Below, piece after piece: positions 1-64,000 of a stretch of 64,000 nt of DNA (position 1 is the first letter of the stretch; every line of letters starts with the position of its first letter). A program made the translations under genes and the position numbers. This DNA is from Arthonia radiata (taxonomy: Eukaryota; Ascomycota; Arthoniomycetes; Arthoniales; Arthoniaceae): assembly GCA_002989075.1 (NCBI GenBank), contig PSQN01000015.1:1674001-1738000 (forward strand), written 5' to 3'. The notes below the pieces were generated by a model. The model worked only from the letters and a program-made list of their open reading frames with translations. It had not been told where the DNA came from and searched no databases.

Positions 1-2473
1 TAGGGGGTGTTGGAAAGGGTTAGTCGAGATCGCACCACCGTCCCATACAGGGGTGATCCGCCAGGTACACACAAAGACACGAAAGCATTATTCATCCGCG
101 CAATAATTAGCACACGCATTCCGGCCGAGTCCAGCTGCCGGGAGGTCTTCTGACTGCAAAAAGCTCCAAGCCTGCAACGCAAGGGAAGCGGTGAGCAAGC
201 ACAAGTCGTCAGCCGGCCAGCCTATTCGTGTAATTGCTGGAGCAAAGCTTGGGCCGCTACGGAGCATACGACGCGCTACGGAGGAGTCACGGCCAAACGG
301 ACCTGGTAGCCAAAGCCAATTCAGCACGCGAGAGTCAAGACTCTTGGGCGTCGCGGCCGAAAAGAGTGCCAGGAGAACCGAATGCGATGGCTAGCGGCTT
401 GTCTGCTGCGTGGCAGCCACAAAGTCAGGAGTGTCAAATTAACGGCAAGCTGCGTCATGCAAGCACCAGGAAGTGGAATGCGACAAAGTGGAGGCCATGT
501 AGAGTATCGACCGGTAGACGACAGATGGCGCCAATTTCACGATGCGATACATCCGTTTCATGCCTCGTCCGTGGGTTCGCCGCACGCGCATTCCAGGGGC
601 ACAAAGCTTTTGATTTGCTGCACAAAGGGCCGGCAATGTTTCGCAACGAGCAGACTTTGCCATCATGAGCTTTGTGCTTGTGCTGACGATGTCAAAATCG
701 ATGCGGTATCATGATGAGATGCGATTTGATTTGTGGAGAGGAATCTTAGCTTGCGTCCGTGTGCACAAGGGATCATGTCCACGTGGTGTGTTGCATGCAG
801 GACGGAGGTCCGATTGTTGGTTTCCCATTGCTGCCTGCTCACTGCTCGTCAACATTCGCGAGAGTCGCGCCTTTGACAAATTGCCAGTCGCCCTGACCGC
901 GCGCGAGGGATATTGATGCGCGCGCGTTTGAGGATGGCCGTTGCAACCCCGATCCGGCGCTCTCGTCAGCTCACCAGCTTGCAGGGCTGCATGAACCTGC
1001 TGCTGTATTATTAGCAATTAGTCCAATATTGCCAAGCGCGATTACGAAGAACCATCCAGGCTCAGCCTCATTCCTCAGCCATCTCCGAAGCTCGGCAACC
1101 TTGCCCCGTCAGCGCTTGCGTCTTTGTCTCGGCACGCAAGACTCTCCATCAGCTGGACAGAGTAACCACGGCTGCTCACACTGGGTCAAACACACCGCAG
1201 AATGCGAGCAACAACCAAACCAACGGACCTGCTCAGTTAACGCCGGAGATCACCAGCCACTCTTAGTCAGCGTCCAGAACAGGGGCCGCCGACGCTAGAA
1301 GCTGCCTTCAGGAGCGCTTGCGCAGGGACAAGGACGGTGCTGCGACCTGACCGATTCCACTAAGATTGGCAGTTGTCCCCAATTCATGGGCTTGCAACGT
1401 CACCCCTGGCTCTGAAACAGTGACAGCGAATAATCATATGAGCTCGCCACCGATATGCATAGCAGTGGTACCAGGTTGCTGGGCTCTGATACTGCGTCCG
1501 AGTGATAAGATCGGTGTGACCACGCTGTGATAGCCCCAAGGCGGTTGCAGTAATGTCCATCATTCTTAGCATCCCAATTTTTGGATATATTGGCAAAGTC
1601 AAAAGCCCGTCCGCATATCTATCACCCCGTGAAATTTTCGATCTGCGGGAATTCGCTCACAGATTGCGAGTTTCGGCCAAGGTTACCGAAAGCAGCTACC
1701 GGCGAGTGGTTGTTCGTGTCGAGTGCTCGAAAGGAAATCCAAGTCCGAGGCATGCAAAGTTTAATAGCTCGCACCAGGTACCCCACACGTCGGCACGAGC
1801 ATGTTTGATCACCGTGTTTCACTGCCTGTTCCCGTATGCACATCATTCTTGACCTTCCCGACTGTCAAGTGACGTTACTTTAATTATTGAGAGCAATTCT
1901 GACTGGGCAAGCGTACACGAAGAATCTGATGTACATGCGTCAAAACATTCTGTCATTCTTCGCTCGCTGAACACCGTATGATTGAGATTGTCAGGGGTGG
2001 TCTCTGTAATTAACCGTGTTTTTACCGAAGCCTATGTCTGGTCCCCATCGAACCGGAGTAGAGTTCTAGCGTCCGATTTTGACCGTAGATATGCAGCTGC
2101 TGGCTACGGGATCGAATCCAAAGCCAGCTGTATGTGTGCAAGCTGCAAACCAGGTGGAAAAGTCAACTGTCCAAACAATCTCCGAAGTACTGTCAACTAG
2201 AAGAGGTGGAATACAAAACGGTGCGTGTGCTTTCACGGTCTGAGATCTTGCTTGCTTGGCGCGTGCTCCAATTCCAGGTGACCTGTCTGCAATACCTTGC
2301 AGCATACGTAGTTAGGCAAGCGTTTCACCGTGAGAGCATCGTAGAGCCGGCGGAGCCGGCGGAGCCGCGTGTTTCCACTTCGCAAACCAAGCGCAGTCAG
2401 ATGACTGACGTGTTGTACAGAAGCAACAGCAATTGGCGTACACACAGGCCAACTATAGAAATCGTTTGCTACT
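1..2473. other. Region without a supported gene
   Basis: I read both strands and found only short overlapping open frames with no recognisable motif, no convincing splice-joined frame and no RNA gene. A GC-rich run of three 9-base GGCGGAGCC-like units lies near 2347-2372. The end of the isoleucyl-tRNA synthetase gene begins at 2474. Confidence 0.5.
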
Positions 2474-5400
2474 TCAAATAAGCTCATCAAGAACTTTTGT
2501 GCACCTGGTGCAAATTTGCCGGCCTTCATCGTAGTCTGAATGGGTTATGTCGTCCTGCTCAATTGCGAACCGCCAACAGCGAGGACATTTCGCCGCTTGC
2601 GCTCGACTCACGCGTATCGTATACAAAAGCTCAGTGCCGGGAACAATCGCCTCTGTTTCGACTGCCCGCGGAGCGTCGTCACCAGTCTTCGATGCAAGCG
2701 TCTCCAAGCTCACCTCGCTCATGACCAGCGCTTGCGCCAGCTCTCCGGTTCGCGCGATGTGGTCCAAAAATATTGTGGTAGAGCTTCTGACAGCATCTGG
2801 AGACGGGCGTATCTTCAGCATGCTTTCCAATCCAGACCCGATTTCTTTCTCCACCCTGAGCTGCTCCTGTGCCCTGTTGGCAGCATCTCGTAGCGCTCCA
2901 ATGCAGTCGTCTTGAGCTTGCAAAGAGAGCTCAGAATGGCCTTTGTTGTCGTACACTGGCTGCGGGTGCCAGGTGCGCTCAAGTGGATTGTTTCCCTCTT
3001 TGTCGAGCACATCTCGCCATCCTGAGGGTGCGTAATGCAGTGTCTCGGAAACCAATAGAGGAGTTGACGGTGCCAGCATTACAAGCAACCCTTGCAGAAT
3101 CTTGTTGCATACGTATTGTGCTCGTATTCGTTCACTCGTAAGGCTCGTGTAGATGACGTCTTTGGCTGTCTCGAAGTAAAAGGCTGAGAGATTTACGTTA
3201 ACATATCGCTCAAGCTCACGCATGGCTCGGTATGGTTCGTAGGCGGCATAGGCGGCATGGACGCGCGCTTCCACTTGTGTCAAATGAAGCAAGGCAAGCC
3301 TGCTGCTCAGATCTAGGTTTATGGTGGGGTTTTCCGGCTTCGAGGCTGATGAAATGTCATAGTCGTGCAAGACCCCGAGTAGCCACTTCAAAGTAACGCG
3401 GTACTTGTGGAGTGCGGTGTTGACCCCCTGTAGGACTGTCTGACCGACTGGAACGTCGACAGTGTAGTCATTCTTGGCCACCCATAAACGTAGAGCGTCA
3501 GGGCCCATCGCGTCGTACTGCATATCTTTCGATTGCTGTGCGTTACTCTCGATTTTGTGCTTCGACTTGAGCGGCGGCAGCAGTGTTCCATCTATAATCT
3601 GGGCAGGGCTTACAACATTGCCAATTGATTTGCTCATCTTCCTCCCCTTTTCATCGAGAATGAAGCCGTGCGTGATAAGCCGCTGGAAAGGGGCCTTTAT
3701 GAGACCATCTGCGTCCGTGCTAATTTGACTTGACACACGCGTCAGTAGTGACGATTGGAACCACCCTCGATGTTGATCAGAACCCTCCAGGTAAAGGTCA
3801 GCAAGATAGCCATCGGGATTGAGGTGCTCATCCAATTGCGTCCAAGTAGTGCCACTGTCGAACCAGACATCCATGGTGTCTTTCCCCCGCACATATCGCG
3901 CTGAAGGTAGGCTCGGAGCAATCCAGGCAGTGTCTTGCTCATCATCAGTCCACCACGCATCTGTGCCACGCTCTGAAATGACTTTCATGATGTGTGATAT
4001 TGACTCTGACGTCAGTATCGCCTGCGCACCTTCAACGTTGTCTTTGTAAAGCACTGGGATGGGCACGCCCCAGACTCGCTGCCGTGATATGCACCACTGG
4101 CTTCGACCATGAACAAAACTTCTCAGCCTTGAATGACCGGAGTGTGGGATAAAATCAACACTTTCGAGCGCGTTCAGAGCCTGCTCCTTGATGTCGTCCA
4201 CGTCCGCGAACCATTGTGCCGTGGCTCGAATGATGACAGGCAACTTTGTACGCCAGTCAATTGGATATTTATGCTTGTACTTGTGCGTAGACACGAGCAA
4301 CGGAGAGCCATGAGTCATCTTGTCATCCCTGATAATGTCGAGAACGGCCTTGTTTCCCTCTTTCAGTACGCTCTTGCCCAACAACAGATCTGGCGCATCA
4401 GGCATAGCGTCGCGAGTGAAGCATCCAAGATTGTCAACAGGTGCGAAGACGTCGAGGCCATGTTTCTTACACACATCATAATCATCATGGCCATGTCCGG
4501 GCGCTGTGTGCACCAGACCCGTGCCGGTCTCCGCTGTGACATAGTCGGCGACGAGCATTGGCTGAGCTCCGGCGTGCTTCCCTCGAAATCCGTTTGTATA
4601 TGTTAAGCCAGAGGCAAGCTCTCTCCCTTTGATGCCATGGGCTTGGATCTGTAGGTCGTCTCGGTTGACTTTCAATGCTTCAGCAACCTCGCCAAGTCGT
4701 GCGGTGGCAACTATTAGCTGCTCGCCGCCACAGCTGACCACGCAGTATTCGATTTCGGAATGTACAGCAATGGCTTTGTTAGCTGGGAGCGTCCATGGAG
4801 TGGTGGTCCAGACAACCGCATATGTAGGGATGTTGGTGTCAATCGATAGCAGAGCTGAGGACAGATTTCGCACTCGAAACTTTGCATAAGCAGCATACGA
4901 TACGTGGTGTTCATCATACTCAAGCTCGGCTTCCGCGAGGGCGGTACCGGATGAAGGTGACCAATACACAGGCTTGTGCTCGCGGTAGATGAGACCTGGT
5001 TACCCGGCGTAAGTATTCTGATCGTGAACGGTGAGAAAGCGCAAACCGGGTGTTTGCATATCGTACCTTTCACGGCCATCTTCCGAAACACTTCAAGCTG
5101 CTTGAGCTCGAAAGCTCGTGACATGGTCTTGTATGATCTGTCCCAGTCGCCCATCACGGCCCAGCTTCGAAAGCCATCTTTTTGGGTCTCGATAGTCTTC
5201 GAAGCCAGCTCAGCAGCTGCCGTGCGAATAGAAGCGGGTGCCACAGTGGTGCCATCTTGACGCAGTCCGAGCTCTTGAAGCGCTTTCAGCTCAATGGGTA
5301 GGCCATGGCAATCCCATCCTGGCAGATACTTGATCCGCTTGCCCTGGCTGAGCTGGAAGCGGTTGAATATGTCTTTCAGTATCTTGTTGAGCGCATGGCC

Positions 5401-5706
5401 AATATGGAGGTCGCCGTTGGCGTATGGCGGACCATCGTGAAGAGTGAAGGTGTCACTGGCAGGTCGAGTAGAGCTCTGCCAGGCATACAAGCGATCAGTG
5501 CATGACTGCGTAAGCTGCGGCCGCAAGCCAACGTCGGGCCGGGCGGGAAATTGGGATTTGGGTAGACGGAGTGTCTGAATCCAAGATGTAGCGGTTGACT
5601 TCCAGGCAGGACAGCACTTCAGCATGTCCTTGCGGACGAAATCGATTATGGGTGAACACGCGCAGCGGAGGACAAGTAATACATGCGACGCGAAGGGCGT
5701 CATCAC
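2474..5706 (-). CDS. ism1: Isoleucyl-tRNA synthetase, mitochondrial type
   Basis: Class Ia aminoacyl-tRNA synthetase that charges tRNA-Ile, most likely in mitochondria. Two exons, 5706-5067 and 4995-2474, joined across a 71 bp intron (4996-5066), give 1053 aa. The splice restores the family sequence AVKG/LIYREHKPVYW. Seen directly: HIGH motif at residues 101-104, KMSKS at 666-670 (GRKMSKSIGN), the editing-domain region between them, and a C-terminal zinc-finger-like segment with CPRCW and CTRC as in bacterial-type IleRS. The first 50 residues are rich in Arg, Lys, Ser and hydrophobics and lack acidic stretches, as in a mitochondrial presequence. A second Met at residue 28 could also be the start. 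The bacterial-type layout and presequence favour the organellar rather than the cytosolic enzyme. The neighbour on the 5' side, kinesin-5, is transcribed the other way. Confidence 0.93.
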
Positions 5707-6569
5707 TTGCTCGATGCAGTAATTCTTTGACTCTTTTATACCAAAACTGGCCAGGGTGATTGAAGGATACCCACGTTACAAACTGTTTACACCCATAAAT
5801 ATGAAAGGTAACGTAAAGCAGAGGCAAAATGTGAGTACATCCGTTTCGTCTCATCAAACACGATCTACACCATCTCGTCTCGTCGAATGATTCGGTCGAT
5901 AGCGAGGCACGGTAATCCACAGAGCCACAAACGAGGTCCACAACTACCATTCCGCAGGGTCGTTATTTCGCTTCATCTTCACAGAATACTCTCAAGTACA
6001 ATGTCGCTGTGGTGCAGCATCCTTGTAGACGATTCCCCAAGGGTCCCTATCAGACGCAATGACAGTAGCCATCTACTATACTAGTGATGGCGCTGATCGG
6101 ATCTGGACTCTTCACGATCGGATGTCTATTTGTCGCAGATTTCTCAAGGTGGCCGAATTACTGCGTCAAGGCTGAAGCGGACTTGGTGACGCATTCGAAT
6201 CGTCGACTTGAGAGAAGAACTTTTCCTGAGTCGCGAGGATCTGTTGGCATGGAGCAGTCGTGAACGCTTGCACATGACCTGCCCAATTAGCAGCGCGATA
6301 TAGCAACGAAACCTACGGCGTAACCCTTTTGCTGGGAGTATCACGCCAGATGAGAATATCTTAGTATTGACCACTGTCGAGTTCACACAATTATTCAAGT
6401 GGTCCGATATCAATGGCCCGTGCATCTGTTGCCGTGGCAACAGGACCGCTAGTCGCAAAGAAGCCCTTGCGACAACATACACCATGCAGCTTACTCGTAT
6501 TTGCCATCAGCATCTTTCCAGTATCACTCGAGCCTTTGAGGCTTCCGACTCTATAGAAGTTTCGTGAGC
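5707..6569. promoter_or_regulatory. Divergent intergenic region, IleRS / kinesin-5
   Basis: An 863 bp spacer between two genes transcribed away from each other, so it must hold both promoters. I saw no open frame that could be spliced into either neighbour and no clear TATA box placed for either gene. The call rests on position only. Confidence 0.4.
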
Positions 6570-9500
6570 ATGTCTACGTTTCACCGGCCGGCGCCTCCAG
6601 GCCGCAAAATCTCCACCAAGCCTCCTCAGCGCCCGGTACCGTCACGCGCGCAAACTGCCACGCCTACTCTCAACGGCCGCGCATCGCCTGCAGAATCGTT
6701 GACTTCAAATGGCCCACGCTCGCGAGCAAGATCACCAACAACTTCTCCAAGAGGGGGCATCAAGAGGAAAGAAAGAGATTACGACCATGACGCACTTGCG
6801 CAAGAGACGAACATCAATGTGGTCGTGCGATGTCGTGGTCGCAGCGACCGTGAAGTCAAAGAGAATAGTGGCGTGGTGGTCTCGGCAGATGGCGTCAAAG
6901 GAAGCGCTGTGGAGCTGTCAATGGGAGCAAACTCGTTGAGCAATAAGACTTACAACTTTGACCGCGTCTTTTCTCCAGCGGCTGACCAAGGCATGGTGTT
7001 CGAGGAAGTAGTCAAGCCAATATTGGATCAGGTAAGGATCGTACGGCAATTTCAAATAGCGTTTCTGACTTCCAAAGGTCGTGTCGGGCTTCAACTGCAC
7101 AATTTTCGCCTACGGTCAGACAGGTACGGGGAAGACATACACGATGTCTGGCGACATCTCCGACACGCTGCCACTTCCAGACGAAGCTGGCATAATCCCA
7201 CGTGTACTCCATGCGCTATTTCAAAAACTGGAGGATGAAGCAGAAAGCACCGTCAAATGTTCCTTCATCGAGCTCTACAATGAAGAGCTCCGAGATCTGC
7301 TTGCTGCAGATGACGCTGTGAAGTTGAAGATCTTTGATGACGCGAACCGCAAGAGCCATGGCGCCACACTGGTACAAGGTATGGAGGAAACACACATCAA
7401 ATCTGCCTCAAAGGGACTGGGCCTGCTGCGAATGGGCAGTCATCGACGCCAGGTTGCTGCCACAAGATGCAACGATCTCAGTTCGCGCAGTCATACTGTC
7501 TTCACGATCACTACCTATATCAAACGCACCATGGAAAGCGGGGAAGACGTCGTCACCTCGGGCAAGCTGAACCTTGTCGATCTGGCTGGCAGCGAGAATA
7601 TACAAAGAAGCGGAGCCGAGAATAAACGTGCCGCTGAAGCTGGTCTAATCAACAAGAGTCTGCTAACACTCGGCCGCGTAATCAATGCGCTCGTCGACAA
7701 GGGCTCACACATCCCTTACAGAGAGTCTAAGCTCACGCGTCTACTCCAAGACTCGTTAGGAGGAAGGACGAAGACCTACATCATTGCCACCCTCTCACCT
7801 GCAAAGAGTAACCTTGAGGAGACCATCTCGACCTTAGATTATGCGTTTCGTGCGAAGAATATACGCAACAAGCCGCAAGCTAACCAAATCCTGCCGAAGA
7901 AGACGCTCATACGGGAATTCACAGTTGAGATAGAGAAGCTCAAGGCAGAGCTCATTGCGACGCGACAACGGAATGGTGTATACCTCACCGCTGAAACGTA
8001 CGAGGAGCTTACGACCGAGAGCGAATCACGCCGTATTTTGTCTGAGGAGCAACGTGACAGGATCGAGACGATGGAGGCCAATCTGCGCAACAAAGCCCAA
8101 GATCTTTTCATGTTGACCAACAGCCTCATTACGCTCAAGAAAGATCACGAATCCACCCGGATAGCTTTTGACGGGACTCAGAGCGCGCTGGAAAAAACAC
8201 AGATAGTTCTTGACCATACACGACAAAGTCTCGCGGAAGAAGAGATGCTTCGACAAGCGCATGAGGCATCTGAAGACATGCTCTTGAATGTCGGACAAGA
8301 CTTGATCACAACCCTGGGCAAGACGACTGCTGATATCGATGGCTTGTATGCGAAACATAAGCGGCGATCGGATCTGCAATCGCTCAATCGCAACGCTTGG
8401 TCGTCGTCGCAAGATCAGGTCGCAGGCGTCACTGGAATCGTCGAGGTTAAACTTCAAGATCTGCAACAACAACATAGTCAGCTTCTGGATCAGCTCTCCG
8501 CCCGCCTCGACAAATTCGTACGGGACGAGCTCGCGAAAATGGAGGAGTCAAAAAGTTTCCTGCAAGACAAGAGCACGGCGTTTGAGCAGTCGGAAACCGA
8601 GGTCAACAAGCAGACTGCGGAAGCTCGTGACGAGATGGAAGGCGTGCTCGAAGGTATCAAGACGTTGCGGGAAGATCTTAAGCAGCGCGTTGGAGACGGC
8701 TTGGACGGCCTTTCCAGTGCGGCAAAACGCATTTCAGACGGCGTCATTGTTGAGCTTGACGGCTTCCACACTCAGCTTCATCGATCATTCAGCGCCCTGG
8801 GAAAGGATCTCAAGAGCATTTTTAATGATTTGCTCCGCGACCTTAACAGTCAGCAAGACGAAGCCGATAGACTGCGCCTGCAATTGTCTGCCGCTGGCAC
8901 GGCCCTTGTTAAGTCCAACGAGGATCATTCAGCGCAGCTTCAACGCGTTGCTCGTGAAGAAAAGGCTGCGGCTGCTGAGGATCGCGCTGAACTGCTCGCT
9001 CAAGTTACTTCACTAATTCAAGGTCAGGGTGAAAAGCAGGACCGACGTCTCGAGGCTGCTGTGACTGACCTGCGGGGACAAGTTGCGGCTTCTTGCAAAT
9101 CGTACGAGGATGACAGCGCAAGCTATAACCAAGCAATGAAGGAGTGGATGGCTCAGGGCGAAAGTATTCGTGATGGTTTATCAGCATCGCGCGAAAACGT
9201 CAAGCAACGGATTAAGAGCGATTGGACAAGCGCTAATGATCATACAACGAGCATTTCAGAGACGACACGCTCAGTACACGAAGAGACGATCAGAATTGTT
9301 GACGCTCAGATGGCGAATATGGACGAACAGCTTTCTGCGCTCGACGAGATACTTACTCGTGTACGCTCACAAAACAGTAGCCATCACGATTCTCACGTGC
9401 AATCTCTCGCTCGCCTTGGCAGTACAGTCAAGCAATCGTACACGAGCATAGCGGATCATATGAACGAGTCTACAGATCGGACAAAGGCGTTTTCAGACGA

Positions 9501-10200
9501 TCTCAATGCCGGCAGATCCAGAATTGGAAAGGCCATGGAATGCATTGAAGCAGACGTCCAACAACCTCTCGCGACGCTGCGGTCTGATATTGCAGCTAGC
9601 AATCTAACAGAATACGCACCGACTGGCACCACACCCGCAAAAACAGCGTACAACTACCCGACCTCACTACCACGCACAAAAGCGCACGAGAAGCTGCTTG
9701 CGCAGTTTCGAGGTCAGCCGCTCCCTGAGTCGCCGAAGAAGTCGCCTAGGAAGCGCGCGCCCCTGGATGTCCCCGAGTTGGGAGACGCAGGAGACATGGT
9801 GATACCTCCTCCCGTCTCGCCGAGCAAAGTCGAGATCTTCTCCGACCCTTGCACCGCTGCTCCACCTATGATTCTGTCACCGGCGCTCTCAGCAAAGGAC
9901 CCACCTCGGCCCACAAGTAGTGCAAGTAACACCGACCGCAGTCTTAGAGAGGCGGACAAGAACGTTGCTACAGTCGATTCCAGCACAGTCGGACAGCGCT
10001 CGTCAAGGAAAGACAGCAAGCATGGGCAACCGCCGTTTAAGAGACAGAACACTGGAGATAGGAACTTCAGCCAGTCCGTGGGGCTGGGCGCCAAGCCGCC
10101 GAAGAAGGCGGTGATGCCGGTGGCGGAGGGGGGAGAGAATCAGCCGCTGGCGGCTAGTGTGGGACCTGGTGGACGGGTGTTGAGAGCGAGAAGGTCGTAA
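6570..10200 (+). CDS. bimC: Kinesin-5 mitotic motor (BimC/Cut7/Eg5 type)
   Basis: Plus-end-directed tetrameric motor that slides antiparallel spindle microtubules. Exons 6570-7031 and 7078-10200 flank a 46 bp intron (7032-7077) and encode 1194 aa, close to the Aspergillus BimC length. Seen: a basic, Pro/Ser-rich head of about 80 aa, then the motor domain with P-loop GQTGTGKT (167-174), switch I NDLSSRSH (about 286-293) and switch II DLAGSE (about 321-326). A long coiled-coil stalk follows, then a tail with the BimC box around residues 1002-1030 (GTTPAK followed by YNYPTSLPRT). The Thr-Pro in that box is the conserved Cdk1 site that directs kinesin-5 to spindles. Low-complexity basic sequence follows to the end. 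The ATG at 6570 is chosen because the in-frame codon just upstream is GTG. The splice joins ILDQ to VVSGFNCTIFAYG, the family sequence. Confidence 0.96.
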
Positions 10201-10550
10201 TGCGTTGGAACTTTGGAATGATACCCTTGTGTTGTTATGGAAGCGCTTGAGTTGGAAGCTGTTGTATTGTTCTTGGTCGAGCTTGGATAGATTATAATAG
10301 AGGCTCAATGCAAGTCTAATGATCTCGCTTGGAACGACTTCGAACCAGTGCGCTGCAGCAAGTTACTCTTTCCAAGCCTGCCAACGGCGTACAAGCCCAT
10401 TGCGCGGTTCCGGTAAGTTCAATCTCTCAAAGTGTTCTGGTTGATTAGAAGGCCTTGTGCTCCCTGCAGCATAATATCACGCATAGAAGCCTGCTTTGCG
10501 ATCATACCTGCTGCAGGACCGCGCATACTCGTCAGCGTTGCATCCAATCC

Positions 10551-10832
10551 TTACAATGCCAATCCGCCAGAAAGCGGAACGTCCACGTACACATCACAGC
10601 GCACCGTGTCCAGGCGTTTCCCCTCCACGAGTGGCGTTATGTGCGCACTCCGGAATGCTACTTCATTATTGGTGTGTTTCCCCTTGTACTTCTCGGTCAC
10701 ATGTTCGAGCTCGGTTTTGAGGATCCATGATATGAACTTGTCGTCTGTCGAGCGGTCGGGCAATGCGTGCTCGAGATCTTCGGCGGCGAGCGGTGGTGGG
10801 GGCCGACGGTGAAACAGGCGCATAAGGTGCAT
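10551..10832 (-). CDS. Small protein of unknown function
   Basis: An open frame of 93 codons starting at MHLMRLFHRR and ending GGLAL. I do not recognise it. It has an Arg/Pro-rich start and a mixed, globular-looking remainder with alternating charged and hydrophobic residues. A donor-like GTAAGG overlaps the last codons. If a short intron is used there, about ten more residues would follow before the next stop, so the C-terminus is uncertain. It lies about 350 bp after the kinesin-5 stop in convergent orientation. It could also be a chance frame. Confidence 0.4.
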   Translation of the reverse strand: MHLMRLFHRRPPPPLAAEDLEHALPDRSTDDKFISWILKTELEHVTEKYKGKHTNNEVAFRSAHITPLVEGKRLDTVRCDVYVDVPLSGGLAL

Positions 10833-11547
10833 TGTGGCGGTTATGACAGGTTTGAAGTGAGCAGAGTCTTTTTGAGGTATAGCTGGGTAGCTTTCGAGAT
10901 TGGGATAGGGAGAGGGATGGATGGAGAAGTGAGTGCACGTTGTGGCCGGCACGTGCGCGCACGAACAGCAATCTGTCCGTCATGTCATTCGTATAGATTA
11001 GAAGACAGAAAGCCACCTTAACGTAGCGGGTGACTGTCAAGGATCGGTTTTGGCAACATGAAGCGGCGCCCGGCCGCAAGCGGTGGCTTCGGGGCGGTGG
11101 GCGGGATTGATACGAGATCGGCCTCGCGGCGAGAAGCTTGAGTGAGCGTTAGGGGCGGAATATGCATGTCGTTTGACAAGTGAGTAAAGAAACACAGTCT
11201 GAGAGACAGAGCGGGTCCTGAATATTTGAGATTCCTGGTACGGAGAGATTTCGATTCGAGAGGTTTGACGCAGACGCTGCGGCTCATTGATCTTGCCATG
11301 AAGGTAGGTAAGGGCTTTGCGAGATGGCGAAGTCAAGTCGCGACTCTGATGTTTTCTAGATCGCTCCTGTTGATACATACGTGCTGCAAAGATGATCAGA
11401 CACGCTCGCGCAAATGGGAGGCGCCTGTCTCGAATTTGATCATCAGATATCCGTTGGATGTTTCACCTTTTGGCGGTAGTGGAGGCTGATGCTGATACCG
11501 GGAATATTGTGTCCCCAGACTTCATACCGTTTGAACTCGACGTTGCT

Positions 11548-11814
11548 CTAGATGTGATGACTTGTCGTATGCCCTGAGTCGAAATGCGCGTACAGGACCG
11601 ACATCTCGACAGCTGACTTCTTTTTCTCTTCCGAAGTGTGGCTCTTTTCTGGATCGCTCTTTTCCGGATCGCCCTTTTCCGGATCGCTCTTTTCTGGATC
11701 GCTCTGTTCTCTCCTGTTTAGACCGTCCCTTTCGGACTTGTCACGCTTGCGATAATAGAAGGCGTGGAATCCTTTTCTATCCGAATCATATTTCCTGCAA
11801 CAGGTGCCGATCAT
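11548..11814 (-). CDS. Possible small gene with SDPEK pentapeptide repeats
   Basis: An 88-codon frame whose centre contains four or five back-to-back copies of a five-residue unit (SDPEK, once GDPEK), produced by a 15 bp DNA repeat at about 11647-11706. The flanks are charged (KRDKSERD before, EEKKKS after). The first ATG is at 11814, but an intron acceptor near 11800 could bring in an upstream exon. No known domain is visible. The repeat keeps one frame open, but a chance frame cannot be excluded. Confidence 0.3.
   Translation of the reverse strand: MIGTCCRKYDSDRKGFHAFYYRKRDKSERDGLNRREQSDPEKSDPEKGDPEKSDPEKSHTSEEKKKSAVEMSVLYAHFDSGHTTSHHI
11647..11706. repeat. 15 bp tandem repeat
   Basis: About four copies of a 15-base unit built on TTTTCCGGATCGCTC with C/T variation. 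It encodes the SDPEK units of the minus-strand frame that contains it. Confidence 0.75.
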
Positions 11815-11874
11815 CAGTATCTTCGCTGATCTCAAGGAGCAAGAATTCGGCTCTGTGCCACATACAGTAGACAC

Positions 11875-12689
11875 CTATCGATGTCCTTACGATCTTCCAC
11901 CTTGTGCTTGATGGTGTGTCGTAGATGGTGCTTCAAGCAGTGCTTTCGAAACCTTCAGGAGCTCGGATTATGGCATAGCTGAGAGTTGGCGGTGCGGACG
12001 TCAGCCTCGGAGAGATACACCGCTACACCATCCTCCCATGCGGGCTCGAATTCTGGATTGGGCCACGGCTTCGTTTTTGATTCTCCCTTGGTGTCATCTT
12101 TGGCTGTGCGAAAGCACATCGAGCGACGGGGACGAGAGATTTTTGCCGCACGGACAGCAGTGAAAGCGGCGACTCTCTGGCTAATACTATACCCGCAGAG
12201 ATTGATTTGAGCGCGTGACAGACTGAGAGCTACGAGCCGATGTAGCCGTACAAGACGAGTTTCTTACAGATCGCCTGTTTACAATTGCGCGCGAGTGCGT
12301 ACAATGGTCAAGGAATCTACGCATGGCCACCTGTACAACTTGCGACGAAACCTGGTAGTCCACAAAAGGCACAATCCTCAGACGTCTGATTCGTTAATTG
12401 CGGGGCTTGGCAAGCGAGGCCTTGGGGCCTGTTTGGCATGGAAAAACCGTCCGCGGAGGTAACTTCTGTCCAAAATGGGAGCACCGGAGGATTGTCGAGT
12501 CCTTGGGGCTGTTAGTATGACTGCGACGACATCAAGCTAGGCCCGCCACTCTCCATTAAGCCGACGTTTGATGGGGCGCGATCGCAGGAAATCCGCCACT
12601 GGGCAGAGAAGGCTTCGCTACTTTTCCTGAGATACGCAACATCGACGCAAATGCAAGACCGGCCCGTTATCACTTACATCCTCAAACCT
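11875..12689. other. Region without a supported gene
   Basis: Only short frames without recognisable motifs. The end of the CorA-like gene begins at 12690. Confidence 0.45.
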
Positions 12690-14173
12690 TTAAACATACA
12701 CATCTTCCACTAAGAAGTCCTCGTATGTTCTCAGGACTTTTCCGGTCTTCCATTGTGCCGCTTGATGGATATTTTTCTCACTTGACCGTGTTTTCTCCAT
12801 CTTGGATACCAAATGTGTGTTGGTCTTCCGCTTTCTAAAAGCATCAATCATCCGATGCTGAAGAGCCGGTATGATCTCCGAGTGATGCCACAGAAGCCCT
12901 GCACAGCCGCAAACCAGCGTTATCGGAACCGACACGGCCCAATACACCCAGAAGTTGCTAGAGACGAGTGTCGTATTCGGCGAACTGTCATTCCACTGGA
13001 GTCCCTGCGGAGGTACGAAGAAGTTCGTGCCGAAGATTGCGGCAACAAAGGTTGCCGGAAGGAGCAAGACCGTCGTGAACGCAATGACCTTCATCGCGGC
13101 GCTGTCCCGAGTCGCGACCCTCGAGAGCTGCACAGTAGCCTGACTGTCCCGCTGTGATACCTGGTTGAAGCCTAGAGCTATGCGACTCTCGAGACGTTGC
13201 GTGAGCGCGTGCAAACGTCGAGCGAAGCCATTCAGCGTCGTTACATGAGAATTCAGGTGCTCGTGGGTCCTCAAGAATGCGTCTGGCGGTATTCGAGCTT
13301 CCTGAGTGCGGTGACCGTGGACTTGCTGGTCTTTATCGAGTCTGTCTGCGTGCCTTGAGCTGTCGAACGCCTTAGCGTGAGCTTCGGTAAGGCGCTCTAA
13401 ACTGCTGATGTCAACGTCAATGGTTTCCAGAAAGTCTTGACAGTTGCGGACTTGCACGTAGAGGTAAGCAAAGTCAGGGTCAGAAGTCAGGTCTTCTCGA
13501 TGCAGCAGATCATTAACCCTTTCAGTAATCGCGGCTGTCTTCTTGAAGTGTACATCGCTTATGGGATTATAGAACAACGCATGTGCACTGTACGGATCGA
13601 GGACAACGTCTGGTTCTGGGTCGTCGGAGAGGTGAAGTCTAGTTTTGAGTATCGTTGGCAAGTTGACGATAGCGATCTGAATGGGGCAGCCTACTTTCCA
13701 AGAAGAGATAATTCTTGGGAAGTGCCAAGCTGCTTGAATCGGATCTGCGTCCGCTTCGGGATTCCTTACGATCAGTGACAAGTCCACGCCTGCCATGAAA
13801 AAAGACGCTTTCGGTAGTTAGCATCCTTCTGACGTCGCCACGACCAGGCAGGCGTCATACTGTGGCGAACCAGTTCCGCGCCGGTCGGGCCATCCGTCCA
13901 TTCACTCGCAGCATCAAAACATCCCCAGGTATTCTGCTCTGACCATAAGTGGGCTGCATAAAGCCGGCTGGGAATCTCGAAAAAATTGTTGCAGATAATA
14001 GAACGCAGTCGGTACGGATCGCGAGGATCGTCATCAGCGAACAAGATCTGACCCGCTGTTTGAGGGATATCTTTGGGCCAATCTGACACGTGGAAACTGC
14101 GAAGTGGACCTCGGAAGAAGGCACGAGACCAGTCGCCGTGAACTAGAGAGGGTCTTTCAGTGCATGGCGCTGC
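12690..14173 (-). CDS. CorA-like two-helix membrane protein, N-terminus unresolved
   Basis: Member of the fungal CorA-like group, related to CorA/Mrs2 Mg2+ channels; transport by this group is unproven. Two exons are read with confidence: the frame open from 14173 to 13861 and exon 13789-12690, joined over a 71 bp intron (13790-13860) with a GCTAAC branch site. No ATG lies in the upstream open part, which begins just after a TAA, so a further 5' exon is likely. The last 150 residues show a long helical region, then TM1 (MKVIAFTTVLLLPATFVAA) followed by FGTNFF where canonical channels have YGMN, then TM2 (WVYWAVSVPITLVCG) and a basic cytosolic tail. The changed signature argues against assuming Mg2+ transport. 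Confidence 0.75.
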
Positions 14174-15083
14174 TTATAGGGCTTTCTTTATGTACCTTCT
14201 TGGAGCAACGAGAAATAAGGAGGTGTCTTCCCGAGCGGCGACCGACTCAACGGGGCTATGTGTTTACTCCTGCCCATCCTGATAGAAACTTCATGTCAAC
14301 GCACGTGCGAGGACGCCGTAGAAAAAGACTCCTTGCGCCCAGTAAGCCGCACAAGGACATTTCACAGGAGCCGGCCAAAGGCACGGCAAATGGTTCGCTT
14401 TATGCATGATGACGACCACGTAAGGCAACCAGGCGAACACTAAACCGCCTCATAGGCGACTCGCACAGGGATCCATTTGATGAAAATAGGACGAAGAATT
14501 TGAGGAGTGCTATGAAGTCTACGAAAGGTTGGGATACCTCTGCGACTGAGTCACTATGGAAACCACGTGGAGGGTTCGTAAGACCGTACGGGTGTCGTGG
14601 AGTAATCGTGGAGGGAGATGGGGCCATGATTACCTAAATAGCATGCCTCGTTCTCTAGTGTACAATAACAGCATATGACAATTTAAAATGTGCATCAGCG
14701 TCGTGGCAGTACCGATAAAGGCTTTTGCTGTCGCCTGTAAGCACCGACTGTTCCACATCGACGGTCTGACCTATAAATGGCATGCGTCTCGAGCAATAAG
14801 ATGTCTGGTCCGGTACAGCCATGTGATTTGGGTGCGATGTCAGAGGTCGCTAGTATTGCTGCCATGTACAGCGCGAAGTCTAACGAAGCAGAGCAGAGAT
14901 GGGAATGTGTTGTGAACGTGCACGGTGGGCCTCCCTTATGGATAGCACGAGCTTGCTCGAAAGGCACCACTTGAGGCAGGGTCGAATAGGAGTTTTGAAG
15001 AGTATGCTGCTATGCATAGCGTTTGCACAAGTGTCCAGGGAACTGAGCGCCCTAGTATCACTTTTACAAGCTCATCTCCTATC
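14174..15083. other. Region without a supported gene
   Basis: Should contain the missing first exon(s) and promoter of the CorA-like gene. I could not find a splice that joins an ATG in frame. Otherwise only antisense and short frames. Confidence 0.4.
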
Positions 15084-17546
15084 TCAGGGCCCGGACTTGC
15101 TCTCTCGCACGAGCCTCCACTCGGTCCTCTTCTTTGGTCTGCTAGCACTGGCACTGCTCTCTCGGCTTTCTCTGCGTACTCGTCTGACTTGGAACTTGCC
15201 GACCTTAATCCATCCGGGCCTGGACGTGCTGCGATTATGCCTGCGATGGGTAGACCGGTATGACCTGCCTGCACTTGATGAACCCGAGCCATAACTACGG
15301 TGGTGGTAGTGGTGAGGTGACGGTATGCCAGCGAATGTGCGATGTGAGTGACGTTCATCAGCTGCATATGGACCAGCGTTGACGGTATTGCGCAACATCA
15401 GCTGCAAGACATCTGACGCGCAGCAACCAGTGTGGTGCCTGTGTATCTGGTAAGGCTCTGAACTAGGAGGCTCTGAGGTATGCCTGCGATTTTCTCGCAC
15501 CAGGTGACCAAGCTCGCTCAACTGTCTTGAGAGCATAGCGACCTGCTCACGCAAAGCAGCGACCTCATCTGGCTGCTGCTGTCTCCGAAGCGCAGCGCCA
15601 TCGCCAGTGGCTTCATCTGACCTTCGGTCAACCGTGCCACCCGACGAAAAGTCTTTGAAGGTATCGCGCATCACCGCAGAGTCCACCGAGGACAAGGTAG
15701 TCGCTGGTCGGTCAAAACCATGGCCATTATTGTCGCTCCATGTATCAGAGCGCTTCGGTGTTGTCAATCTGCGCTTCTGGTAGATCTTTTGAGCGTTTGT
15801 CAAGGGAGGCACGCTGGATGCTGTGTAAGTGGAGCTGGAGGCGAATGGATCAGGACGAATGGGTATCGTCTCCGGGAGACGGTCTTCTCGTTGCAGATAT
15901 TGTGACGGTTCGTCCAAAGTTGCTGGCGATGGCTGTGGCTGAGCTTCGGGTCTCGAGGCGCCAACCAAAATTTCAGGCGATGATGATGGCGGGTTGGCCG
16001 GAGTTGGCGATGGAGACTGTTCGATCGTCTGAAGGGAAGGTAGTGGACGCGACTGTGCTGGCTTGACAGAGCGAAAGCGCTGAAAAAGCTTCCTATGCTT
16101 GGCACCCAGATGGTCATTAGGCTCGAAAGTGACGGTGCTTGTGGATCCGAAGCTGGTACCATCCGTTGTGCCGTCTGACACTTCGACCACGCTGGGACGC
16201 TCAGCTTTGGAAGACGGTACTGGCTTCCTTGTAACAGCTGAAGCTGACTGGGTATTGTGCGAAGGGCCCGAGGTGACGTTTACGAATAATGGGGAATCTG
16301 CGGTACCTCCTTCAGGCGTCGTCATGTTTTCATCAAATTCGGCGATCACTCTCGACTTGCGTTTGCTCAGAGCCTTCGACTTCAGCTTCTTTACAACGCT
16401 TTTACCTATCGACCCGGTCTTGGGGCCAGATCCATCAAGATCATGGGCGGCATTAGTGTTTGGGCGAACGATCACTGTACCCTCTGAAGCCTGCGACTTC
16501 TCAGGGCTGTGGACTGCTGCGCTGTTGATAGCTACGGCATCATCGTTGGTTTTGGCAGCCTTCGGTTCAACCGCAACCCATTCGAGGCCGACGATAGTCT
16601 CGGTTTGCAAATCGATACGGAAACGCCTGATGAGGGTCCCGGTAAGATCGAGAATGCTTACTTCACCACTCGAGGTGCCCACCGTCACACGTTCTTCTTC
16701 GTCTTCTGTCTTTGGTAGCACAGCAAACGCAGTGACACCGGTTGGCATCATCCATATATGGGAAATGGTAGGACGGCCTTTGTAAAATGATATGATCCTG
16801 CAAGTGCCTTCATTTTCCACGATGACTACCCGTAAAGAAACACCAGACATGAACTCCGCGGCAAATAGTCCTTGATCCAAGGTTTCATCACGAGCATTCA
16901 GACTCCCGATGAAGCCAACCTGCCCGTTGCACGTAGGTCGACGGTAGATCTTTGCTGCACTATGGATGGACACCGAGCCATCTCGAAATGCAAGTAAGAA
17001 AACATCGGGCCGCTTTGGGTGCAGGGCTGCTGAAGTGACGTTTGCTGGCGAAGCCAACGGAGAGACTGTAAAGGTTTGCCCTTCAGACGAAAGTGCCCGT
17101 AATACAACTTTTGGCGGATTGTCGCAAGCAGCAATGAGATATCTCCTCGACACGGCGAGTGAAGTTGGAGGCTGGGGTAGCTCACACAGAGGCTTTTGGA
17201 GATTGTTTCGTCGGACTTGATAGCATCTAATGGTGTTATCAAGATTTGTCGTAAAGTAGAGCTCCTCGGTACCCTTTGCAAATTGGAGTAGCTGCGCCCT
17301 GCCTGATGTCTCGGCAAGGATGTGTGTTCGGCGAAGCAAGTCTTGCTCAGTATCTTGGATGCACACTAAACGGCCATCGGCAACGGCAAGCATATGACTG
17401 CCGTCCGTTGCTTGTGTTGCCGCAATGATGCTTTGCTTATCGGATACAAAGATATCTTTCAGGGTGTCGCCATTCCATTGAACAACGCGTCGCGGTGCTA
17501 CAATGTTGAGGACATAGCTGTTCGGCGGTTGCCACATCTTGAGCAT
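15084..17546 (-). CDS. WD40-like beta-propeller protein with disordered tail and short coiled coil
   Basis: A single-exon protein of 820 aa starting MLKMWQPP. The first 330 residues alternate short beta-type segments with Gly/Asp turns (such as LAVADGRLVCI, FLLAFRDGSVSIH, TVGTSSGEVSILD), the appearance of diverged WD40 blades. After that the protein is Ser/Thr/Pro-rich and probably unfolded. A heptad-like stretch (DEVAALREQVAMLSRQLSEL) lies near residues 658-685, and the end is Arg/Ser/Tyr/His-rich. This order (propeller, linker, C-terminal helix) resembles the gamma-tubulin targeting factor NEDD1/GCP-WD, but I see no diagnostic motif and offer that only as a possibility. It lies tail-to-head with the Gpi14 gene on the same strand, about 150 bp away. 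Confidence 0.7.
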   Translation of the reverse strand: MLKMWQPPNSYVLNIVAPRRVVQWNGDTLKDIFVSDKQSIIAATQATDGSHMLAVADGRLVCIQDTEQDLLRRTHILAETSGRAQLLQFAKGTEELYFTTNLDNTIRCYQVRRNNLQKPLCELPQPPTSLAVSRRYLIAACDNPPKVVLRALSSEGQTFTVSPLASPANVTSAALHPKRPDVFLLAFRDGSVSIHSAAKIYRRPTCNGQVGFIGSLNARDETLDQGLFAAEFMSGVSLRVVIVENEGTCRIISFYKGRPTISHIWMMPTGVTAFAVLPKTEDEEERVTVGTSSGEVSILDLTGTLIRRFRIDLQTETIVGLEWVAVEPKAAKTNDDAVAINSAAVHSPEKSQASEGTVIVRPNTNAAHDLDGSGPKTGSIGKSVVKKLKSKALSKRKSRVIAEFDENMTTPEGGTADSPLFVNVTSGPSHNTQSASAVTRKPVPSSKAERPSVVEVSDGTTDGTSFGSTSTVTFEPNDHLGAKHRKLFQRFRSVKPAQSRPLPSLQTIEQSPSPTPANPPSSSPEILVGASRPEAQPQPSPATLDEPSQYLQREDRLPETIPIRPDPFASSSTYTASSVPPLTNAQKIYQKRRLTTPKRSDTWSDNNGHGFDRPATTLSSVDSAVMRDTFKDFSSGGTVDRRSDEATGDGAALRRQQQPDEVAALREQVAMLSRQLSELGHLVRENRRHTSEPPSSEPYQIHRHHTGCCASDVLQLMLRNTVNAGPYAADERHSHRTFAGIPSPHHYHHRSYGSGSSSAGRSYRSTHRRHNRSTSRPGWIKVGKFQVRRVRRESRESSASASRPKKRTEWRLVRESKSGP

Positions 17547-17697
17547 TCAGTAAATAAGGATTTTCGTCGGAGACTCTTTCACAAAAAATCCCTCTAAGAA
17601 TATGGGGCCGTTGGTGACAACTCATTGGCGCTCAGTGGTCGTGTGAGATAGGTCTAGATACCATGCCCTCCGTCGGGAAGGCGCGAACCTGGAGCAG

Positions 17698-19125
17698 CTA
17701 CCCGGCTTTGTGTTTTCCACGTTCAAGCTTCCGCAACGATGCTTTGTCACGGATGTCATCCACAATGGTGCCAATCAACCATGCATTAACGATGAAAAAG
17801 ACGAGACTAGAGAGCCAAAGCCCCGCCACAAACGTAGACTGCCCCAGAAACTCGAGGTTGAAACCCTGCTGGAGCCAGGCACCCTACAAATGTCAGCAGT
17901 CTCTTCCAGTTGACGGAAAAGAATCGGTCGCACCTGTCCCAGGATCCAAAGCAAGAGTGCAGCTACTCCCACTTTTGGTTTCCGCATCATGGTTGAGTCT
18001 GGTAGGTAAAAAGGCAAAAAGGCCATGTACCATAAAAAATACTTCTCCTTATTAGCGCTTGCTATTTGGAAGGATGTGGCAGACTTACTTGACTGGTACA
18101 CACTTTATTGAAGGCGACAAAGCTAAGAGTCTGCACCAGCTGCGTAGCAGGTAAATCCTTCTTTGATAACATGAGCGGCAGTAGGACAGCAGATAGAGCA
18201 AGCTGTGGCACAAAGGCAAAGCTTTCGGGGTGGAAAGCTGAGAGCGTGTCGGAACCACTTCGTTGGTAGAGCATGATATTGTACGGGGAGAAGTTATGTC
18301 TGTGATCTGACCGGATCAAATGATAGAAGAACGTGTGCTCTAAGAACTCATGTCCGTACCTACTAAATCATCAGCACCTGCAAATCCTAAGCCGAGAGAG
18401 ACGACCGACTTCAAATACATGGCGGTATTCAGGAACATGAAAGACAGGACACTGAACGCAGCGAGACGAAGCCTGAACGGTGTTGCAAGGCCAATTGCAC
18501 CATTGACAGTCTCTTGGAGGTCTTTCGGCACCTGCAAACGCTCGAACGGCGATGAGCCAACACCCAGCGCCCAGAAGATGGAGAATGCATAGACGAAGGG
18601 ATAGATTTTGAAGTGCACTGCCAATCCGAGCAAGATGCCCGCTATGTCTGGCTGTTCGTTGACAGCGGCCCAGAGGAGAAGCAGGACAATGAACGCAAGC
18701 AGCCCCTCAGAGCTTCCACGTGTGCTGATTGCAGCAACCATTGGGTTCAGCAGCCAGATACAGGCATACTTGGTCGCTCGTTGAACGGTGAAGCCGCGGT
18801 CGCGCTGCAATATCAAGATGATGAGCCATCCCGTCAGTACATCACCGAGGGCAAAGAGAGCCTTTCCGAAATGGAACCAGACATCAGAGTAGGTAGTTGG
18901 TGATAGCATCCACGCCAGCAATGGTGTATATCTATACGTGTCTCGCTTATATGGCGACGCCCCATGAGAGACGTAGCGAGCGGCATCTGTGAAAACGTAG
19001 TAATCGATGTCCGTGTATTTCAGTGCTGAGTTTTGATCCTGCCAAAGGCCGTAGACCAGCATGCCAGCGCGTAATAGTACTGACGCGGGGGAGACAAGAC
19101 GCCAGTCCCCCATGAAAGACTCCAT
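17698..19125 (-). CDS. gpi14: GPI mannosyltransferase I catalytic subunit (PIG-M/Gpi14)
   Basis: Adds the first mannose to the GPI-anchor precursor in the ER lumen, using dolichol-phosphate-mannose. Four exons (19125-18410, 18359-18089, 18041-17934, 17883-17698) separated by introns of 50, 47 and 50 bp give 426 aa, the normal family length. Seen: N-terminal hydrophobic segment, the DxD-type site in KYTDIDYYVF, then YRYTPLLAW, LLNPM, the HRHNFSPYN motif rebuilt across intron 1, and NKVCTSQ/YFLWY rebuilt across intron 2. Many membrane helices follow, with a short basic C-terminus. The first intron starts GTCGGT, an atypical donor, but no other splice restores YGHEFLEHTFFYHL. An upstream in-frame Met at 19254 exists, but the residues between look non-coding, so Met at 19125 (MESFMGDW) is preferred. 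Confidence 0.92.
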
Positions 19126-19860
19126 GCTTTCTGTCACGGCGCAAACAGCTAGGACGGCATGCAATGTTGGAGGGTGACATCTAGGGGAGAAGAAAAGCCT
19201 ACCCCCAAGCAAATTGCTGTCACGATGCTGATGGGTGGGTCCTTGCCAAGGCACGCTGGTAACGACGCTAGTGTATACGCTACTGCGGTTCGGGAAAGGC
19301 GCAAGAACTCGAGCGATGTACTAAATCATCCAAACTTAATCTGTCTGGCGTTTACTTTTGCGTGAAAGCACTCGTACCGATCCCTCATCTTCAAATATCT
19401 GGATCGAGACCTACGACAAGTGCTGTTCACCTGGCAGCCGCGCGAAGTTGGGTCTGAAACGCGGATTGCACGTCTGAGCATAGGCTAGGTATGTTGCGAC
19501 TCTTTTCGCGAGCAATTGCGCTGCGTGATGGATTAGAGAGGTGTCTGCTGTTAGAAAGCAGCTTGATTTCGCGATATGCATGTTTGAAGATCGCGGCCGC
19601 GACTGTTGTTGCCCTTGCCTGAGCGCTCATACGTGGCTGATAGAAAGTCAAAATTGCATCCTGAAAGATTTTTGAGTTGCGAAACTACCTCGTCCCTACT
19701 TTCAACTGGTTTTATTGACATGTGAATTATTTTGACAGACATAGAAACCCATCCTCGTGATCGTTGAAACAGAATTTGAGCTGTAGTTGTTACTGCTTAC
19801 GATGTAGGTGCTATTACGTATGTCCACAAGCGAGCGATACTCATCTACATTAGGCCCTAG
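19126..19860. other. Region without a supported gene
   Basis: Upstream of Gpi14 and of the first copy of the small paralogous pair. It probably contains the 5' exon of that copy, which I could not define. Confidence 0.4.
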
Positions 19861-20169
19861 GGCGATCCAACCCCTCATCCGCACGATGAAGACATCCGCG
19901 GGGATACCGAAGTACAAGATCATTTGCAAGAGAAGGGTCATGAGCCCAGTAAGGCACTACGCTTCCAACTCTACACAAAAAATCGAAATGAGGACCTCCA
20001 TATAGGCTATCACTATCCAAATGACGATGCAAAGTATTACGAGGACTCTCACAAATGGACGAGCGTGAGAGTCAGCAAAGAGTTGTGGGAGAAATTGGAA
20101 GGGAAGCATCCTGATGCGTGGAGATACGGCCCAGATCATAATTACCACAATGCATGGGACTCCAGCTAG
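19861..20169 (+). CDS. Small unknown protein, copy 1 of a paralogous pair
   Basis: A 102-residue open frame from just after an in-frame TAG to the stop at 20169. No ATG is present at its start, so a 5' exon is expected upstream; a CCCTAG acceptor directly precedes it. It is homologous to the frame at 21346-21672. Shared blocks are RGDxEVQ, then IGYHYP, then EDSH with W and SV, then VSKxLW and PDA. The protein is hydrophilic, without signal peptide or membrane segment, with conserved Tyr, His and Trp suggesting a small folded domain. I do not recognise the family and assign no function. Two diverged copies keeping the same frame and blocks show that it is, or was, translated. Confidence 0.6.
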   Translation, partial: GDPTPHPHDEDIRGDTEVQDHLQEKGHEPSKALRFQLYTKNRNEDLHIGYHYPNDDAKYYEDSHKWTSVRVSKELWEKLEGKHPDAWRYGPDHNYHNAWDSS

Positions 20170-21345
20170 TCGATCGCAGCTTGCGAATGCCGATGTTTGT
20201 CAAGCGTCTTTGATAGACGAAGTTGCTTTTCTTGTGATCCTTGTAGCGCAACCGACGAAGTCCTCATTGACCGAGGGAGAGGGTCGTAGTGATAAGGCAT
20301 CTGAACGATGGATCCATTACAAAGCTTTTAGAAGCTACTTTATGCCAACCTGTCAAGAGACAGACGTTTGGCGCTTATGCCTTGTGCCGCCACGCTTTCT
20401 GTGATTGGCACCTGACGTGCCAAGGTGTACTAGTCTACTTTTGGTAAGATGAAAGGACAGCGTTGCCGTGCTAGTCATGGGTGTCCTGCACGGGTCGACA
20501 TCCGTAAATTATTACACTCCATCCATTGCTTACCACCCCAAATCAATCCCATTTGGCGAAGAATGGTGAAACATCGGGAAGCACTTGTACGGCCACCTCA
20601 GACCATCGAGAAAAGGATATACGTTGCATCTTCTGATACCAACTGCATGATCAGAAGGCGGCAGCAATTTGTCTAGCTGCCATCACACACTGTCTGGTCG
20701 TCAGCAGAATAGCATACAGACTGGACAGATTACGATAAATTTGCAGAGCAAGACATGCGGTCTGGTGTAAACCTACAACCTAGTAAGCCCGCCGCTTCCG
20801 CGCGCGTGGAAGATCGTACAACTGTCTAACTGCATAAGTTGCTACGTTTGTGATTACCCAAGACAATGCTTGCCTGGTGAAGATTCAACCATGAGACTCC
20901 GCCCCGAGTTGGAGAAGTTTCTTCCTAACTGGGCCCAATAGTTACCAGAGCGCGATATGATGCACGCAAGCAGCTGCCCTGAAACACGATCGCTCGTGAA
21001 TACTACTGATTATGCGATGTTGGCCCCAATGTACGGCCTGAGGATGGCCAGTTATACAGGCATCTCATGGCACGAGCCAGTCCATTTGAAGATGCTGCTG
21101 GCATTTTATCCCAAGTGAGACGAGCGTGGCACTCACATGTACGCAGCATACGTGGCTGGTAGATGAGGCACTGACAAGACAGAAACGTTTCATTTCCAAG
21201 CTGTTCTCTGACGAAATATACGAAATGAAGAGCAGTCTCTTCGGTTGCAGTGACTGCGAATTTTCTTTTCAGCATTAACTTGATCTTCACTATCGTATAC
21301 CCTACCCACAGCGTCGACCAACAGCATCATGTTCGTATTTCGTGA
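20170..21345. other. Spacer between the small paralogous pair
   Basis: About 1.2 kb with no supported gene. The last 100 bases should contain the first exon of copy 2: an ATG at 21330 followed by donor-like GT is a candidate, but phases do not fit cleanly. Confidence 0.35.
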
Positions 21346-21672
21346 CATCCCCATTCCTGGTTTAGTACTCATACATACAGGAGCGGCAAAGGTATAGTCG
21401 GCCACGAGCACGACGCTGCGTTTCGAGGAGACGAGGAGGTGCAAGAGAGATTCCAAGACAAGCAACAAGAGGCCGGAGAGGGACGGTGCTTTCATCTTTT
21501 TTTCAAGAAGAACAATCACTACATTGGTTATCACTACCCCAAGGACAAACCCCAGGCTGGCGAAGATTCACATGAATGGCATAGCGTGGGCGTATCTAAG
21601 AAGCTATGGGATCGTTTGATACGTACCAATCCCGACGCCGAGAGGATCGAGCCGGAAAAGAATATGAGATAA
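21346..21672 (+). CDS. Small unknown protein, copy 2 of a paralogous pair
   Basis: Open frame of 108 residues ending at 21672, paralogous to 19861-20169. It shares HEHD/HPHD-like and RGDxEVQ blocks, IGYHYP, GEDSHEW, VGVSKKLW and PDA. The intron-like sequence TACTCATACATACAG just upstream matches TACTCATCTACATTAG at the same place in copy 1, so the gene structure was duplicated too. The frame is open further upstream than the conserved part, but no ATG is in frame, so the first exon is missing from this call. Function unknown. Confidence 0.6.
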   Translation, partial: HPHSWFSTHTYRSGKGIVGHEHDAAFRGDEEVQERFQDKQQEAGEGRCFHLFFKKNNHYIGYHYPKDKPQAGEDSHEWHSVGVSKKLWDRLIRTNPDAERIEPEKNMR

Positions 21673-22183
21673 AGTATTTAGCGCCTCTACAACAGAGGAA
21701 GGTTTCTGGTTGTTTTCGTGTGGAGCTAGGTTGCCGTAAGTCGCGAAGATGAGTCCAGTGTTCGATAACGTGTTCGGGGAACTGACATGATTCTCTCTTT
21801 CGGAGTGCTGGTAATATTGTTCTTCGTCGATCAGGGACATCTTTTCACCGCTTGCTTCATAGCTCTGGCTGACACAGAAGGCGCGTGGCTCTACGGGTGG
21901 CTCGCATGTGCCTCCCCCAACTCGGATCGGGCACTGTCGAACGTTCTTCCACTTTACTGCTTTGATAGTGGGACAGCAGGCACGAACGACCGGACGCGCT
22001 CTTACCGAGATACGCTTGTATACACGCATTCTTCCCTTCGTGTCAATATCTTCTATGCAACAGTCCTCCACCAAACCTGGCTCACCCCCTTAAACCCGCA
22101 AACAATCAAGTCATCGACCTACAACCACCTGTTCGACCTTCAAATACCTCCGTCCGTACACCTTCGCTTGCACTACCGACACT

Positions 22184-22915
22184 ATGCGCTTCCAACATCT
22201 CACCTTTCTCATGCCACTCCTCGGCGACCTTGGCATCGCCCATCCTCTCACCGACGCTTCTGCGGTCGAGTCCGTCGCCATGCAGGTCAGCGGACTCAGC
22301 AGCACCGTCACGCCCTCCGCGGATTTCCCTCCATCCAGCGCAAACGTCGAGACCAACATCCCCAACCTCCTCGCCGCTGGGCTCAACTGCATCCCAACCG
22401 CCGGCTTTGACCAAGCCTCCTCATTCTACGGCCTCCCAGCTTCTCAAGCTAGTGAATGCTACTCACAGCTCACATCCGCGGCTAAGCCGTTGATCAGCAT
22501 CGCCGCACCACTCATCACCCCAAACCCGTCACTCGTCAACGCAACTGTTTCCGGCGCTCAGCGCATCGCCCGTGACGATCTCGCTACTACAATCGTCAAT
22601 GGAACTGCGTTCGTCGGTGTCCCAGCTAGCAAGATCGACAGCTGGATCTCTAAAGCCACTGCCGGTGCTTCAATCGTCCAGAAAAAGGTGCCGAGTGCAG
22701 CGTCCGTGGCGGAGACAGCGATACCTACGGGCTTCCAACAGGCTGTGGAGAGCGTCTGGAGTACCAAAGTGCCGGCGAAACACAAGAGCGGGATCCAGGG
22801 GTTCGCCAATATTCCTGCCAAAGTCACGTCTTCGATCATGATGGTTGCGGCTACGCAAGGAGTTGTGACGGTGGTGCCTGAGGCGTCTGCTACTGTGATG
22901 GGCGGTGGGGCTTAG
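22184..22915 (+). CDS. Predicted secreted protein of unknown function
   Basis: Single-exon 243 aa protein. Its first 20 residues (MRFQHLTFLMPLLGDLGIAH) look like a signal peptide: a basic residue, a hydrophobic run and a small-residue cleavage region. The remainder is Ala/Ser/Thr/Val-rich with only two cysteines (LNCIP and ECYS), which could form one disulfide, and it has several Asn-x-Ser/Thr sites. There is no lysine-rich, glycosyl-hydrolase or GPI-anchor signature. A secreted cell-surface or wall-associated protein is the best guess. I do not recognise a family. Confidence 0.65.
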   Translation: MRFQHLTFLMPLLGDLGIAHPLTDASAVESVAMQVSGLSSTVTPSADFPPSSANVETNIPNLLAAGLNCIPTAGFDQASSFYGLPASQASECYSQLTSAAKPLISIAAPLITPNPSLVNATVSGAQRIARDDLATTIVNGTAFVGVPASKIDSWISKATAGASIVQKKVPSAASVAETAIPTGFQQAVESVWSTKVPAKHKSGIQGFANIPAKVTSSIMMVAATQGVVTVVPEASATVMGGGA

Positions 22916-23485
22916 AGATGCAGTTCAAGCCGGGGTAAGAAGTTGAGGCGTACGCGGAGACACGCTCCTGGGCATGGGGTAGATTGTATTGGTTTGAGTA
23001 TAGCTGCCCTCAATATGTGACAAGAGACATACAGTAAGGCATAGACTTATATATTAGCATTATATATCAGAAGGGCCAGCCTTCTCGGTACAGCATTGTG
23101 TGCTCTCCTGCGTGATTTACAACGGAAACATGCGGTTGTAGAATTCTGGAGAAGAGGAGACGGAGCAAATAGGAGGGCTGACATCGTTCACGCCAAACGA
23201 CGCGTGGACGTGTCCCCCACGCGACCCTTCATCTGCGCGCAGAACCGCTCCGTTTCTACCCATTGACTGTATTATCAGTAGTTAGACACAGGAAAGACAC
23301 CTTGCGCATTTTTGCAGCCCGATACGTTCAGCGACGCCAACCAGATCCCCATTCCATCCACTGAAAGCATCCACACTGCATCATCTCTGCGCTGAGCAAT
23401 TGTTACCACCGCACCCTGCACATTACTTAGACGGCGACAATCCTCACATACGGCTGATCATCCCCCAGCAGCAATTAGAGGAACA
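22916..23485. other. Intergenic region
   Basis: 570 bp between two plus-strand genes. It contains a run of alternating TATA-type sequence near 23047-23068 and no supported frame. Confidence 0.5.
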
Positions 23486-24061
23486 ATGACACTCAAACGC
23501 AAACGTACCTTCTCCTTGACCTCTTCACCCAACTCCACCGTCTCCTCTTCGTCAACCCTATCTTCAACGTCTCCTAACACCGCAAGACCACAATTCAACC
23601 CAAGCACCCTACCGCTGCTCTTCACACAACGCCCACAGTCCTCCCCAACATCACAAAATGAAAGCGGCAGAACTCTAAAGCGCACACACGACAATCGGCC
23701 CCCAGAAGCGCGGATACATGATCGGACGTTGGGGATGCTTTGGGAGGGGCAGAGGAGGGGGGTGTCGCCATTGACTCATCTGCAACCGCTGGAGGTTGAA
23801 GAGGAGGTACAAGCCGGGGGAGGAGAAGATGCGATTATGGAAGAGGTGGAGCTGCCCGCGCAGCCGGAGAGGGGTCAGAGGAGTTTGGGCGCTTTCTTTG
23901 AGGTCGGGCGAGGTGTTCATGTGCCAGGGGAGAGAAGGGATAAAATGGGGATAGGCAGGGGAGAGGAGGGTGGTGGAATGGATTTGGATGATGCGGCAAA
24001 ATCGGGCAGTGGAGAGGTAGCGAAGAGAGGACAGAGGTCGTTGATGGATTGGATGAGATGA
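23486..24061 (+). CDS. Disordered basic/acidic protein with a PCNA-interacting (PIP) box
   Basis: Single-exon 191 aa protein. The N-terminus is basic and Ser/Thr-rich (LKRKRTF, then poly-Ser), followed by a short conserved-looking core (LKRTHD, RTLGMLWEGQRRG), an acidic stretch and a C-terminal part. Residues 131-138 read QRSLGAFF, which fits the PIP-box consensus Q-x-x-[ILM]-x-x-[FY]-[FY] exactly. Residues 183-190, at the very C-terminus, read QRSLMDWM, a weaker second copy preceded by the same RG. Canonical PIP boxes dock on the sliding clamp PCNA, so a role in replication, repair or clamp-linked turnover is a reasonable inference. No catalytic domain is visible. The protein family itself is not recognised. 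Confidence 0.65.
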   Translation: MTLKRKRTFSLTSSPNSTVSSSSTLSSTSPNTARPQFNPSTLPLLFTQRPQSSPTSQNESGRTLKRTHDNRPPEARIHDRTLGMLWEGQRRGVSPLTHLQPLEVEEEVQAGGGEDAIMEEVELPAQPERGQRSLGAFFEVGRGVHVPGERRDKMGIGRGEEGGGMDLDDAAKSGSGEVAKRGQRSLMDWMR

Positions 24062-24208
24062 CACATCATGAGATGAGTTACAAAGCGCCCTGAAGACATG
24101 CGCACCATGACCTGGAAATCGAAATGAGAATACTCTACCGAGCCATATGAATCACTGGACACACACCCTCGCATACCCAATCCTGAACTACACCGGCCTT
24201 CGCCTCCA

Positions 24209-25201
24209 TCACGGCCCGGGATAAATCCTCTTCCCATCAACAAACCACTCGCCAAAACTCGAATCAGTAACCGTCTCCCCCTTCTGCGCCCAAATCCCCG
24301 TCTGGTTCAAATTCCTACTCGTATCCGCACCGCCCGGCCACCGCTTCTCCATCTCCAGCCTATGCTTACTCTTCCCCTTGCCCTCCTCAACCCGCATCTT
24401 CTCAAAGAACACATACGCCGGATAATACACCGGACTCGTGTTCCCCGCCAATGGCTTGCTCTTACCCCGGAACGTCTGATGATGCGAGGCGCGAACACCG
24501 GACGGTCCGCGAGAAGTGTGGTACTGCGCCTGTAAATCCCGGCAAAACTGCGCGGCGGTCACGCCGTCTTTGCGGAGGTGTGCTGAGATCTTCCGGCGGA
24601 TCTCGGTGCAGGTGTCGTAGATGGGGACTTTGTCTTCGGCCTCGCCGTCGAGGTGCACGTCTGAGATATTGGTACCGGTGTCTTTCTTTGCCTTCTTGGT
24701 TTTTGCATTCTCTCCCTTGGTGCTCTCGCCAATATCGTCGCTCTTGCGCTTCTTTCCGGCGCCACCTCTCGGCTGCCCCAGTCCTGCTAACTCCCGTCTT
24801 TTGAAGAAAGCCCAGGCTTCGGTATACGCATCACATCCCAATCCCTTGGTCGGGCCGTGCTGATTCATGAAGCGCGAGTACGCCGTGCTGGACACGCCGA
24901 TCGCTTTCTGGAATTCGCCGACTTTCATTTCGCCCGACTCGATGAACGCCTGGATCATGCGGCGGATCTGGTCGGGGTTCTTGTCGATGTGCCCACCATC
25001 GAGGGATATGTTGGAGGAGCTGGGAGCATGGGCGGCGCGGGCAGTGGAGTTGTTGCCGGTGACGAGGGTTTTGGAAGTGGTCGTGGTGGGCTTGAGGTGA
25101 GAAGGGGGTGGTGGTTCGGCCAGCGCGTTGGGTGGGAGGGATGTGAGAGGGCGTGCGGGATTGGAGCGAGCGGACCATTGTGTTTGCTTTTTCGAGAACA
25201 A
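24209..25201 (-). CDS. DUF7726-type fungal protein with two helical domains
   Basis: Single-exon 330 aa protein. A disordered 70-residue start leads to a helical domain (IRRMIQAFIESGEMKVGEFQ, then SSTAYSRFMNQHGPTKG and AWAFFKRRE). A Lys-rich nuclear-localisation-like linker follows (GKKRKSDD, KTKKAKKD). A second related domain contains EIRRKISAHLRKDGVTAAQF and later YPAYVFFEKMRVEEGKGKS. Both have the pattern of a helix-turn-helix-like unit followed by FFxKxRxxEG, which I know from fungal proteins annotated DUF7726. The basic linker suggests a nuclear location. Molecular role unknown. Confidence 0.75.
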   Translation of the reverse strand: MFSKKQTQWSARSNPARPLTSLPPNALAEPPPPSHLKPTTTTSKTLVTGNNSTARAAHAPSSSNISLDGGHIDKNPDQIRRMIQAFIESGEMKVGEFQKAIGVSSTAYSRFMNQHGPTKGLGCDAYTEAWAFFKRRELAGLGQPRGGAGKKRKSDDIGESTKGENAKTKKAKKDTGTNISDVHLDGEAEDKVPIYDTCTEIRRKISAHLRKDGVTAAQFCRDLQAQYHTSRGPSGVRASHHQTFRGKSKPLAGNTSPVYYPAYVFFEKMRVEEGKGKSKHRLEMEKRWPGGADTSRNLNQTGIWAQKGETVTDSSFGEWFVDGKRIYPGP

Positions 25202-25599
25202 AGATATATGCTTGCAGAATCAAAGAGATTGAAGGAACTCTCAAGCAAGAGAAGAGAGAAGAAAAGAAGGGGGATGGTAAAAAGGGACGCGTCGTGTGAA
25301 CCTCTATTTACTTTGACTCAGGGGGCGATACGTCATTTGCACGAAATCAGGTGATCTGCACAAGGGATGTCAGGGATTGACAAGGAGCCGGTCGTCTCTC
25401 ATTCTTGCTTGGATCTGTGGTCTGCGATGAGGAGTGGATGGATGTTATTGTCGACGCTTCCTGCTCTTCGTGCGAGTAGCATGCTCAGGTGTTCTCAGTT
25501 TCACTGTTACTGCACCTTTGCTGCTTGATTGCAGCTTGCCACGCACGACACATTGCTTGACTGACATCACAACGCCCTGGTTTTGCCGCACTCAAGGTC
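25202..25599. other. Intergenic region
   Basis: About 400 bp upstream of the DUF7726-type gene and downstream of the RPEL gene, both on the minus strand. Nothing else seen. Confidence 0.5.
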
Positions 25600-26176
25600 T
25601 CAGTCCGTAGCGGCTGGCAACTCATCTTTGTTCAAGATCCCCTCCTTCACGAGCTCCTCAGGCTTGGGCCGAGCCTGCAAATGCTTCTCCAAGCTATCTC
25701 TGCGCATATGCCGCTCGAGGTCTTGCTGGGCAGCCTGCAGAGCTGGAGCGACGTTGCCAGAGCCTTCGGGGAGGATGTTGCCTTCGATACGTTAGCAAAC
25801 GTAATTTTCATCGCTTGCAAATAGCGAGAGCTCTTAAAGCTGCGTTGTTCGAGTTGGTCAGAGGATAAGACTCACGCTGAATCAAATGATCCCTCTCCGG
25901 CCGCTGCTCAAGCCCCTTCCGCAGGTTATCCGTCACCTGCTGCTTCTCGAGATCATGCTGCGCCGCCTGCAATGAGGGTGCGGCGGTGGTGTCGAGTAGG
26001 ATGTGCTTGTCCTTCAGCTCCTGCGCAGTGGGACGCTCATGGAGATGCTTTTCGAGCGAGTCGCGGCGATGCTTACGGTCGGTCGAGCCTGAGTTGTCGT
26101 GGCCGACGGCATCTTTGGGTAGCTTGTCGGAGGGGTCGGGAGCTACGGCGCTGTCTTGGCCGTGGGTTGTGGACAT
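25600..26176 (-). CDS. Small protein with three RPEL motifs
   Basis: Two exons, 26176-25876 and 25781-25600, joined over a 94 bp intron (25782-25875) with a GCTAAC branch site, give 160 aa. Three RPEL-type motifs are visible: RPTAQELKDKHIL (48-60), RPERDHLIQRNIL (92-104, rebuilt exactly by the splice) and RPKPEELVKEGIL (138-150). Each is preceded by a helix with SLEKHL or NLRKGL. In animals RPEL motifs of MRTF and Phactr proteins bind monomeric actin. Fungal RPEL proteins are small like this one, and their partner is not established. The protein is otherwise hydrophilic with no signal or membrane segment. Confidence 0.88.
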
Positions 26177-26634
26177 TGTTTCGTATTTGTGGGGTGGATG
26201 TGACGCGAGATTGAGGAGCTAATGTGTTGTAGTAAAGATTGGAACTGTGTTTTCAACGTGTACAAGCTTCGAAAGAGGTTTTGTGTGCAGAGATTGAAGG
26301 ATGAAGAAGTGTAACGCTGGAGAGCCTGGGTAGCTAGTCTCATCTGGTACCTGACGCTAACCCCCGTGGCCCCGCATGCCATCTGATGCCTGGGCAACGG
26401 CGGCGGAGTTGGCTCCGCCATACGTCACCCTCGCCAGCCATCTAGGTTCTCATCCTTGATCCCTCGTCGAGCAGGGCCGTGCTTCTTGATTGAGCCTGCA
26501 CTCATCCAGTCCTCTATGTCTTCGACGTGTGGAGCTCAAACATAAACGAACACGGCCGCCAAAAGCGCTAACGTAGGGGCTTCCAACATCCGGGGTCTCA
26601 CAGCATGTGCAGCTGACCCCCTGTTCTCCACTGG

Positions 26635-28287
26635 TCATCTCCCACAAATGCCAGACCCACTTACCTGCGCTTCTGGGTAAAAGACCTCGTATGTTATGTC
26701 AGCTAACAGCTCCATCGGTGGACCGCATGTTGACTTCTCACCTTTGGAGCTCCGCCACCCATGCTTACAGGCACGTTTCCGGACGAGTCCACTGTGACAC
26801 CTTGACAAGCCATGACCTCCACGAGCTGGTCGCCCGCTTTGAAGCCGGTGCTCCCTAGGTTCAGCGTGTACGTTGCGCCTGCGGAGCCGAGGTTGCTCAG
26901 TATCGTGATTATCTGATTGCCGTCGAAGCCTTTGCGCATGGCAATCGTGCTGGTGTCTGTGTAGATGGGGTAATTCTGGTAGACGAGGTAGCTGTCGTCC
27001 TGCTGGATGGCGCGATTGCGGATTTGATTGAGCTTGGCAACATGTGTGTGCAGAGGTGAGGTGGTTGAGTAGCCGGAGAGCCATGTTGCTTCGCGGTTGT
27101 ACGGGTCGTTGCCACCATCGTAGTGCTGCTCTTGACCGGCGTAGATGATCGGCACGCCGTCCGCCAGGATTGTGAATGCGATTATGTTCTCTGCTAAAGC
27201 TTCGTCTTGTGTGAGACTGGCAAAGCGAGGATCTATATGCGTCAGCATCTGACGAGGGACCATCCACGTACACGCTGTCTAACTCACTGTCGTGATTCTC
27301 GCTGAAGCTGCCCAGCACAGTCGAGTCTTTGCAGGTGTTCTTGACCGTGTTGATCATATCCGCAAGAGCGCCAATATCACCGCTTGTTGATTGGAAAGCT
27401 GATATCAGCGGATGGTAAACAGCATAGCTTAGCGTCGAGTCAACCGCATCCTGGTAGCTGCAGACGGTATCCGCACTTGCATCGGCCACCTGCATGTGCA
27501 TTTTAGCATCGCCACGTTGCGCATCACAAGCTCCACTCACCTCTCCAGTCATGAAAACACCCGCAGCTTCTTGGAAAGCCGGCCAAAAGTCCATCTCCAC
27601 ATACATCATCGTGTCGACTCGTAATCCGTCGATCGAATAGTTGGACACCAGCTGCTTGACCCAGTCTTGATAGCCACTTCGCACGGTAGGTTTTTCTGTC
27701 GCGAGGTCCACCAAAGGCACTGTCTGGTCGCCCATCCAGCAGACGTCTCTCTGGTTGACGTCGTTGTAGTCGCTAATTGCACAGTACTTGTGGTACAGCG
27801 ACTGGTCATTGAAAGGATGGAACTTCGTGTAGTCTATCGTGCTCGGCGCGCCGCTCCATCCATTATGATTGACCACGATGTCAACCATTAGGAACATGCC
27901 ACGCGCGTGCAGTGCTGATGAAAGCGCGCGCAAGTCGTCGCCGGTGCCAAAGCTGGGGTTCAGCTGATATAGGTCTTGCTGCCAGTAACCGTGGTATGCT
28001 GAGCCATCTCCAGTCATGCCATCTAGATTCAGCGTTATTGGAGATATCCAGATAGCAGTGAAGCCCATGTTCTGGATGTAGTCCAGTTGGTTGGCGATGC
28101 CCTGCCATGATCCACCACAGTATGCTCGGTCTCCTGTATTGCAAGCCGCTGTAGTTGAGCCATCTGCGCGTGCGAAGCGATCAGTCAGAACCTGGTATAT
28201 GGAGTGTGAGCGCCACGCAGCAGCGTCTGCAGCTAATGAGGCTGAAGCAAGGGATAGAGCAGCGAGAAGCAGATGTAAGCAGAGCAT
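26635..28287 (-). CDS. Secreted alpha-amylase, GH13 (TAKA-amylase type)
   Basis: Hydrolyses internal alpha-1,4 links of starch outside the cell. Four exons are proposed: 28287-27541, 27489-27288, 27232-26742 and 26685-26635, giving 496 aa against 499 for Aspergillus oryzae TAKA-amylase. Introns are 51, 55 and 56 bp; the first is a multiple of three without stops and would be missed by simple frame reading. Seen: signal peptide of about 20 residues, [20 protein letters not shown] with nucleophile Asp225, acid/base Glu249 in FMTGE, and ENHDNPRF with the third catalytic Asp316. The third region is rebuilt exactly by intron 2. The last splice restores a C-terminal [12 protein letters not shown] like the family YPTEKLAGSKIC. 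No starch-binding domain follows. Confidence 0.95.
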
Positions 28288-29189
28288 CTTTCATGTGTTA
28301 GGGAACAAGGATGAAGCACACGAGACAGCCACTGCGACGTGCGGCCGGGATGCTAGTTATGCTCTTAGAGACAAAGAACATGGCCACGGTGGTGAATAGC
28401 TCCACGGGAGCTGCGAAACACCCCATGCCGGCGGAATGTAGGTGTAGACGTGAGCAAGCAGTGGGATTGGCACATGAAAGAGAGGCCGATGACCAGTCCC
28501 CTTTATCCTTTGGAATGAGGTCGGTATGCTAGATCGTATACGGAAGCTTGATCACACTGACGGATAGAAATTGACCGCTTGAATTGCAGCAAGATGGCGC
28601 GTGACCATCAAATCGCCGGCGTGGATTCGAGGGAGCACCAAATGGATGCTACTTAGATGCGGGCAAGCTGTAGCCAAGCCTGCAAACGGTAGAAAAATAC
28701 GAGAATAGAGCCTCTAGGATCGACTGTCGGCACCAAGCGGTTACAGAAGTATCTGCGGAAAGGCACGCTCAGCCGACGTGGATGACGAAAATTGGCAAAA
28801 CACGGCGACGAGCCGAGCTTGAATCTTCTATTTGGACAAGGGTAGCTGCATGTCATCGCCGCGCGCATATCCCGCCTTTTTACCTTGCATGTGGAGAAGG
28901 TGGTGTCAAGCTCGGGGGATCCTCTGATGCGACGCCACTCAACCCCAGTCAATCACCAAGCAATTACATCTCTGCCTCGAGAAGTGGAAGTGTGCTTCCT
29001 TGGGTTGCCGCCTCGGAAAAAGGGGCGGCTAGGTATTGCCGGACTCAGAAGTGAGACGCGTTGACCTTGCTTCAAACCCGATGAGCACGCGTCCGACGTT
29101 GTACACCACCTGACAAGCTCACTGGAGCCGATATCGCTTCTCGCAACCACCAGGTAATATTCAAAGCAACAAAGAACTCCCACAATCAC
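28288..29189. other. Divergent intergenic region, amylase / Apc11
   Basis: About 900 bp between a minus- and a plus-strand gene, so it should hold both promoters. No supported gene and no certain promoter element seen. Confidence 0.45.
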
Positions 29190-29715
29190 ATGAAAGTCAT
29201 CATCAAATCCTGGACGGCCGTTGCGGCATGGCGCTGGGACGTCCGCGAGGACGACGATCTCTGCGGGATCTGTCGCGTGGACTTCGATGCGACGTGTCCG
29301 ACTTGCAAGTTTCCGGGTGATGATTGTCCGTTGAGTACGTGAGCATTCGTGGCAGTAGCAGGAGAGGAGGGGAGTGGTTCTGATGTGGCTTGTGTGTAGT
29401 TCAAGGGACGTGCAAGCATACGTTTCACTCGGTATGATCTCTGTGTTGTTTCATGAACACTGCTCAATTCAAGAAGGACGAGAGGGCTGATCGAGTTCCC
29501 TAGCATTGTCTTTCGGGGTGGCTGCGTCAGGATAGCTCACAAGGGAGGTGTCCGATGTGTCGACAACGTAAGGGACCGATATTGACATCCCTACACTTTG
29601 ACGTTGCTGAAACAGTTCTGCAGCGTTTTCCGAGCTTCGAGAGGGCGTGCAGCTGGTTCAAAGTCCAGAGGCCTCACCTAGCGGCCAACAGCAGGCTGTG
29701 CAGACTCCGCGCTGA
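29190..29715 (+). CDS. apc11: Anaphase-promoting complex RING subunit Apc11
   Basis: Catalytic RING-H2 subunit of the APC/C ubiquitin ligase that triggers anaphase and mitotic exit. Four exons (29190-29334, 29400-29431, 29504-29567, 29624-29715; introns 65, 72 and 56 bp) give 110 aa. Seen: MKVIIKSW start, LCGICR, CPTCKFPGDDCPL, then TCKHTFHSHCLSGWL and CPMCRQ, the complete ordered set of zinc-binding Cys/His residues of Apc11. The short 32-base second exon carries the CKHTFH histidines. The last intron is less certain: it is preferred because it gives CRQPF and avoids an odd tail, but the C-terminal 30 residues are not conserved. It is too broken by introns to stand out as a single open frame. 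Confidence 0.92.
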
Positions 29716-30320
29716 GCGTATGAGAAGATGCCTTTATAGCTGATCGACTTGCTTTCATTACGACTCAGCGTTGGCGTTGGGAAGATTCACTGGAACCGAG
29801 TGCATTAAATTTACGAGACCATGACATTAACGAGAGACACGGACAAAATAGCTAGCAGAGCTACGCAAACTAATCAGATCAAACAAAATGAAACTCCGCA
29901 CCTCAATGAGCGTTGTTTGCCGACAACCGCATCCGCAAGCTTCAAGCGGCGCATCTTGCAATTTTATACCACTCACCTCCTCTCACTCCTCAAACTCCAA
30001 TCTCATCCCTCTTCTCCTTCTTCATGAACGCGACTTGCAGCACAGGGCCATGGTGCGGCGCCCAAAGCTTAGGCGACGTATGATGTCCAGTGAAGCCCTG
30101 ATTCCCATAGCTTCCTCCCAACCTGCATAGAATTGTAATGACAGAACGCCTATCCGCACTAACAGCACGGTCGACTGCAGCGTTGCGCTTGATCAGTGTC
30201 GTGCATGACAGGTGCAGTTCGAGATGTTCGATGGCTTTGCATGACTTCGTCCATGCGGTTGTGAGATGTATCAATGATCGAGTGATAGAGAGTCCCAAGA
30301 AGACCCTTCATTCACATGTA
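29716..30320. other. Convergent intergenic region
   Basis: About 600 bp between the 3' ends of Apc11 and the PIN-like gene. No supported gene. Confidence 0.5.
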
Positions 30321-31808
30321 CTAGCCGCTGCTAGCTGGCTCCCAGAGGCGGTGCATGGCCGCGCCACGCCCACGACCTCGTCCAAAAGGTGACGGCCTGG
30401 CATAAGAGTCAGGATCGATCGGCTTGGGGACGAATTGATTGCGTGGCTGATTGAATCCACCGCGAGGAGCAAATGGTAGATTCTGAGCCCCGCGGCCACG
30501 GAAGCCTGCATTGTTGCTGCGTGGACCCGATGGAACGCCACTAGGAGCTCCACGTCCAGTTGCAATACCTGCCGCGCCGCGAGCAAACGGCTGCGCATAG
30601 CCGTTCCCGCGAGGTCCGAAAGAACCGCCACGAGCAGGGCTTGCAGATGCGCCACGTCCTCGTTGGGGTGCGCTAGGCACATTTGAGTAGTTGATAGCAG
30701 CAGCTTGCCGTGGCGGAGAGGGCCTGCCACGTTGATTGCTGCGGTTACCACGTCCACCGCGGAACGGTGGATTGTGAGCAGGGATCGCAGGAGCAGATGG
30801 CTTCGAGGCGGGGATCTTGTTATCGCGACCGAAGTGATCAGGATCGATTACGTTCGCAGCGACAACGGGATTGCTGATCGCTGGTGGGGGTACGCCTCGC
30901 GACGAGCCGGGACGCTTCGATGGATCGAACACCACGCGATCTTCGTCATCCGATAGATCATCATCGTCTTGACCATCCATGTTGTTTTTGATTGACATAG
31001 CCATGCCGTTCGCGGCTGGCTTAATTCCCTCTTTGGCCAGGATGTTTTCCAGCTGGCCTAGAAGCTTGGCTCTCACACCAAACTTGCTTGCCTGTTTTTG
31101 TATGATCGGGTCGTTGGTCACGAGAATATATTTGCCCGCCTCGGCATTGACATCGTATTCGTGGTGAGTGCGCCACACAACAAAATTGAGGAGTGGTCTG
31201 ACCGAAGGAGGAATGCCGTGGGCAGATAGGACTGCAGAAGACTCATCGGCTTTCGCAGGGCCATCGGCGGCGATTGAGGACAATGACGAAGCTGATGAGG
31301 TCGGAGAGGCTGAAGGCGATCGCTTAGTAGCGTGTGTGTGAGGCGAAGATGTCTGAGAGCCGTTCGTGTTTAAGTTGCGGTCCAGCATCTTGCTCAGAGC
31401 ATCCACGCGATCAGCGCCATTGCCATTGGAACGGCTCAGAGGAGTATCAGGCAAAAGATACTGCTCGACCTCCTGCCAAGTCAAATATTGGTCGTCTGGG
31501 CCTTGCAGCTGCACTCGTCCGACAAGCTTCGAAGCAGTAGAGGTCGTGACCTCATCTAACCAGAGCAGTGCTTGTTGCGCGTCGCCACTGACTGGGCAAT
31601 TTATCGCTCGAAGAGCTGAGAGGCGTTCCAGAGCTATAGGAAAAGTATCAGCTGGGTTGATCCGAGTCATACAGGTCGAGTACTTACCAGAGATCGGTAC
31701 GAAGACATTGATAGCGTTCTGCGCTAACCAGGGCTGGATGCTGTGCGGAGACCCGCTTCGAACGCTCGCGACGAGCGCAGAGTCGTCGACGATGCAATTG
31801 AGAGCCAT
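30321..31808 (-). CDS. PIN-like domain protein with RGG-rich tail
   Basis: Starts at MALNCIVDDSALVASVR (31808), the first ATG of the frame. Exons 31808-31688 and 31633-30321 flank a 54 bp intron that keeps the frame and has no stop. Removing it restores FVPISALERLSAL, the expected continuation of a PIN fold (acidic residues in IVDDSAL, then a beta-strand and helix). The 477 aa protein has LLWLDEVTT and VQLQGPDDQYLTWQEVEQYLL, a Ser-rich linker, then LLNFVVWRTHHEYD and LVTNDPIIQKQASKFGVRAK, which look like the second half of the PIN fold. The last 150 residues are Arg/Gly-rich (GGRGNRSNQRGRP and similar), typical of RNA binding. A link to mRNA decay (Nmd4-like) is possible but not shown. Confidence 0.78.
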   Translation of the reverse strand: MALNCIVDDSALVASVRSGSPHSIQPWLAQNAINVFVPISGKYSTCMTRINPADTFPIALERLSALRAINCPVSGDAQQALLWLDEVTTSTASKLVGRVQLQGPDDQYLTWQEVEQYLLPDTPLSRSNGNGADRVDALSKMLDRNLNTNGSQTSSPHTHATKRSPSASPTSSASSLSSIAADGPAKADESSAVLSAHGIPPSVRPLLNFVVWRTHHEYDVNAEAGKYILVTNDPIIQKQASKFGVRAKLLGQLENILAKEGIKPAANGMAMSIKNNMDGQDDDDLSDDEDRVVFDPSKRPGSSRGVPPPAISNPVVAANVIDPDHFGRDNKIPASKPSAPAIPAHNPPFRGGRGNRSNQRGRPSPPRQAAAINYSNVPSAPQRGRGASASPARGGSFGPRGNGYAQPFARGAAGIATGRGAPSGVPSGPRSNNAGFRGRGAQNLPFAPRGGFNQPRNQFVPKPIDPDSYARPSPFGRGRGRGAAMHRLWEPASSG

Positions 31809-32397
31809 GATCCCACGGACGTATAGTTGCACTTCGCGACGCAGGAATTTGGGACGATTAAGCTGATTGGGTGAAGGGGTCTTGTTGTAGACAGTGCGGC
31901 AGTACAGTGTCGCACCGACAGAGGCTGTGGTCAAGCTTGGTGCTTGTCAAACTGTTGACACATATGACAACGTCGGATGACCTCAGAAGAGGCTTTCACA
32001 TTTGTGACTCTTCGTCACACTGATTGTGGAGTCTGAGCGTTCGGCAATTTGCTCATCTCTCGATACTCGGAGAAGGGCACACGGCCAGAAGCGGGTAGTG
32101 AAAGGCGCCTTTGAGCATGTTTGAAAGGCGATGGTGCGTAAGCGAGCGTATTTGCTCGAGCGCAAGTGGACCGAGAACCAAGTAATATGCAGTGGAGTTT
32201 GCAAGCAGTGAGGGAAGACGCAAATGATGAGTGAAGCGTGGCTGGGGCAAAATAACAAGTGACCCCACTGCGCATCATGAACCCTGATGTGATGGTTGAC
32301 CCTTAGCGTATAGGGCTTAGGGTTACGATGCCATCCTTTGAGTCCTACTTTGGAAACTCTTCTCTTTCTCTGCCTCGCTCTCGGACGGCATCCTTGA
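31809..32397. other. Intergenic region
   Basis: About 590 bp between two minus-strand genes, with no supported gene. Confidence 0.5.
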
Positions 32398-33348
32398 TCA
32401 ATAGACTTCAGTGTCTCCGCCACGAGTCTCTGAAAGATCTGGCATCCATCCTTTGGGTCGTTCTGATCCTCTCACCACCAGCCCATAGAGCGCCTTCTCT
32501 ACCTTCTGCACTGACGCCTGCGTGACCTCAAGCTTCTTGTTGTACTCCCGAATATCGTTGTCTAGCGTCTCCAAGCGCGCTCGAAGCTCTTGCAGGTCGT
32601 GAAGCACGTTACGCTGAAACGTATCGACTTGAGTTCCTTTCGTGACTTCCTCACTAGCTGGTTGAGCTCCTGGTAGTGCGCCTGAAGTGGCCATTGTTGT
32701 GACGGCGAACCTCATCAGCTCTCCCGTCATATCAAAAAGTCCAAGCACGTAGTCTGACGCAGAACACGCGAGCGCGTTTCTATCTGCGGCGAACGACTGC
32801 AGCTTCTCTGAAGCGCCGTCTGGTGTGATGAGTTGCTGCCTCTCTAGGTAATGCTGGAAGCTCAGTGCCTCCAGAAACTCCTGGATGCCGCCGGAGATGT
32901 TGCGCTCATAACGGTAGTAGTTGATTCCCTGCAGCTCGGGTGAAATGGTTTTGAAATTATCTGCGACAATGTCGAGATGCGGCTTGATCGCCTTGACGAT
33001 GTTGGGTTGCAGCGGCTTCTTAAGGTCGCGAACTCTGCCAGTGTTATTTTTCTGGGGGTGAGAGGATTGAGTGTAGTGGGTTAATTTACCGCTGTAATGC
33101 AAATATACTTCTCTACGGTTAGCATTCACTCGAAGTATAACAGGGGGCTGAGTCTATGCATACATCTTCTTGCTCGCAGCGGTGATATCTCTCGAAGCCT
33201 TCACGATGCGCTCTCTTCGGTCGTGATGTTCGTCGAGCTCGCTGCGGAACGTCTCAAACATTGGAAGGAAGGGAGAGGACTGACTTTGCTCTGTTCGAGC
33301 GGCCATGTTAGAGACGCCGCGTGGTCTTTTTTGAGGTACTATGCTCAT
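32398..33348 (-). CDS. Translin-associated factor X (TRAX)
   Basis: Partner of translin in the C3PO endoribonuclease, which in animals and Neurospora processes small RNAs and tRNA fragments. Three exons (33348-33164, an 18-base microexon 33107-33090, and 33034-32398) with introns of 56 and 55 bp give 279 aa. Seen: FETFRSELDEHHDRRERIVK, SRDITAASKK joined to IIFALQR by the microexon, then VRDLKK, QEFLEALSFQHYL, DYVLGLFDMTGELMR and the C-terminal KVEKALYGLVVRGSERPKGW. The Glu/Asp-bearing helices FLEALSFQ and LFDMTGELMR match the catalytic acidic residues described for TRAX. The start at 33348 is the first ATG; the codon further upstream in frame is only TTG. Confidence 0.93.
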
Positions 33349-34687
33349 TCTTCGAGTTGCCTTGGAGTTTGATAGTATTGACGACAATCCGGCCCAAGCT
33401 CATGGCACTGCCAAATCGAGCTTAGCGTCATGCAAGGGGCTCCAGCCAGACGTTCGGGAGCTCATCATGATATCTTTCTCACTCATTGGACATCTGATCG
33501 TCCCCTTTGCGGTGATAGTGAAGACGAGAGCGCTGCGGGATTGTTGTGGTGCCACTGAAGATTATCGAACAGGCTCACACGACCTCAAGATAAACAAGTC
33601 GACCACAAAATGAAAAGCCGTCTTACTCGGGCCTCCTTTGGGCTGTCCAAAGCATCGCAAGCAATCTATCGGCGCATCTCAGTATCTTCGTCAGATTCAC
33701 ACGGCCATACCATCCACTTCACAGCAGTCGCTGATTCTTCAAATACCCTCTCGTAGTCTTGCCTCTCTTTTCCCGTTCATTCTTCTGTTACTGGAATGCA
33801 AGAATCTGGTCCTTCCTCTGAGTACTAACGCACATCTAACACTGGATCCCGTGACAAGCCTCGCTATTTTTTACCAAAGCTCCATGCATTCATGGCCTAA
33901 CAACATGACCACTTGGGAGAGGGTACTATTGGCGAGAGCATGTGCGCACGCCCCTCGCTTCGTCAAGACTGACAATCGTTGCCGGGTGCCCAGGAGAAGC
34001 AAATAATCGCCCGGACTCGTTTCTATGCTCCACACATTACATATCCACATCCTGTGGTGCTTGTTACGAATGGCACTCTGCAACTACAGACTCTGCCACC
34101 AGCGAATGAGAAACATCTCGGAATATTAACCATTTTTCATCAGTTCGGAGGTGCTCTGAACCATGACTGTCATTCATTCTGGTATGAGTGAATGCAGACA
34201 CCAGCAAACGGAGCTCATTCTCGAACGGGACTATGTCCACATATGGATGTGACGGCAACCTTTATCAATCCAAAAGTACTTTGCCTGATCAGGTGTTAAT
34301 TGTTGACTTCGGTATTCTGTACAGTTTGGCGTATCATGCCATTTGCTCTGTCTATGAACAACGAAACGTCCCTCCTGCGTTTACTATCAGTTTCTGGGGC
34401 TTTCTCTGAGTCACAGTGCAATCAAGTGGCCAGAACGTCCAGCGTTTGCATCCATGGTCTGCGGTCGTTGCAAACAATGCTGGAAAAGAACTCGGACCTT
34501 CGAATACTACCAAGCTTACACCTTCCTTCATCGTCCACAACGCCATAGTCAAGACCGTCACACTGTCTCATTAGCCATCGACCTTACCTGCAACGCCAGC
34601 GGCGTCGTTACTGCGAAGTTTCTCTGCAGACAACAAGCTTGCTACGCCTGCCGTCCAGCCAATACTCGCAGCACCAGCATCGGAAAC
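33349..34687. other. Region without a supported gene, upstream of array A
   Basis: About 1.3 kb of AT-richer sequence. Only short frames. It includes the 5' leader of the first array A gene. Confidence 0.45.
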
Positions 34688-34882
34688 ATGTGCTCCCACG
34701 AGCAATACAGATGTCCCGTATGCCGTCGGATTACCTATGGACCGACATGGCTTCTGTGCCGCCAGGCTCGCGAATCTGGACACAAATGCAATATCCCTCT
34801 CAGGACGTTTCTGGAAGACGACGAATGCCCCTTTGCTGACTGCCCGAGCAAGCAAACTAATCCAGGCAGTGGAGGACAATAG
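34688..34882 (+). CDS. Array A cysteine-rich mini-protein 1
   Basis: 64 aa, single exon as read, starting MCSHEQYRC. Cysteines follow the array A pattern C2-x6-C9-x2-C12, then single cysteines after about 11 and 9 residues, and a final pair C-x4-C (DDECPFADCP). No signal peptide. The second residue is always Cys in this family. The CPVC pair and the ordered spacing suggest a metal-binding or disulfide-stabilised knuckle. It is highly similar at DNA level to 35185-35388, which has lost its start. The tail PSKQTNPGSGG is flexible. Function unknown. Confidence 0.75.
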   Translation: MCSHEQYRCPVCRRITYGPTWLLCRQARESGHKCNIPLRTFLEDDECPFADCPSKQTNPGSGGQ

Positions 34883-35184
34883 TGTCACGGGACTATTGTG
34901 TACAAAGTGGCCGATGATTCCATGCCATTCCTGAATACCTACTGGCAATGCTGGTTAGTACAGTGCTCCCTCCAATGTGACAGCCAGCGAGCCAAATGCT
35001 GACCGAGTCGCCACTCAGTGTTTGGATGTGCCGCTAAAGTCTTTTACAAACGCTCCGCAGGAAGATCATGCGCTTCTTGCTGCTCTACTTCCTCTTTCTT
35101 TCGTACCTCGAGTGCCAACGTCGATACCACCATTGTCCGGTCGCCTACTCCTAAATCAATCATCACTAGATACAGGCCATCACC

Positions 35185-35388
35185 ATATGCTCCCACGAAC
35201 GATATAGATGTCCCACCTACAATCGCATAGCGTACGGGCCCACGTGGTTTTGGTGCCGCAAGGCTAGAAAGAGACACTATACCTGTCACGTTGATCTCAA
35301 TACCTATTGGGACAAGGATGAATGCCGATTTGACGATTGCTCGACCAATACTACGAGGGTGGAAGATGTTGATACCATTGGGCCATGA
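35185..35388 (+). pseudogene. Array A copy with lost start codon
   Basis: Reads in one open frame of 67 codons plus stop and aligns throughout with the gene at 34688: CSHERYRCP, YGPTW, CRKAR, then CRFDDC near the end. Where the ATG should be, the sequence is ATA (35185-35187), and the second cysteine of the first C-x2-C pair is Tyr (CPTY). The next ATG in the DNA is out of frame. It is either a recent pseudogene or uses a non-AUG start. Absence of internal stops points to a recent loss. Confidence 0.7.
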
Positions 35389-36127
35389 CTAAGACGATCA
35401 CCGATTTGTTGTCGACAATACGTTCTGACGACGAGCGCCTTTGGACAAAATGTTCAGTAATGGTTTATTCCTCAACTCGCCGAGGCGCCCGAGGTACCCA
35501 AATGCACCAGGATGCTCAGCAGTAGCCCTATGTTCCACTGTTCCACACGGCGCACAGTTTAGCGATGGGCGGCAATGCCAGCATGCCTGCTTACAGTTTC
35601 GCTGCTCTGCACGGCTCGCCAAGGATATTTGCGCAAGGCAACGTTGATAATGAGTTCTCCCTCAACGCTCGTCTGAACTATCGACCTTTTCAAGCGTTCA
35701 CCCTCCGCAACTCGGTATCTCTATCACCAAGCTCTCCTATACAACCGCAACAATCGATGGTCTAGATGGAAGCGAACTACAAGGGACAAGATTTCAACAT
35801 CGACCTCAAGGCCATGAACAAAGCTCGAGCTTGACTGGCATCCTAGTCGGCAGCTACCTGCAGAGCGTGACGCCCATGCTTGCGCTAGGTCTCGAGACGA
35901 TGTGCTCAAGACGCTGCATCTCTAATAAATACGCGTCTCAAATTTACGACGTGAAAACTCCAGTGGAGCTTGTGTAGCCTAGATCCCACTGCCCTCACCT
36001 TCTCTTGATCCTTACCTTTATCTTGCTTGCTTCTCCCCCACCATTATCTCCAAGCCTTTTCGCTCTCCAACCTGTCCTCCAAAATTTCGTCACGCAACTC
36101 AGACACCCGAATCAGACAAAGTATCAC
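35389..36127. other. Spacer in array A
   Basis: About 740 bp. A 25-codon frame at about 35898 starts MCSRRC but lacks the rest of the family pattern. No supported gene. Confidence 0.45.
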
Positions 36128-36241
36128 CATCATCAGTGACAGTCACCAACCCATCATCAGAAACAATCATCAACTCATCATCAGTGACAGTCACCAACCC
36201 ATCATCAGAAACAATCATCAACTCATCATCAGACACAGTCA
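36128..36241. repeat. 48 bp tandem repeat in the 5' leader of an array A gene
   Basis: Two full copies and part of a third of a 48-base unit, itself made of two related 24-base halves that each begin CATCATCAG. It ends about 50 bases before the ATG at 36294, so it probably lies in the transcribed leader. Confidence 0.85.
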
Positions 36242-36293
36242 AAAAGCCACCATCATCACCAACAAACAATTCATCACCATACCCGCATCGATC

Positions 36294-36524
36294 ATGTGTC
36301 TCTACGTTCAATTCCAGTGCACTACCTGCCGTCGCATCACCTGCGGACCGCACACCCTCAAGTGTCACGAAGCCTTGAGAACTGGCATGGGATGCGTCGT
36401 CAGTTTAAAGACGTGGACCGAGGTTTCAGGCTGGGGATGTCCTGGGGCGAACTGTCCGACGAATACGTCTGGCGCTGGGGCGGGCGGTGTTGATGGTGGT
36501 GTCGTGAATGGTAGCTACGCTTGA
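36294..36524 (+). CDS. Array A cysteine-rich mini-protein 2
   Basis: 76 aa starting MCLYVQFQCTTC. It keeps CRRIT and GP found in copy 1, then LKCHEAL, GMGC, and a final C-x4-C (GWGCPGANCP). The last 20 residues are Gly/Val/Asn-rich. An extra cysteine (RRITCGP) is present. No signal peptide. A 48 bp tandem repeat lies directly upstream. Confidence 0.72.
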   Translation: MCLYVQFQCTTCRRITCGPHTLKCHEALRTGMGCVVSLKTWTEVSGWGCPGANCPTNTSGAGAGGVDGGVVNGSYA

Positions 36525-37087
36525 TCAAGCTCGCGAGGTGGCAATGTTCACAGGATGTTGTGGTCAGAGCGAGCATCGGCCAGGCAATGTTGCAAGCAAG
36601 TATGTGTGTTGCGTTCGAACAACAATGGCAAATGACGTTTTTTGTTTCCCCAGGCAATCTCCGCCGCTTCCCAAGACTGCATCTGCGATTTCAAAAGGCC
36701 CGATTACGACTCGCAGTTCGTAAAGAGGAAGGTACACGCGCCAACGCGAGAGGTAAACGCGAACGCTGCGTGGCGCCGTTGCTTTCACCTTCCACCTGCT
36801 CCCTCGCGCTACTTCAAACGGCTTTCTTAGCGTGGTTGGACGTAGACATATAACGACCTGCATCTCTCGTGTTGTTCCCTCTTCATCATTCTCAACATTC
36901 GCAACTTCGACTGCATCAAGCAACTTCACCGTAACTGCGACTTACCCAACTCACACTGACCCAGACTGCGGCTTTCACAAAACCCAAGCAACTAACCGCT
37001 GGTGTCTACGACGATCCCTTTACATCAACACTTCCGACCTCCAATACATCGTTAATATCAATAACAACCCCACCATCCCACACCAAA

Positions 37088-37312
37088 ATGTGCAAACTCA
37101 TCCAAGCCCGCTGCGGTTCCTGCTGGCACCCTTCCAACAACGAGCGCTGGGTGTACTGCAAGCACTCCCACAAGACTGGATATAAATGCGAAGGAGTTGA
37201 ACCCGAGACGAAGTGGGATCCAGAAGAGGCCTTCTGCCAGTACGAGTACTGCAAGAAGAACGACCCCAAGGGCGGAAAGGGGTATACGGAGCCAAAGTTG
37301 AGCGACAAATGA
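37088..37312 (+). CDS. Array A cysteine-rich mini-protein 3
   Basis: 74 aa starting MCKLIQARCGSCW. Cysteines at C2, C9 and C12, then WVYC, GYKC, and final C-x4-C (FCQYEYC). The C-terminal tail is Lys/Gly/Pro-rich. It shares with copy 2 the I/V-Q before the second cysteine and an aromatic residue before the fourth. Same strand and spacing (600-800 bp) as its neighbours. Confidence 0.72.
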   Translation: MCKLIQARCGSCWHPSNNERWVYCKHSHKTGYKCEGVEPETKWDPEEAFCQYEYCKKNDPKGGKGYTEPKLSDK

Positions 37313-37975
37313 TGGTGATAGTCGAGCATGAAATCTGAGGGCGGCTGTAGTAGTCGGGCGGCATTGTAGTGCAACGATTTGGGAGGTCCAAGAGTGGCTC
37401 TTCTTGGATGCCGTGGAACTGATGGTGGTGGTGGAGATTTGACAGCGTATATCAACATCATTGTATTAGCTGAGTGAATGCGATCGTCACAGCGTTTCCG
37501 CTTTCTCTCTGCACACATATCAGCTCCCGAACAATCCTTAGCCATCGCGTAATAATGCCTAGTCAGTCATAGAAATGAGCCTGAACGACACTCATTTGCG
37601 CTTTCTCGCCACGCACCATCCATTCGCATCTCCCTCCAACATACAAAACACCATGCCCTGACATCTTCCAAAGCAAACGGGCGAGCCAATCTTCCAACGA
37701 CGTCTCGCCACTTCCAACCCTACATACCCTTCGCTCCTACCTCCGCAACTCCAAGATCCTCGCAATTTCCTTCGACAACTCGCGACTCCTTCTGACAACT
37801 CCAGAATCCTCGCACTTCCTCCGCCAATTCACACTATCTCCCACCTTCTCGCTCTCCACCAACACCACTCAACCACCACCCAACTACCAAACCCACCCCC
37901 AACAACACCCTCTTGGACCCAGACATCATCTCTCGACACCTTCCCCCAATCAGAACTCACAAACTCCAAAGCAGA

Positions 37976-38152
37976 ATGTGCAACTACATCCAAATCGTCT
38001 GCGCCGACTGCAACCACATCATCCTCGGGCCGCTGTTCTCCGAGTGCGACAAAGCGCGCGACTCGCACCGCGTGTGTGTCGTCAAGCTTGAGGTCACGAG
38101 GGACTCTGTTGCGTGTACGCGGGGTGAGTGTCCGTCGAATCGGAAGGAGTAG
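37976..38152 (+). CDS. Array A cysteine-rich mini-protein 4
   Basis: 58 aa starting MCNYIQIVCADC. The pattern continues with GPLFSEC, HRVC and final C-x4-C (ACTRGECP). This is the shortest array A member and ends a few residues after the last cysteine, which sets the minimal domain at about 55 residues. No signal peptide or membrane segment. Confidence 0.7.
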   Translation: MCNYIQIVCADCNHIILGPLFSECDKARDSHRVCVVKLEVTRDSVACTRGECPSNRKE

Positions 38153-38600
38153 GGACTGGTGTTCAATTCCTGGTGGAGAATGGTTGTGTGGTGGAGTGAT
38201 GTGGTCGGTATTGAGAGCGCGATGGATGCTGAAGACGAGAGGAGTCGGTACGGAGAGTAGCCGAAACGAGTGTTAATGTCTGCTCTGCAATGGCCGTTGT
38301 CGAGTGAATAGCATTCGCCACGCGGCGTTTGACTTTGTTTAGCGTTCGTTGCGACCGCTTATGAAAGACCTGCGCACCTGCTATGCAACCTTCTCCACGC
38401 GTATCTGCCTGTCTTCTTCTTGCACCATATCGAACATCATCGAGCCTAGGTCAATACCCAAAAGCTTCCGGAAACTTACACCATCCATTAACCCTAGCAC
38501 CATCAAGCTCTCGAATACTTACACAACACATCCTTTTACCCACTATCACATTGACCCATCGACCCCAGACACTAGTCTGGACCTCGTCAACAATCAACCT

Positions 38601-38642
38601 CTACAACAATTAGCCTCTACAACAATTAGCCTCTACGACAAT
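38601..38642. repeat. 16 bp tandem repeat before an array A start codon
   Basis: Two full copies and a partial third of CTACAACAATTAGCCT, ending directly at the ATG at 38644. Probably in the mRNA leader. Confidence 0.75.
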
Positions 38643-38643
38643 A

Positions 38644-38829
38644 ATGTGCGAGATGCTCCGAGTCGTCTGCGGCACCTGTACCTACGTGATCGAACCAACG
38701 TGGACCGTCACGTGCGAGGCAGGCGAGAAGAGTGGCTGGATCTGTAGGCACACGCGATTGGAAGTGCTTCATCGAGATGATCTATGTCCCAGTTCTAGGT
38801 GCTCGCTAAAAGAGGGTGGTGCTCGCTGA
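38644..38829 (+). CDS. Array A cysteine-rich mini-protein 5
   Basis: 61 aa starting MCEMLRVVCGTC. The pattern continues with WTVTC, GWIC and final C-x4-C (DLCPSSRC). Its last codons lie in a 20 bp tandem repeat that supplies the stop codon, so copy number of the repeat changes the C-terminus. Confidence 0.7.
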   Translation: MCEMLRVVCGTCTYVIEPTWTVTCEAGEKSGWICRHTRLEVLHRDDLCPSSRCSLKEGGAR

Positions 38830-38857
38830 AAAAGGTTGGTGCTCGCTGAAAAAGGGT
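38798..38857. repeat. 20 bp tandem repeat overlapping a stop codon
   Basis: Three copies of a 20-base unit starting GGTGCTCGCT. Because 20 is not a multiple of three, the first copy is read as coding sequence and the second, in another frame, provides the TGA that ends the array A gene. Confidence 0.85.
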
Positions 38858-39236
38858 GTTGCATGAGAGTGATCGATGGGCGTGGAGATGCTGCCAATTG
38901 CAAGGAGCGATTGTATCTGGGCGTGGTTGCCGATGAATGGACTGAGCACAGCCAATGTGTGCCGCAGTCATGACGGATGTTGTAGGTTGTCCTACTTACA
39001 AAGTCAATTAGCTAGCGTCGTGAGCGGATATCGCAGAAGAGGGTCAGGCGTTATGGAGTCAGCAATCCGTAACGCAAGATTTCAATCTATTCGCTCCGAG
39101 TCGGCACACTCATCAGTCTCGTGATACGTAGACAAACCCGGCCGCAGCCAAAGAGTGGATACACTGTCTGTCTATGACGTCGACCTCACCATGCAGACCC
39201 ATCAACGCCTTCGCAATGCAACGACGCAGCTTATCA
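38858..39236. other. Convergent intergenic region
   Basis: About 380 bp between array A and the 3' end of the J-protein gene. No supported gene. Confidence 0.5.
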
Positions 39237-41200
39237 TCATGAAGCGGTAGAGGTCTTGTCCTTCCCGCCACGGAACGCGAAGTGCTTCTTGCCGTTCCCA
39301 TTCCCGGCCTCGCCATCCTGCTGTTGCTGATGGTGGTGATGGTGCTTCTTCTTGTCCGTTTCCTGTTCTTTCTTCTTCGCCGCGTCCGCCATCAACTGCT
39401 CGAACACCATGTTCTCGTTCTCCTCTTCGTTCGTGCGCTGCGCGTCCTTCATGAGCGCGCCCATGATCACCAGCGCCTGTGCGCGCTCCGTCCGCTTATG
39501 CTTCGACACAGTCTTGTCCTCGATGACTTGATCGCAGACTTCACGGAGCACGCCCTGGATCTCGAACTTGCTTCCGCGCCACGCCGCCGCGAGGATTTTG
39601 CCCGTGACTCGTCGCTCAAGGTCTGCGCGGCGCTCGTCCGTCCACGCCTCGCCGCCTTGCTCTTCGGCTTTTGCCATCTCCTCCATACTGACCTGAGCGT
39701 CCATGGCGCTGGAGATGGTGCCCCAGACGTCCTTGACCATCGTGCCCTTCTCCTTCATTCGCCCAAAGAAGCCGCCGATGCCGAAGGTGTGCTGGCTCTT
39801 GAGGTGATTGGCGCCTCTGCTGGAGTATACGTACCCGATAGCGTGGAGGATCTCGATACCGAAGCTCTCCATCTTCAGGTTCTCGATCTCGAGCTTCGTC
39901 TTCTCCCTGAAGGCTTCGGTTTGCTGCTTGTCCTTGTCGGTTTCGGTCCAGACGGATATGCGGTTAATGAGCTTGTTAGCGAGGGTATCGACGCGCTCCT
40001 TACGAATTCGTGCACGCTCTTGCTCATAGCGAGCGAGCTCTTCGCGCTGCTCTTTTGTTAGACCCTTCTTCTTTTCTTTGGCGCGCAGATCCTTCTCGGC
40101 TTGGCTAACGCCGGCAGCATTGTCGCGCGCCTGCTTCTCTGACTCTGATGCGTCCATGATGGCGGGACGTGTCGGTACGCCTGTTGGTCGCTCTTGTGAG
40201 TACGGGTTGTATGCGGGCGGTGCATCGGTCGTGGAGTGTGCTGGTCGCTCAGTCTTCTCTGGCGGCGCTTCTTTGGCATGCGCAGTGTCGTAGGAGGGTG
40301 GCGCTTCAGCAGCAGTAGATGAAACGCCAGCGGGAATGCCAGTATCGGCAGCAGTAGTTGAAGCGCCGGCGGGAATACCAGTATCCGCAGCTGCACTGGG
40401 TATCTTCACGTCCGATGGCACGCTCGTGCTTGTAGCGGCTCCGGTAGCAGTCAAGCCAGCCGCGGTACTGCTAGGACTCGTGCCAGGCGGCGGGGTCGTT
40501 GTGTGTGAGTCGCCAGCGGCTGCGGCACCACCGAGGTGTCCTTGGCCACCCTTCTTCACATCGACCTCCGCAGCAGCCTTCTTCTCGACATCCTCTTGCT
40601 CGTTGTCGAACTTCTCCGACATCTCCATCGACTTCGTGAGGTCTTTCATGAGCGAGATCTCGCCAATCCTATCCGCATCGTCAGCGAAACGCCTCGACGG
40701 TGATTCGGCGGACGGATGACGGCTGACCAGTCTGTAAATGCCTCGCCACCGAATATCATGCCGAAGAACTCAGAGGGGTCCTCTGGAACCATCATGTTAG
40801 CACCTTGCAATGACCGCCAGTCGGGTCTGCGGAGCGCGTACCGAAGCCACTGCTGGGAATCGCCTGCTCTTTGCCATCCCTGTCGTATGCTGCTCGTAGC
40901 TGAGGGTTACTGAGCACTTGGTATGCTTCGCCAACCTTGTGGAATTTGGTCAGCATGTGCGCCTTCTACGTGTGCGATGCAAGGAGAGGAGCTCACAGCT
41001 TGGAACTTCTGATGCGCTGTTTCATCACCAGGGTTCTTGTCTACAATGACAGTCAGCCAGCTGAACTAGTTGAGCTCTCAACGGTGCCATGTACCGGGGT
41101 GCAACTTGATAGCCTGCTTTCGGTAGGCCTTCTTGATCTCAAGCTCCGTGGCTTCAGGCGATACGCCGAGGGCGTCGTAGAACTCGGTCTCTTTGACCAT
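39237..41200 (-). CDS. J-domain co-chaperone, Caj1/Djp1 type
   Basis: Type II Hsp40 that stimulates Hsp70 ATPase; yeast relatives Caj1 and Djp1 act at membranes and in peroxisomal import. Five exons (41200-41095, 41040-40997, 40935-40842, 40782-40728, 40668-39237; introns 54, 61, 59 and 59 bp) give 576 aa. Seen: J-domain at residues 1-70 with [11 protein letters not shown] and HPD at 34-36 split by intron 1, then [21 protein letters not shown] low-complexity Ala/Pro/Thr linker with a twice-repeated ADTGIPAG unit follows. The C-terminal DnaJ-X domain includes [12 protein letters not shown] and [19 protein letters not shown]. The tail is His/Gln-rich. An open frame antisense to it is a shadow. 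Confidence 0.93.
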
Positions 41201-41836
41201 TGCCGATGCGTGTAGTATGCTCTAGGTTGATAGGTTTGAGGAAAGAGACAGAGGAAGTTTCAGCGGGAAGATCCTTCGAAAAGAAGACAGTTGACCGGTA
41301 GTCTTCGGGAGAAGTGATGCGCGTAAGCTCCGGGGCGCAATTTGCATGTGAGTGACGTGGTGGCACGCGTTTCACGATTTAAGCGAACTCTATGCCCCTA
41401 CCTGTTTATTCAGCAAAGTTCTAAAATGCAGATGGAATACAATGAAGAGGTTGCAACCAGTATCGCTATACGCGTGGTGCGAGTTTGGAAATGCTACATA
41501 TCCAGCGCCTGCTCCGTATCACTTCAATGCACCTCATGCTTGCTTGCTGCATACGCCGATATGCCGGGTGTCCCAATGTTGGCTTCACCCTCCAGCTCAA
41601 TCCATTCATGTTCTTCTGTGTACCTCTTCTCTAGCGTTCGCTGTCTCAAAGAGAACAGGCGAGTCTATTGCTTGTGGAAACGAGGGTACCAAGGTCTGAA
41701 CATCATGCGAGCGGCTGGCCTTGCGGATGAAAAAGCCATACTGCCGTGACACCTGTTGGGGTTAATACCATGCCTCATAGTCTCATGCTTCGAGTGTCAC
41801 TGCTATTGCAGTACTGCGCTCCAGTCCTCCCATTCA
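41201..41836. other. Intergenic region
   Basis: About 640 bp between the J-protein start and the eIF4E stop, both on the minus strand. No supported gene. Confidence 0.5.
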
Positions 41837-42719
41837 TCAGACCGCGAGTCTGGCGCGGGCACGTGAGCTACCAGAATGTGAAGCCTCGGTATGGCCTGTG
41901 AACTCCACCTGCTCAACCTCCCTAAGCTTGAGAGCCTCCTTGAACTTGCGCCCAATGCGGGTGAGTACGTCCTTGCCCTGCTCCTGGCTGCGACCTTTGC
42001 CCCCTGCCACGTTGCCGTCTCCGCCGCTAGGTGTCGGCTTGCCCGTAGTCTTGGTCCAGAGGCCGATACGGTAGAACGTCTTGCGCACGTTGACAACAAC
42101 GCCCATGACTTCGCCGTCATTGTCGTCTTCGATGGTCTCGCCGATCGCCGCAAGCATGACATGCAGCCACAGGTCGTCGATGGGAACGCCCTTGCGCTCC
42201 TTTGTGGTGTACGCCCACTTGCCTCCATGCTTGTTCTGAGGGTCCTCCCACTCGGGCCGCACGCCCTTTTTGAAGAGATGATAGTCGGCCTTGACGGGAA
42301 GCTCAGACGTTGGCGTAATGTTATTCTATATTAGGTCAGCATGCGGAACCTCGTTTTGTGGTATAAAAATTTAGCGTACGTAGACGCCCCAGAACTCTTC
42401 CACTGAATCGAAGGTAATGACCTCTTTCAAAAGATCATTCCAATTGTCACCCTGTAGGACATTAGTGCCGAGGTTGTTGCTCTGAAAGGCTTCAGCGCAC
42501 CTTGCCACTTGGTGGCTTCGTAAACCAGAGAGTCCAGGTGTTTGCAAGAGGATGCTTGACGTTGAAATTGTCGGCATCATGGAAGACAGTGACAGCCTCG
42601 CCGTTTTGGTGGGATGATCCCTGCTCCGTCGCCATGCCGTTCTCAGCGTCGCCGTTTGGAGAGATGGGAATGGTGTCGAGAGGTACCGGAGAGGCTGGTA
42701 CCGGAGCCGCGGTCGCCAT
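41837..42719 (-). CDS. Translation initiation factor eIF4E
   Basis: Binds the 7-methylguanosine mRNA cap and eIF4G in the cytoplasm. Three exons (42719-42501, 42451-42380, 42325-41837; introns 49 and 54 bp) give 259 aa. Seen: a disordered Pro/Ala-rich start, HPLANTWTLWFTKP (first cap tryptophan region), DSVEEFWGVYNNI, PEWEDPQNKHGGKW (second cap Trp with the acidic pair WED), LWLHVMLAAIGE and the C-terminal GHTEASHSGSSRARARL, close to yeast and Aspergillus eIF4E. The codon upstream of the chosen ATG in the same frame is TTG, so 42719 is the start. Confidence 0.96.
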
Positions 42720-43451
42720 GCTGGGGGTTGAGGCGATGTTCAACAGAGGTGTTGGGGGTTAGGTGTGGTGGTGAGATCGAAGAAGAGAAACGGGGAAGGA
42801 CGGAGAGTGAGAAGTGAGTAGCTTTGACTTGATTGCGCAAGAGCGGTAGGCTGGCAAGAACGTCGGTCTATACTTCTGCGCTAGGGTTTGCGCCTTTCGA
42901 GCAGGCGCTTCTGCTGTCTTGAGTTGAGGGAGCTCCGATGACTGCTTTGCGCGCCCGATAAGCCGTGTATTGATTGTTACAGGGTGAGTGCTTCAGTTAG
43001 ATGTTGAGGCAATCACTAATAGTTCCTTCACCTGCATAATTTTAGTATGGCAAGAGGCAGGGTCACCGTAAAGTCCGTGCTTATTTCCGTATTTTGGAAA
43101 CATTGAGGGTTGGGCCCCTTCGTGCTTGAGAACAGCAAAGAGACCTGGCTGGCGGTTGCTATTTCGATATTGCAATGACATCCTACTCGGACCGATGTCT
43201 AGCAGCATACGCATCTACAGTCTGAACGCAGTAACACCTAGTCTGCTCATGCTGCAGTACTCGACATGTCGAGCCACCGAGCAGTGCATCGATTGTGTGT
43301 CGTTGAATGCCGAATTGCTGGCTGAAACAATGCCCTTATACACGACAGAAAGTCACGAACTTGACAGCATTCCCAGAGCTGATCCCGAAGCCGCGCTAGC
43401 AAATCGGTCACGCAACTTCTGAATTGATGTCCCCGCGCCCCCACGCCACGG
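42720..43451. other. Intergenic region
   Basis: About 730 bp holding the eIF4E promoter and the 3' region of the next gene. No supported gene. Confidence 0.5.
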
Positions 43452-44109
43452 TCATCTCCAGTGGCGATCACCATCACCTATGTCCGATTTCCCGCAAAGC
43501 TTGGCCAACATCTTTACAAGTCCAGGCCGTCGTCTTCTTGCGGCCGGAATACTGTAGAGCTCAGCATGCGCCGCGTACTCTCGAAGATCGATCTTGACTT
43601 GGAAGTTATAGCCGGTCGTGGCGAAGTTGGCCGTCACTGGATTCCAGAAGCTCAACCTTAGCCCGTTCCCATTGATGGTCTGTGTCGTTTCGGTCATATT
43701 TTCGTACAGGTTAACACGGCTGTCAAGCTATGTAAGCATCGTGTCTCATTGCAAGCACACTGTCTCCGGATGAGGAGACACGGCTGTGTTACACTTACCG
43801 TATCGTGCACATCCTAGGCTCGCCGAATGGGGTGTTGTGTAAGATCGTGTCGCGTTCGCGCGACCAGTCACCATTGGGCGCGGCTTGCTGGATAGTGCGC
43901 TGAATGATCTCTTGAATTTCCGTGTACGGTCTGCTATTGAACATCTCTCTGACTCTCCTGCTGGCTGTTCTGTTGCCCCCATATGCTTCTATCAGATCAC
44001 CATTGCGAGCAAAGAAGTCATAGAGGTCCCTGTAGCACCTCGGATCAATGGCGATGTTAGTGAATCCATCAATGGCCAATCTCATCATATTGAACTCTTG
44101 TTTTCGCAT
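43452..44109 (-). CDS. Unknown protein, two exons
   Basis: Exons 44109-43799 and 43719-43452 joined across a 79 bp intron (43720-43798) beginning GTAAGT and ending TTGACAG give 192 aa. The splice keeps one frame (CTIR/RVNLYENMT). The N-terminal half looks helical (MRLAIDGFTNIAI, DLYDFFARNGDLIEAYGG, EIQEIIQRTIQQ). The second half has beta-type stretches (GLRLSFWNPV, YNFQVKIDL). I recognise no domain; its look is that of a small fungal orphan protein. No signal peptide. Confidence 0.55.
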
Positions 44110-45140
44110 GGTGGCCTGAGGTTGCCTATCTTGCGAATGTTCGAATAAAAGGCATGGACTTTAGCCAGTTCCGCGAGCAAAATGCAAAAAGAGACATCAC
44201 AACGGGCTATGTCATGGCTTTTGAGTACAATGAGGACAGGTACTTGAACGCTTAGAGGCCCAAAGGCTCGTTAGAACGCTGGGGGAATGTTGATCATCGG
44301 CACATTTTGTGTACTCCAGAGAGAGAGTATCTTGTGCGACGTTGGGTGATTACAGATAACTCCTCTTTATAGACACATTTATGTGCGTGAACACCAAGAA
44401 CAGCATGCATGATGTCTCCGATCTCCTAGAACCAAGCCTTATGCCGAATATATTATCACCATGTGTTATTGCCTGAATTCGGAACGATAATCGCATCGGC
44501 ACTAGCGTGTTAATGCTTGGCATTGCTCGATCACGTCGACGCGTCAACAGCTGCCAGCATCAACAGCACAGCGACTGGCGGCTTAAGCAAATCTGTTGCT
44601 CCGCCCATGGGAACGCCGAAGTCTTCAAGTGGTACGCATGTGTGTTTGAAAATGAGATCAAGTACGCCGACAAAGATGAGTTGGGCTCTCGAGGCCGCCA
44701 CGAGTATGCGCTCATTCTGCCTACGGTACTCGCAACATGTCTACTCCTATGGGCATCTCTTTGAATTGGTGCCTGGATGAGCATCTTTTAAGGTCACTGT
44801 TTGGGCTTTGCTTGTCTCTCAGGCTTCCTTTGATCGGCATCTTTATCTACGTGAGGTAACGCGGGCAATGATGTCAGATCTTTTCTGCCCGATACTGGAA
44901 CACTTCGCTTTCAGTGCAATGGATCAGCTGTATAGCTCGGCTCCTGGCTAATCAAGTTGTGGCCGACCCGTCACTTTGACCGCCGATCAGTACCTCTTTA
45001 CAACGCGTCATCCCAGTACCCCCTTACACGTATAGGTGTAGCAAGTTACTGACACCCCCAGTCTTGCCAGTCGACTTCCAAAATCTAGTACCATTGCTGT
45101 CAACACAGAACGCAGCCAAAGCAGAAGATCTTAGCCCAAT
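44110..45140. other. Region without a supported gene, beyond the distal end of array B
   Basis: About 1 kb read on both strands for array-type MC frames. Frames starting MC exist but lack the C-x2-C pattern. Nothing else supported. Confidence 0.45.
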
Positions 45141-45278
45141 TCACGGGGGGAACCACGGTCCACAATTGGTGCAGTCAGTTATGTATGACGTTCGCTCGCC
45201 AGAACATGTGTCGGTCGTGTTGCAGACGCTGATCGGCGTTTCGGTCTTGCAATCGTGGCAATATCGATAGTTGCACAT
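45141..45278 (-). CDS. Array B cysteine-rich mini-protein 1
   Basis: 45 aa, below the usual length cut-off for frame calling. Starts MCNYRYCHDCK. The full array B pattern is present: C2-x4-C7-x2-C10, then SVC, DTC, and terminal C-x2-C (DCTNCG). No signal peptide. This is the last copy of the array in the direction of transcription. Function unknown. Paired C-x2-C at both ends is what zinc-ribbon or knuckle domains show, but metal binding is inferred. Confidence 0.72.
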   Translation of the reverse strand: MCNYRYCHDCKTETPISVCNTTDTCSGERTSYITDCTNCGPWFPP

Positions 45279-45677
45279 GTTCAAGTTGGATGAATTCGAT
45301 TTTTTATTGATTGCAAGTTAGGGTACTCGATGACTGGCCCAGGCAGAAGAGGTGGATGTTACGAACAGCAATAATTATGGCAAGCATGGGCTAGAATTAG
45401 CACTCTTGGATTTGATGCCCAAATGCTACTTTTGTCAGACTAAAAACTATGCTCGCCCTGCGAAGGCAAGCTCCAATGACAATGGGACCTACATCACGCT
45501 CACTTGGCGGCCCTCGACCCGACGACTTCATATCACTGGAGATGTGATATCAGTATCATTGCATGCGACGAACTATCGAGTCGAAGCGACTCAGTTGGCG
45601 CACACCGCTGCGGTGGGTCTCTACACTCTAAAGATCGGTCAACTTCCGCTTAGTGGTGTATCGCGCCAAAGGCTGGC

Positions 45678-45806
45678 TTACTTCGCAGGAGGGCAGAAGC
45701 CGCACTTGGAAAGCGGGTATGTCCTCAAGCCCTCACAGTCCGGTTTGAGACACGGATATGACTCAGGAACCTTCTTGCAGTTGTCGCACTTGTACTGCCA
45801 ACACAT
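45678..45806 (-). CDS. Array B cysteine-rich mini-protein 2
   Basis: 42 aa starting MCWQYKCDNCKK. All seven array B cysteines are present and the protein ends four residues after the last one (CGFCPPAK), so it defines the minimal domain. A TATAAAG box and a GCAAACAC element lie 165-190 bases upstream (45967-45993). Confidence 0.78.
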   Translation of the reverse strand: MCWQYKCDNCKKVPESYPCLKPDCEGLRTYPLSKCGFCPPAK

Positions 45807-45966
45807 CTTGGGAGAATTTTCGGCCGTTGCTGATGTTTTTGTTCGAATGCGGCTTTTGGCAGTGCGAATGCAGAGATTTGATCACCTGTTGAAGCTGTTG
45901 AAGCTCTCGTGCGTAGTCGCGGACAAGTGGTGAATGAAATTGGACAGAGAAAGAGGCCGAGATAAC

Positions 45967-45993
45967 CTTTATAAGAGCGACCAACGTGTTTGC
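45967..45993 (-). promoter_or_regulatory. Promoter module: GCAAACAC plus TATAAAG
   Basis: On the minus strand GCAAACAC (45993-45986) is followed after 12 bases by TATAAAG (45973-45967), upstream of the array B gene at 45806. Similar modules precede several other array B genes. Confidence 0.55.
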
Positions 45994-46188
45994 GTTGGCG
46001 AACGTCACGATCAAGCGGCCTCAAGCGGCTATAAATTCGAGCAAACGCTGTGACGCCATCCACGACTACGCCGAACGCCTTCAGCACTACCCATGCGCGC
46101 TTCATACTAGCCCTCGCCGCGCAAGACTTCAATTGCGCATCAGTCGGCCATTTCCAGCGACCCATCTCGCAAGCGAGTACATGGCAAC

Positions 46189-46368
46189 TTACCGATGAGA
46201 GTGAGGAGCCTGACGGTGCCGCGATGTCAAGGCCTTGATCTCACATCGGCAGCAAGATTCGACCTGCCACATGTTGACGTTGGGGTGGCTTGGGCAGATC
46301 CTCCCGCTGACACACCTCTCGGTTCGCTCGAGGAACTCGCAGCCCCTGCACGTAAAGTACCAGCACAT
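46189..46368 (-). CDS. Array B cysteine-rich mini-protein 3
   Basis: 59 aa starting MCWYFTCRGCEF. Cysteines continue as ERC, ICP and a final SCCRC, which has one extra Cys. The C-terminal 14 residues are basic and His-rich. An imperfect GCAAACG-type element lies about 200 bases upstream. Confidence 0.75.
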   Translation of the reverse strand: MCWYFTCRGCEFLERTERCVSGRICPSHPNVNMWQVESCCRCEIKALTSRHRQAPHSHR

Positions 46369-47208
46369 CTCGCTGACGACCTTGAAATCGAGGCGAATGA
46401 AGGATGTGGTGAATGACTGCGGGCAAGTCAGGTGGATGATTGAACACTGTACGCTAATGGCAGAGCCGAGTCTCAAGCAAGATCATCGAAAGAAGCAAGG
46501 AAGATGACGAGGCAGAGCAGTCAATTGTGAATCGCGTCTGTGACTTTGCTTAGATACGCCTCAAGCAAACGGTCCGTTTGTCGCAGACTTGCTCAACCAT
46601 TTGCCACATCGAAGCACGCGCTGAAGGGGCCTCTGGGCCGAAAACCAGGGTAAGGATCGACTATGGGGTATGTTGATTGGGCGCTGTATTGGAGTCTCCT
46701 TTGAAAGGTCGCAGGGAGCTACTTAAGGCCTATTGACAAGCATGGGCAACAGAGCATGCTTAGTGGAGCATAGATGATCACCAGACATTGAAGGCTGAGA
46801 AATACAAGCCTACGTCGAGGTTTGCGTCCTGCCTAGTCACACATGTTGACGGCTACACTAGAAGTGCTGAGGCGACTGGCAAAAGATGTTTGAGGACCTG
46901 GTTATCATTGCAAATGAAATTGCTTCAAAGTGAAACGCGACATATTGACTCTCGGCTGGCAAGACCGTGTCTCATTGTCTCAGTGTCTGCCACAGCGGCG
47001 CTACGAATGTACCCATGGCAAGAGCGAACCCGAGTTCCCACTGAGGCTGACCTTTCCAGCGAAAACCTTATCGCCCGGGCAATTGCTCATCCGTACAAGA
47101 AGGTATCTATTCTCCAGATCGAGGAGCTTCTGAGGTCGCCTTAGCCCCTGCAAGCAAGCATTGTCAGTACATTGAAGGAAAAAGTCGAGGTGCGCTAAGA
47201 CATGGGAC

Positions 47209-47337
47209 TCACACGCCTGTCGGACAGTATTGACATTGGCTCACATGCGTCTCGTCACGCGAGCAGGTCCGTGGGCTAGGGCAGTCCCAAGTTTTATCAG
47301 ATCTGCGGCAAGGGTCGCAGACGGTCCATTTGCACAT
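47209..47337 (-). CDS. Array B cysteine-rich mini-protein 4
   Basis: 42 aa starting MCKWTVCDPCRR, then WDC, RTC and final C-x2-C (QCQYCP). Complete pattern and minimal length. The promoter module at 47504-47528 lies about 170 bases upstream, and the inverted-repeat element 47674-48025 lies just beyond it. Confidence 0.78.
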   Translation of the reverse strand: MCKWTVCDPCRRSDKTWDCPSPRTCSRDETHVSQCQYCPTGV

Positions 47338-47503
47338 GATGGATGCAGTGTCGTGTCGTGCTGTGAAAGTATCACGTTCGAAGCGGAGTGAAGTACCCTT
47401 TGCGGATGATGTCTTTGCTGTGTGGAGAATGTTTGGATTCTGGTTGAGGAGCTGCAGCTGTTTTTCAAGAAGCGAAGTGAAGAAAAGGCTCCACGATACG
47501 AAA

Positions 47504-47528
47504 GTTTTATAACCTGGCGCGCGTTTGT
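47504..47528 (-). promoter_or_regulatory. Promoter module: ACAAACGC plus TTATAAAAC
   Basis: On the minus strand ACAAACGC (47528-47521) precedes TTATAAAAC (47512-47504) by 8 bases, upstream of the array B gene at 47337. Confidence 0.55.
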
Positions 47529-47673
47529 TGTGTACAACGAAAGCGAGCGACTGCAAATCGGGGCGTTGCCTGTGAGGTGTTTGCGGCTTCCGTGCCAACG
47601 ATAACCAGTCGTGTCTGCAAGCAGGGGCGGAGGCGTGCTCTTGACAGTCGGAGACTCCATGAAGATAAGAGCC

Positions 47674-48025
47674 ACGGTTAGGCTCAGGACACCACCATTT
47701 CGTACCACTATTTCGAAATGGTGGTGTCCCCAAGAATTAACCTCTAGGGGGTTCAACCCCTAATTGTCAGCATATTAACCCCCCTGGGCACCCGCGTTTC
47801 CCCACCCCCGTCCTTCACCTACATCTGGGTCCTCCCGCAGGGACTCCCTCCCTTTGGGGAGTCCCTCTCGCGGGCCCCTCCCAGGTTTGGCTCGACCCGC
47901 GTTTCAGACGTTACAATAGCCCTCCAGGAGAAGGGAAAACGTTCTGTGTTTGCGGCAGATTATGGTTGAGGATACCACCATTTCGAAATGGTGGTACGAA
48001 ATGGTGGTGTTCTAAGCCTAACCGT
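47674..48025. mobile_element. MITE-like inverted-repeat element
   Basis: A 352 bp element bounded by terminal inverted repeats of about 58 bases with only a few mismatches. Both ends read ACGGTTAGGCT inward, then ACACCACCATTTCGTACCAC and an ATTTCGAAATGGTGGT palindrome. The interior is C-rich and has no coding frame, so it would depend on a transposase from elsewhere. Flanks show AGAGCC on the left and AAAGCC on the right, but a clean target-site duplication is not certain. It sits between two array B genes. Confidence 0.8.
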
Positions 48026-48386
48026 AAAAGCCATGATGCATGCGCGGTCAAGAGCGATCATGAGACTTGTGGCATGAAGAGGGTCAGATGATATTGGTCC
48101 TTGCTAGCTATCAGAAGGCTACAGCGTCACCAGCATTTCCATCACAGGGGCGTGAGCTGGCGATCGCTCTTCGTGTTCGATTTCTCCACTGGCTGTCCGA
48201 CTGCCGGTTCCATCGTCGGTCCTTTTCGCGTACGTACAGATTGAATCAAGATCCACATCAGCCCTGTGATCTTTTACATAAGGGCAACTCTGGCGCTAGG
48301 ACAATCAGCAAGCCCAACCAAATTGACACCAGAGGGTGTTGTAAACTCACCTTAATCTGCATTGTTCTTGCGCCGTATGAAGAACA

Positions 48387-48557
48387 TCATTTACGGCGTC
48401 TGGGAGATGGTGACCGAGATGGAGATGGGCTTGGGGAGCGGGGGCACGAGTGACACTTGTCCACCATATTGACCCTGGTGAAGTTGCATTTACTGGCATC
48501 GCACCTATCGGTGCGGCGCTCATTGCCGCAGCGCCTGCACTGAAATTTTTCGCACAT
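48387..48557 (-). CDS. Array B cysteine-rich mini-protein 5, RS/SP tail
   Basis: 56 aa starting MCEKFQCRRCGN, then DRC, SKC and final C-x2-C (DKCHSCPR). The tail is SPSPSPSRSPSPRRRK, an Arg/Ser/Pro repeat like phosphorylated RS/SP tracts. It ends before any CaaX box. The same tail type is seen at 49601, followed there by more sequence. A CAAACGC element and a TATAAG box lie at 48723-48744. Confidence 0.75.
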   Translation of the reverse strand: MCEKFQCRRCGNERRTDRCDASKCNFTRVNMVDKCHSCPRSPSPSPSRSPSPRRRK

Positions 48558-48722
48558 CGCAGCGAAGATGAGGTGATCTTGTTTTCGATGCTTTGATTGC
48601 TAAGCAGTAAGGTGTTCTAGTATGATGAGCTGGAGAGGTATGATTGATATGATATTGGTTGGGGATGGTGTCGTAGATGGGTGGAGTTCGTAAAGCAAGA
48701 AGGAGAAGCGGTGGAGCAAGAT

Positions 48723-48744
48723 CTTATAGAAAAACTGCGTTTGA
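48723..48744 (-). promoter_or_regulatory. Promoter module: TCAAACGC plus TATAAG
   Basis: On the minus strand TCAAACGC (48744-48737) precedes TATAAG (48728-48723) by 8 bases, upstream of the array B gene at 48557. Confidence 0.5.
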
Positions 48745-49057
48745 TCGGCTCCAAACACAGGAGATTTCTGCAGACGACCATCTATCGCCGTTTGCATGTA
48801 TGTCAAGCCACTGTCGAGCGGAAGAGGTTGGTGCATGCCGGACTTGTCGAACAGGAAGCCTGAAGCCCGGGCAAAGAATGAGTGAGAAAGAGCAGAAGGC
48901 TAATACCGACGAAGACTATAACAGAATTCCAGGCTGAACAGCGAGGGTGAATGTGAAGAGCAAGGGAAGCTACGCCCTTCAAACATCTAACGTGGAGGCA
49001 GACCTGGCTTCAAGGACGCATTGAGAGACCGATACCCGGTGCCAATCTGCTATGCCA

Positions 49058-49171
49058 TCATCCGTACTTTGGTGGTAGGAGCCCCTTGACGACACGACTG
49101 CCGTTCTGATTTGTGTCGCACTCGAGCGGCCGGCGATGACCACAGCCATCGCATTGCATTGACTGCCATAT
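49058..49171 (-). pseudogene. Degenerate array B fragment
   Basis: A 37-codon frame that begins ATA-TGG where the family has ATG-TGT or ATG-TGC. It then reads QCDGCGHRRPLEC, matching the first C-x2-C and the next cysteine of array B. The rest of the pattern is missing before the stop. An internal ATG just before QCDGC could start a 33 aa product, but loss of the second half argues for decay. Confidence 0.4.
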
Positions 49172-49600
49172 GGTCTTAGGACCGATTGTTGTCGCTTCTC
49201 TCAAAATATTGACGCGGATTGCGGTCGATGTTGGAGTAGGTTAATAGGGTGACAGGTCGGGGATGGTAGTAGAGAAGGGACTCGCGGTGCCTGAAACTTC
49301 AAACGCAACAGGCGCGCTCCAGAGGATGCTGTTTGGTACCGCCCGCCGATGCGAGTCATCTTGCTGTCCCTTCGAACACAGGCAAAGGCGTCAGGCATGG
49401 TAAGTACATGGTAGGTCCGACCTCGAACACATAGTGAAGACACGATCAGCATGACTAATAACACAGAATATAGGCGGGTGAAAAGTCTCCAGTGGGCCTC
49501 GTTGAGTTGCGACTCAACGCTGCTTCATTCGCTAGCACAACCGTGAGAGCACTCTCACATCATGACACGTGGTCCGTATCAATGGCCACCCAAGTCCAAG

Positions 49601-49882
49601 TCAGCTACGTTGACGTGGAACGTCTGCCAAAACTTGTGACCTACCAGACATCACATTACAACAGCCTTTATCTTGAGGGCTCGGATACCGGCGGCGATGG
49701 CGACGACGACGATGGTGTCGCGGAGAAGGGGAGCGATATTGAGAAGGGGACGGAGAGCGAAGAGGGCACCGGGGGCATCTATCCACCATTCTCACGACTG
49801 TGTGGTTGCAATCAACTCCATTTTCGCAGCTCCCGGTCCAGAACTCGTGATGATTGAGCCTGCACTGCGTCTTTTCGCACAT
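49601..49882 (-). CDS. Array B cysteine-rich mini-protein 6, extended past a buried CaaX-like box
   Basis: 93 aa starting MCEKTQCRLNHHEF, so the second cysteine of the first pair is lost. GSC, VDC and C-x2-C (RCPRCP) follow, then a tail rich in SPSP and poly-Arg/His (RHHRRRRHRRRY). The sequence GCCNVM, equivalent to the C-terminal GCCQIM and GCCRIM of copies 51552 and 52198, is present here, but the reading frame runs on for 17 residues (SGRSQV and onward), so the box is not terminal. This looks like loss of the ancestral stop. Confidence 0.68.
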   Translation of the reverse strand: MCEKTQCRLNHHEFWTGSCENGVDCNHTVVRMVDRCPRCPLRSPSPSQYRSPSPRHHRRRRHRRRYPSPQDKGCCNVMSGRSQVLADVPRQRS

Positions 49883-50255
49883 GATTGCAGCTCTGGAAAC
49901 TGTGAGTTCAGATAGTCTTCGGAGATGCTGTCAAAAGTACTGGTAGGTGGAGCGCCCACGATCGTGGCAGCTTCAGGATACAGTGCGCAAGACTACTGAG
50001 TGAGTTGCTAAAGCACTTAACAAGAAGGCGGAGAAGCTTCAGCAGAAGTCGTCATTGGCAGCGCGTTTGATCGTCCTCAAACGCACCGAGAAAGTTCTGG
50101 CTTCCATCGTCTAGCGCGAAAGAGCGAGGAAGGAGAATTCACAGCTCTGACTGCCGAAGCTAACCCCATCTCACTACGAGCGGCTGTATCCATTAAACGA
50201 ACATGTTGCGGCCCAGCATCGCGATCATCGCGACCCAGTAAGAGGTTCACATGAC

Positions 50256-50546
50256 CTATGTCTTAGTCAATACACGGATGGTCGTGGCAAGACCCAATGC
50301 GGCGCTACACACAGAACACATAAGTTTTATTTGGTTGCTGCGATTCGGAGTACGGCGTAGACCCTCCGCGGCACCGCGAGGATGACTTAGAAGCGGAGAT
50401 GGAGACGACGCCGCTGATGAGTCGCTTCGACACTTGCGGCACTGATCGATATTTCGTACGCTGAACCTTCCGTTGCAAGTTCGCCAATTTCTGCACCTAT
50501 GGAGACGACTCATGTGGCCACATTTGCAAAGTTTTCTCTTACACAT
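50256..50546 (-). CDS. Array B cysteine-rich mini-protein 7, altered C-terminus
   Basis: 96 aa starting MCKRKLCKCGHMSRLHRC, then RTC and C-x2-C (QCRKCR), so the cysteine head is recognisable with CKC in place of C-x2-C. The tail SAASSPSPLLSHPRG resembles the Ser/Pro tails of its neighbours but lacks the poly-Arg run and CaaX box. The last 40 residues may be out of the original frame. Confidence 0.6.
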   Translation of the reverse strand: MCKRKLCKCGHMSRLHRCRNWRTCNGRFSVRNIDQCRKCRSDSSAASSPSPLLSHPRGAAEGLRRTPNRSNQIKLMCSVCSAALGLATTIRVLTKT

Positions 50547-50988
50547 ACTTTCGGGTGGGCGGCCTAAAGACTCGGCTGGCCTGAAGAGCTGCGTTGGGAG
50601 CGTCGAAAGATTTCGGATTGGCACGGGCGTCCTATATACGGTTGAAGTCGAAAGCTCAGGTCGCAGAACGTGCTGAAGAGAGATGATGAGGATTTGGAAG
50701 GTGCAAAGAGGGACATATAACGGAAGGCGCGATTGACAAGCTGAACTCCAAAGCAAACATTAAGGCTTGGCGAAAGCCTTGTTTAAGGCTGGAGGTATCA
50801 CACAGTTGTGAGGCAGCAAATGGTGCACCTCACAGCTTATACTCCACGTAAGGCTTCCGAACGACTGGCCTCAAATAACGCTGACTGCCCTTTTAGGACA
50901 ACTTTGCGCAAGCGGCTGGCTTTACGCTATTCGCTACAGCTACGTATACAAGTCTTCGTCGTACCAGGCAGCTGACTCAGAACCTTGT

Positions 50989-51251
50989 TCACATCATCGA
51001 ACAATATACTCGTGCTACGACACGACGTCTCTGAATAGGACTACGACGATGTCTACCATCGCTCCCATGACTTCGGTGATCGTTCCGCTGCGCACGACTG
51101 GCAGCGATGATTTTGGCTGAGCTCGGCATCCGTGGAATGCATTGTACCCACCATTCACATGAACCCGGGCGTATCCGTTGCATCTTCCGTATCTCGGATG
51201 CTTTCGAAGACGGCTTCTGTAACCGCGATCGCAGAGCTCGCGTTCGCACAT
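50989..51251 (-). pseudogene. Frameshifted array B copy
   Basis: The first frame, from ATG 51251, reads MCERELCDRGYRSRLRK, then GRCNGYAR, closely matching the intact gene at 51552. After that, similarity continues in a second frame: CIPRMP, a basic stretch with RRSPIQRRR, and a terminal CSMM directly before a stop at 50989. One indel near codon 33 therefore separates the cysteine head from its CaaX-type tail. The first frame ends at 51015 in unrelated sequence. A shorter protein may still be made. Confidence 0.65.
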
Positions 51252-51551
51252 GATGTTGCGCTTGTGGTGTTGTCCAAAGGCATGACCGGTCCCCTGCAAG
51301 GCGAGTAATGAGATGAGGAGTCTAACACATAGCTGTTGCTAGGGAGGGTGTGCCGACAGAGGATACACTCTCGCACTCCGGCTTGGAGGATCGACGCTGG
51401 GCGGCGTTGATGGTAGGTGAGGCAGTCCGAGCGTTTTCACAAGTGTTGCGAAGAATGGATGCCGCAGAAGTTGTTGCAGTTGACAGAGGAAGCAAGAAAC
51501 TAGCCAGCGTTGACCCGTTTGAGGGAGAGTATTGTGTTTGCTGTGCAGATG

Positions 51552-51779
51552 TCACATAATCTGACAACATCCTCGCTCTTCGGTATGGCGCCTCTTAGCA
51601 GCTCTACGACGATGGCCATGGCCGCTTTTGCTTGCATCGGTTGGTGACCTGGGTGCTCTTGGTATGCATCGCAGACAGGTTTCTACACGAGCTAACTCGT
51701 ATCCTTCGCAACGGCCTTGGTTACTACTTCTGTAATAACGGCTTTTGTGACCACGAACACACTTTAAGCGCACACACAT
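51552..51779 (-). CDS. Array B mini-protein 8 with CaaX box (CQIM)
   Basis: 75 aa starting MCVRLKCVRGHKSR. Later cysteines are GRC and C-x2-C (TCLRCIP); the second cysteine of the first pair is lost. The tail is basic (GHGHRRRAAKRRHTEER) and the protein ends GCCQIM at the stop codon. The last four residues, CQIM, fit C-a-a-X with Met at X, the choice of farnesyltransferase. The Cys before it could be palmitoylated, and the polybasic stretch matches membrane-targeting regions of Ras-type proteins. Prenylation is inferred from sequence only. Confidence 0.75.
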   Translation of the reverse strand: MCVRLKCVRGHKSRYYRSSNQGRCEGYELARVETCLRCIPRAPRSPTDASKSGHGHRRRAAKRRHTEERGCCQIM

Positions 51780-52197
51780 GGTGTCACGCTGCTAGGATTC
51801 CTGAAAGGTAGGGTGTTGGACTTCGGCGACGGAGATGGGATAGGCGGTCTCGAAAGTCGTCGTGAGAGAGAACGTTGCGACAGGGAATGCTCTCGAGTCA
51901 TCGCCTTGAAAGATTAGCCCCGGTTGCGCGCCTTGCGGAGGTCAAGGTTGCCCGCGGATGTCGAAGAGCGGAAGCCCATGAGCGTAAGGTAATGGCGAGT
52001 ACGCGGCAACGTGCCAAAGGTTGTGAAAGGGAGGGTTCTGGACGCTGGTGAAGATAGGCAATGTGAGAGTTTCACAGACAGCCGCTGCTACTGAAAACAA
52101 CAGTAGGATGAAGAATCTGACAGAGGTCGAAGCTGACCCGTTTGCAGGAGGTCGTCGCGTTTGCTAGCTCAAACGATGGCACGCCATCCTACAGCTT

Positions 52198-52449
52198 TCA
52201 CATAATCCGACAACATCCAGGTTCCGGCTGGCGCGAACGATGACGGCGGCGGCGGCGACGGCGGGGCGGACGTATCCCAAAGGTTGCGGCCTCTGGCGGC
52301 GAAGGAGCCCGAGGCCCTCGAGGCGCCGGACAGTTGCCGCAATGGTTCACATGACGTACCGTGTCGTGCCAGTTGGGTTCGTCTCTGCAACGTCGAAGTA
52401 ATGTCTCGGTATGACACCCGTCGCCGCGGCAGAACTGGTATCTGCACAT
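52198..52449 (-). CDS. Array B mini-protein 9 with CaaX box (CRIM)
   Basis: 83 aa starting MCRYQFCRGDGCH (first pair widened to C-x4-C), then RRC and C-x2-C (HCGNCP). It has a Pro/Ser-rich linker, a poly-Arg/His run (PPRRRRRRRHRSR) and a terminal GCCRIM. Final CRIM is CaaX-like with Met at X. The DNA around the box, GGATGTTGTCGGATTATGTGA, differs by two bases from that of the copy at 51552. A GCAAACGC element lies 200 bases upstream (52650-52657). Confidence 0.75.
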   Translation of the reverse strand: MCRYQFCRGDGCHTETLLRRCRDEPNWHDTVRHVNHCGNCPAPRGPRAPSPPEAATFGIRPPRRRRRRRHRSRQPEPGCCRIM

Positions 52450-53075
52450 TTTGACCGCTGGTATAGAGACCTGTGACGTCTTGAAACAGATGCCACTAAC
52501 AGCTATGCGTGAAGGTTGTAGCTCCTGAGTCCCGTCAGGTTGGCAAGCTAATACACGAGGAAGGTATAATGCAGAGCATACACTGAAGAACTTTCGAGTT
52601 GACGGCGATCGAAAAGCACAAGTAACCAACGGACTACTACATGGGCATGGCGTTTGCTGAGGCAAGCATTAGGTGTCAAGTGCCGCACTCCAGACTCGAT
52701 TGTTGTTTGCGTATGCGCCACCTTGAAGCAGTGGGTGCTTTTAGAGAACAAATATTGCCTGCCTCTCAGGCTATCATACCGCAATCGCTATTGAGCGTCA
52801 ACCGCACGAATGTCCATTACATGATATGTCCGGATCGCATTGCCTTCGGGGACTGTTACCACAGGCATGCGACTCTGACTCGAAGGCAAGAAGCACGCAG
52901 GCGTTGAGTTAGTGACTGAAAAGCAGCAGATGGGTAAGGAGCGACATTGCTAGCCAGGGTCTTGTTCCAGCGATGGCGCATTACAACTACTAGCGCAAAG
53001 TTCAGCATGCGTGAGGAAGTCCGCTCGAAATCCGACCGTCAACCTCACAGCCGAGCATATTCCCGGCACTATCTC

Positions 53076-53243
53076 TCACTTCTTCGAAGACTCACGCTGC
53101 GCCAGCTCCTTGGCCCAACGGCATCTCTCACAATCCTCAATCTCGCTCAGCTTCTGATTTGGGCATTTCTGGCCGGCTCGTCCTTTGCAACGCTCCTTGA
53201 TGTCAACGTCATCGCACGACTTGCAGAGGGTTCCGGTGCACGT
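53076..53243 (-). pseudogene. Array B copy with ACG in place of ATG
   Basis: A full-length frame: TCTGTLCKSCDD, then ERC, QKC and C-x2-C (DCERCRW), ending ESSKK at a stop, with every array B cysteine kept. The start position holds ACG (53243-53241). A predicted 52 bp leader intron (53253-53304, GTAAGC to ACTAG, with CTGAT branch) and a promoter module (53433-53465) are intact. Intact cysteines suggest either very recent start loss or initiation at ACG, which occurs in some fungal genes. Confidence 0.68.
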
Positions 53244-53432
53244 GTCCGCTTGCTAGTATTTAATAATCAGCAGAATATGCAGTAGGGTCAGAGGCATTGC
53301 TTACTATGCTTTGATGTATTTATGAAGGCTGCGTTTTTGGGCTGTGACCGGTTTTGATGATTTAAAGACTTCAACGCTAGTTTGAAGATGAGAGTGGTGG
53401 AAGAATGAAGAAGAACAAGAAAGCACGACGGA

Positions 53433-53465
53433 CTTTTATAGCACGATCAGCGATTCAGCGTTTGC
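53433..53465 (-). promoter_or_regulatory. Promoter module: GCAAACGC plus TATAAAAG
   Basis: On the minus strand GCAAACGC (53465-53458) precedes TATAAAAG (53440-53433) by 17 bases, about 200 bases upstream of the ACG-start array B copy. Confidence 0.65.
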
Positions 53466-53513
53466 AGGCTACATGCACTAGCGTCCTCCCGCTAACTGCC
53501 TGACCAACATTTC

Positions 53514-53678
53514 TCACTTCTTCGGAGATCCGGGCGGCATCTTCTTGCTCCAGCGGCACCGAGAGCAATCGCTCACGTTGGTGAGGCTCGGCTTGGTGCA
53601 TGTGGAGCCGTGTGCGTCTTTACATGGGGAGGTGATGTCGATGTTGTCGCATCCCCTGCAAAGTGTTCCGATGCACAT
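53514..53678 (-). CDS. Array B cysteine-rich mini-protein 10
   Basis: 54 aa starting MCIGTLCRGCDN, then SPC, STC and C-x2-C (DCSRCRW), ending PPGSPKK. It is close to the copies at 53076, 53978 and 54469 and forms a recent sub-cluster with them. A 46 bp leader intron (53702-53747) is predicted from GTCAGT, a CTACTGAC branch site and AATAG. GCAAACGC lies at 53924-53931. Confidence 0.8.
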   Translation of the reverse strand: MCIGTLCRGCDNIDITSPCKDAHGSTCTKPSLTNVSDCSRCRWSKKMPPGSPKK

Positions 53679-53977
53679 CTTGATGGGTTTTCCGATGGCT
53701 TCTATTTTGTCAGTAGACAGTATAGTATACAGGTGCTTGCTACTGACCTTGATAAATGTGAATGAGGTGTCCAACGATGATCGGTTCGCTTGGTAATAGG
53801 TGAGGCGTTCAAGTTTGCCTTTCCGATGAGTGTTGGATTTTTGATAGAGGATTCAGAATCGGTGGTGAAGAAAGGAAGAAAGAAGTGCAAGCTGAGGGCA
53901 CAACTAATCTATGCAGCAAGATGGCGTTTGCAGCTACGTTTACTAGCTATCTCTCCGATCGACTCCAACGACGCCCC

Positions 53978-54145
53978 TCACTTCCTCGGAGACCCTGACG
54001 GCGACGGTTCCTTGGCCGAGCGACACTTAGAGCAATCGTCGATATCCGTGAGATTCGCGTTCGGGCATCTCCCGCATAAGAAGTATTTGCAAAAGTAAGA
54101 GACATCCTTGTCGCCGCATTTTCGGCACTCTGTTCCGGTGCACAT
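53978..54145 (-). CDS. Array B cysteine-rich mini-protein 11
   Basis: 55 aa starting MCTGTECRKCGD, then YFC, CGRC (one extra Cys) and C-x2-C (DCSKCRS), ending PSPSGSPRK. The segment PNANLTDIDDC is shared almost exactly with the copy at 54469. GCAAACGC at 54373-54380 lies about 230 bases upstream. Confidence 0.8.
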   Translation of the reverse strand: MCTGTECRKCGDKDVSYFCKYFLCGRCPNANLTDIDDCSKCRSAKEPSPSGSPRK

Positions 54146-54468
54146 CGTGATAGTCTTTCTTCGGCTAAATGTTATCAATTTCGCGAACGTTGGCTTGCCG
54201 GCTTTAGCGAATGTGGGTTAAGAAACAGTGATTGTTGCGCTTGATGAAGGGTGGGAAGTTCGAGTGTGTGTTTCTGGCAGGCTTCGGGATGCTGAGGAGT
54301 CGGGGGTTGGTGGTGAAGAAGAAGCACGAACAGCCGGCTCAGGACGCAGAAGGTATTCAAGTAGTAGTATTAGCGTTTGCTAAATGCATCTACTAATGTC
54401 TTCGCGTTCGATGCGAACCGCGGCTCTCACTCTTTCACGCCGATTTCTGAGCCGTCGAACTACGTCGC

Positions 54469-54624
54469 TCACTTGTCCGGCGGCGGTCTCTTGGCCGCAC
54501 GGCATTTATTGCAGTCGTTGATATCGGTGAGAGACGCGTTTGGGCAATTGCCGCCGACGTAGTGCTCACACTTGCTGTCGAGCTCAGTGTCGCCACATCC
54601 CTTGCAGTGTGTTCCTTGGCACAT
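54469..54624 (-). CDS. Array B cysteine-rich mini-protein 12
   Basis: 51 aa starting MCQGTHCKGCGD, then SKC, GNC and C-x2-C (DCNKCRA), ending RPPPDK. It is too short for the usual frame cut-off. A predicted 47 bp leader intron (54646-54692) uses the GTCAGT donor also seen upstream of the 53514 gene. The TATATAAG promoter module is at 54843-54867. Confidence 0.8.
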   Translation of the reverse strand: MCQGTHCKGCGDTELDSKCEHYVGGNCPNASLTDINDCNKCRAAKRPPPDK

Positions 54625-54842
54625 GATGAGGATTTGCTGGGTGGTCTGTCGATGATCAGTGGGTAGGCATTGAAGTGAGATGTATTACTGACATTTGCGG
54701 GTGGTTCGGTTGATAATAGATATGGTCACACGCAATGTCGGGTTGAGTGTGTAGTGTGTACCTGTGACAAGTTTTCGGGAGTGTGTAGTTCGTTGGTGCA
54801 GGAGCAATATAGGAAAGTACAAGAATGAGGAAGCGCGAGAGA

Positions 54843-54867
54843 CTTATATATGCAACGGCGCGTTTGT
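54843..54867 (-). promoter_or_regulatory. Promoter module: ACAAACGC plus TATATAAG
   Basis: On the minus strand ACAAACGC (54867-54860) precedes TATATAAG (54850-54843) by 9 bases, about 220 bases upstream of the array B gene at 54624. Confidence 0.6.
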
Positions 54868-54906
54868 AGGCTTCGTTTACCGGTGTGTTGCCTTCGTGCT
54901 CGTAGA

Positions 54907-55039
54907 TTCCATCGGGCGCTGAGAGGATGCGTTTGCAGTCGGTAATCGGTTCGATGCGGTCTCTATCGACGGGATTCAGACAGTGAAGCATGCGTACCGA
55001 GAATAGGCGGCATTGTCCACAGAATGTTGCCTTGAAGGA
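54907..55039 (-). pseudogene. Decayed array B copy
   Basis: A frame reads SFKATFCGQCRLF, then MLHC, then PITDCKR, aligning with cysteines 2-4 and 6 of array B. The initial MC, the fifth cysteine and the last cysteine are gone. It runs without a stop into unrelated sequence. Listed as a remnant. Confidence 0.35.
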
Positions 55040-55246
55040 GGATGCGGGACGGCTGAAGGGTGAATCGCCTGATATGACTAGATATCCACGGCAGCCGTCC
55101 ACGATAGCAAGCATAAACCTGACCGCCTTCACAGTATCCTCTCACATGTCTCCCCTGTAATCTTCTCCGCCTTAAAGTCACAGCGCCAGTGTATGCCTTT
55201 CATACTCAGCCATCTTACCAGCTTACCCCAAAGACTCAACCTCATC

Positions 55247-55398
55247 TCAATGTTTCTTCATATACTCCGGACCCACCGGGTAACAGCTGCTGCAGGTGTC
55301 GACATTTGACATGGTCGTCTTTGTACACTTGATGGGTCTTTGCACTCGGATGTGAACTCGGAGTAATGACAACGCGTGCAGACCCATTTGGCGCACAT
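55247..55398 (-). pseudogene. Frameshifted array B copy
   Basis: From ATG 55398 the frame reads MCAKWVCTRCHYSEFTSECK, the expected first four cysteines, then drifts to an early TGA at 55260-55258. The second half of the family pattern (KCTKTT, then DTCSSC and a Lys/His end) lies in another frame that stops at 55247. A single indel near codon 22 explains this. A 46 aa product remains possible. Confidence 0.7.
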
Positions 55399-55928
55399 GT
55401 TGGATCAGGACAGGACGGCTTTCGGCGTGATCTGGGGTGGCTGTGGTTGTGACGCAGGGTGATGCGTCGAAGTTGCTCCGGTGGATTTTGTTGTAGTTGA
55501 GCACTGACGAGTAGGTGATGAGTCTGTGGCGATGTGGGGTTCTGAGGTCGACAGTAAAGCATGACGATCAAGATCCAGGATCACGGAGCGTGTACGTGGA
55601 AGAGGCATTCTTGCGATAGTACCGTTTGCTTCGGGCCTCACTTGGTCTTTAAAGCAACCTCAGGGCACGACAAAGGCCAAATCGGCCGGTAATTATATGT
55701 CAGCAAAATCTCGCAAACAACATCGAAAGACCAGCAAATGACGAAAGAAGCTGCGAAATTTTTCAGAAAGTTTTCCAAGTGCTTGTGGCGGACAAAGGCC
55801 ATCCACCGTCCATTTGACTGTTCCACGAAGGCAGGCGCGTGCCGCACAACCTTCCCATCTCTAGCGTTGCTTTTCTATATTCTTTTACCCCTCCCCTACT
55901 GGACGTCGCAAAGCATCATCTACCATCT

Positions 55929-56147
55929 TCAATACCTCCCACGACCGAGCGGTATCCCGGCCGCACGAGGCACCGCCTCCTCCTCGGCCTGGTCCTCCGC
56001 AGTCTTCGGCGCAAGCTTGAACGAACACTTCTCGCACTTCTCGACCTGCGTCGCGATCGTGCGCGTGCACTTGCCGACGTTCATGGCGGGGCACTGCATG
56101 GTGACGATGTGGTCGTGGCAGCGCGCGCAGATGCGTGTGTTGCACAT
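55929..56147 (-). CDS. Array B cysteine-rich mini-protein 13
   Basis: 72 aa starting MCNTRICARCHD, then TMQC, GKC and C-x2-C (KCEKCSF). The tail has an acidic part (AEDQAEEE) and then RAAGIPLGRGRY, without a CaaX box. It is closest to the copy at 56581 (shared MCNTxICxRC). Confidence 0.78.
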   Translation of the reverse strand: MCNTRICARCHDHIVTMQCPAMNVGKCTRTIATQVEKCEKCSFKLAPKTAEDQAEEEAVPRAAGIPLGRGRY

Positions 56148-56580
56148 TTGGAGGGTGATTGGTGGTGTTTGTCCTGGTGGGGTTGTGGCGGTTATTTCTT
56201 TTGATGTGAGTTGTGTGAGGGTGACTGGTACTTAGTGATGCTTTTGTGACTTGAGTGAGTCGGTGGGACTGGGTTGGTTGAGGATGCGCTCGTGACGGTT
56301 GGTTGTGGGTTTGGTTTGTGGGTTTTGGGTTGTTGAAGAGTTCGAATTGTGAGATTTTGTACAGGACGAAGACTTGGAAGACCGAGAGATCCAGAGCTTT
56401 TATTCTGGCCACGCATGGACTGCCTCTTGCCTCGCAGTATCCCGATTTGGACGCTTGGCGCTTCGAGGTGTGGCATCTCTCCTCCAGTAGATGCGCGTCA
56501 AATCTGTGAAGCATTCGCCAAGCCGCAAACATCTCTTACTCTGCGAGTTGATCAAAGTGCAGCCCGAACAACAAGAATCG

Positions 56581-56766
56581 CTACAGCCGACTGCGTATCG
56601 GCTTGCGTATCGGCTTACGCATCGGCTTGCGTATCAGTTGTACACCATGGACGCAGGCATCGACCTGCTTCACGCGTGATACTCTGCAAAGGCCGAAATA
56701 TGAAGCTAGGCACTGCTCTCTGATAGTATTGATGCCGCAGCGGGTGCATATCTGGGTGTTGCACAT
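56581..56766 (-). CDS. Array B cysteine-rich mini-protein 14, repeat tail
   Basis: 61 aa starting MCNTQICTRCGI, then EQC, GLC and DAC; the last cysteine of the terminal pair is missing (ACVHG). A 12 bp DNA repeat encodes a basic tail of RKPM and RKPI units. It is the first copy of the array in transcription order. Confidence 0.7.
   Translation of the reverse strand: MCNTQICTRCGINTIREQCLASYFGLCRVSRVKQVDACVHGVQLIRKPMRKPIRKPIRSRL
56591..56636. repeat. 12 bp tandem repeat coding a basic tail
   Basis: Nearly four units of a 12-base repeat built on CGGCTTGCGTAT. Read on the minus strand in one frame it gives RKPI/RKPM units at the C-terminus of the array B gene 56581-56766. Confidence 0.8.
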
Positions 56767-57654
56767 GTTGATGACGTTGAAGCTGGTTACCAGAAAGCTT
56801 TTGATGCCTAACAGGACGGGCTGTCAGTGAGAAATGCTGGATTGTCAGCGAATTGAATCTTCGGGAGCAGAACGAGGGAGACGTGTTGTTAAGTATGTTG
56901 TCAAGGCACACTCCTTTGTCCACGCCATTACCTGATGCTGCCGCCTCTGGCCTTCATATGCCTCTCCGATGCTCTTTGCTCCGTGGCATGCCGCTTTGAA
57001 CCCAACGAGCACAGCACGACCTGCTCGAAAGGAGACCGCGGTGTTCTAAGGCATGCAGTCGGTAAAGTGTCAGTAATATGCGAATACCCGAGCTTCCTAT
57101 GGACCCATACTGCTAGTGTGCAGTCAAGGCGACTCGATACACTGGATTGGTGTTCATCGCTGTCGTCGGCTCGCAGCGGGCACTATCCGTATTCAAGACC
57201 TGCAAACAATATGCGCGCGCAGACCTCCTACGTCTTAAACTGTTATGATGCTGATCCGAGATCCCAAAGATGTGTGGTCTTCAATGTGGAGCATGCATCG
57301 AGCAAAACAAAAAGAGAGTAGATACAAAATTGTGATGGATGTGAAGTAGTTTGCAAGTATCGACGCATTGCTTGATGTCATGGCCAGCCAACGATGTATC
57401 CTTAAGACTATGTCACCGCGCCTGAAGCTCAGTTATGGCAGGTGAATATAGCAGTGGTGAAGAAAGTCGGCATCGCCAGCTTCAGATCCTCACATAGCCA
57501 AGCTCGGCAAGCTTTTCGTTCCAACGACAACCACAGCTCCACTCTGTCAACAGTCGCAACTCTCAGCTTCAGCAAAGGGACGATCGATACTTGCAACCAA
57601 CCAAAACGCGCGCAAGGGTGACATCCTACCACTGCCGAGAGCCTATCAGCCAAC
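56767..57654. other. Region without a supported gene
   Basis: About 900 bp between the first array B gene and the unknown gene at 57655. It should contain promoters for both. No other array copy seen. Confidence 0.45.
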
Positions 57655-58575
57655 ATGTCATCAACAGCCGCCTTCTACTCAGCGGGAAGCAAACGCGATA
57701 CCGCACCTGCAACCGATTCTTATCTGACGATAAAGCCGCACAGCGCCTTTCCTACCTTCGGGACCGCACGATTCAGCGCGAACGAGAATATAGACCGCTT
57801 CAGAATTCAATACTTCCTAGTTACCATGGCCGCGCCAACAGCAGCGCAAAGTGTCTTCGCACAGACTTCCCGCACGCGAAACGACGCAGCAGCGCTGTCG
57901 GGTCCGCTCGTTTTGAGCTACGATATACCACTCTTACAGCGGCCGCTAGACATGCGCGACGTAGCGATCCTGTGTTTCGTTCAAGAAGTGGCGCTGAAAC
58001 CGGGGCTGCTGTCACTGAGCGAGATCCAAGAGGGCGCGAAGTACAGTCTGAACTTACTCTGGGGAGGGCGGTGTGCTGACGGCGTTGATGATGAGGGGCG
58101 GTACGTCGGCTCTCAGATGCCGAGATGGCCGTGTGGCATGGAAGACGGCCATCCGCTGCTCGTAGCGACATCAGCGAGATTGCCGTCTGGCTCGGTGTAT
58201 TTTGATGCAAGGCCAAACCTGAGCCAATTGAAGACGATCGATCAGCTCGAAGCAGCCAAGGCCAGCAAGATGCGAATGAACAAGGGCCACATGCAGATGA
58301 GTAGATGCGCCAGCAGCTCGGACATTGATATTGATTTTGCGAGTGCATGGGGAAAGAAAGGAGAAGGTCAAATAGAAGATGAAGGGGTCGTTGAGAAACA
58401 GGCTGACGTAACTTTGAACTTCATGCTTGATCTGGGCGATCTGCTCGCGCCAACGAACACCAGCCTGCGAGAGCAAGTGGCGCCGAGAGTCAAGGAACTC
58501 AGGGATTGGGAAGCGCACATCCAGGAGAGGATAGTAGGTCTAGTGGCTGCCGGCAGGCGCAAGAGATCGACATGA
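57655..58575 (+). CDS. Unknown conserved-looking protein
   Basis: Single-exon 306 aa frame. The start at 57655 (MSSTAAFYS) gives a Ser/Thr-rich lead. A second Met at 57826 (MAAPTAAQSVFAQTS) may be the true start, giving 249 aa. The centre has compact hydrophobic stretches (LVLSYDIPLLQRPLDMRDVA, ILCFVQEVALKPGLLSL), and the end is helical and charged (SLREQVAPRVKELRDWEAHI, then GRRKRST). There is no signal peptide, membrane segment or motif I recognise. The long open frame with normal composition supports a real gene. Confidence 0.6.
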   Translation: MSSTAAFYSAGSKRDTAPATDSYLTIKPHSAFPTFGTARFSANENIDRFRIQYFLVTMAAPTAAQSVFAQTSRTRNDAAALSGPLVLSYDIPLLQRPLDMRDVAILCFVQEVALKPGLLSLSEIQEGAKYSLNLLWGGRCADGVDDEGRYVGSQMPRWPCGMEDGHPLLVATSARLPSGSVYFDARPNLSQLKTIDQLEAAKASKMRMNKGHMQMSRCASSSDIDIDFASAWGKKGEGQIEDEGVVEKQADVTLNFMLDLGDLLAPTNTSLREQVAPRVKELRDWEAHIQERIVGLVAAGRRKRST

Positions 58576-59102
58576 GCGACAGTAATGTGCACGGCTTGAC
58601 GCATGGCTCTTGAACACGTTCGACCGTGCTGCCGACGTCTCGACTGCATCTTTGAATGTCCGGAGGCGGCCCGTACGTTCAGCAAGGGCTTAGAACGTCA
58701 TCTGTCGGAGTTGGATCATGCATGTTCGCTGAGGAATAAACGCTCCCAAGCACAGGCGCGAACGCAGCTTGAATCGTGAATAATCAGCGTTGTGCTCCAT
58801 CTCAGCACCCTTTCGGCACAACAGCGGCTATGACAGGAGCGGCGTTGCAATTTGACATAAGTGCTTCAGCGATCTCCGTTCTGAGATTGCGGAAGACAAG
58901 AGGATCCTGGGATTTCGAAAAGTGGTGGCCTGTTGATAAATTCTTGTTATGTTCCACCGTAGCTTTTAAAAGCCTTACCTTTGGTCTCGAAATGGCCAGC
59001 GGTCTCGAACAACTTTTGACTCTCCGACGCCTTGCTATGATCAATCATGTACAACGCGCCATCTTGTAAATATCAGACACTATGAAACTTGTTTAAAGCG
59101 CG
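58576..59102. other. Convergent intergenic region
   Basis: About 530 bp between the 3' ends of the unknown gene and squalene synthase. No supported gene. Confidence 0.5.
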
Positions 59103-60740
59103 CTAGAGTTCTCCTTTTGCAGCACCAGCCAAGCCAGCGCTCTTCGACGCAGCTGCTTCTGCGAGCTCCTGTGCTCGGTGCGGTTCGGGCTTCAGTATTG
59201 AGCCATTCGTGACCTGTTGCCATGCCAGGTCAAACCGTGCGCCAAACAGGTACGCCAAAAATATCTAGGAAGATTTAGCACGACAGCACTGTGCAAGGAG
59301 AATAGGACCGCTGAGGTCAGTGACACGGCTGAACTCACCATGAGACCACCCATGCACGCCATGATGCCGATAGTCGCAATACCCATCATCATAACATCTC
59401 GTTTCGCCTCTTCATCGAGCTTCCGCTTCCGCTCTCGCTCGTCTGCATTCATGCCTCGGGCCTTCATTAGAATATCGTCTTCGCCCTTCGCGCCGTTAGC
59501 AAGGGCGACAAAGTTGGGGTCTTGGGACGGGAAGACGGATTCGATGAACTGCTCAATCTAGACGTGTTGTCAGTGATCAACCCCGGTGATGACGAGCAGT
59601 GAGTGACTCCACCTTTCCACACGCTACGCTGATCTTCAGAAAGTTGGGATCTCGGGGGTCGTTCTTTTTGTGGATTTTCCTGGCGTAGTTCCTGAAGGTT
59701 GTGAACAGAATCTGCAGGTTCTGCGACGATTCGATCATCAGCCTGCACGCTTGGCCTTTAGTAATTTTGATGTTCCTCTCGAACATGTCTGGGTTCCTGA
59801 AGCAAAGCTCCAGTGTCGCGATTGCCATGCTCTGCGGTATCGCGGCGAAGTTGAAGCAAGACTGATCGCGCAGGCCTGCAAGGTAGTACAAACAGTCTGG
59901 TGCTCGGCGCAGTGCGATTAGTACCATCTCCGAGCTGCATCGTAGCGCCTTATCCTTGTTCTCAGGCTTGAAGAGGTCATCAAAGTCATTGACGTACTTG
60001 CTCCAGACCTCACGCGGCCAGAAGCGCCGGCCATCGTCTCGGTCCTCCCGCACGTCCCGAATGATGTTCGTCTGTTGCAAAAATTGGCCCATGCTCTCGT
60101 GTAAATCTTTCCTCTGCTTCAGAGCAGGATTTGCGGAGCCCCCTTCAACGAACAACCTTGTGAGTCCCTCTCCTACCAACCCTGCAACATAGTGACAGTA
60201 CAGTTCGTAGTCTGGTACTGAGTCTACGCCTTTCTCGTTGAATTCTGCATTTTGACAGTAGTCCGCCATGCCATTGCCCATTTTTTGTGTGATGTCCTTG
60301 ATGATCTCCTTGTAGGGCGCCTTCAGCTTCTTGAACTCCTCAACCACGCAGTGGAAGTGCACTAGCAGGTCTCGATCCTTTTCTCCTGGGCCATTCCCAT
60401 CGAACGTCCAGCCATCCTTCTCCAATATATTGTGAAAGTTGCGCAGTAATGGGTCCTTCTTTTCAATCGCGATGCTCATATCATCCTCGATTGTATCCAG
60501 GCCTCGTAAGATGAGGTAGAAGAGGCATATTGGCACGAGTAGCTCGTGATTGAGCTCCTTAATGACGGCTGCGAATGATCGAGAGGTTGCATCGAGGTAT
60601 TTAAAGCAGAGTTTGAGCGAAGGAGCTTCGTTCTCTTCATCGCGCTCATGGACCGGGGTGTGCCAGACTTTCCATTGTAGGATTGTACGCAGCTCTTCGA
60701 CATGGAAGGTGTAGTATAGTATCGTGCGGAGAGAGGGCAT
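59103..60740 (-). CDS. erg9: Squalene synthase (farnesyl-diphosphate farnesyltransferase)
   Basis: Joins two farnesyl diphosphates to presqualene diphosphate and reduces it to squalene, the first committed step of ergosterol synthesis, at the ER membrane. Three exons (60740-59613, 59557-59339, 59264-59103; introns 55 and 74 bp) give 502 aa. Seen: [11 protein letters not shown], first Asp-rich motif DTIEDD (82-87), [17 protein letters not shown], second Asp-rich motif [14 protein letters not shown] (from 229), and [20 protein letters not shown]-terminal membrane helix (about 434-460, [15 protein letters not shown] joined by splice to IFLAYLFG) and a short tail complete it. The start [10 protein letters not shown] matches the family position. 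Confidence 0.97.
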
Positions 60741-61713
60741 ATTGTTTCAATGGGTGCAGCACCAAGGTCTCTTTGAATAGTATGGCTGAGGTGTCAGTTC
60801 CAGATACTGCCGTCAAGCCGCGTCTATCACTGTGTGATCGCAGACGAATGCGCAACGTGAAAAGGCTACGCCGATTGAAGAAATAGCTGTACTGAGATTG
60901 GAGCGGAAATTCGGATCCGAACAGGCCGAAAAGGGTCACGGTTGCGAAAGAGGCCTCAAACTCGGGCAGAATCCAACCTCCTCAAGGGCTGAGAATATCT
61001 TTAACGAAAGAAACGCAATGTCGTTCGTTATGCCTATCTAGAGAGAGATGCTACTATCTATGCACGGAATTACCCAAATACCAAATAGCCTTCAGTGCCG
61101 ACAGGGCCGTTCAATAGCGACCGGCCCGTCCATTGCTAACGACGCCTTCGAATGAGGGCCGTTCATCGTACACCAAAGTGTAGGTAATTCTGGTCATTCG
61201 CTCTGCATTGGTATACGCGTCGTCCAGCTTTTGTAGCAGCGTCCTGACTCTCTTGAACTTGCATCTCTGGGCTCCGGCGTACTCGAATAGGGACGTCCAA
61301 CCCCTGAAAGTTCTCGTGATGCAGGTCGTATTGTGCATCTCAGAAAAGGTTGCCGGCCGGAAGTATATACCACAATTGATTTCACAATGGAATATGTGGA
61401 GCAGATGGATTACTTTAGTAAAGAACTATAACTGTTGCAGAGTCGCTAACTGGCTGGCGTAGCTAAGAACACTCAGACTTACATCCTTGCTGATGCTGCG
61501 CTAAGGCTCTGCTAATCGGCGTTGATAATGGGCCGGCAAGTTATCCTGAGATGCACAGTAAGGCAGCGGCCGCAGCGAACCCAAGCCGTGTAGCTAGATC
61601 GCGACCCTTCCACAGCGCCAACTCTCAGCTCGCAGCTATGTATATGGTACTGAACCCATGATATCTCAAATCTTTTTCCATTAGCGCATGCCGTTGCCTC
61701 GATACAAGACCTG
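60741..61713. other. Region without a supported gene
   Basis: About 970 bp upstream of squalene synthase, including its promoter. Short frames only. Confidence 0.45.
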
Positions 61714-62215
61714 ATGGCATCTGAGTTCAACATGGCCAGCTTCTCCGTTCCTCCATCCTGTAGTGACGCTTACAACACAACTAATCTCACGCTCCGCTTC
61801 GATAACCTTAACAGGAAGGATCAATATCTCGAGGCGAAAGGCTTCATCGACGAGTGCCCTCAGATTTGCCCCCTTCTTTACAAGACGAACTGTGATATAT
61901 CCGGTGTGGGCGTCTTCACCTCGTACATGCTGCAGATGGGGTTTCTGACCATGTTTGGGCCGGCTCGTAGACTATTTGATTAGCACTGCGGGTGTCGGTC
62001 TTTTCGCCAGGCTCACCTTCTTGCTTCGGAGTTTGACATCCGAAGGTATTGAGAATGTCGAGCTTGACGGCTTGCCTATGCTCTGTGACATTGTCAGTGG
62101 TTACGTTGGTATAGCAGCCAGGGATGCAAAGTTGGAAGAAGAGCAAAATGCCGTCGTCCAGACGTTACTGAGCGCATGCGCCAATTCCCCGATCCAAGTT
62201 GGTCCTCCAGTGTAG
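61714..62215 (+). pseudogene. Possible decayed fungal membrane-protein gene
   Basis: The frame from ATG 61714 contains GFIDECPQICPLLY and ISGVGVFTSYMLQMGFLTM, which resembles the start of a group of fungal multi-helix membrane proteins (a CPxxC motif followed by an IGV-type first helix). It stops at 61983. A second open frame (61955-62215) continues with hydrophobic and helical segments, and a third near 62273-62569 has another helix-like stretch. I could not connect them with good splice sites, so this is either a multi-exon gene I failed to solve or a broken one. Confidence 0.35.
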
Positions 62216-63504
62216 CAGCGCTTTTTTGAGACTCCCAAGGACAACGCTAAGTGGATAGTTGAGTGGATCGGCGTGACCGTCGCCTGCGGCATACGTTTGT
62301 ATTTGGCGTATCAAACCAGCAGGGTGCACCAATGGTTGAACTCGCTTCTTCAAATGAAATCGATGAGAAGAATCGCGAGCGTGTTGAGAGATGCTATGCT
62401 GATTTTGATCAACCTCTTGAACGTTGTCTGGATATTGACTGAGGGGGTGATGGTGGTGGGTGCTCGACAGCCTTTGTTAGCAGTTCCCGGTGCAGCTGGA
62501 GACGATGTGGAATGGAGCTCCGGACAAATCACGGTGTGTCTGTATCCCATGTCTTTTACGTTCAGCTAAAGAAATCTGTCAATCATATCGTTTTCTGAGT
62601 ATACGAGACTGTGCGTCTGCTGAGCACGCTATTGTAGGCAGTGATGCTTTGGCTGCCCTCTTCACTCTATACCCTCCGGACCTGTTTCGTGGTACCAGTC
62701 TGGGCGAAGATTGCGTTCTTGCTGCTTGACCGTACCGTTGGTAGAACTACGAGCGGTAATCGAGCACGGCCGCTATTGTTAGATGCGATGCTGAACACAT
62801 TTGCAAGATTGTGCAGGTGAATCATGCTGGTTCGATGAGATCAAAATGACGACTGATTGTCCGTTATGGCTTTTGCTGAAATAAGGATCCTGCTAAACAT
62901 GGGACCTGGCGACGAAGAGTTTCAAAGGAGGGCTGAAGAAGAGTCGAGTGCCAGACAAAAGAAAAAGTTCCATGAAGTAGAGGCGAAATTTCGACCAATC
63001 CGTGGAAAACACGCGCGACGGCAGCAAGACTCGAGTGGGTGGCGCTAGTCATGGCGAAGGTCGTCCATACAGCCTGAGATACAGTATGGAGTGGTACTAG
63101 AGATTTCCGGAGCGTTGCCTGCCCGTGACATATCACGATGGGCTTTGAACGTCCCTCGAAACTTTTCAGCAAACCAAGAAGACCATTTTCCGGCTGCTGC
63201 ACCGCAACGTGCATGCTCTACAAACCATGATGGAAGACATCGCGCCGGTTCAGTAGCGCGCTGGCAGCGTTGGAAGAACTTCTAGAGATCGCGCAACGCC
63301 ACCTACACCTCAGGTTTCGATGTCGCAGCCAAAAGCACTGTACGTTGTCAACCACGTGATATCGGACGTGATTAGTCCGCAGCATCACCATCTCTGCGTA
63401 GAGGTTCGTTGTAGCTTATTTACCACTCTTGCTGGACGCAATAGCGGTGATTTGCGTATATGGCTGCATAACCTTACCAACACCGCCATTGACCACAGCC
63501 CACC
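62216..63504. other. Region without a supported gene
   Basis: It may hold further remnants of the membrane-protein gene (a hydrophobic frame near 62330-62430). Nothing else can be supported. Confidence 0.4.
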
Positions 63505-64000
63505 TCAATCAAGACTATCAAGGTCTTGCCCCCCAACAGCCGGACTACCCTCATTCTCACTCACGAGAACCCCGACCAGACATGCTCCAAGCATACCCTC
63601 TACGTTGACCCACGAGTGTATTTCGTCAAACAGCTGATCGCCAACTTTGCCAGCTCCTCTTCTGAGCTGATCCACTCCTCCAGGGTGAAAGTCCATGTAC
63701 GGACTAACATTGTATACTCTTCCTCGGAACGCGCTCCATGCAGGCCGACCTTTCCTGCCGTTGTACTGCTTGAGCATGGAGGGTGTCACACGCTGGAGAT
63801 GTGAGACGCCCGCAAGCTCGTTTGCAGGTGTGGCCGATGTGAGGTGTGCCCAGTCGAGCGGGCTATGACCGGGTGAAAGTACCACCTTCTGGCGCGGCCT
63901 TGCAGGTGCCGGCAGTGTGCTACTTGTGGATTTGGAGCTTGGAGCGAGGCTACCGTTGGTTGTAGGAGGCTTAAGAGATGAAGTGGGACCTCTTCGTGCT
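63505..64000 (-). CDS. Cytochrome b5-like heme protein, truncated by the window edge
   Basis: The C-terminal 164 residues of a protein that continues past position 64000. A Ser/Pro/Thr-rich linker is followed by a cytochrome b5-like domain: VTPSMLKQYNGRKGRPAWSA, GRVYNVSPYMDFHPGGVDQL with the first heme His in HPGG, RRGAGK, then EIHSWVN with the second His, and ACLVGVLV. This order matches fungal Irc21-type proteins, where the b5 domain sits at the C-terminus after a disordered region. No membrane anchor follows the domain. The stop is at 63505. Confidence 0.85.
   Translation of the reverse strand, partial: ARRGPTSSLKPPTTNGSLAPSSKSTSSTLPAPARPRQKVVLSPGHSPLDWAHLTSATPANELAGVSHLQRVTPSMLKQYNGRKGRPAWSAFRGRVYNVSPYMDFHPGGVDQLRRGAGKVGDQLFDEIHSWVNVEGMLGACLVGVLVSENEGSPAVGGQDLDSLD

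Follow-up and report, generated by a model that had tools for sequence, protein, structure and literature searches.

Several described systems come close, each in part, to the locus analysed here. The RING and IBR zinc modules begin and end with a C-x2-C pair and have single cysteines in between, and the treble-clef and zinc-ribbon mini-domains combine a hairpin at the knuckle with a C-x2-C that opens a helix. Short hypothetical proteins that begin with Met-Cys and contain CGH are common in filamentous ascomycetes. A terminal CaaX tag usually serves as a membrane anchor; yeast Ras2, for instance, ends in GCCIIS. Finally, fungal small secreted cysteine-rich proteins (SSCPs, effectors) are comparable in size, cysteine content, clustering and divergence, and clustered secreted examples are described for Trichoderma (PMC4812632).

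Here, we analysed a 64,000-nucleotide stretch of the Arthonia radiata genome, referred to in the following as the window, and confirm the earlier observation that one small-protein family lies on its minus strand from 45141 to 56766 (array B). The features of the window are listed below; cysteines are numbered by their position in the family frame, and held-out E values come from profiles built without the respective copy.

34688..38829, plus strand: array A, five proteins that start with MC and have seven Cys in common, at 34688, 36294, 37088, 37976 and 38644
45141..45278, minus strand: copy 1, 45 aa, 7 Cys, intact; held-out E 1.1e-5
45678..45806, minus strand: copy 2, 42 aa, 7 Cys, intact; held-out E 3e-5
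46189..46368, minus strand: copy 3, 59 aa, 7 frame Cys and one extra; held-out E 7.1e-5
47209..47337, minus strand: copy 4, 42 aa, 7 Cys, intact, strict motif; weakest match, held-out E 0.055
47674..48025, no strand assigned: MITE-like insertion with 60-base inverted ends, in one of the wide gaps, between copies 4 and 5
48387..48557, minus strand: copy 5, 56 aa, 7 Cys, basic SP/R-rich tail; held-out E 1.1e-11
49601..49882, minus strand: copy 6, 93 aa, lacks C10, adjoining His; held-out E 2.2e-8
50256..50546, minus strand: copy 7, 96 aa, first knuckle a C-x-C-G-H variant, long tail; held-out E 6.1e-5
50989..51251, minus strand: copy 8, eroded, MC frame 51015-51251; E 0.0018
51552..51779, minus strand: copy 9, 75 aa, lacks C10 and C19, GH at the knuckle; held-out E 1.6e-4
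51552..51572, minus strand: 21-base block coding for the CaaX end of copy 9 (GCCQIM*), 20 of 21 bases in common with copy 10 (52198-52218)
52198..52449, minus strand: copy 10, 83 aa, lacks C25, polybasic tail, terminus GCCRIM*; held-out E 2.8e-5
53076..53240, minus strand: copy 11, 7 Cys retained, no ATG at the expected place; held-out E 3.4e-12
53514..53678, minus strand: copy 12, 54 aa, 7 Cys, tail PGSPKK*; held-out E 1e-12
53978..54145, minus strand: copy 13, 55 aa, 7 frame Cys and one extra, tail SPSGSPRK*; held-out E 7.1e-13
54469..54624, minus strand: copy 14, 51 aa, 7 Cys; held-out E 1.1e-13
55247..55398, minus strand: copy 15, frameshifted, domain halves in two frames (E 1.4e-4 and 9.3e-4), left out of the profile training set
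55929..56147, minus strand: copy 16, 72 aa, 7 Cys, acidic stretch in the tail; held-out E 7.3e-9
56581..56766, minus strand: copy 17, 61 aa, lacks the last Cys, basic tail; held-out E 2.4e-5

The 17 copies of array B, all on the minus strand and all within this interval, divide into 14 open Met-Cys frames and three others, of which one lacks its start, one is frameshifted and one is eroded; their spacing is 438-1325 bp (mean 718). The tandem minus-strand arrangement of the original prediction stands, while its count of about 18 genes or remnants comes down to 17. Its length range of 42-96 aa is exactly that of the MC-starting open frames, a size at which, as it had pointed out, genes are easily missed.

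The family is defined by a seven-cysteine frame. Across 16 aligned frames (15 from array B and one relative from another contig), the cysteine is present in 16 at C2, 16 at C7, 14 at C10, 15 at C19, 15 at C25, 16 at C36 and 15 at C39; the final C-x2-C, expected to be usual, is found in 14 of the 15 array B frames. The strict motif MC-x4-C-x2-C-x7..10-C-x4..8-C-x9..15-C-x2-C occurs nine times in the window, every time inside array B, whereas 100 shuffles of the window that preserved its dinucleotides yielded none. With the copy in question left out of the profile, 14 of the 15 array B frames are still recovered at E<=1.6e-4. Copy 4 (47337) reaches only 0.055 and the best frame outside 45000-57000 over the 15 runs reaches 0.042, so the membership of copy 4 rests mainly on motif and position. 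Between the cysteines, the copies have diverged as strongly as had been claimed, with a mean pairwise identity outside Cys of 14.7% over 15 frames (start Met counted).

Differences at the Cys codons fall mainly on third positions (0.07/0.018/0.383 for the first, second and third position, versus 0.675/0.62/0.697 in other codons). Omega was fitted over six grid values, with kappa 2 and a fixed tree (IQ-TREE). Rather than lying near 1 throughout, it fits the whole domain best at the lower end of the grid, 0.2 (16 sequences, 46 codons; lnL -2196.5 versus -2245.9 at 1.0; refitting the tree at 1.0 gives -2237.2). Outside Cys, the best value is 0.4 over 16 sequences and 39 codons (lnL -1915.1 versus -1925.2 at 1.0) and 0.6 for the five closest sequences (-597.8 versus -599.2), where it is not clearly below 1. 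These data show that the array B copies are related, encode protein and evolve under purifying selection, which is strongest at the cysteines. The suggested tandem coding family is thereby upheld, by a motif confined to the array, a protein-like Cys-codon pattern and a purifying omega. The diversifying selection proposed with it is not borne out: omega outside Cys is about 0.4-0.6, with no sign of positive selection, and near-saturated synonymous sites (mean pS 0.71 versus pN 0.65 outside Cys) limit what such a test can show.

Sixteen MC-starting copies carry A at -3 in 13 cases (P 3.5e-5 against local composition) and a purine there in 15 (P 1e-4). Codon usage does not clearly single out the coding frame, with a mean score of -0.047 in frame versus -0.079, -0.118 and -0.091 in the other frames. 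The 40-mers upstream of the starts are on average only about 30% identical. A non-coding repeat was rejected on the low DNA similarity outside the frames and the protein-type Cys codon pattern, and RIP-driven decay on a TpA/ApT ratio of 0.66 in array B and of 0.62 and 0.67 in the flanks, with no dinucleotide shift. Direct repeats comprise nine families of 25-63 bases.

None of 14 array B members matches Pfam and none of eight matches NCBIfam at the curated cut-offs, in agreement with the earlier statement that no named family of this layout is known. The window has no Rfam match at gathering scores, and a literature search of partial coverage, where other wording may be in use, returned no description of the family. 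Its sub-threshold matches include several zinc modules, among them weak zinc-ribbon-type matches (PRK14890, L40e and phage zinc-ribbon models), as well as others that are not zinc modules (DUF5816, NttA, PRK05978). Like treble-clef and zinc-ribbon mini-domains, the array B proteins may have a hairpin at the knuckle and a helix that opens at a C-x2-C, as predicted for copy 13; unlike them, they are free-standing, begin with Met-Cys, occur in tandem and have no significant sequence or fold match. The Met-Cys start is shared with the CGH-containing ascomycete proteins, and copy 7 has CKCGH.

In copies 6 and 9, C10 is absent and a His lies beside its place, which points to zinc, since zinc ligands can be exchanged in this way and disulphides cannot. 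Judging from such sequence features, the array B proteins probably bind zinc. The AF2 model of copy 13, our first structure query (mean pLDDT 71.7), places C7-x2-C10 between strands and begins a helix at residue 39, within C38-x2-C41; the second model, of copy 1, is of low quality (pLDDT 65.7) and has no helices. The predicted treble-clef-like order of elements is thus present in the former and absent in the latter, both being metal-free models. A structure-database search with the fold models gave no significant match. Residue 2 is invariably Cys, so cleavage of the initiator Met would expose it as the N-terminal residue, with an amine that could act as an eighth metal ligand. A role as a Cys N-degron, i.e. 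oxygen sensing via the N-terminal Cys, is unsupported; with introns unmodelled, PF07847 (PCO/ADO thiol dioxygenase) has no match in the window's own genome, nor in any of 14 control genomes.

The tails vary by subgroup: some are short, others are basic and rich in SP, and a third kind is polybasic and closes with a CaaX box. Among the 14 open MC frames, only copies 9, whose tail is basic, and 10 have a CaaX terminus; they resemble lipidated C-termini of the Ras2 type in ending GCCQIM* or GCCRIM* after a basic stretch, but their head is not a GTPase and their lipidation is putative. Copy 6 has a tail of the SP/R type seen in copy 5 and a CaaX-like GCCNVM, but its frame continues beyond it, and the DNA of copy 8 encodes a YCSMM* terminus at 50989 in another frame than the MC frame. 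Ends of the form C-x-[ILVM]-[MSQAC] occur in four of 378 window ORFs of at least 40 aa, three of them in neighbouring array B copies (one outside the MC frame). The CaaX blocks of copies 9 and 10 agree in 20 of 21 bases, versus heads that are 12% identical outside Cys; a pattern search for the block gave these two matches (one for the reversed pattern), and allowing three mismatches brought up no further one in the genome. Both copies are also among those lacking some frame Cys, and copy 9 has a low GC3 (0.39), so the CaaX copies are possibly decaying. The block may have spread through one recent tail copying rather than through selection.

With moderate confidence, we regard array B as a birth-and-death family of intracellular mini-proteins, in which a head of about 40 residues and seven Cys, most likely held by zinc, is joined to a variable tail. 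The head would be a zinc-stabilised treble-clef-like mini-fold, with the C7-x2-C10 knuckle in a hairpin and C36-x2-C39 at a helix start; the loops between the cysteines would form a tolerant or partner-specific surface. The tails might then send heads of one type to separate destinations: CaaX copies would be prenylated and reach membranes, and copies with basic SP tails would go to the nucleus or bind nucleic acids. The likeliest role would be that of small intracellular binding or adaptor modules. A more specific scheme, in which one duplicated zinc scaffold with a nearly unconstrained surface acquired short, SP-basic or Ras-like CaaX tails copied between neighbours and yielded membrane and nuclear adaptors, is unlikely.

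Decay could instead account for most of the copies: one or two functional genes might be surrounded by pseudogenes at various stages, in line with the three frameshifted, eroded or start-less copies, four others without one or two frame Cys, the weak codon usage and the MITE-like element inside the array. This is improbable, as nine copies retain the strict seven-Cys motif despite 14.7% identity outside Cys (15 frames), a divergence that neutral decay would not have reached with the Cys codons and the frames still intact, and no RIP-like dinucleotide shift is seen. Loops that accept nearly any residue while Cys codons are retained would suit metallothionein-like buffers, whose cysteines store or detoxify metal irrespective of the intervening residues and whose dosage tandem copies would increase. 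We consider such buffers quite improbable, given that seven Cys, single or as C-x2-C pairs, follow one order across 42-45 aa, that basic or CaaX tails are particular to subgroups, and that non-Cys codons are under mild constraint over 16 sequences. Instead of the dense CxC/CC of metallothioneins, the frames, read by eye, have C-x4-C-x2-C, single Cys and C-x2-C, with CC or CxC within the head only in copies 3 and 7.

That the proteins are effector-like, i.e. secreted non-classically or directed at a host without a signal peptide, would fit small, Cys-rich, tandem and far-diverged genes with intact beside broken copies. Simple hydropathy, as distinct from a trained predictor, finds nothing like a signal peptide in any of 14 proteins, as originally stated; their highest 11-residue value is 1.31, versus 2.51 at the start of an amylase in the same window. 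This sets them apart from SSCPs, as do the C-x2-C frame, the Cys-to-His changes and the CaaX ends of some copies, the last two indicating a reducing cytosolic setting; the distance of some 517 kb between the array and the end of its contig counts weakly in the same direction, and effectors are again distinctly improbable. Very improbable, lastly, are degenerate RING or IBR-like half-domains, i.e. modules of the ubiquitin-ligase type. RNF4 is the best PDB-sequence profile match (E 0.0079 for the chain), copy 14 resembles zf-C3HC4_2 (E 0.013) and the contig C2 relative resembles IBR (E 0.15), but the two RNF4 stretches singly give E 1 and 2.6, every Pfam match is under cut-off, and all 42 PDB fold matches are insignificant, with no RING domain among them. 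For zf-C3HC4_2, the best score is 15.7 bits (cut-off 27), with one of 14 members matching at E 0.1; for IBR, the relative scores 12.6 bits (cut-off 24.3), with none of the 14 array B members at E 0.1. Moreover, the array B proteins have seven Cys in a different spacing rather than the eight C3HC4 ligands, measure 42-96 aa and contain no other domain.

If expressed, the birth-and-death family would constitute an unnamed set of intracellular proteins (42-96 aa) that standard gene calling tends to drop, in which little except the metal-type Cys frame is constant. It would provide minimal zinc scaffolds as a natural library and a case on which to test how localisation tails are exchanged in tandem arrays. 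It also cautions that fungal genes can be small, Cys-rich and tandemly arranged without encoding secreted effectors.

Across 15 array B frames, identity falls with distance (Spearman -0.21, permutation P 0.026), i.e. neighbouring copies are more alike than distant ones, as expected from tandem duplication. Besides the CaaX tails, two further observations go beyond the original prediction, namely an intact relative and look-alike arrays. The relative lies on contig C2 of the window's own genome, to which the family search was confined. It has 57 aa, its ASPKK* tail resembles GSPKK* in copy 12, and a profile built without it matches it at E 5e-8. Array A, which also includes a start-less copy at 35185-35355, and array C on contig 5 are similar in plan to array B and may be related to it. 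In an hhalign comparison of arrays A, B and C, the score was reached by 2 of 100 shuffles of non-Cys columns for B-C, 3 of 100 for C-A and 52 of 100 for B-A. Genome-wide, the start pattern has 91 matches versus 27 for a reversed control; eight of the 91 are one dispersed repeat, several of the 91 carry an in-frame stop, and the other hits were followed by ORF listing at a subset of places. Counting the three arrays together with the contig-14 pair and the contig-2 single would give a total of about 34 copies, possibly more.

The window covers 64 kb of the 2.25-Mb contig C12, in a genome of 33.5 Mb and 16 contigs. Array B, the set of small cysteine-frame genes studied here (45141-56766), has frames with matches to eIF4E and DnaJ-X as its neighbours at one end and a frame with a match to squalene synthase at the other. 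The original prediction of a tandem array of about 18 genes holds insofar as one small-protein family is repeated here on the minus strand; the count is 17 copies (numbered by rising window coordinate), spaced at 438 to 1325 bp. These comprise 14 open frames starting with Met-Cys, one open frame with no start codon where one would be expected, one frameshifted copy and one eroded copy. Between copies 4 and 5 lies a MITE-like element of 352 bp (47674-48025) with 60-base inverted ends that are 92% complementary; the element is matched in part at 14 further genomic sites.

The copies are kin. A strict seven-cysteine motif matches nine of them, nothing else in the window and none of 100 dinucleotide shuffles, and leave-one-out profiles recovered the held-out copy in 14 of 15 cases, at E values of 1.1e-13 to 1.6e-4. 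Because copy 4 (47209-47337) reached an E value of only 0.055 when held out, a level that the best non-array frame over all runs also attained (0.042), its membership rests mainly on the cysteine motif and its position. Array neighbours are more similar to each other than distant copies are (Spearman -0.21, permutation P 0.026).

In the seven cysteine columns, codon positions 1, 2 and 3 differ in 7%, 1.8% and 38% of comparisons, whereas the corresponding values for non-cysteine columns are 67.5%, 62% and 69.7%, in agreement with the expectation that the cysteine frame is kept while the residues between diverge. Of the 16 copies that start with MC, 15 have a purine at -3 from the ATG, which is A in 13 of them, despite upstream DNA that is just 30% alike. 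Six omega values were tried for the domain, and the lowest, 0.2, fitted best. From the cysteine-codon pattern, the ATG context and omega, we therefore conclude that the family is protein-coding, with a hard cysteine frame and nearly free loops; on the other side, codon usage did not convincingly separate the array-B frame from other frames. Diversifying selection, which had also been proposed, did not find support: positive selection is not shown, and the best omega for non-cysteine codons was 0.4 with 16 sequences and 0.6 with the five closest, the latter not clearly different from 1 (lnL -597.8 at 0.6, -599.2 at 1.0).

The head, a cysteine domain of about 40 residues, follows the plan C2-x4-C7-x2-C10-x8-C19, then C25 and C36-x2-C39 in copy 1 and closely related copies, and positions from C25 on shift by a few residues among copies. 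Copies 6 and 9 have lost C10, and copy 7 has C-x-C-G-H there; because a histidine adjoins the place of the lost cysteine in copies 6 and 9, and in view of the copy 7 motif, metal binding is favoured over a disulphide. The AlphaFold2 model of copy 13, built with 14 array members (pLDDT 71.7), predicts strands 3-7 and 13-15 about the first knuckle, a helix at 17-22, a strand at 31-35 and a helix at 39-45; that of copy 1 (pLDDT 65.7) has three strands and no helix. Since Foldseek returned no significant fold match in the PDB (best E 1.1) or among viral models (best E 0.46), and all profile matches, several of them to zinc modules, were sub-threshold, we infer a treble-clef-like head only from the order of these elements and the places of the cysteines.

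The tails, i.e. the C-terminal remainders, vary from one subgroup of copies to another. Copies 12 and 13 end in GSPKK and GSPRK, and one relative outside the array has a similar end, ASPKK:

L042:5098-5271 (contig C2), minus strand: lone dispersed relative, intact, 57 aa, with a tail resembling the ends of copies 12 and 13; E 5e-8 by a profile built without it.

Copies 5 and 6 have an SP/R-rich tail in common. In copies 9 and 10, basic stretches are followed by GCCQIM and GCCRIM, respectively, directly before the stop; copy 6 contains GCCNVM, past which its frame continues, and in the eroded copy 8 YCSMM and a stop close another frame over the same DNA. CaaX-like ends occur in 4 of 378 window ORFs of at least 40 aa, three of them within array B. 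In copies 9 and 10 the 21-base GCC[QR]IM-stop block is the same but for one base, and it has no third match genome-wide at up to three mismatches. As the heads of these two copies have only 12% in common outside the cysteines, either the tail was copied recently or it is strongly constrained.

Array-B proteins are most likely intracellular mini-scaffolds, putatively held by zinc, that would act as binding or adaptor modules, with the tail, which may be lipidated where it ends in a CaaX box, setting their location and with copies duplicated and lost in tandem. Consistent with the original prediction, signal-like segments are absent. Rival readings take the proteins to be metal buffers, products of unconventional secretion, RING-like modules or, for the most part, relics. 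As kinds, neither tandem birth-and-death families nor zinc mini-domains are new; to our knowledge, the free-standing Met-Cys head with varied CaaX or SP tails is an undescribed variant. No named family had been foreseen, and indeed neither Pfam (14 array members) nor NCBIfam (eight) gave a model at cut-off, and the literature as far as it was accessible to us did not yield a description.

Genome-wide, the start-anchored motif M-C-x4-C-x2-C has 91 matches, against 27 for the reversed control. Eleven fall in array B, eight in a contig-5 array (1196618 to 1204240), two lie adjacent on contig 14 and eight belong to what looks like one dispersed repeat; several others carry an in-frame stop. These loci, and the look-alike array A in the window, are:

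Window 34688-38829, plus strand: array A, a set of five proteins that start MC and have seven cysteines in common, plus one start-less copy; plan beginning MC-x6-C-x2-C; three of the five open members were searched against Pfam and had no match at E 1.
L039:5469-9432 and L040:498-3893 (C5:1196468-1204393), seven plus, one minus: contig-5 array, eight MC-x4-C-x2-C proteins of 59-86 aa.
L041:4719-5532 (contig C14): two adjacent cysteine-rich MC proteins, 40% alike, with one weak RING-type match far below cut-off.

The seven-cysteine plans of array A and the contig-5 array resemble that of array B with different spacing, and some contig-5 members miss one or two of the seven cysteines. Beyond the cysteine columns, sequence comparison is suggestive of kinship of the contig-5 array to B (2 of 100 shuffles reach the score) and to A (3 of 100), but not of B to A (52 of 100). 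It would thus far be premature to file the three arrays as one family. A possible ninth contig-5 relative is located at C5:1199448-1199615.

The putative dispersed repeat comprises eight 30-base matches whose sequences are the same but for a few bases (C2:1553362, C5:1050317, C9:815525, C9:1482760, C10:553043, C10:2090680, C14:1596408 and C15:33430), and apparently has no kinship with array B. Contig C13 (L080:507-641, minus strand) encodes an MC protein of 44 aa that carries the motifs GCGxH and RCTCP; we take it to be a small protein of wide conservation, probably outside the array-B family.
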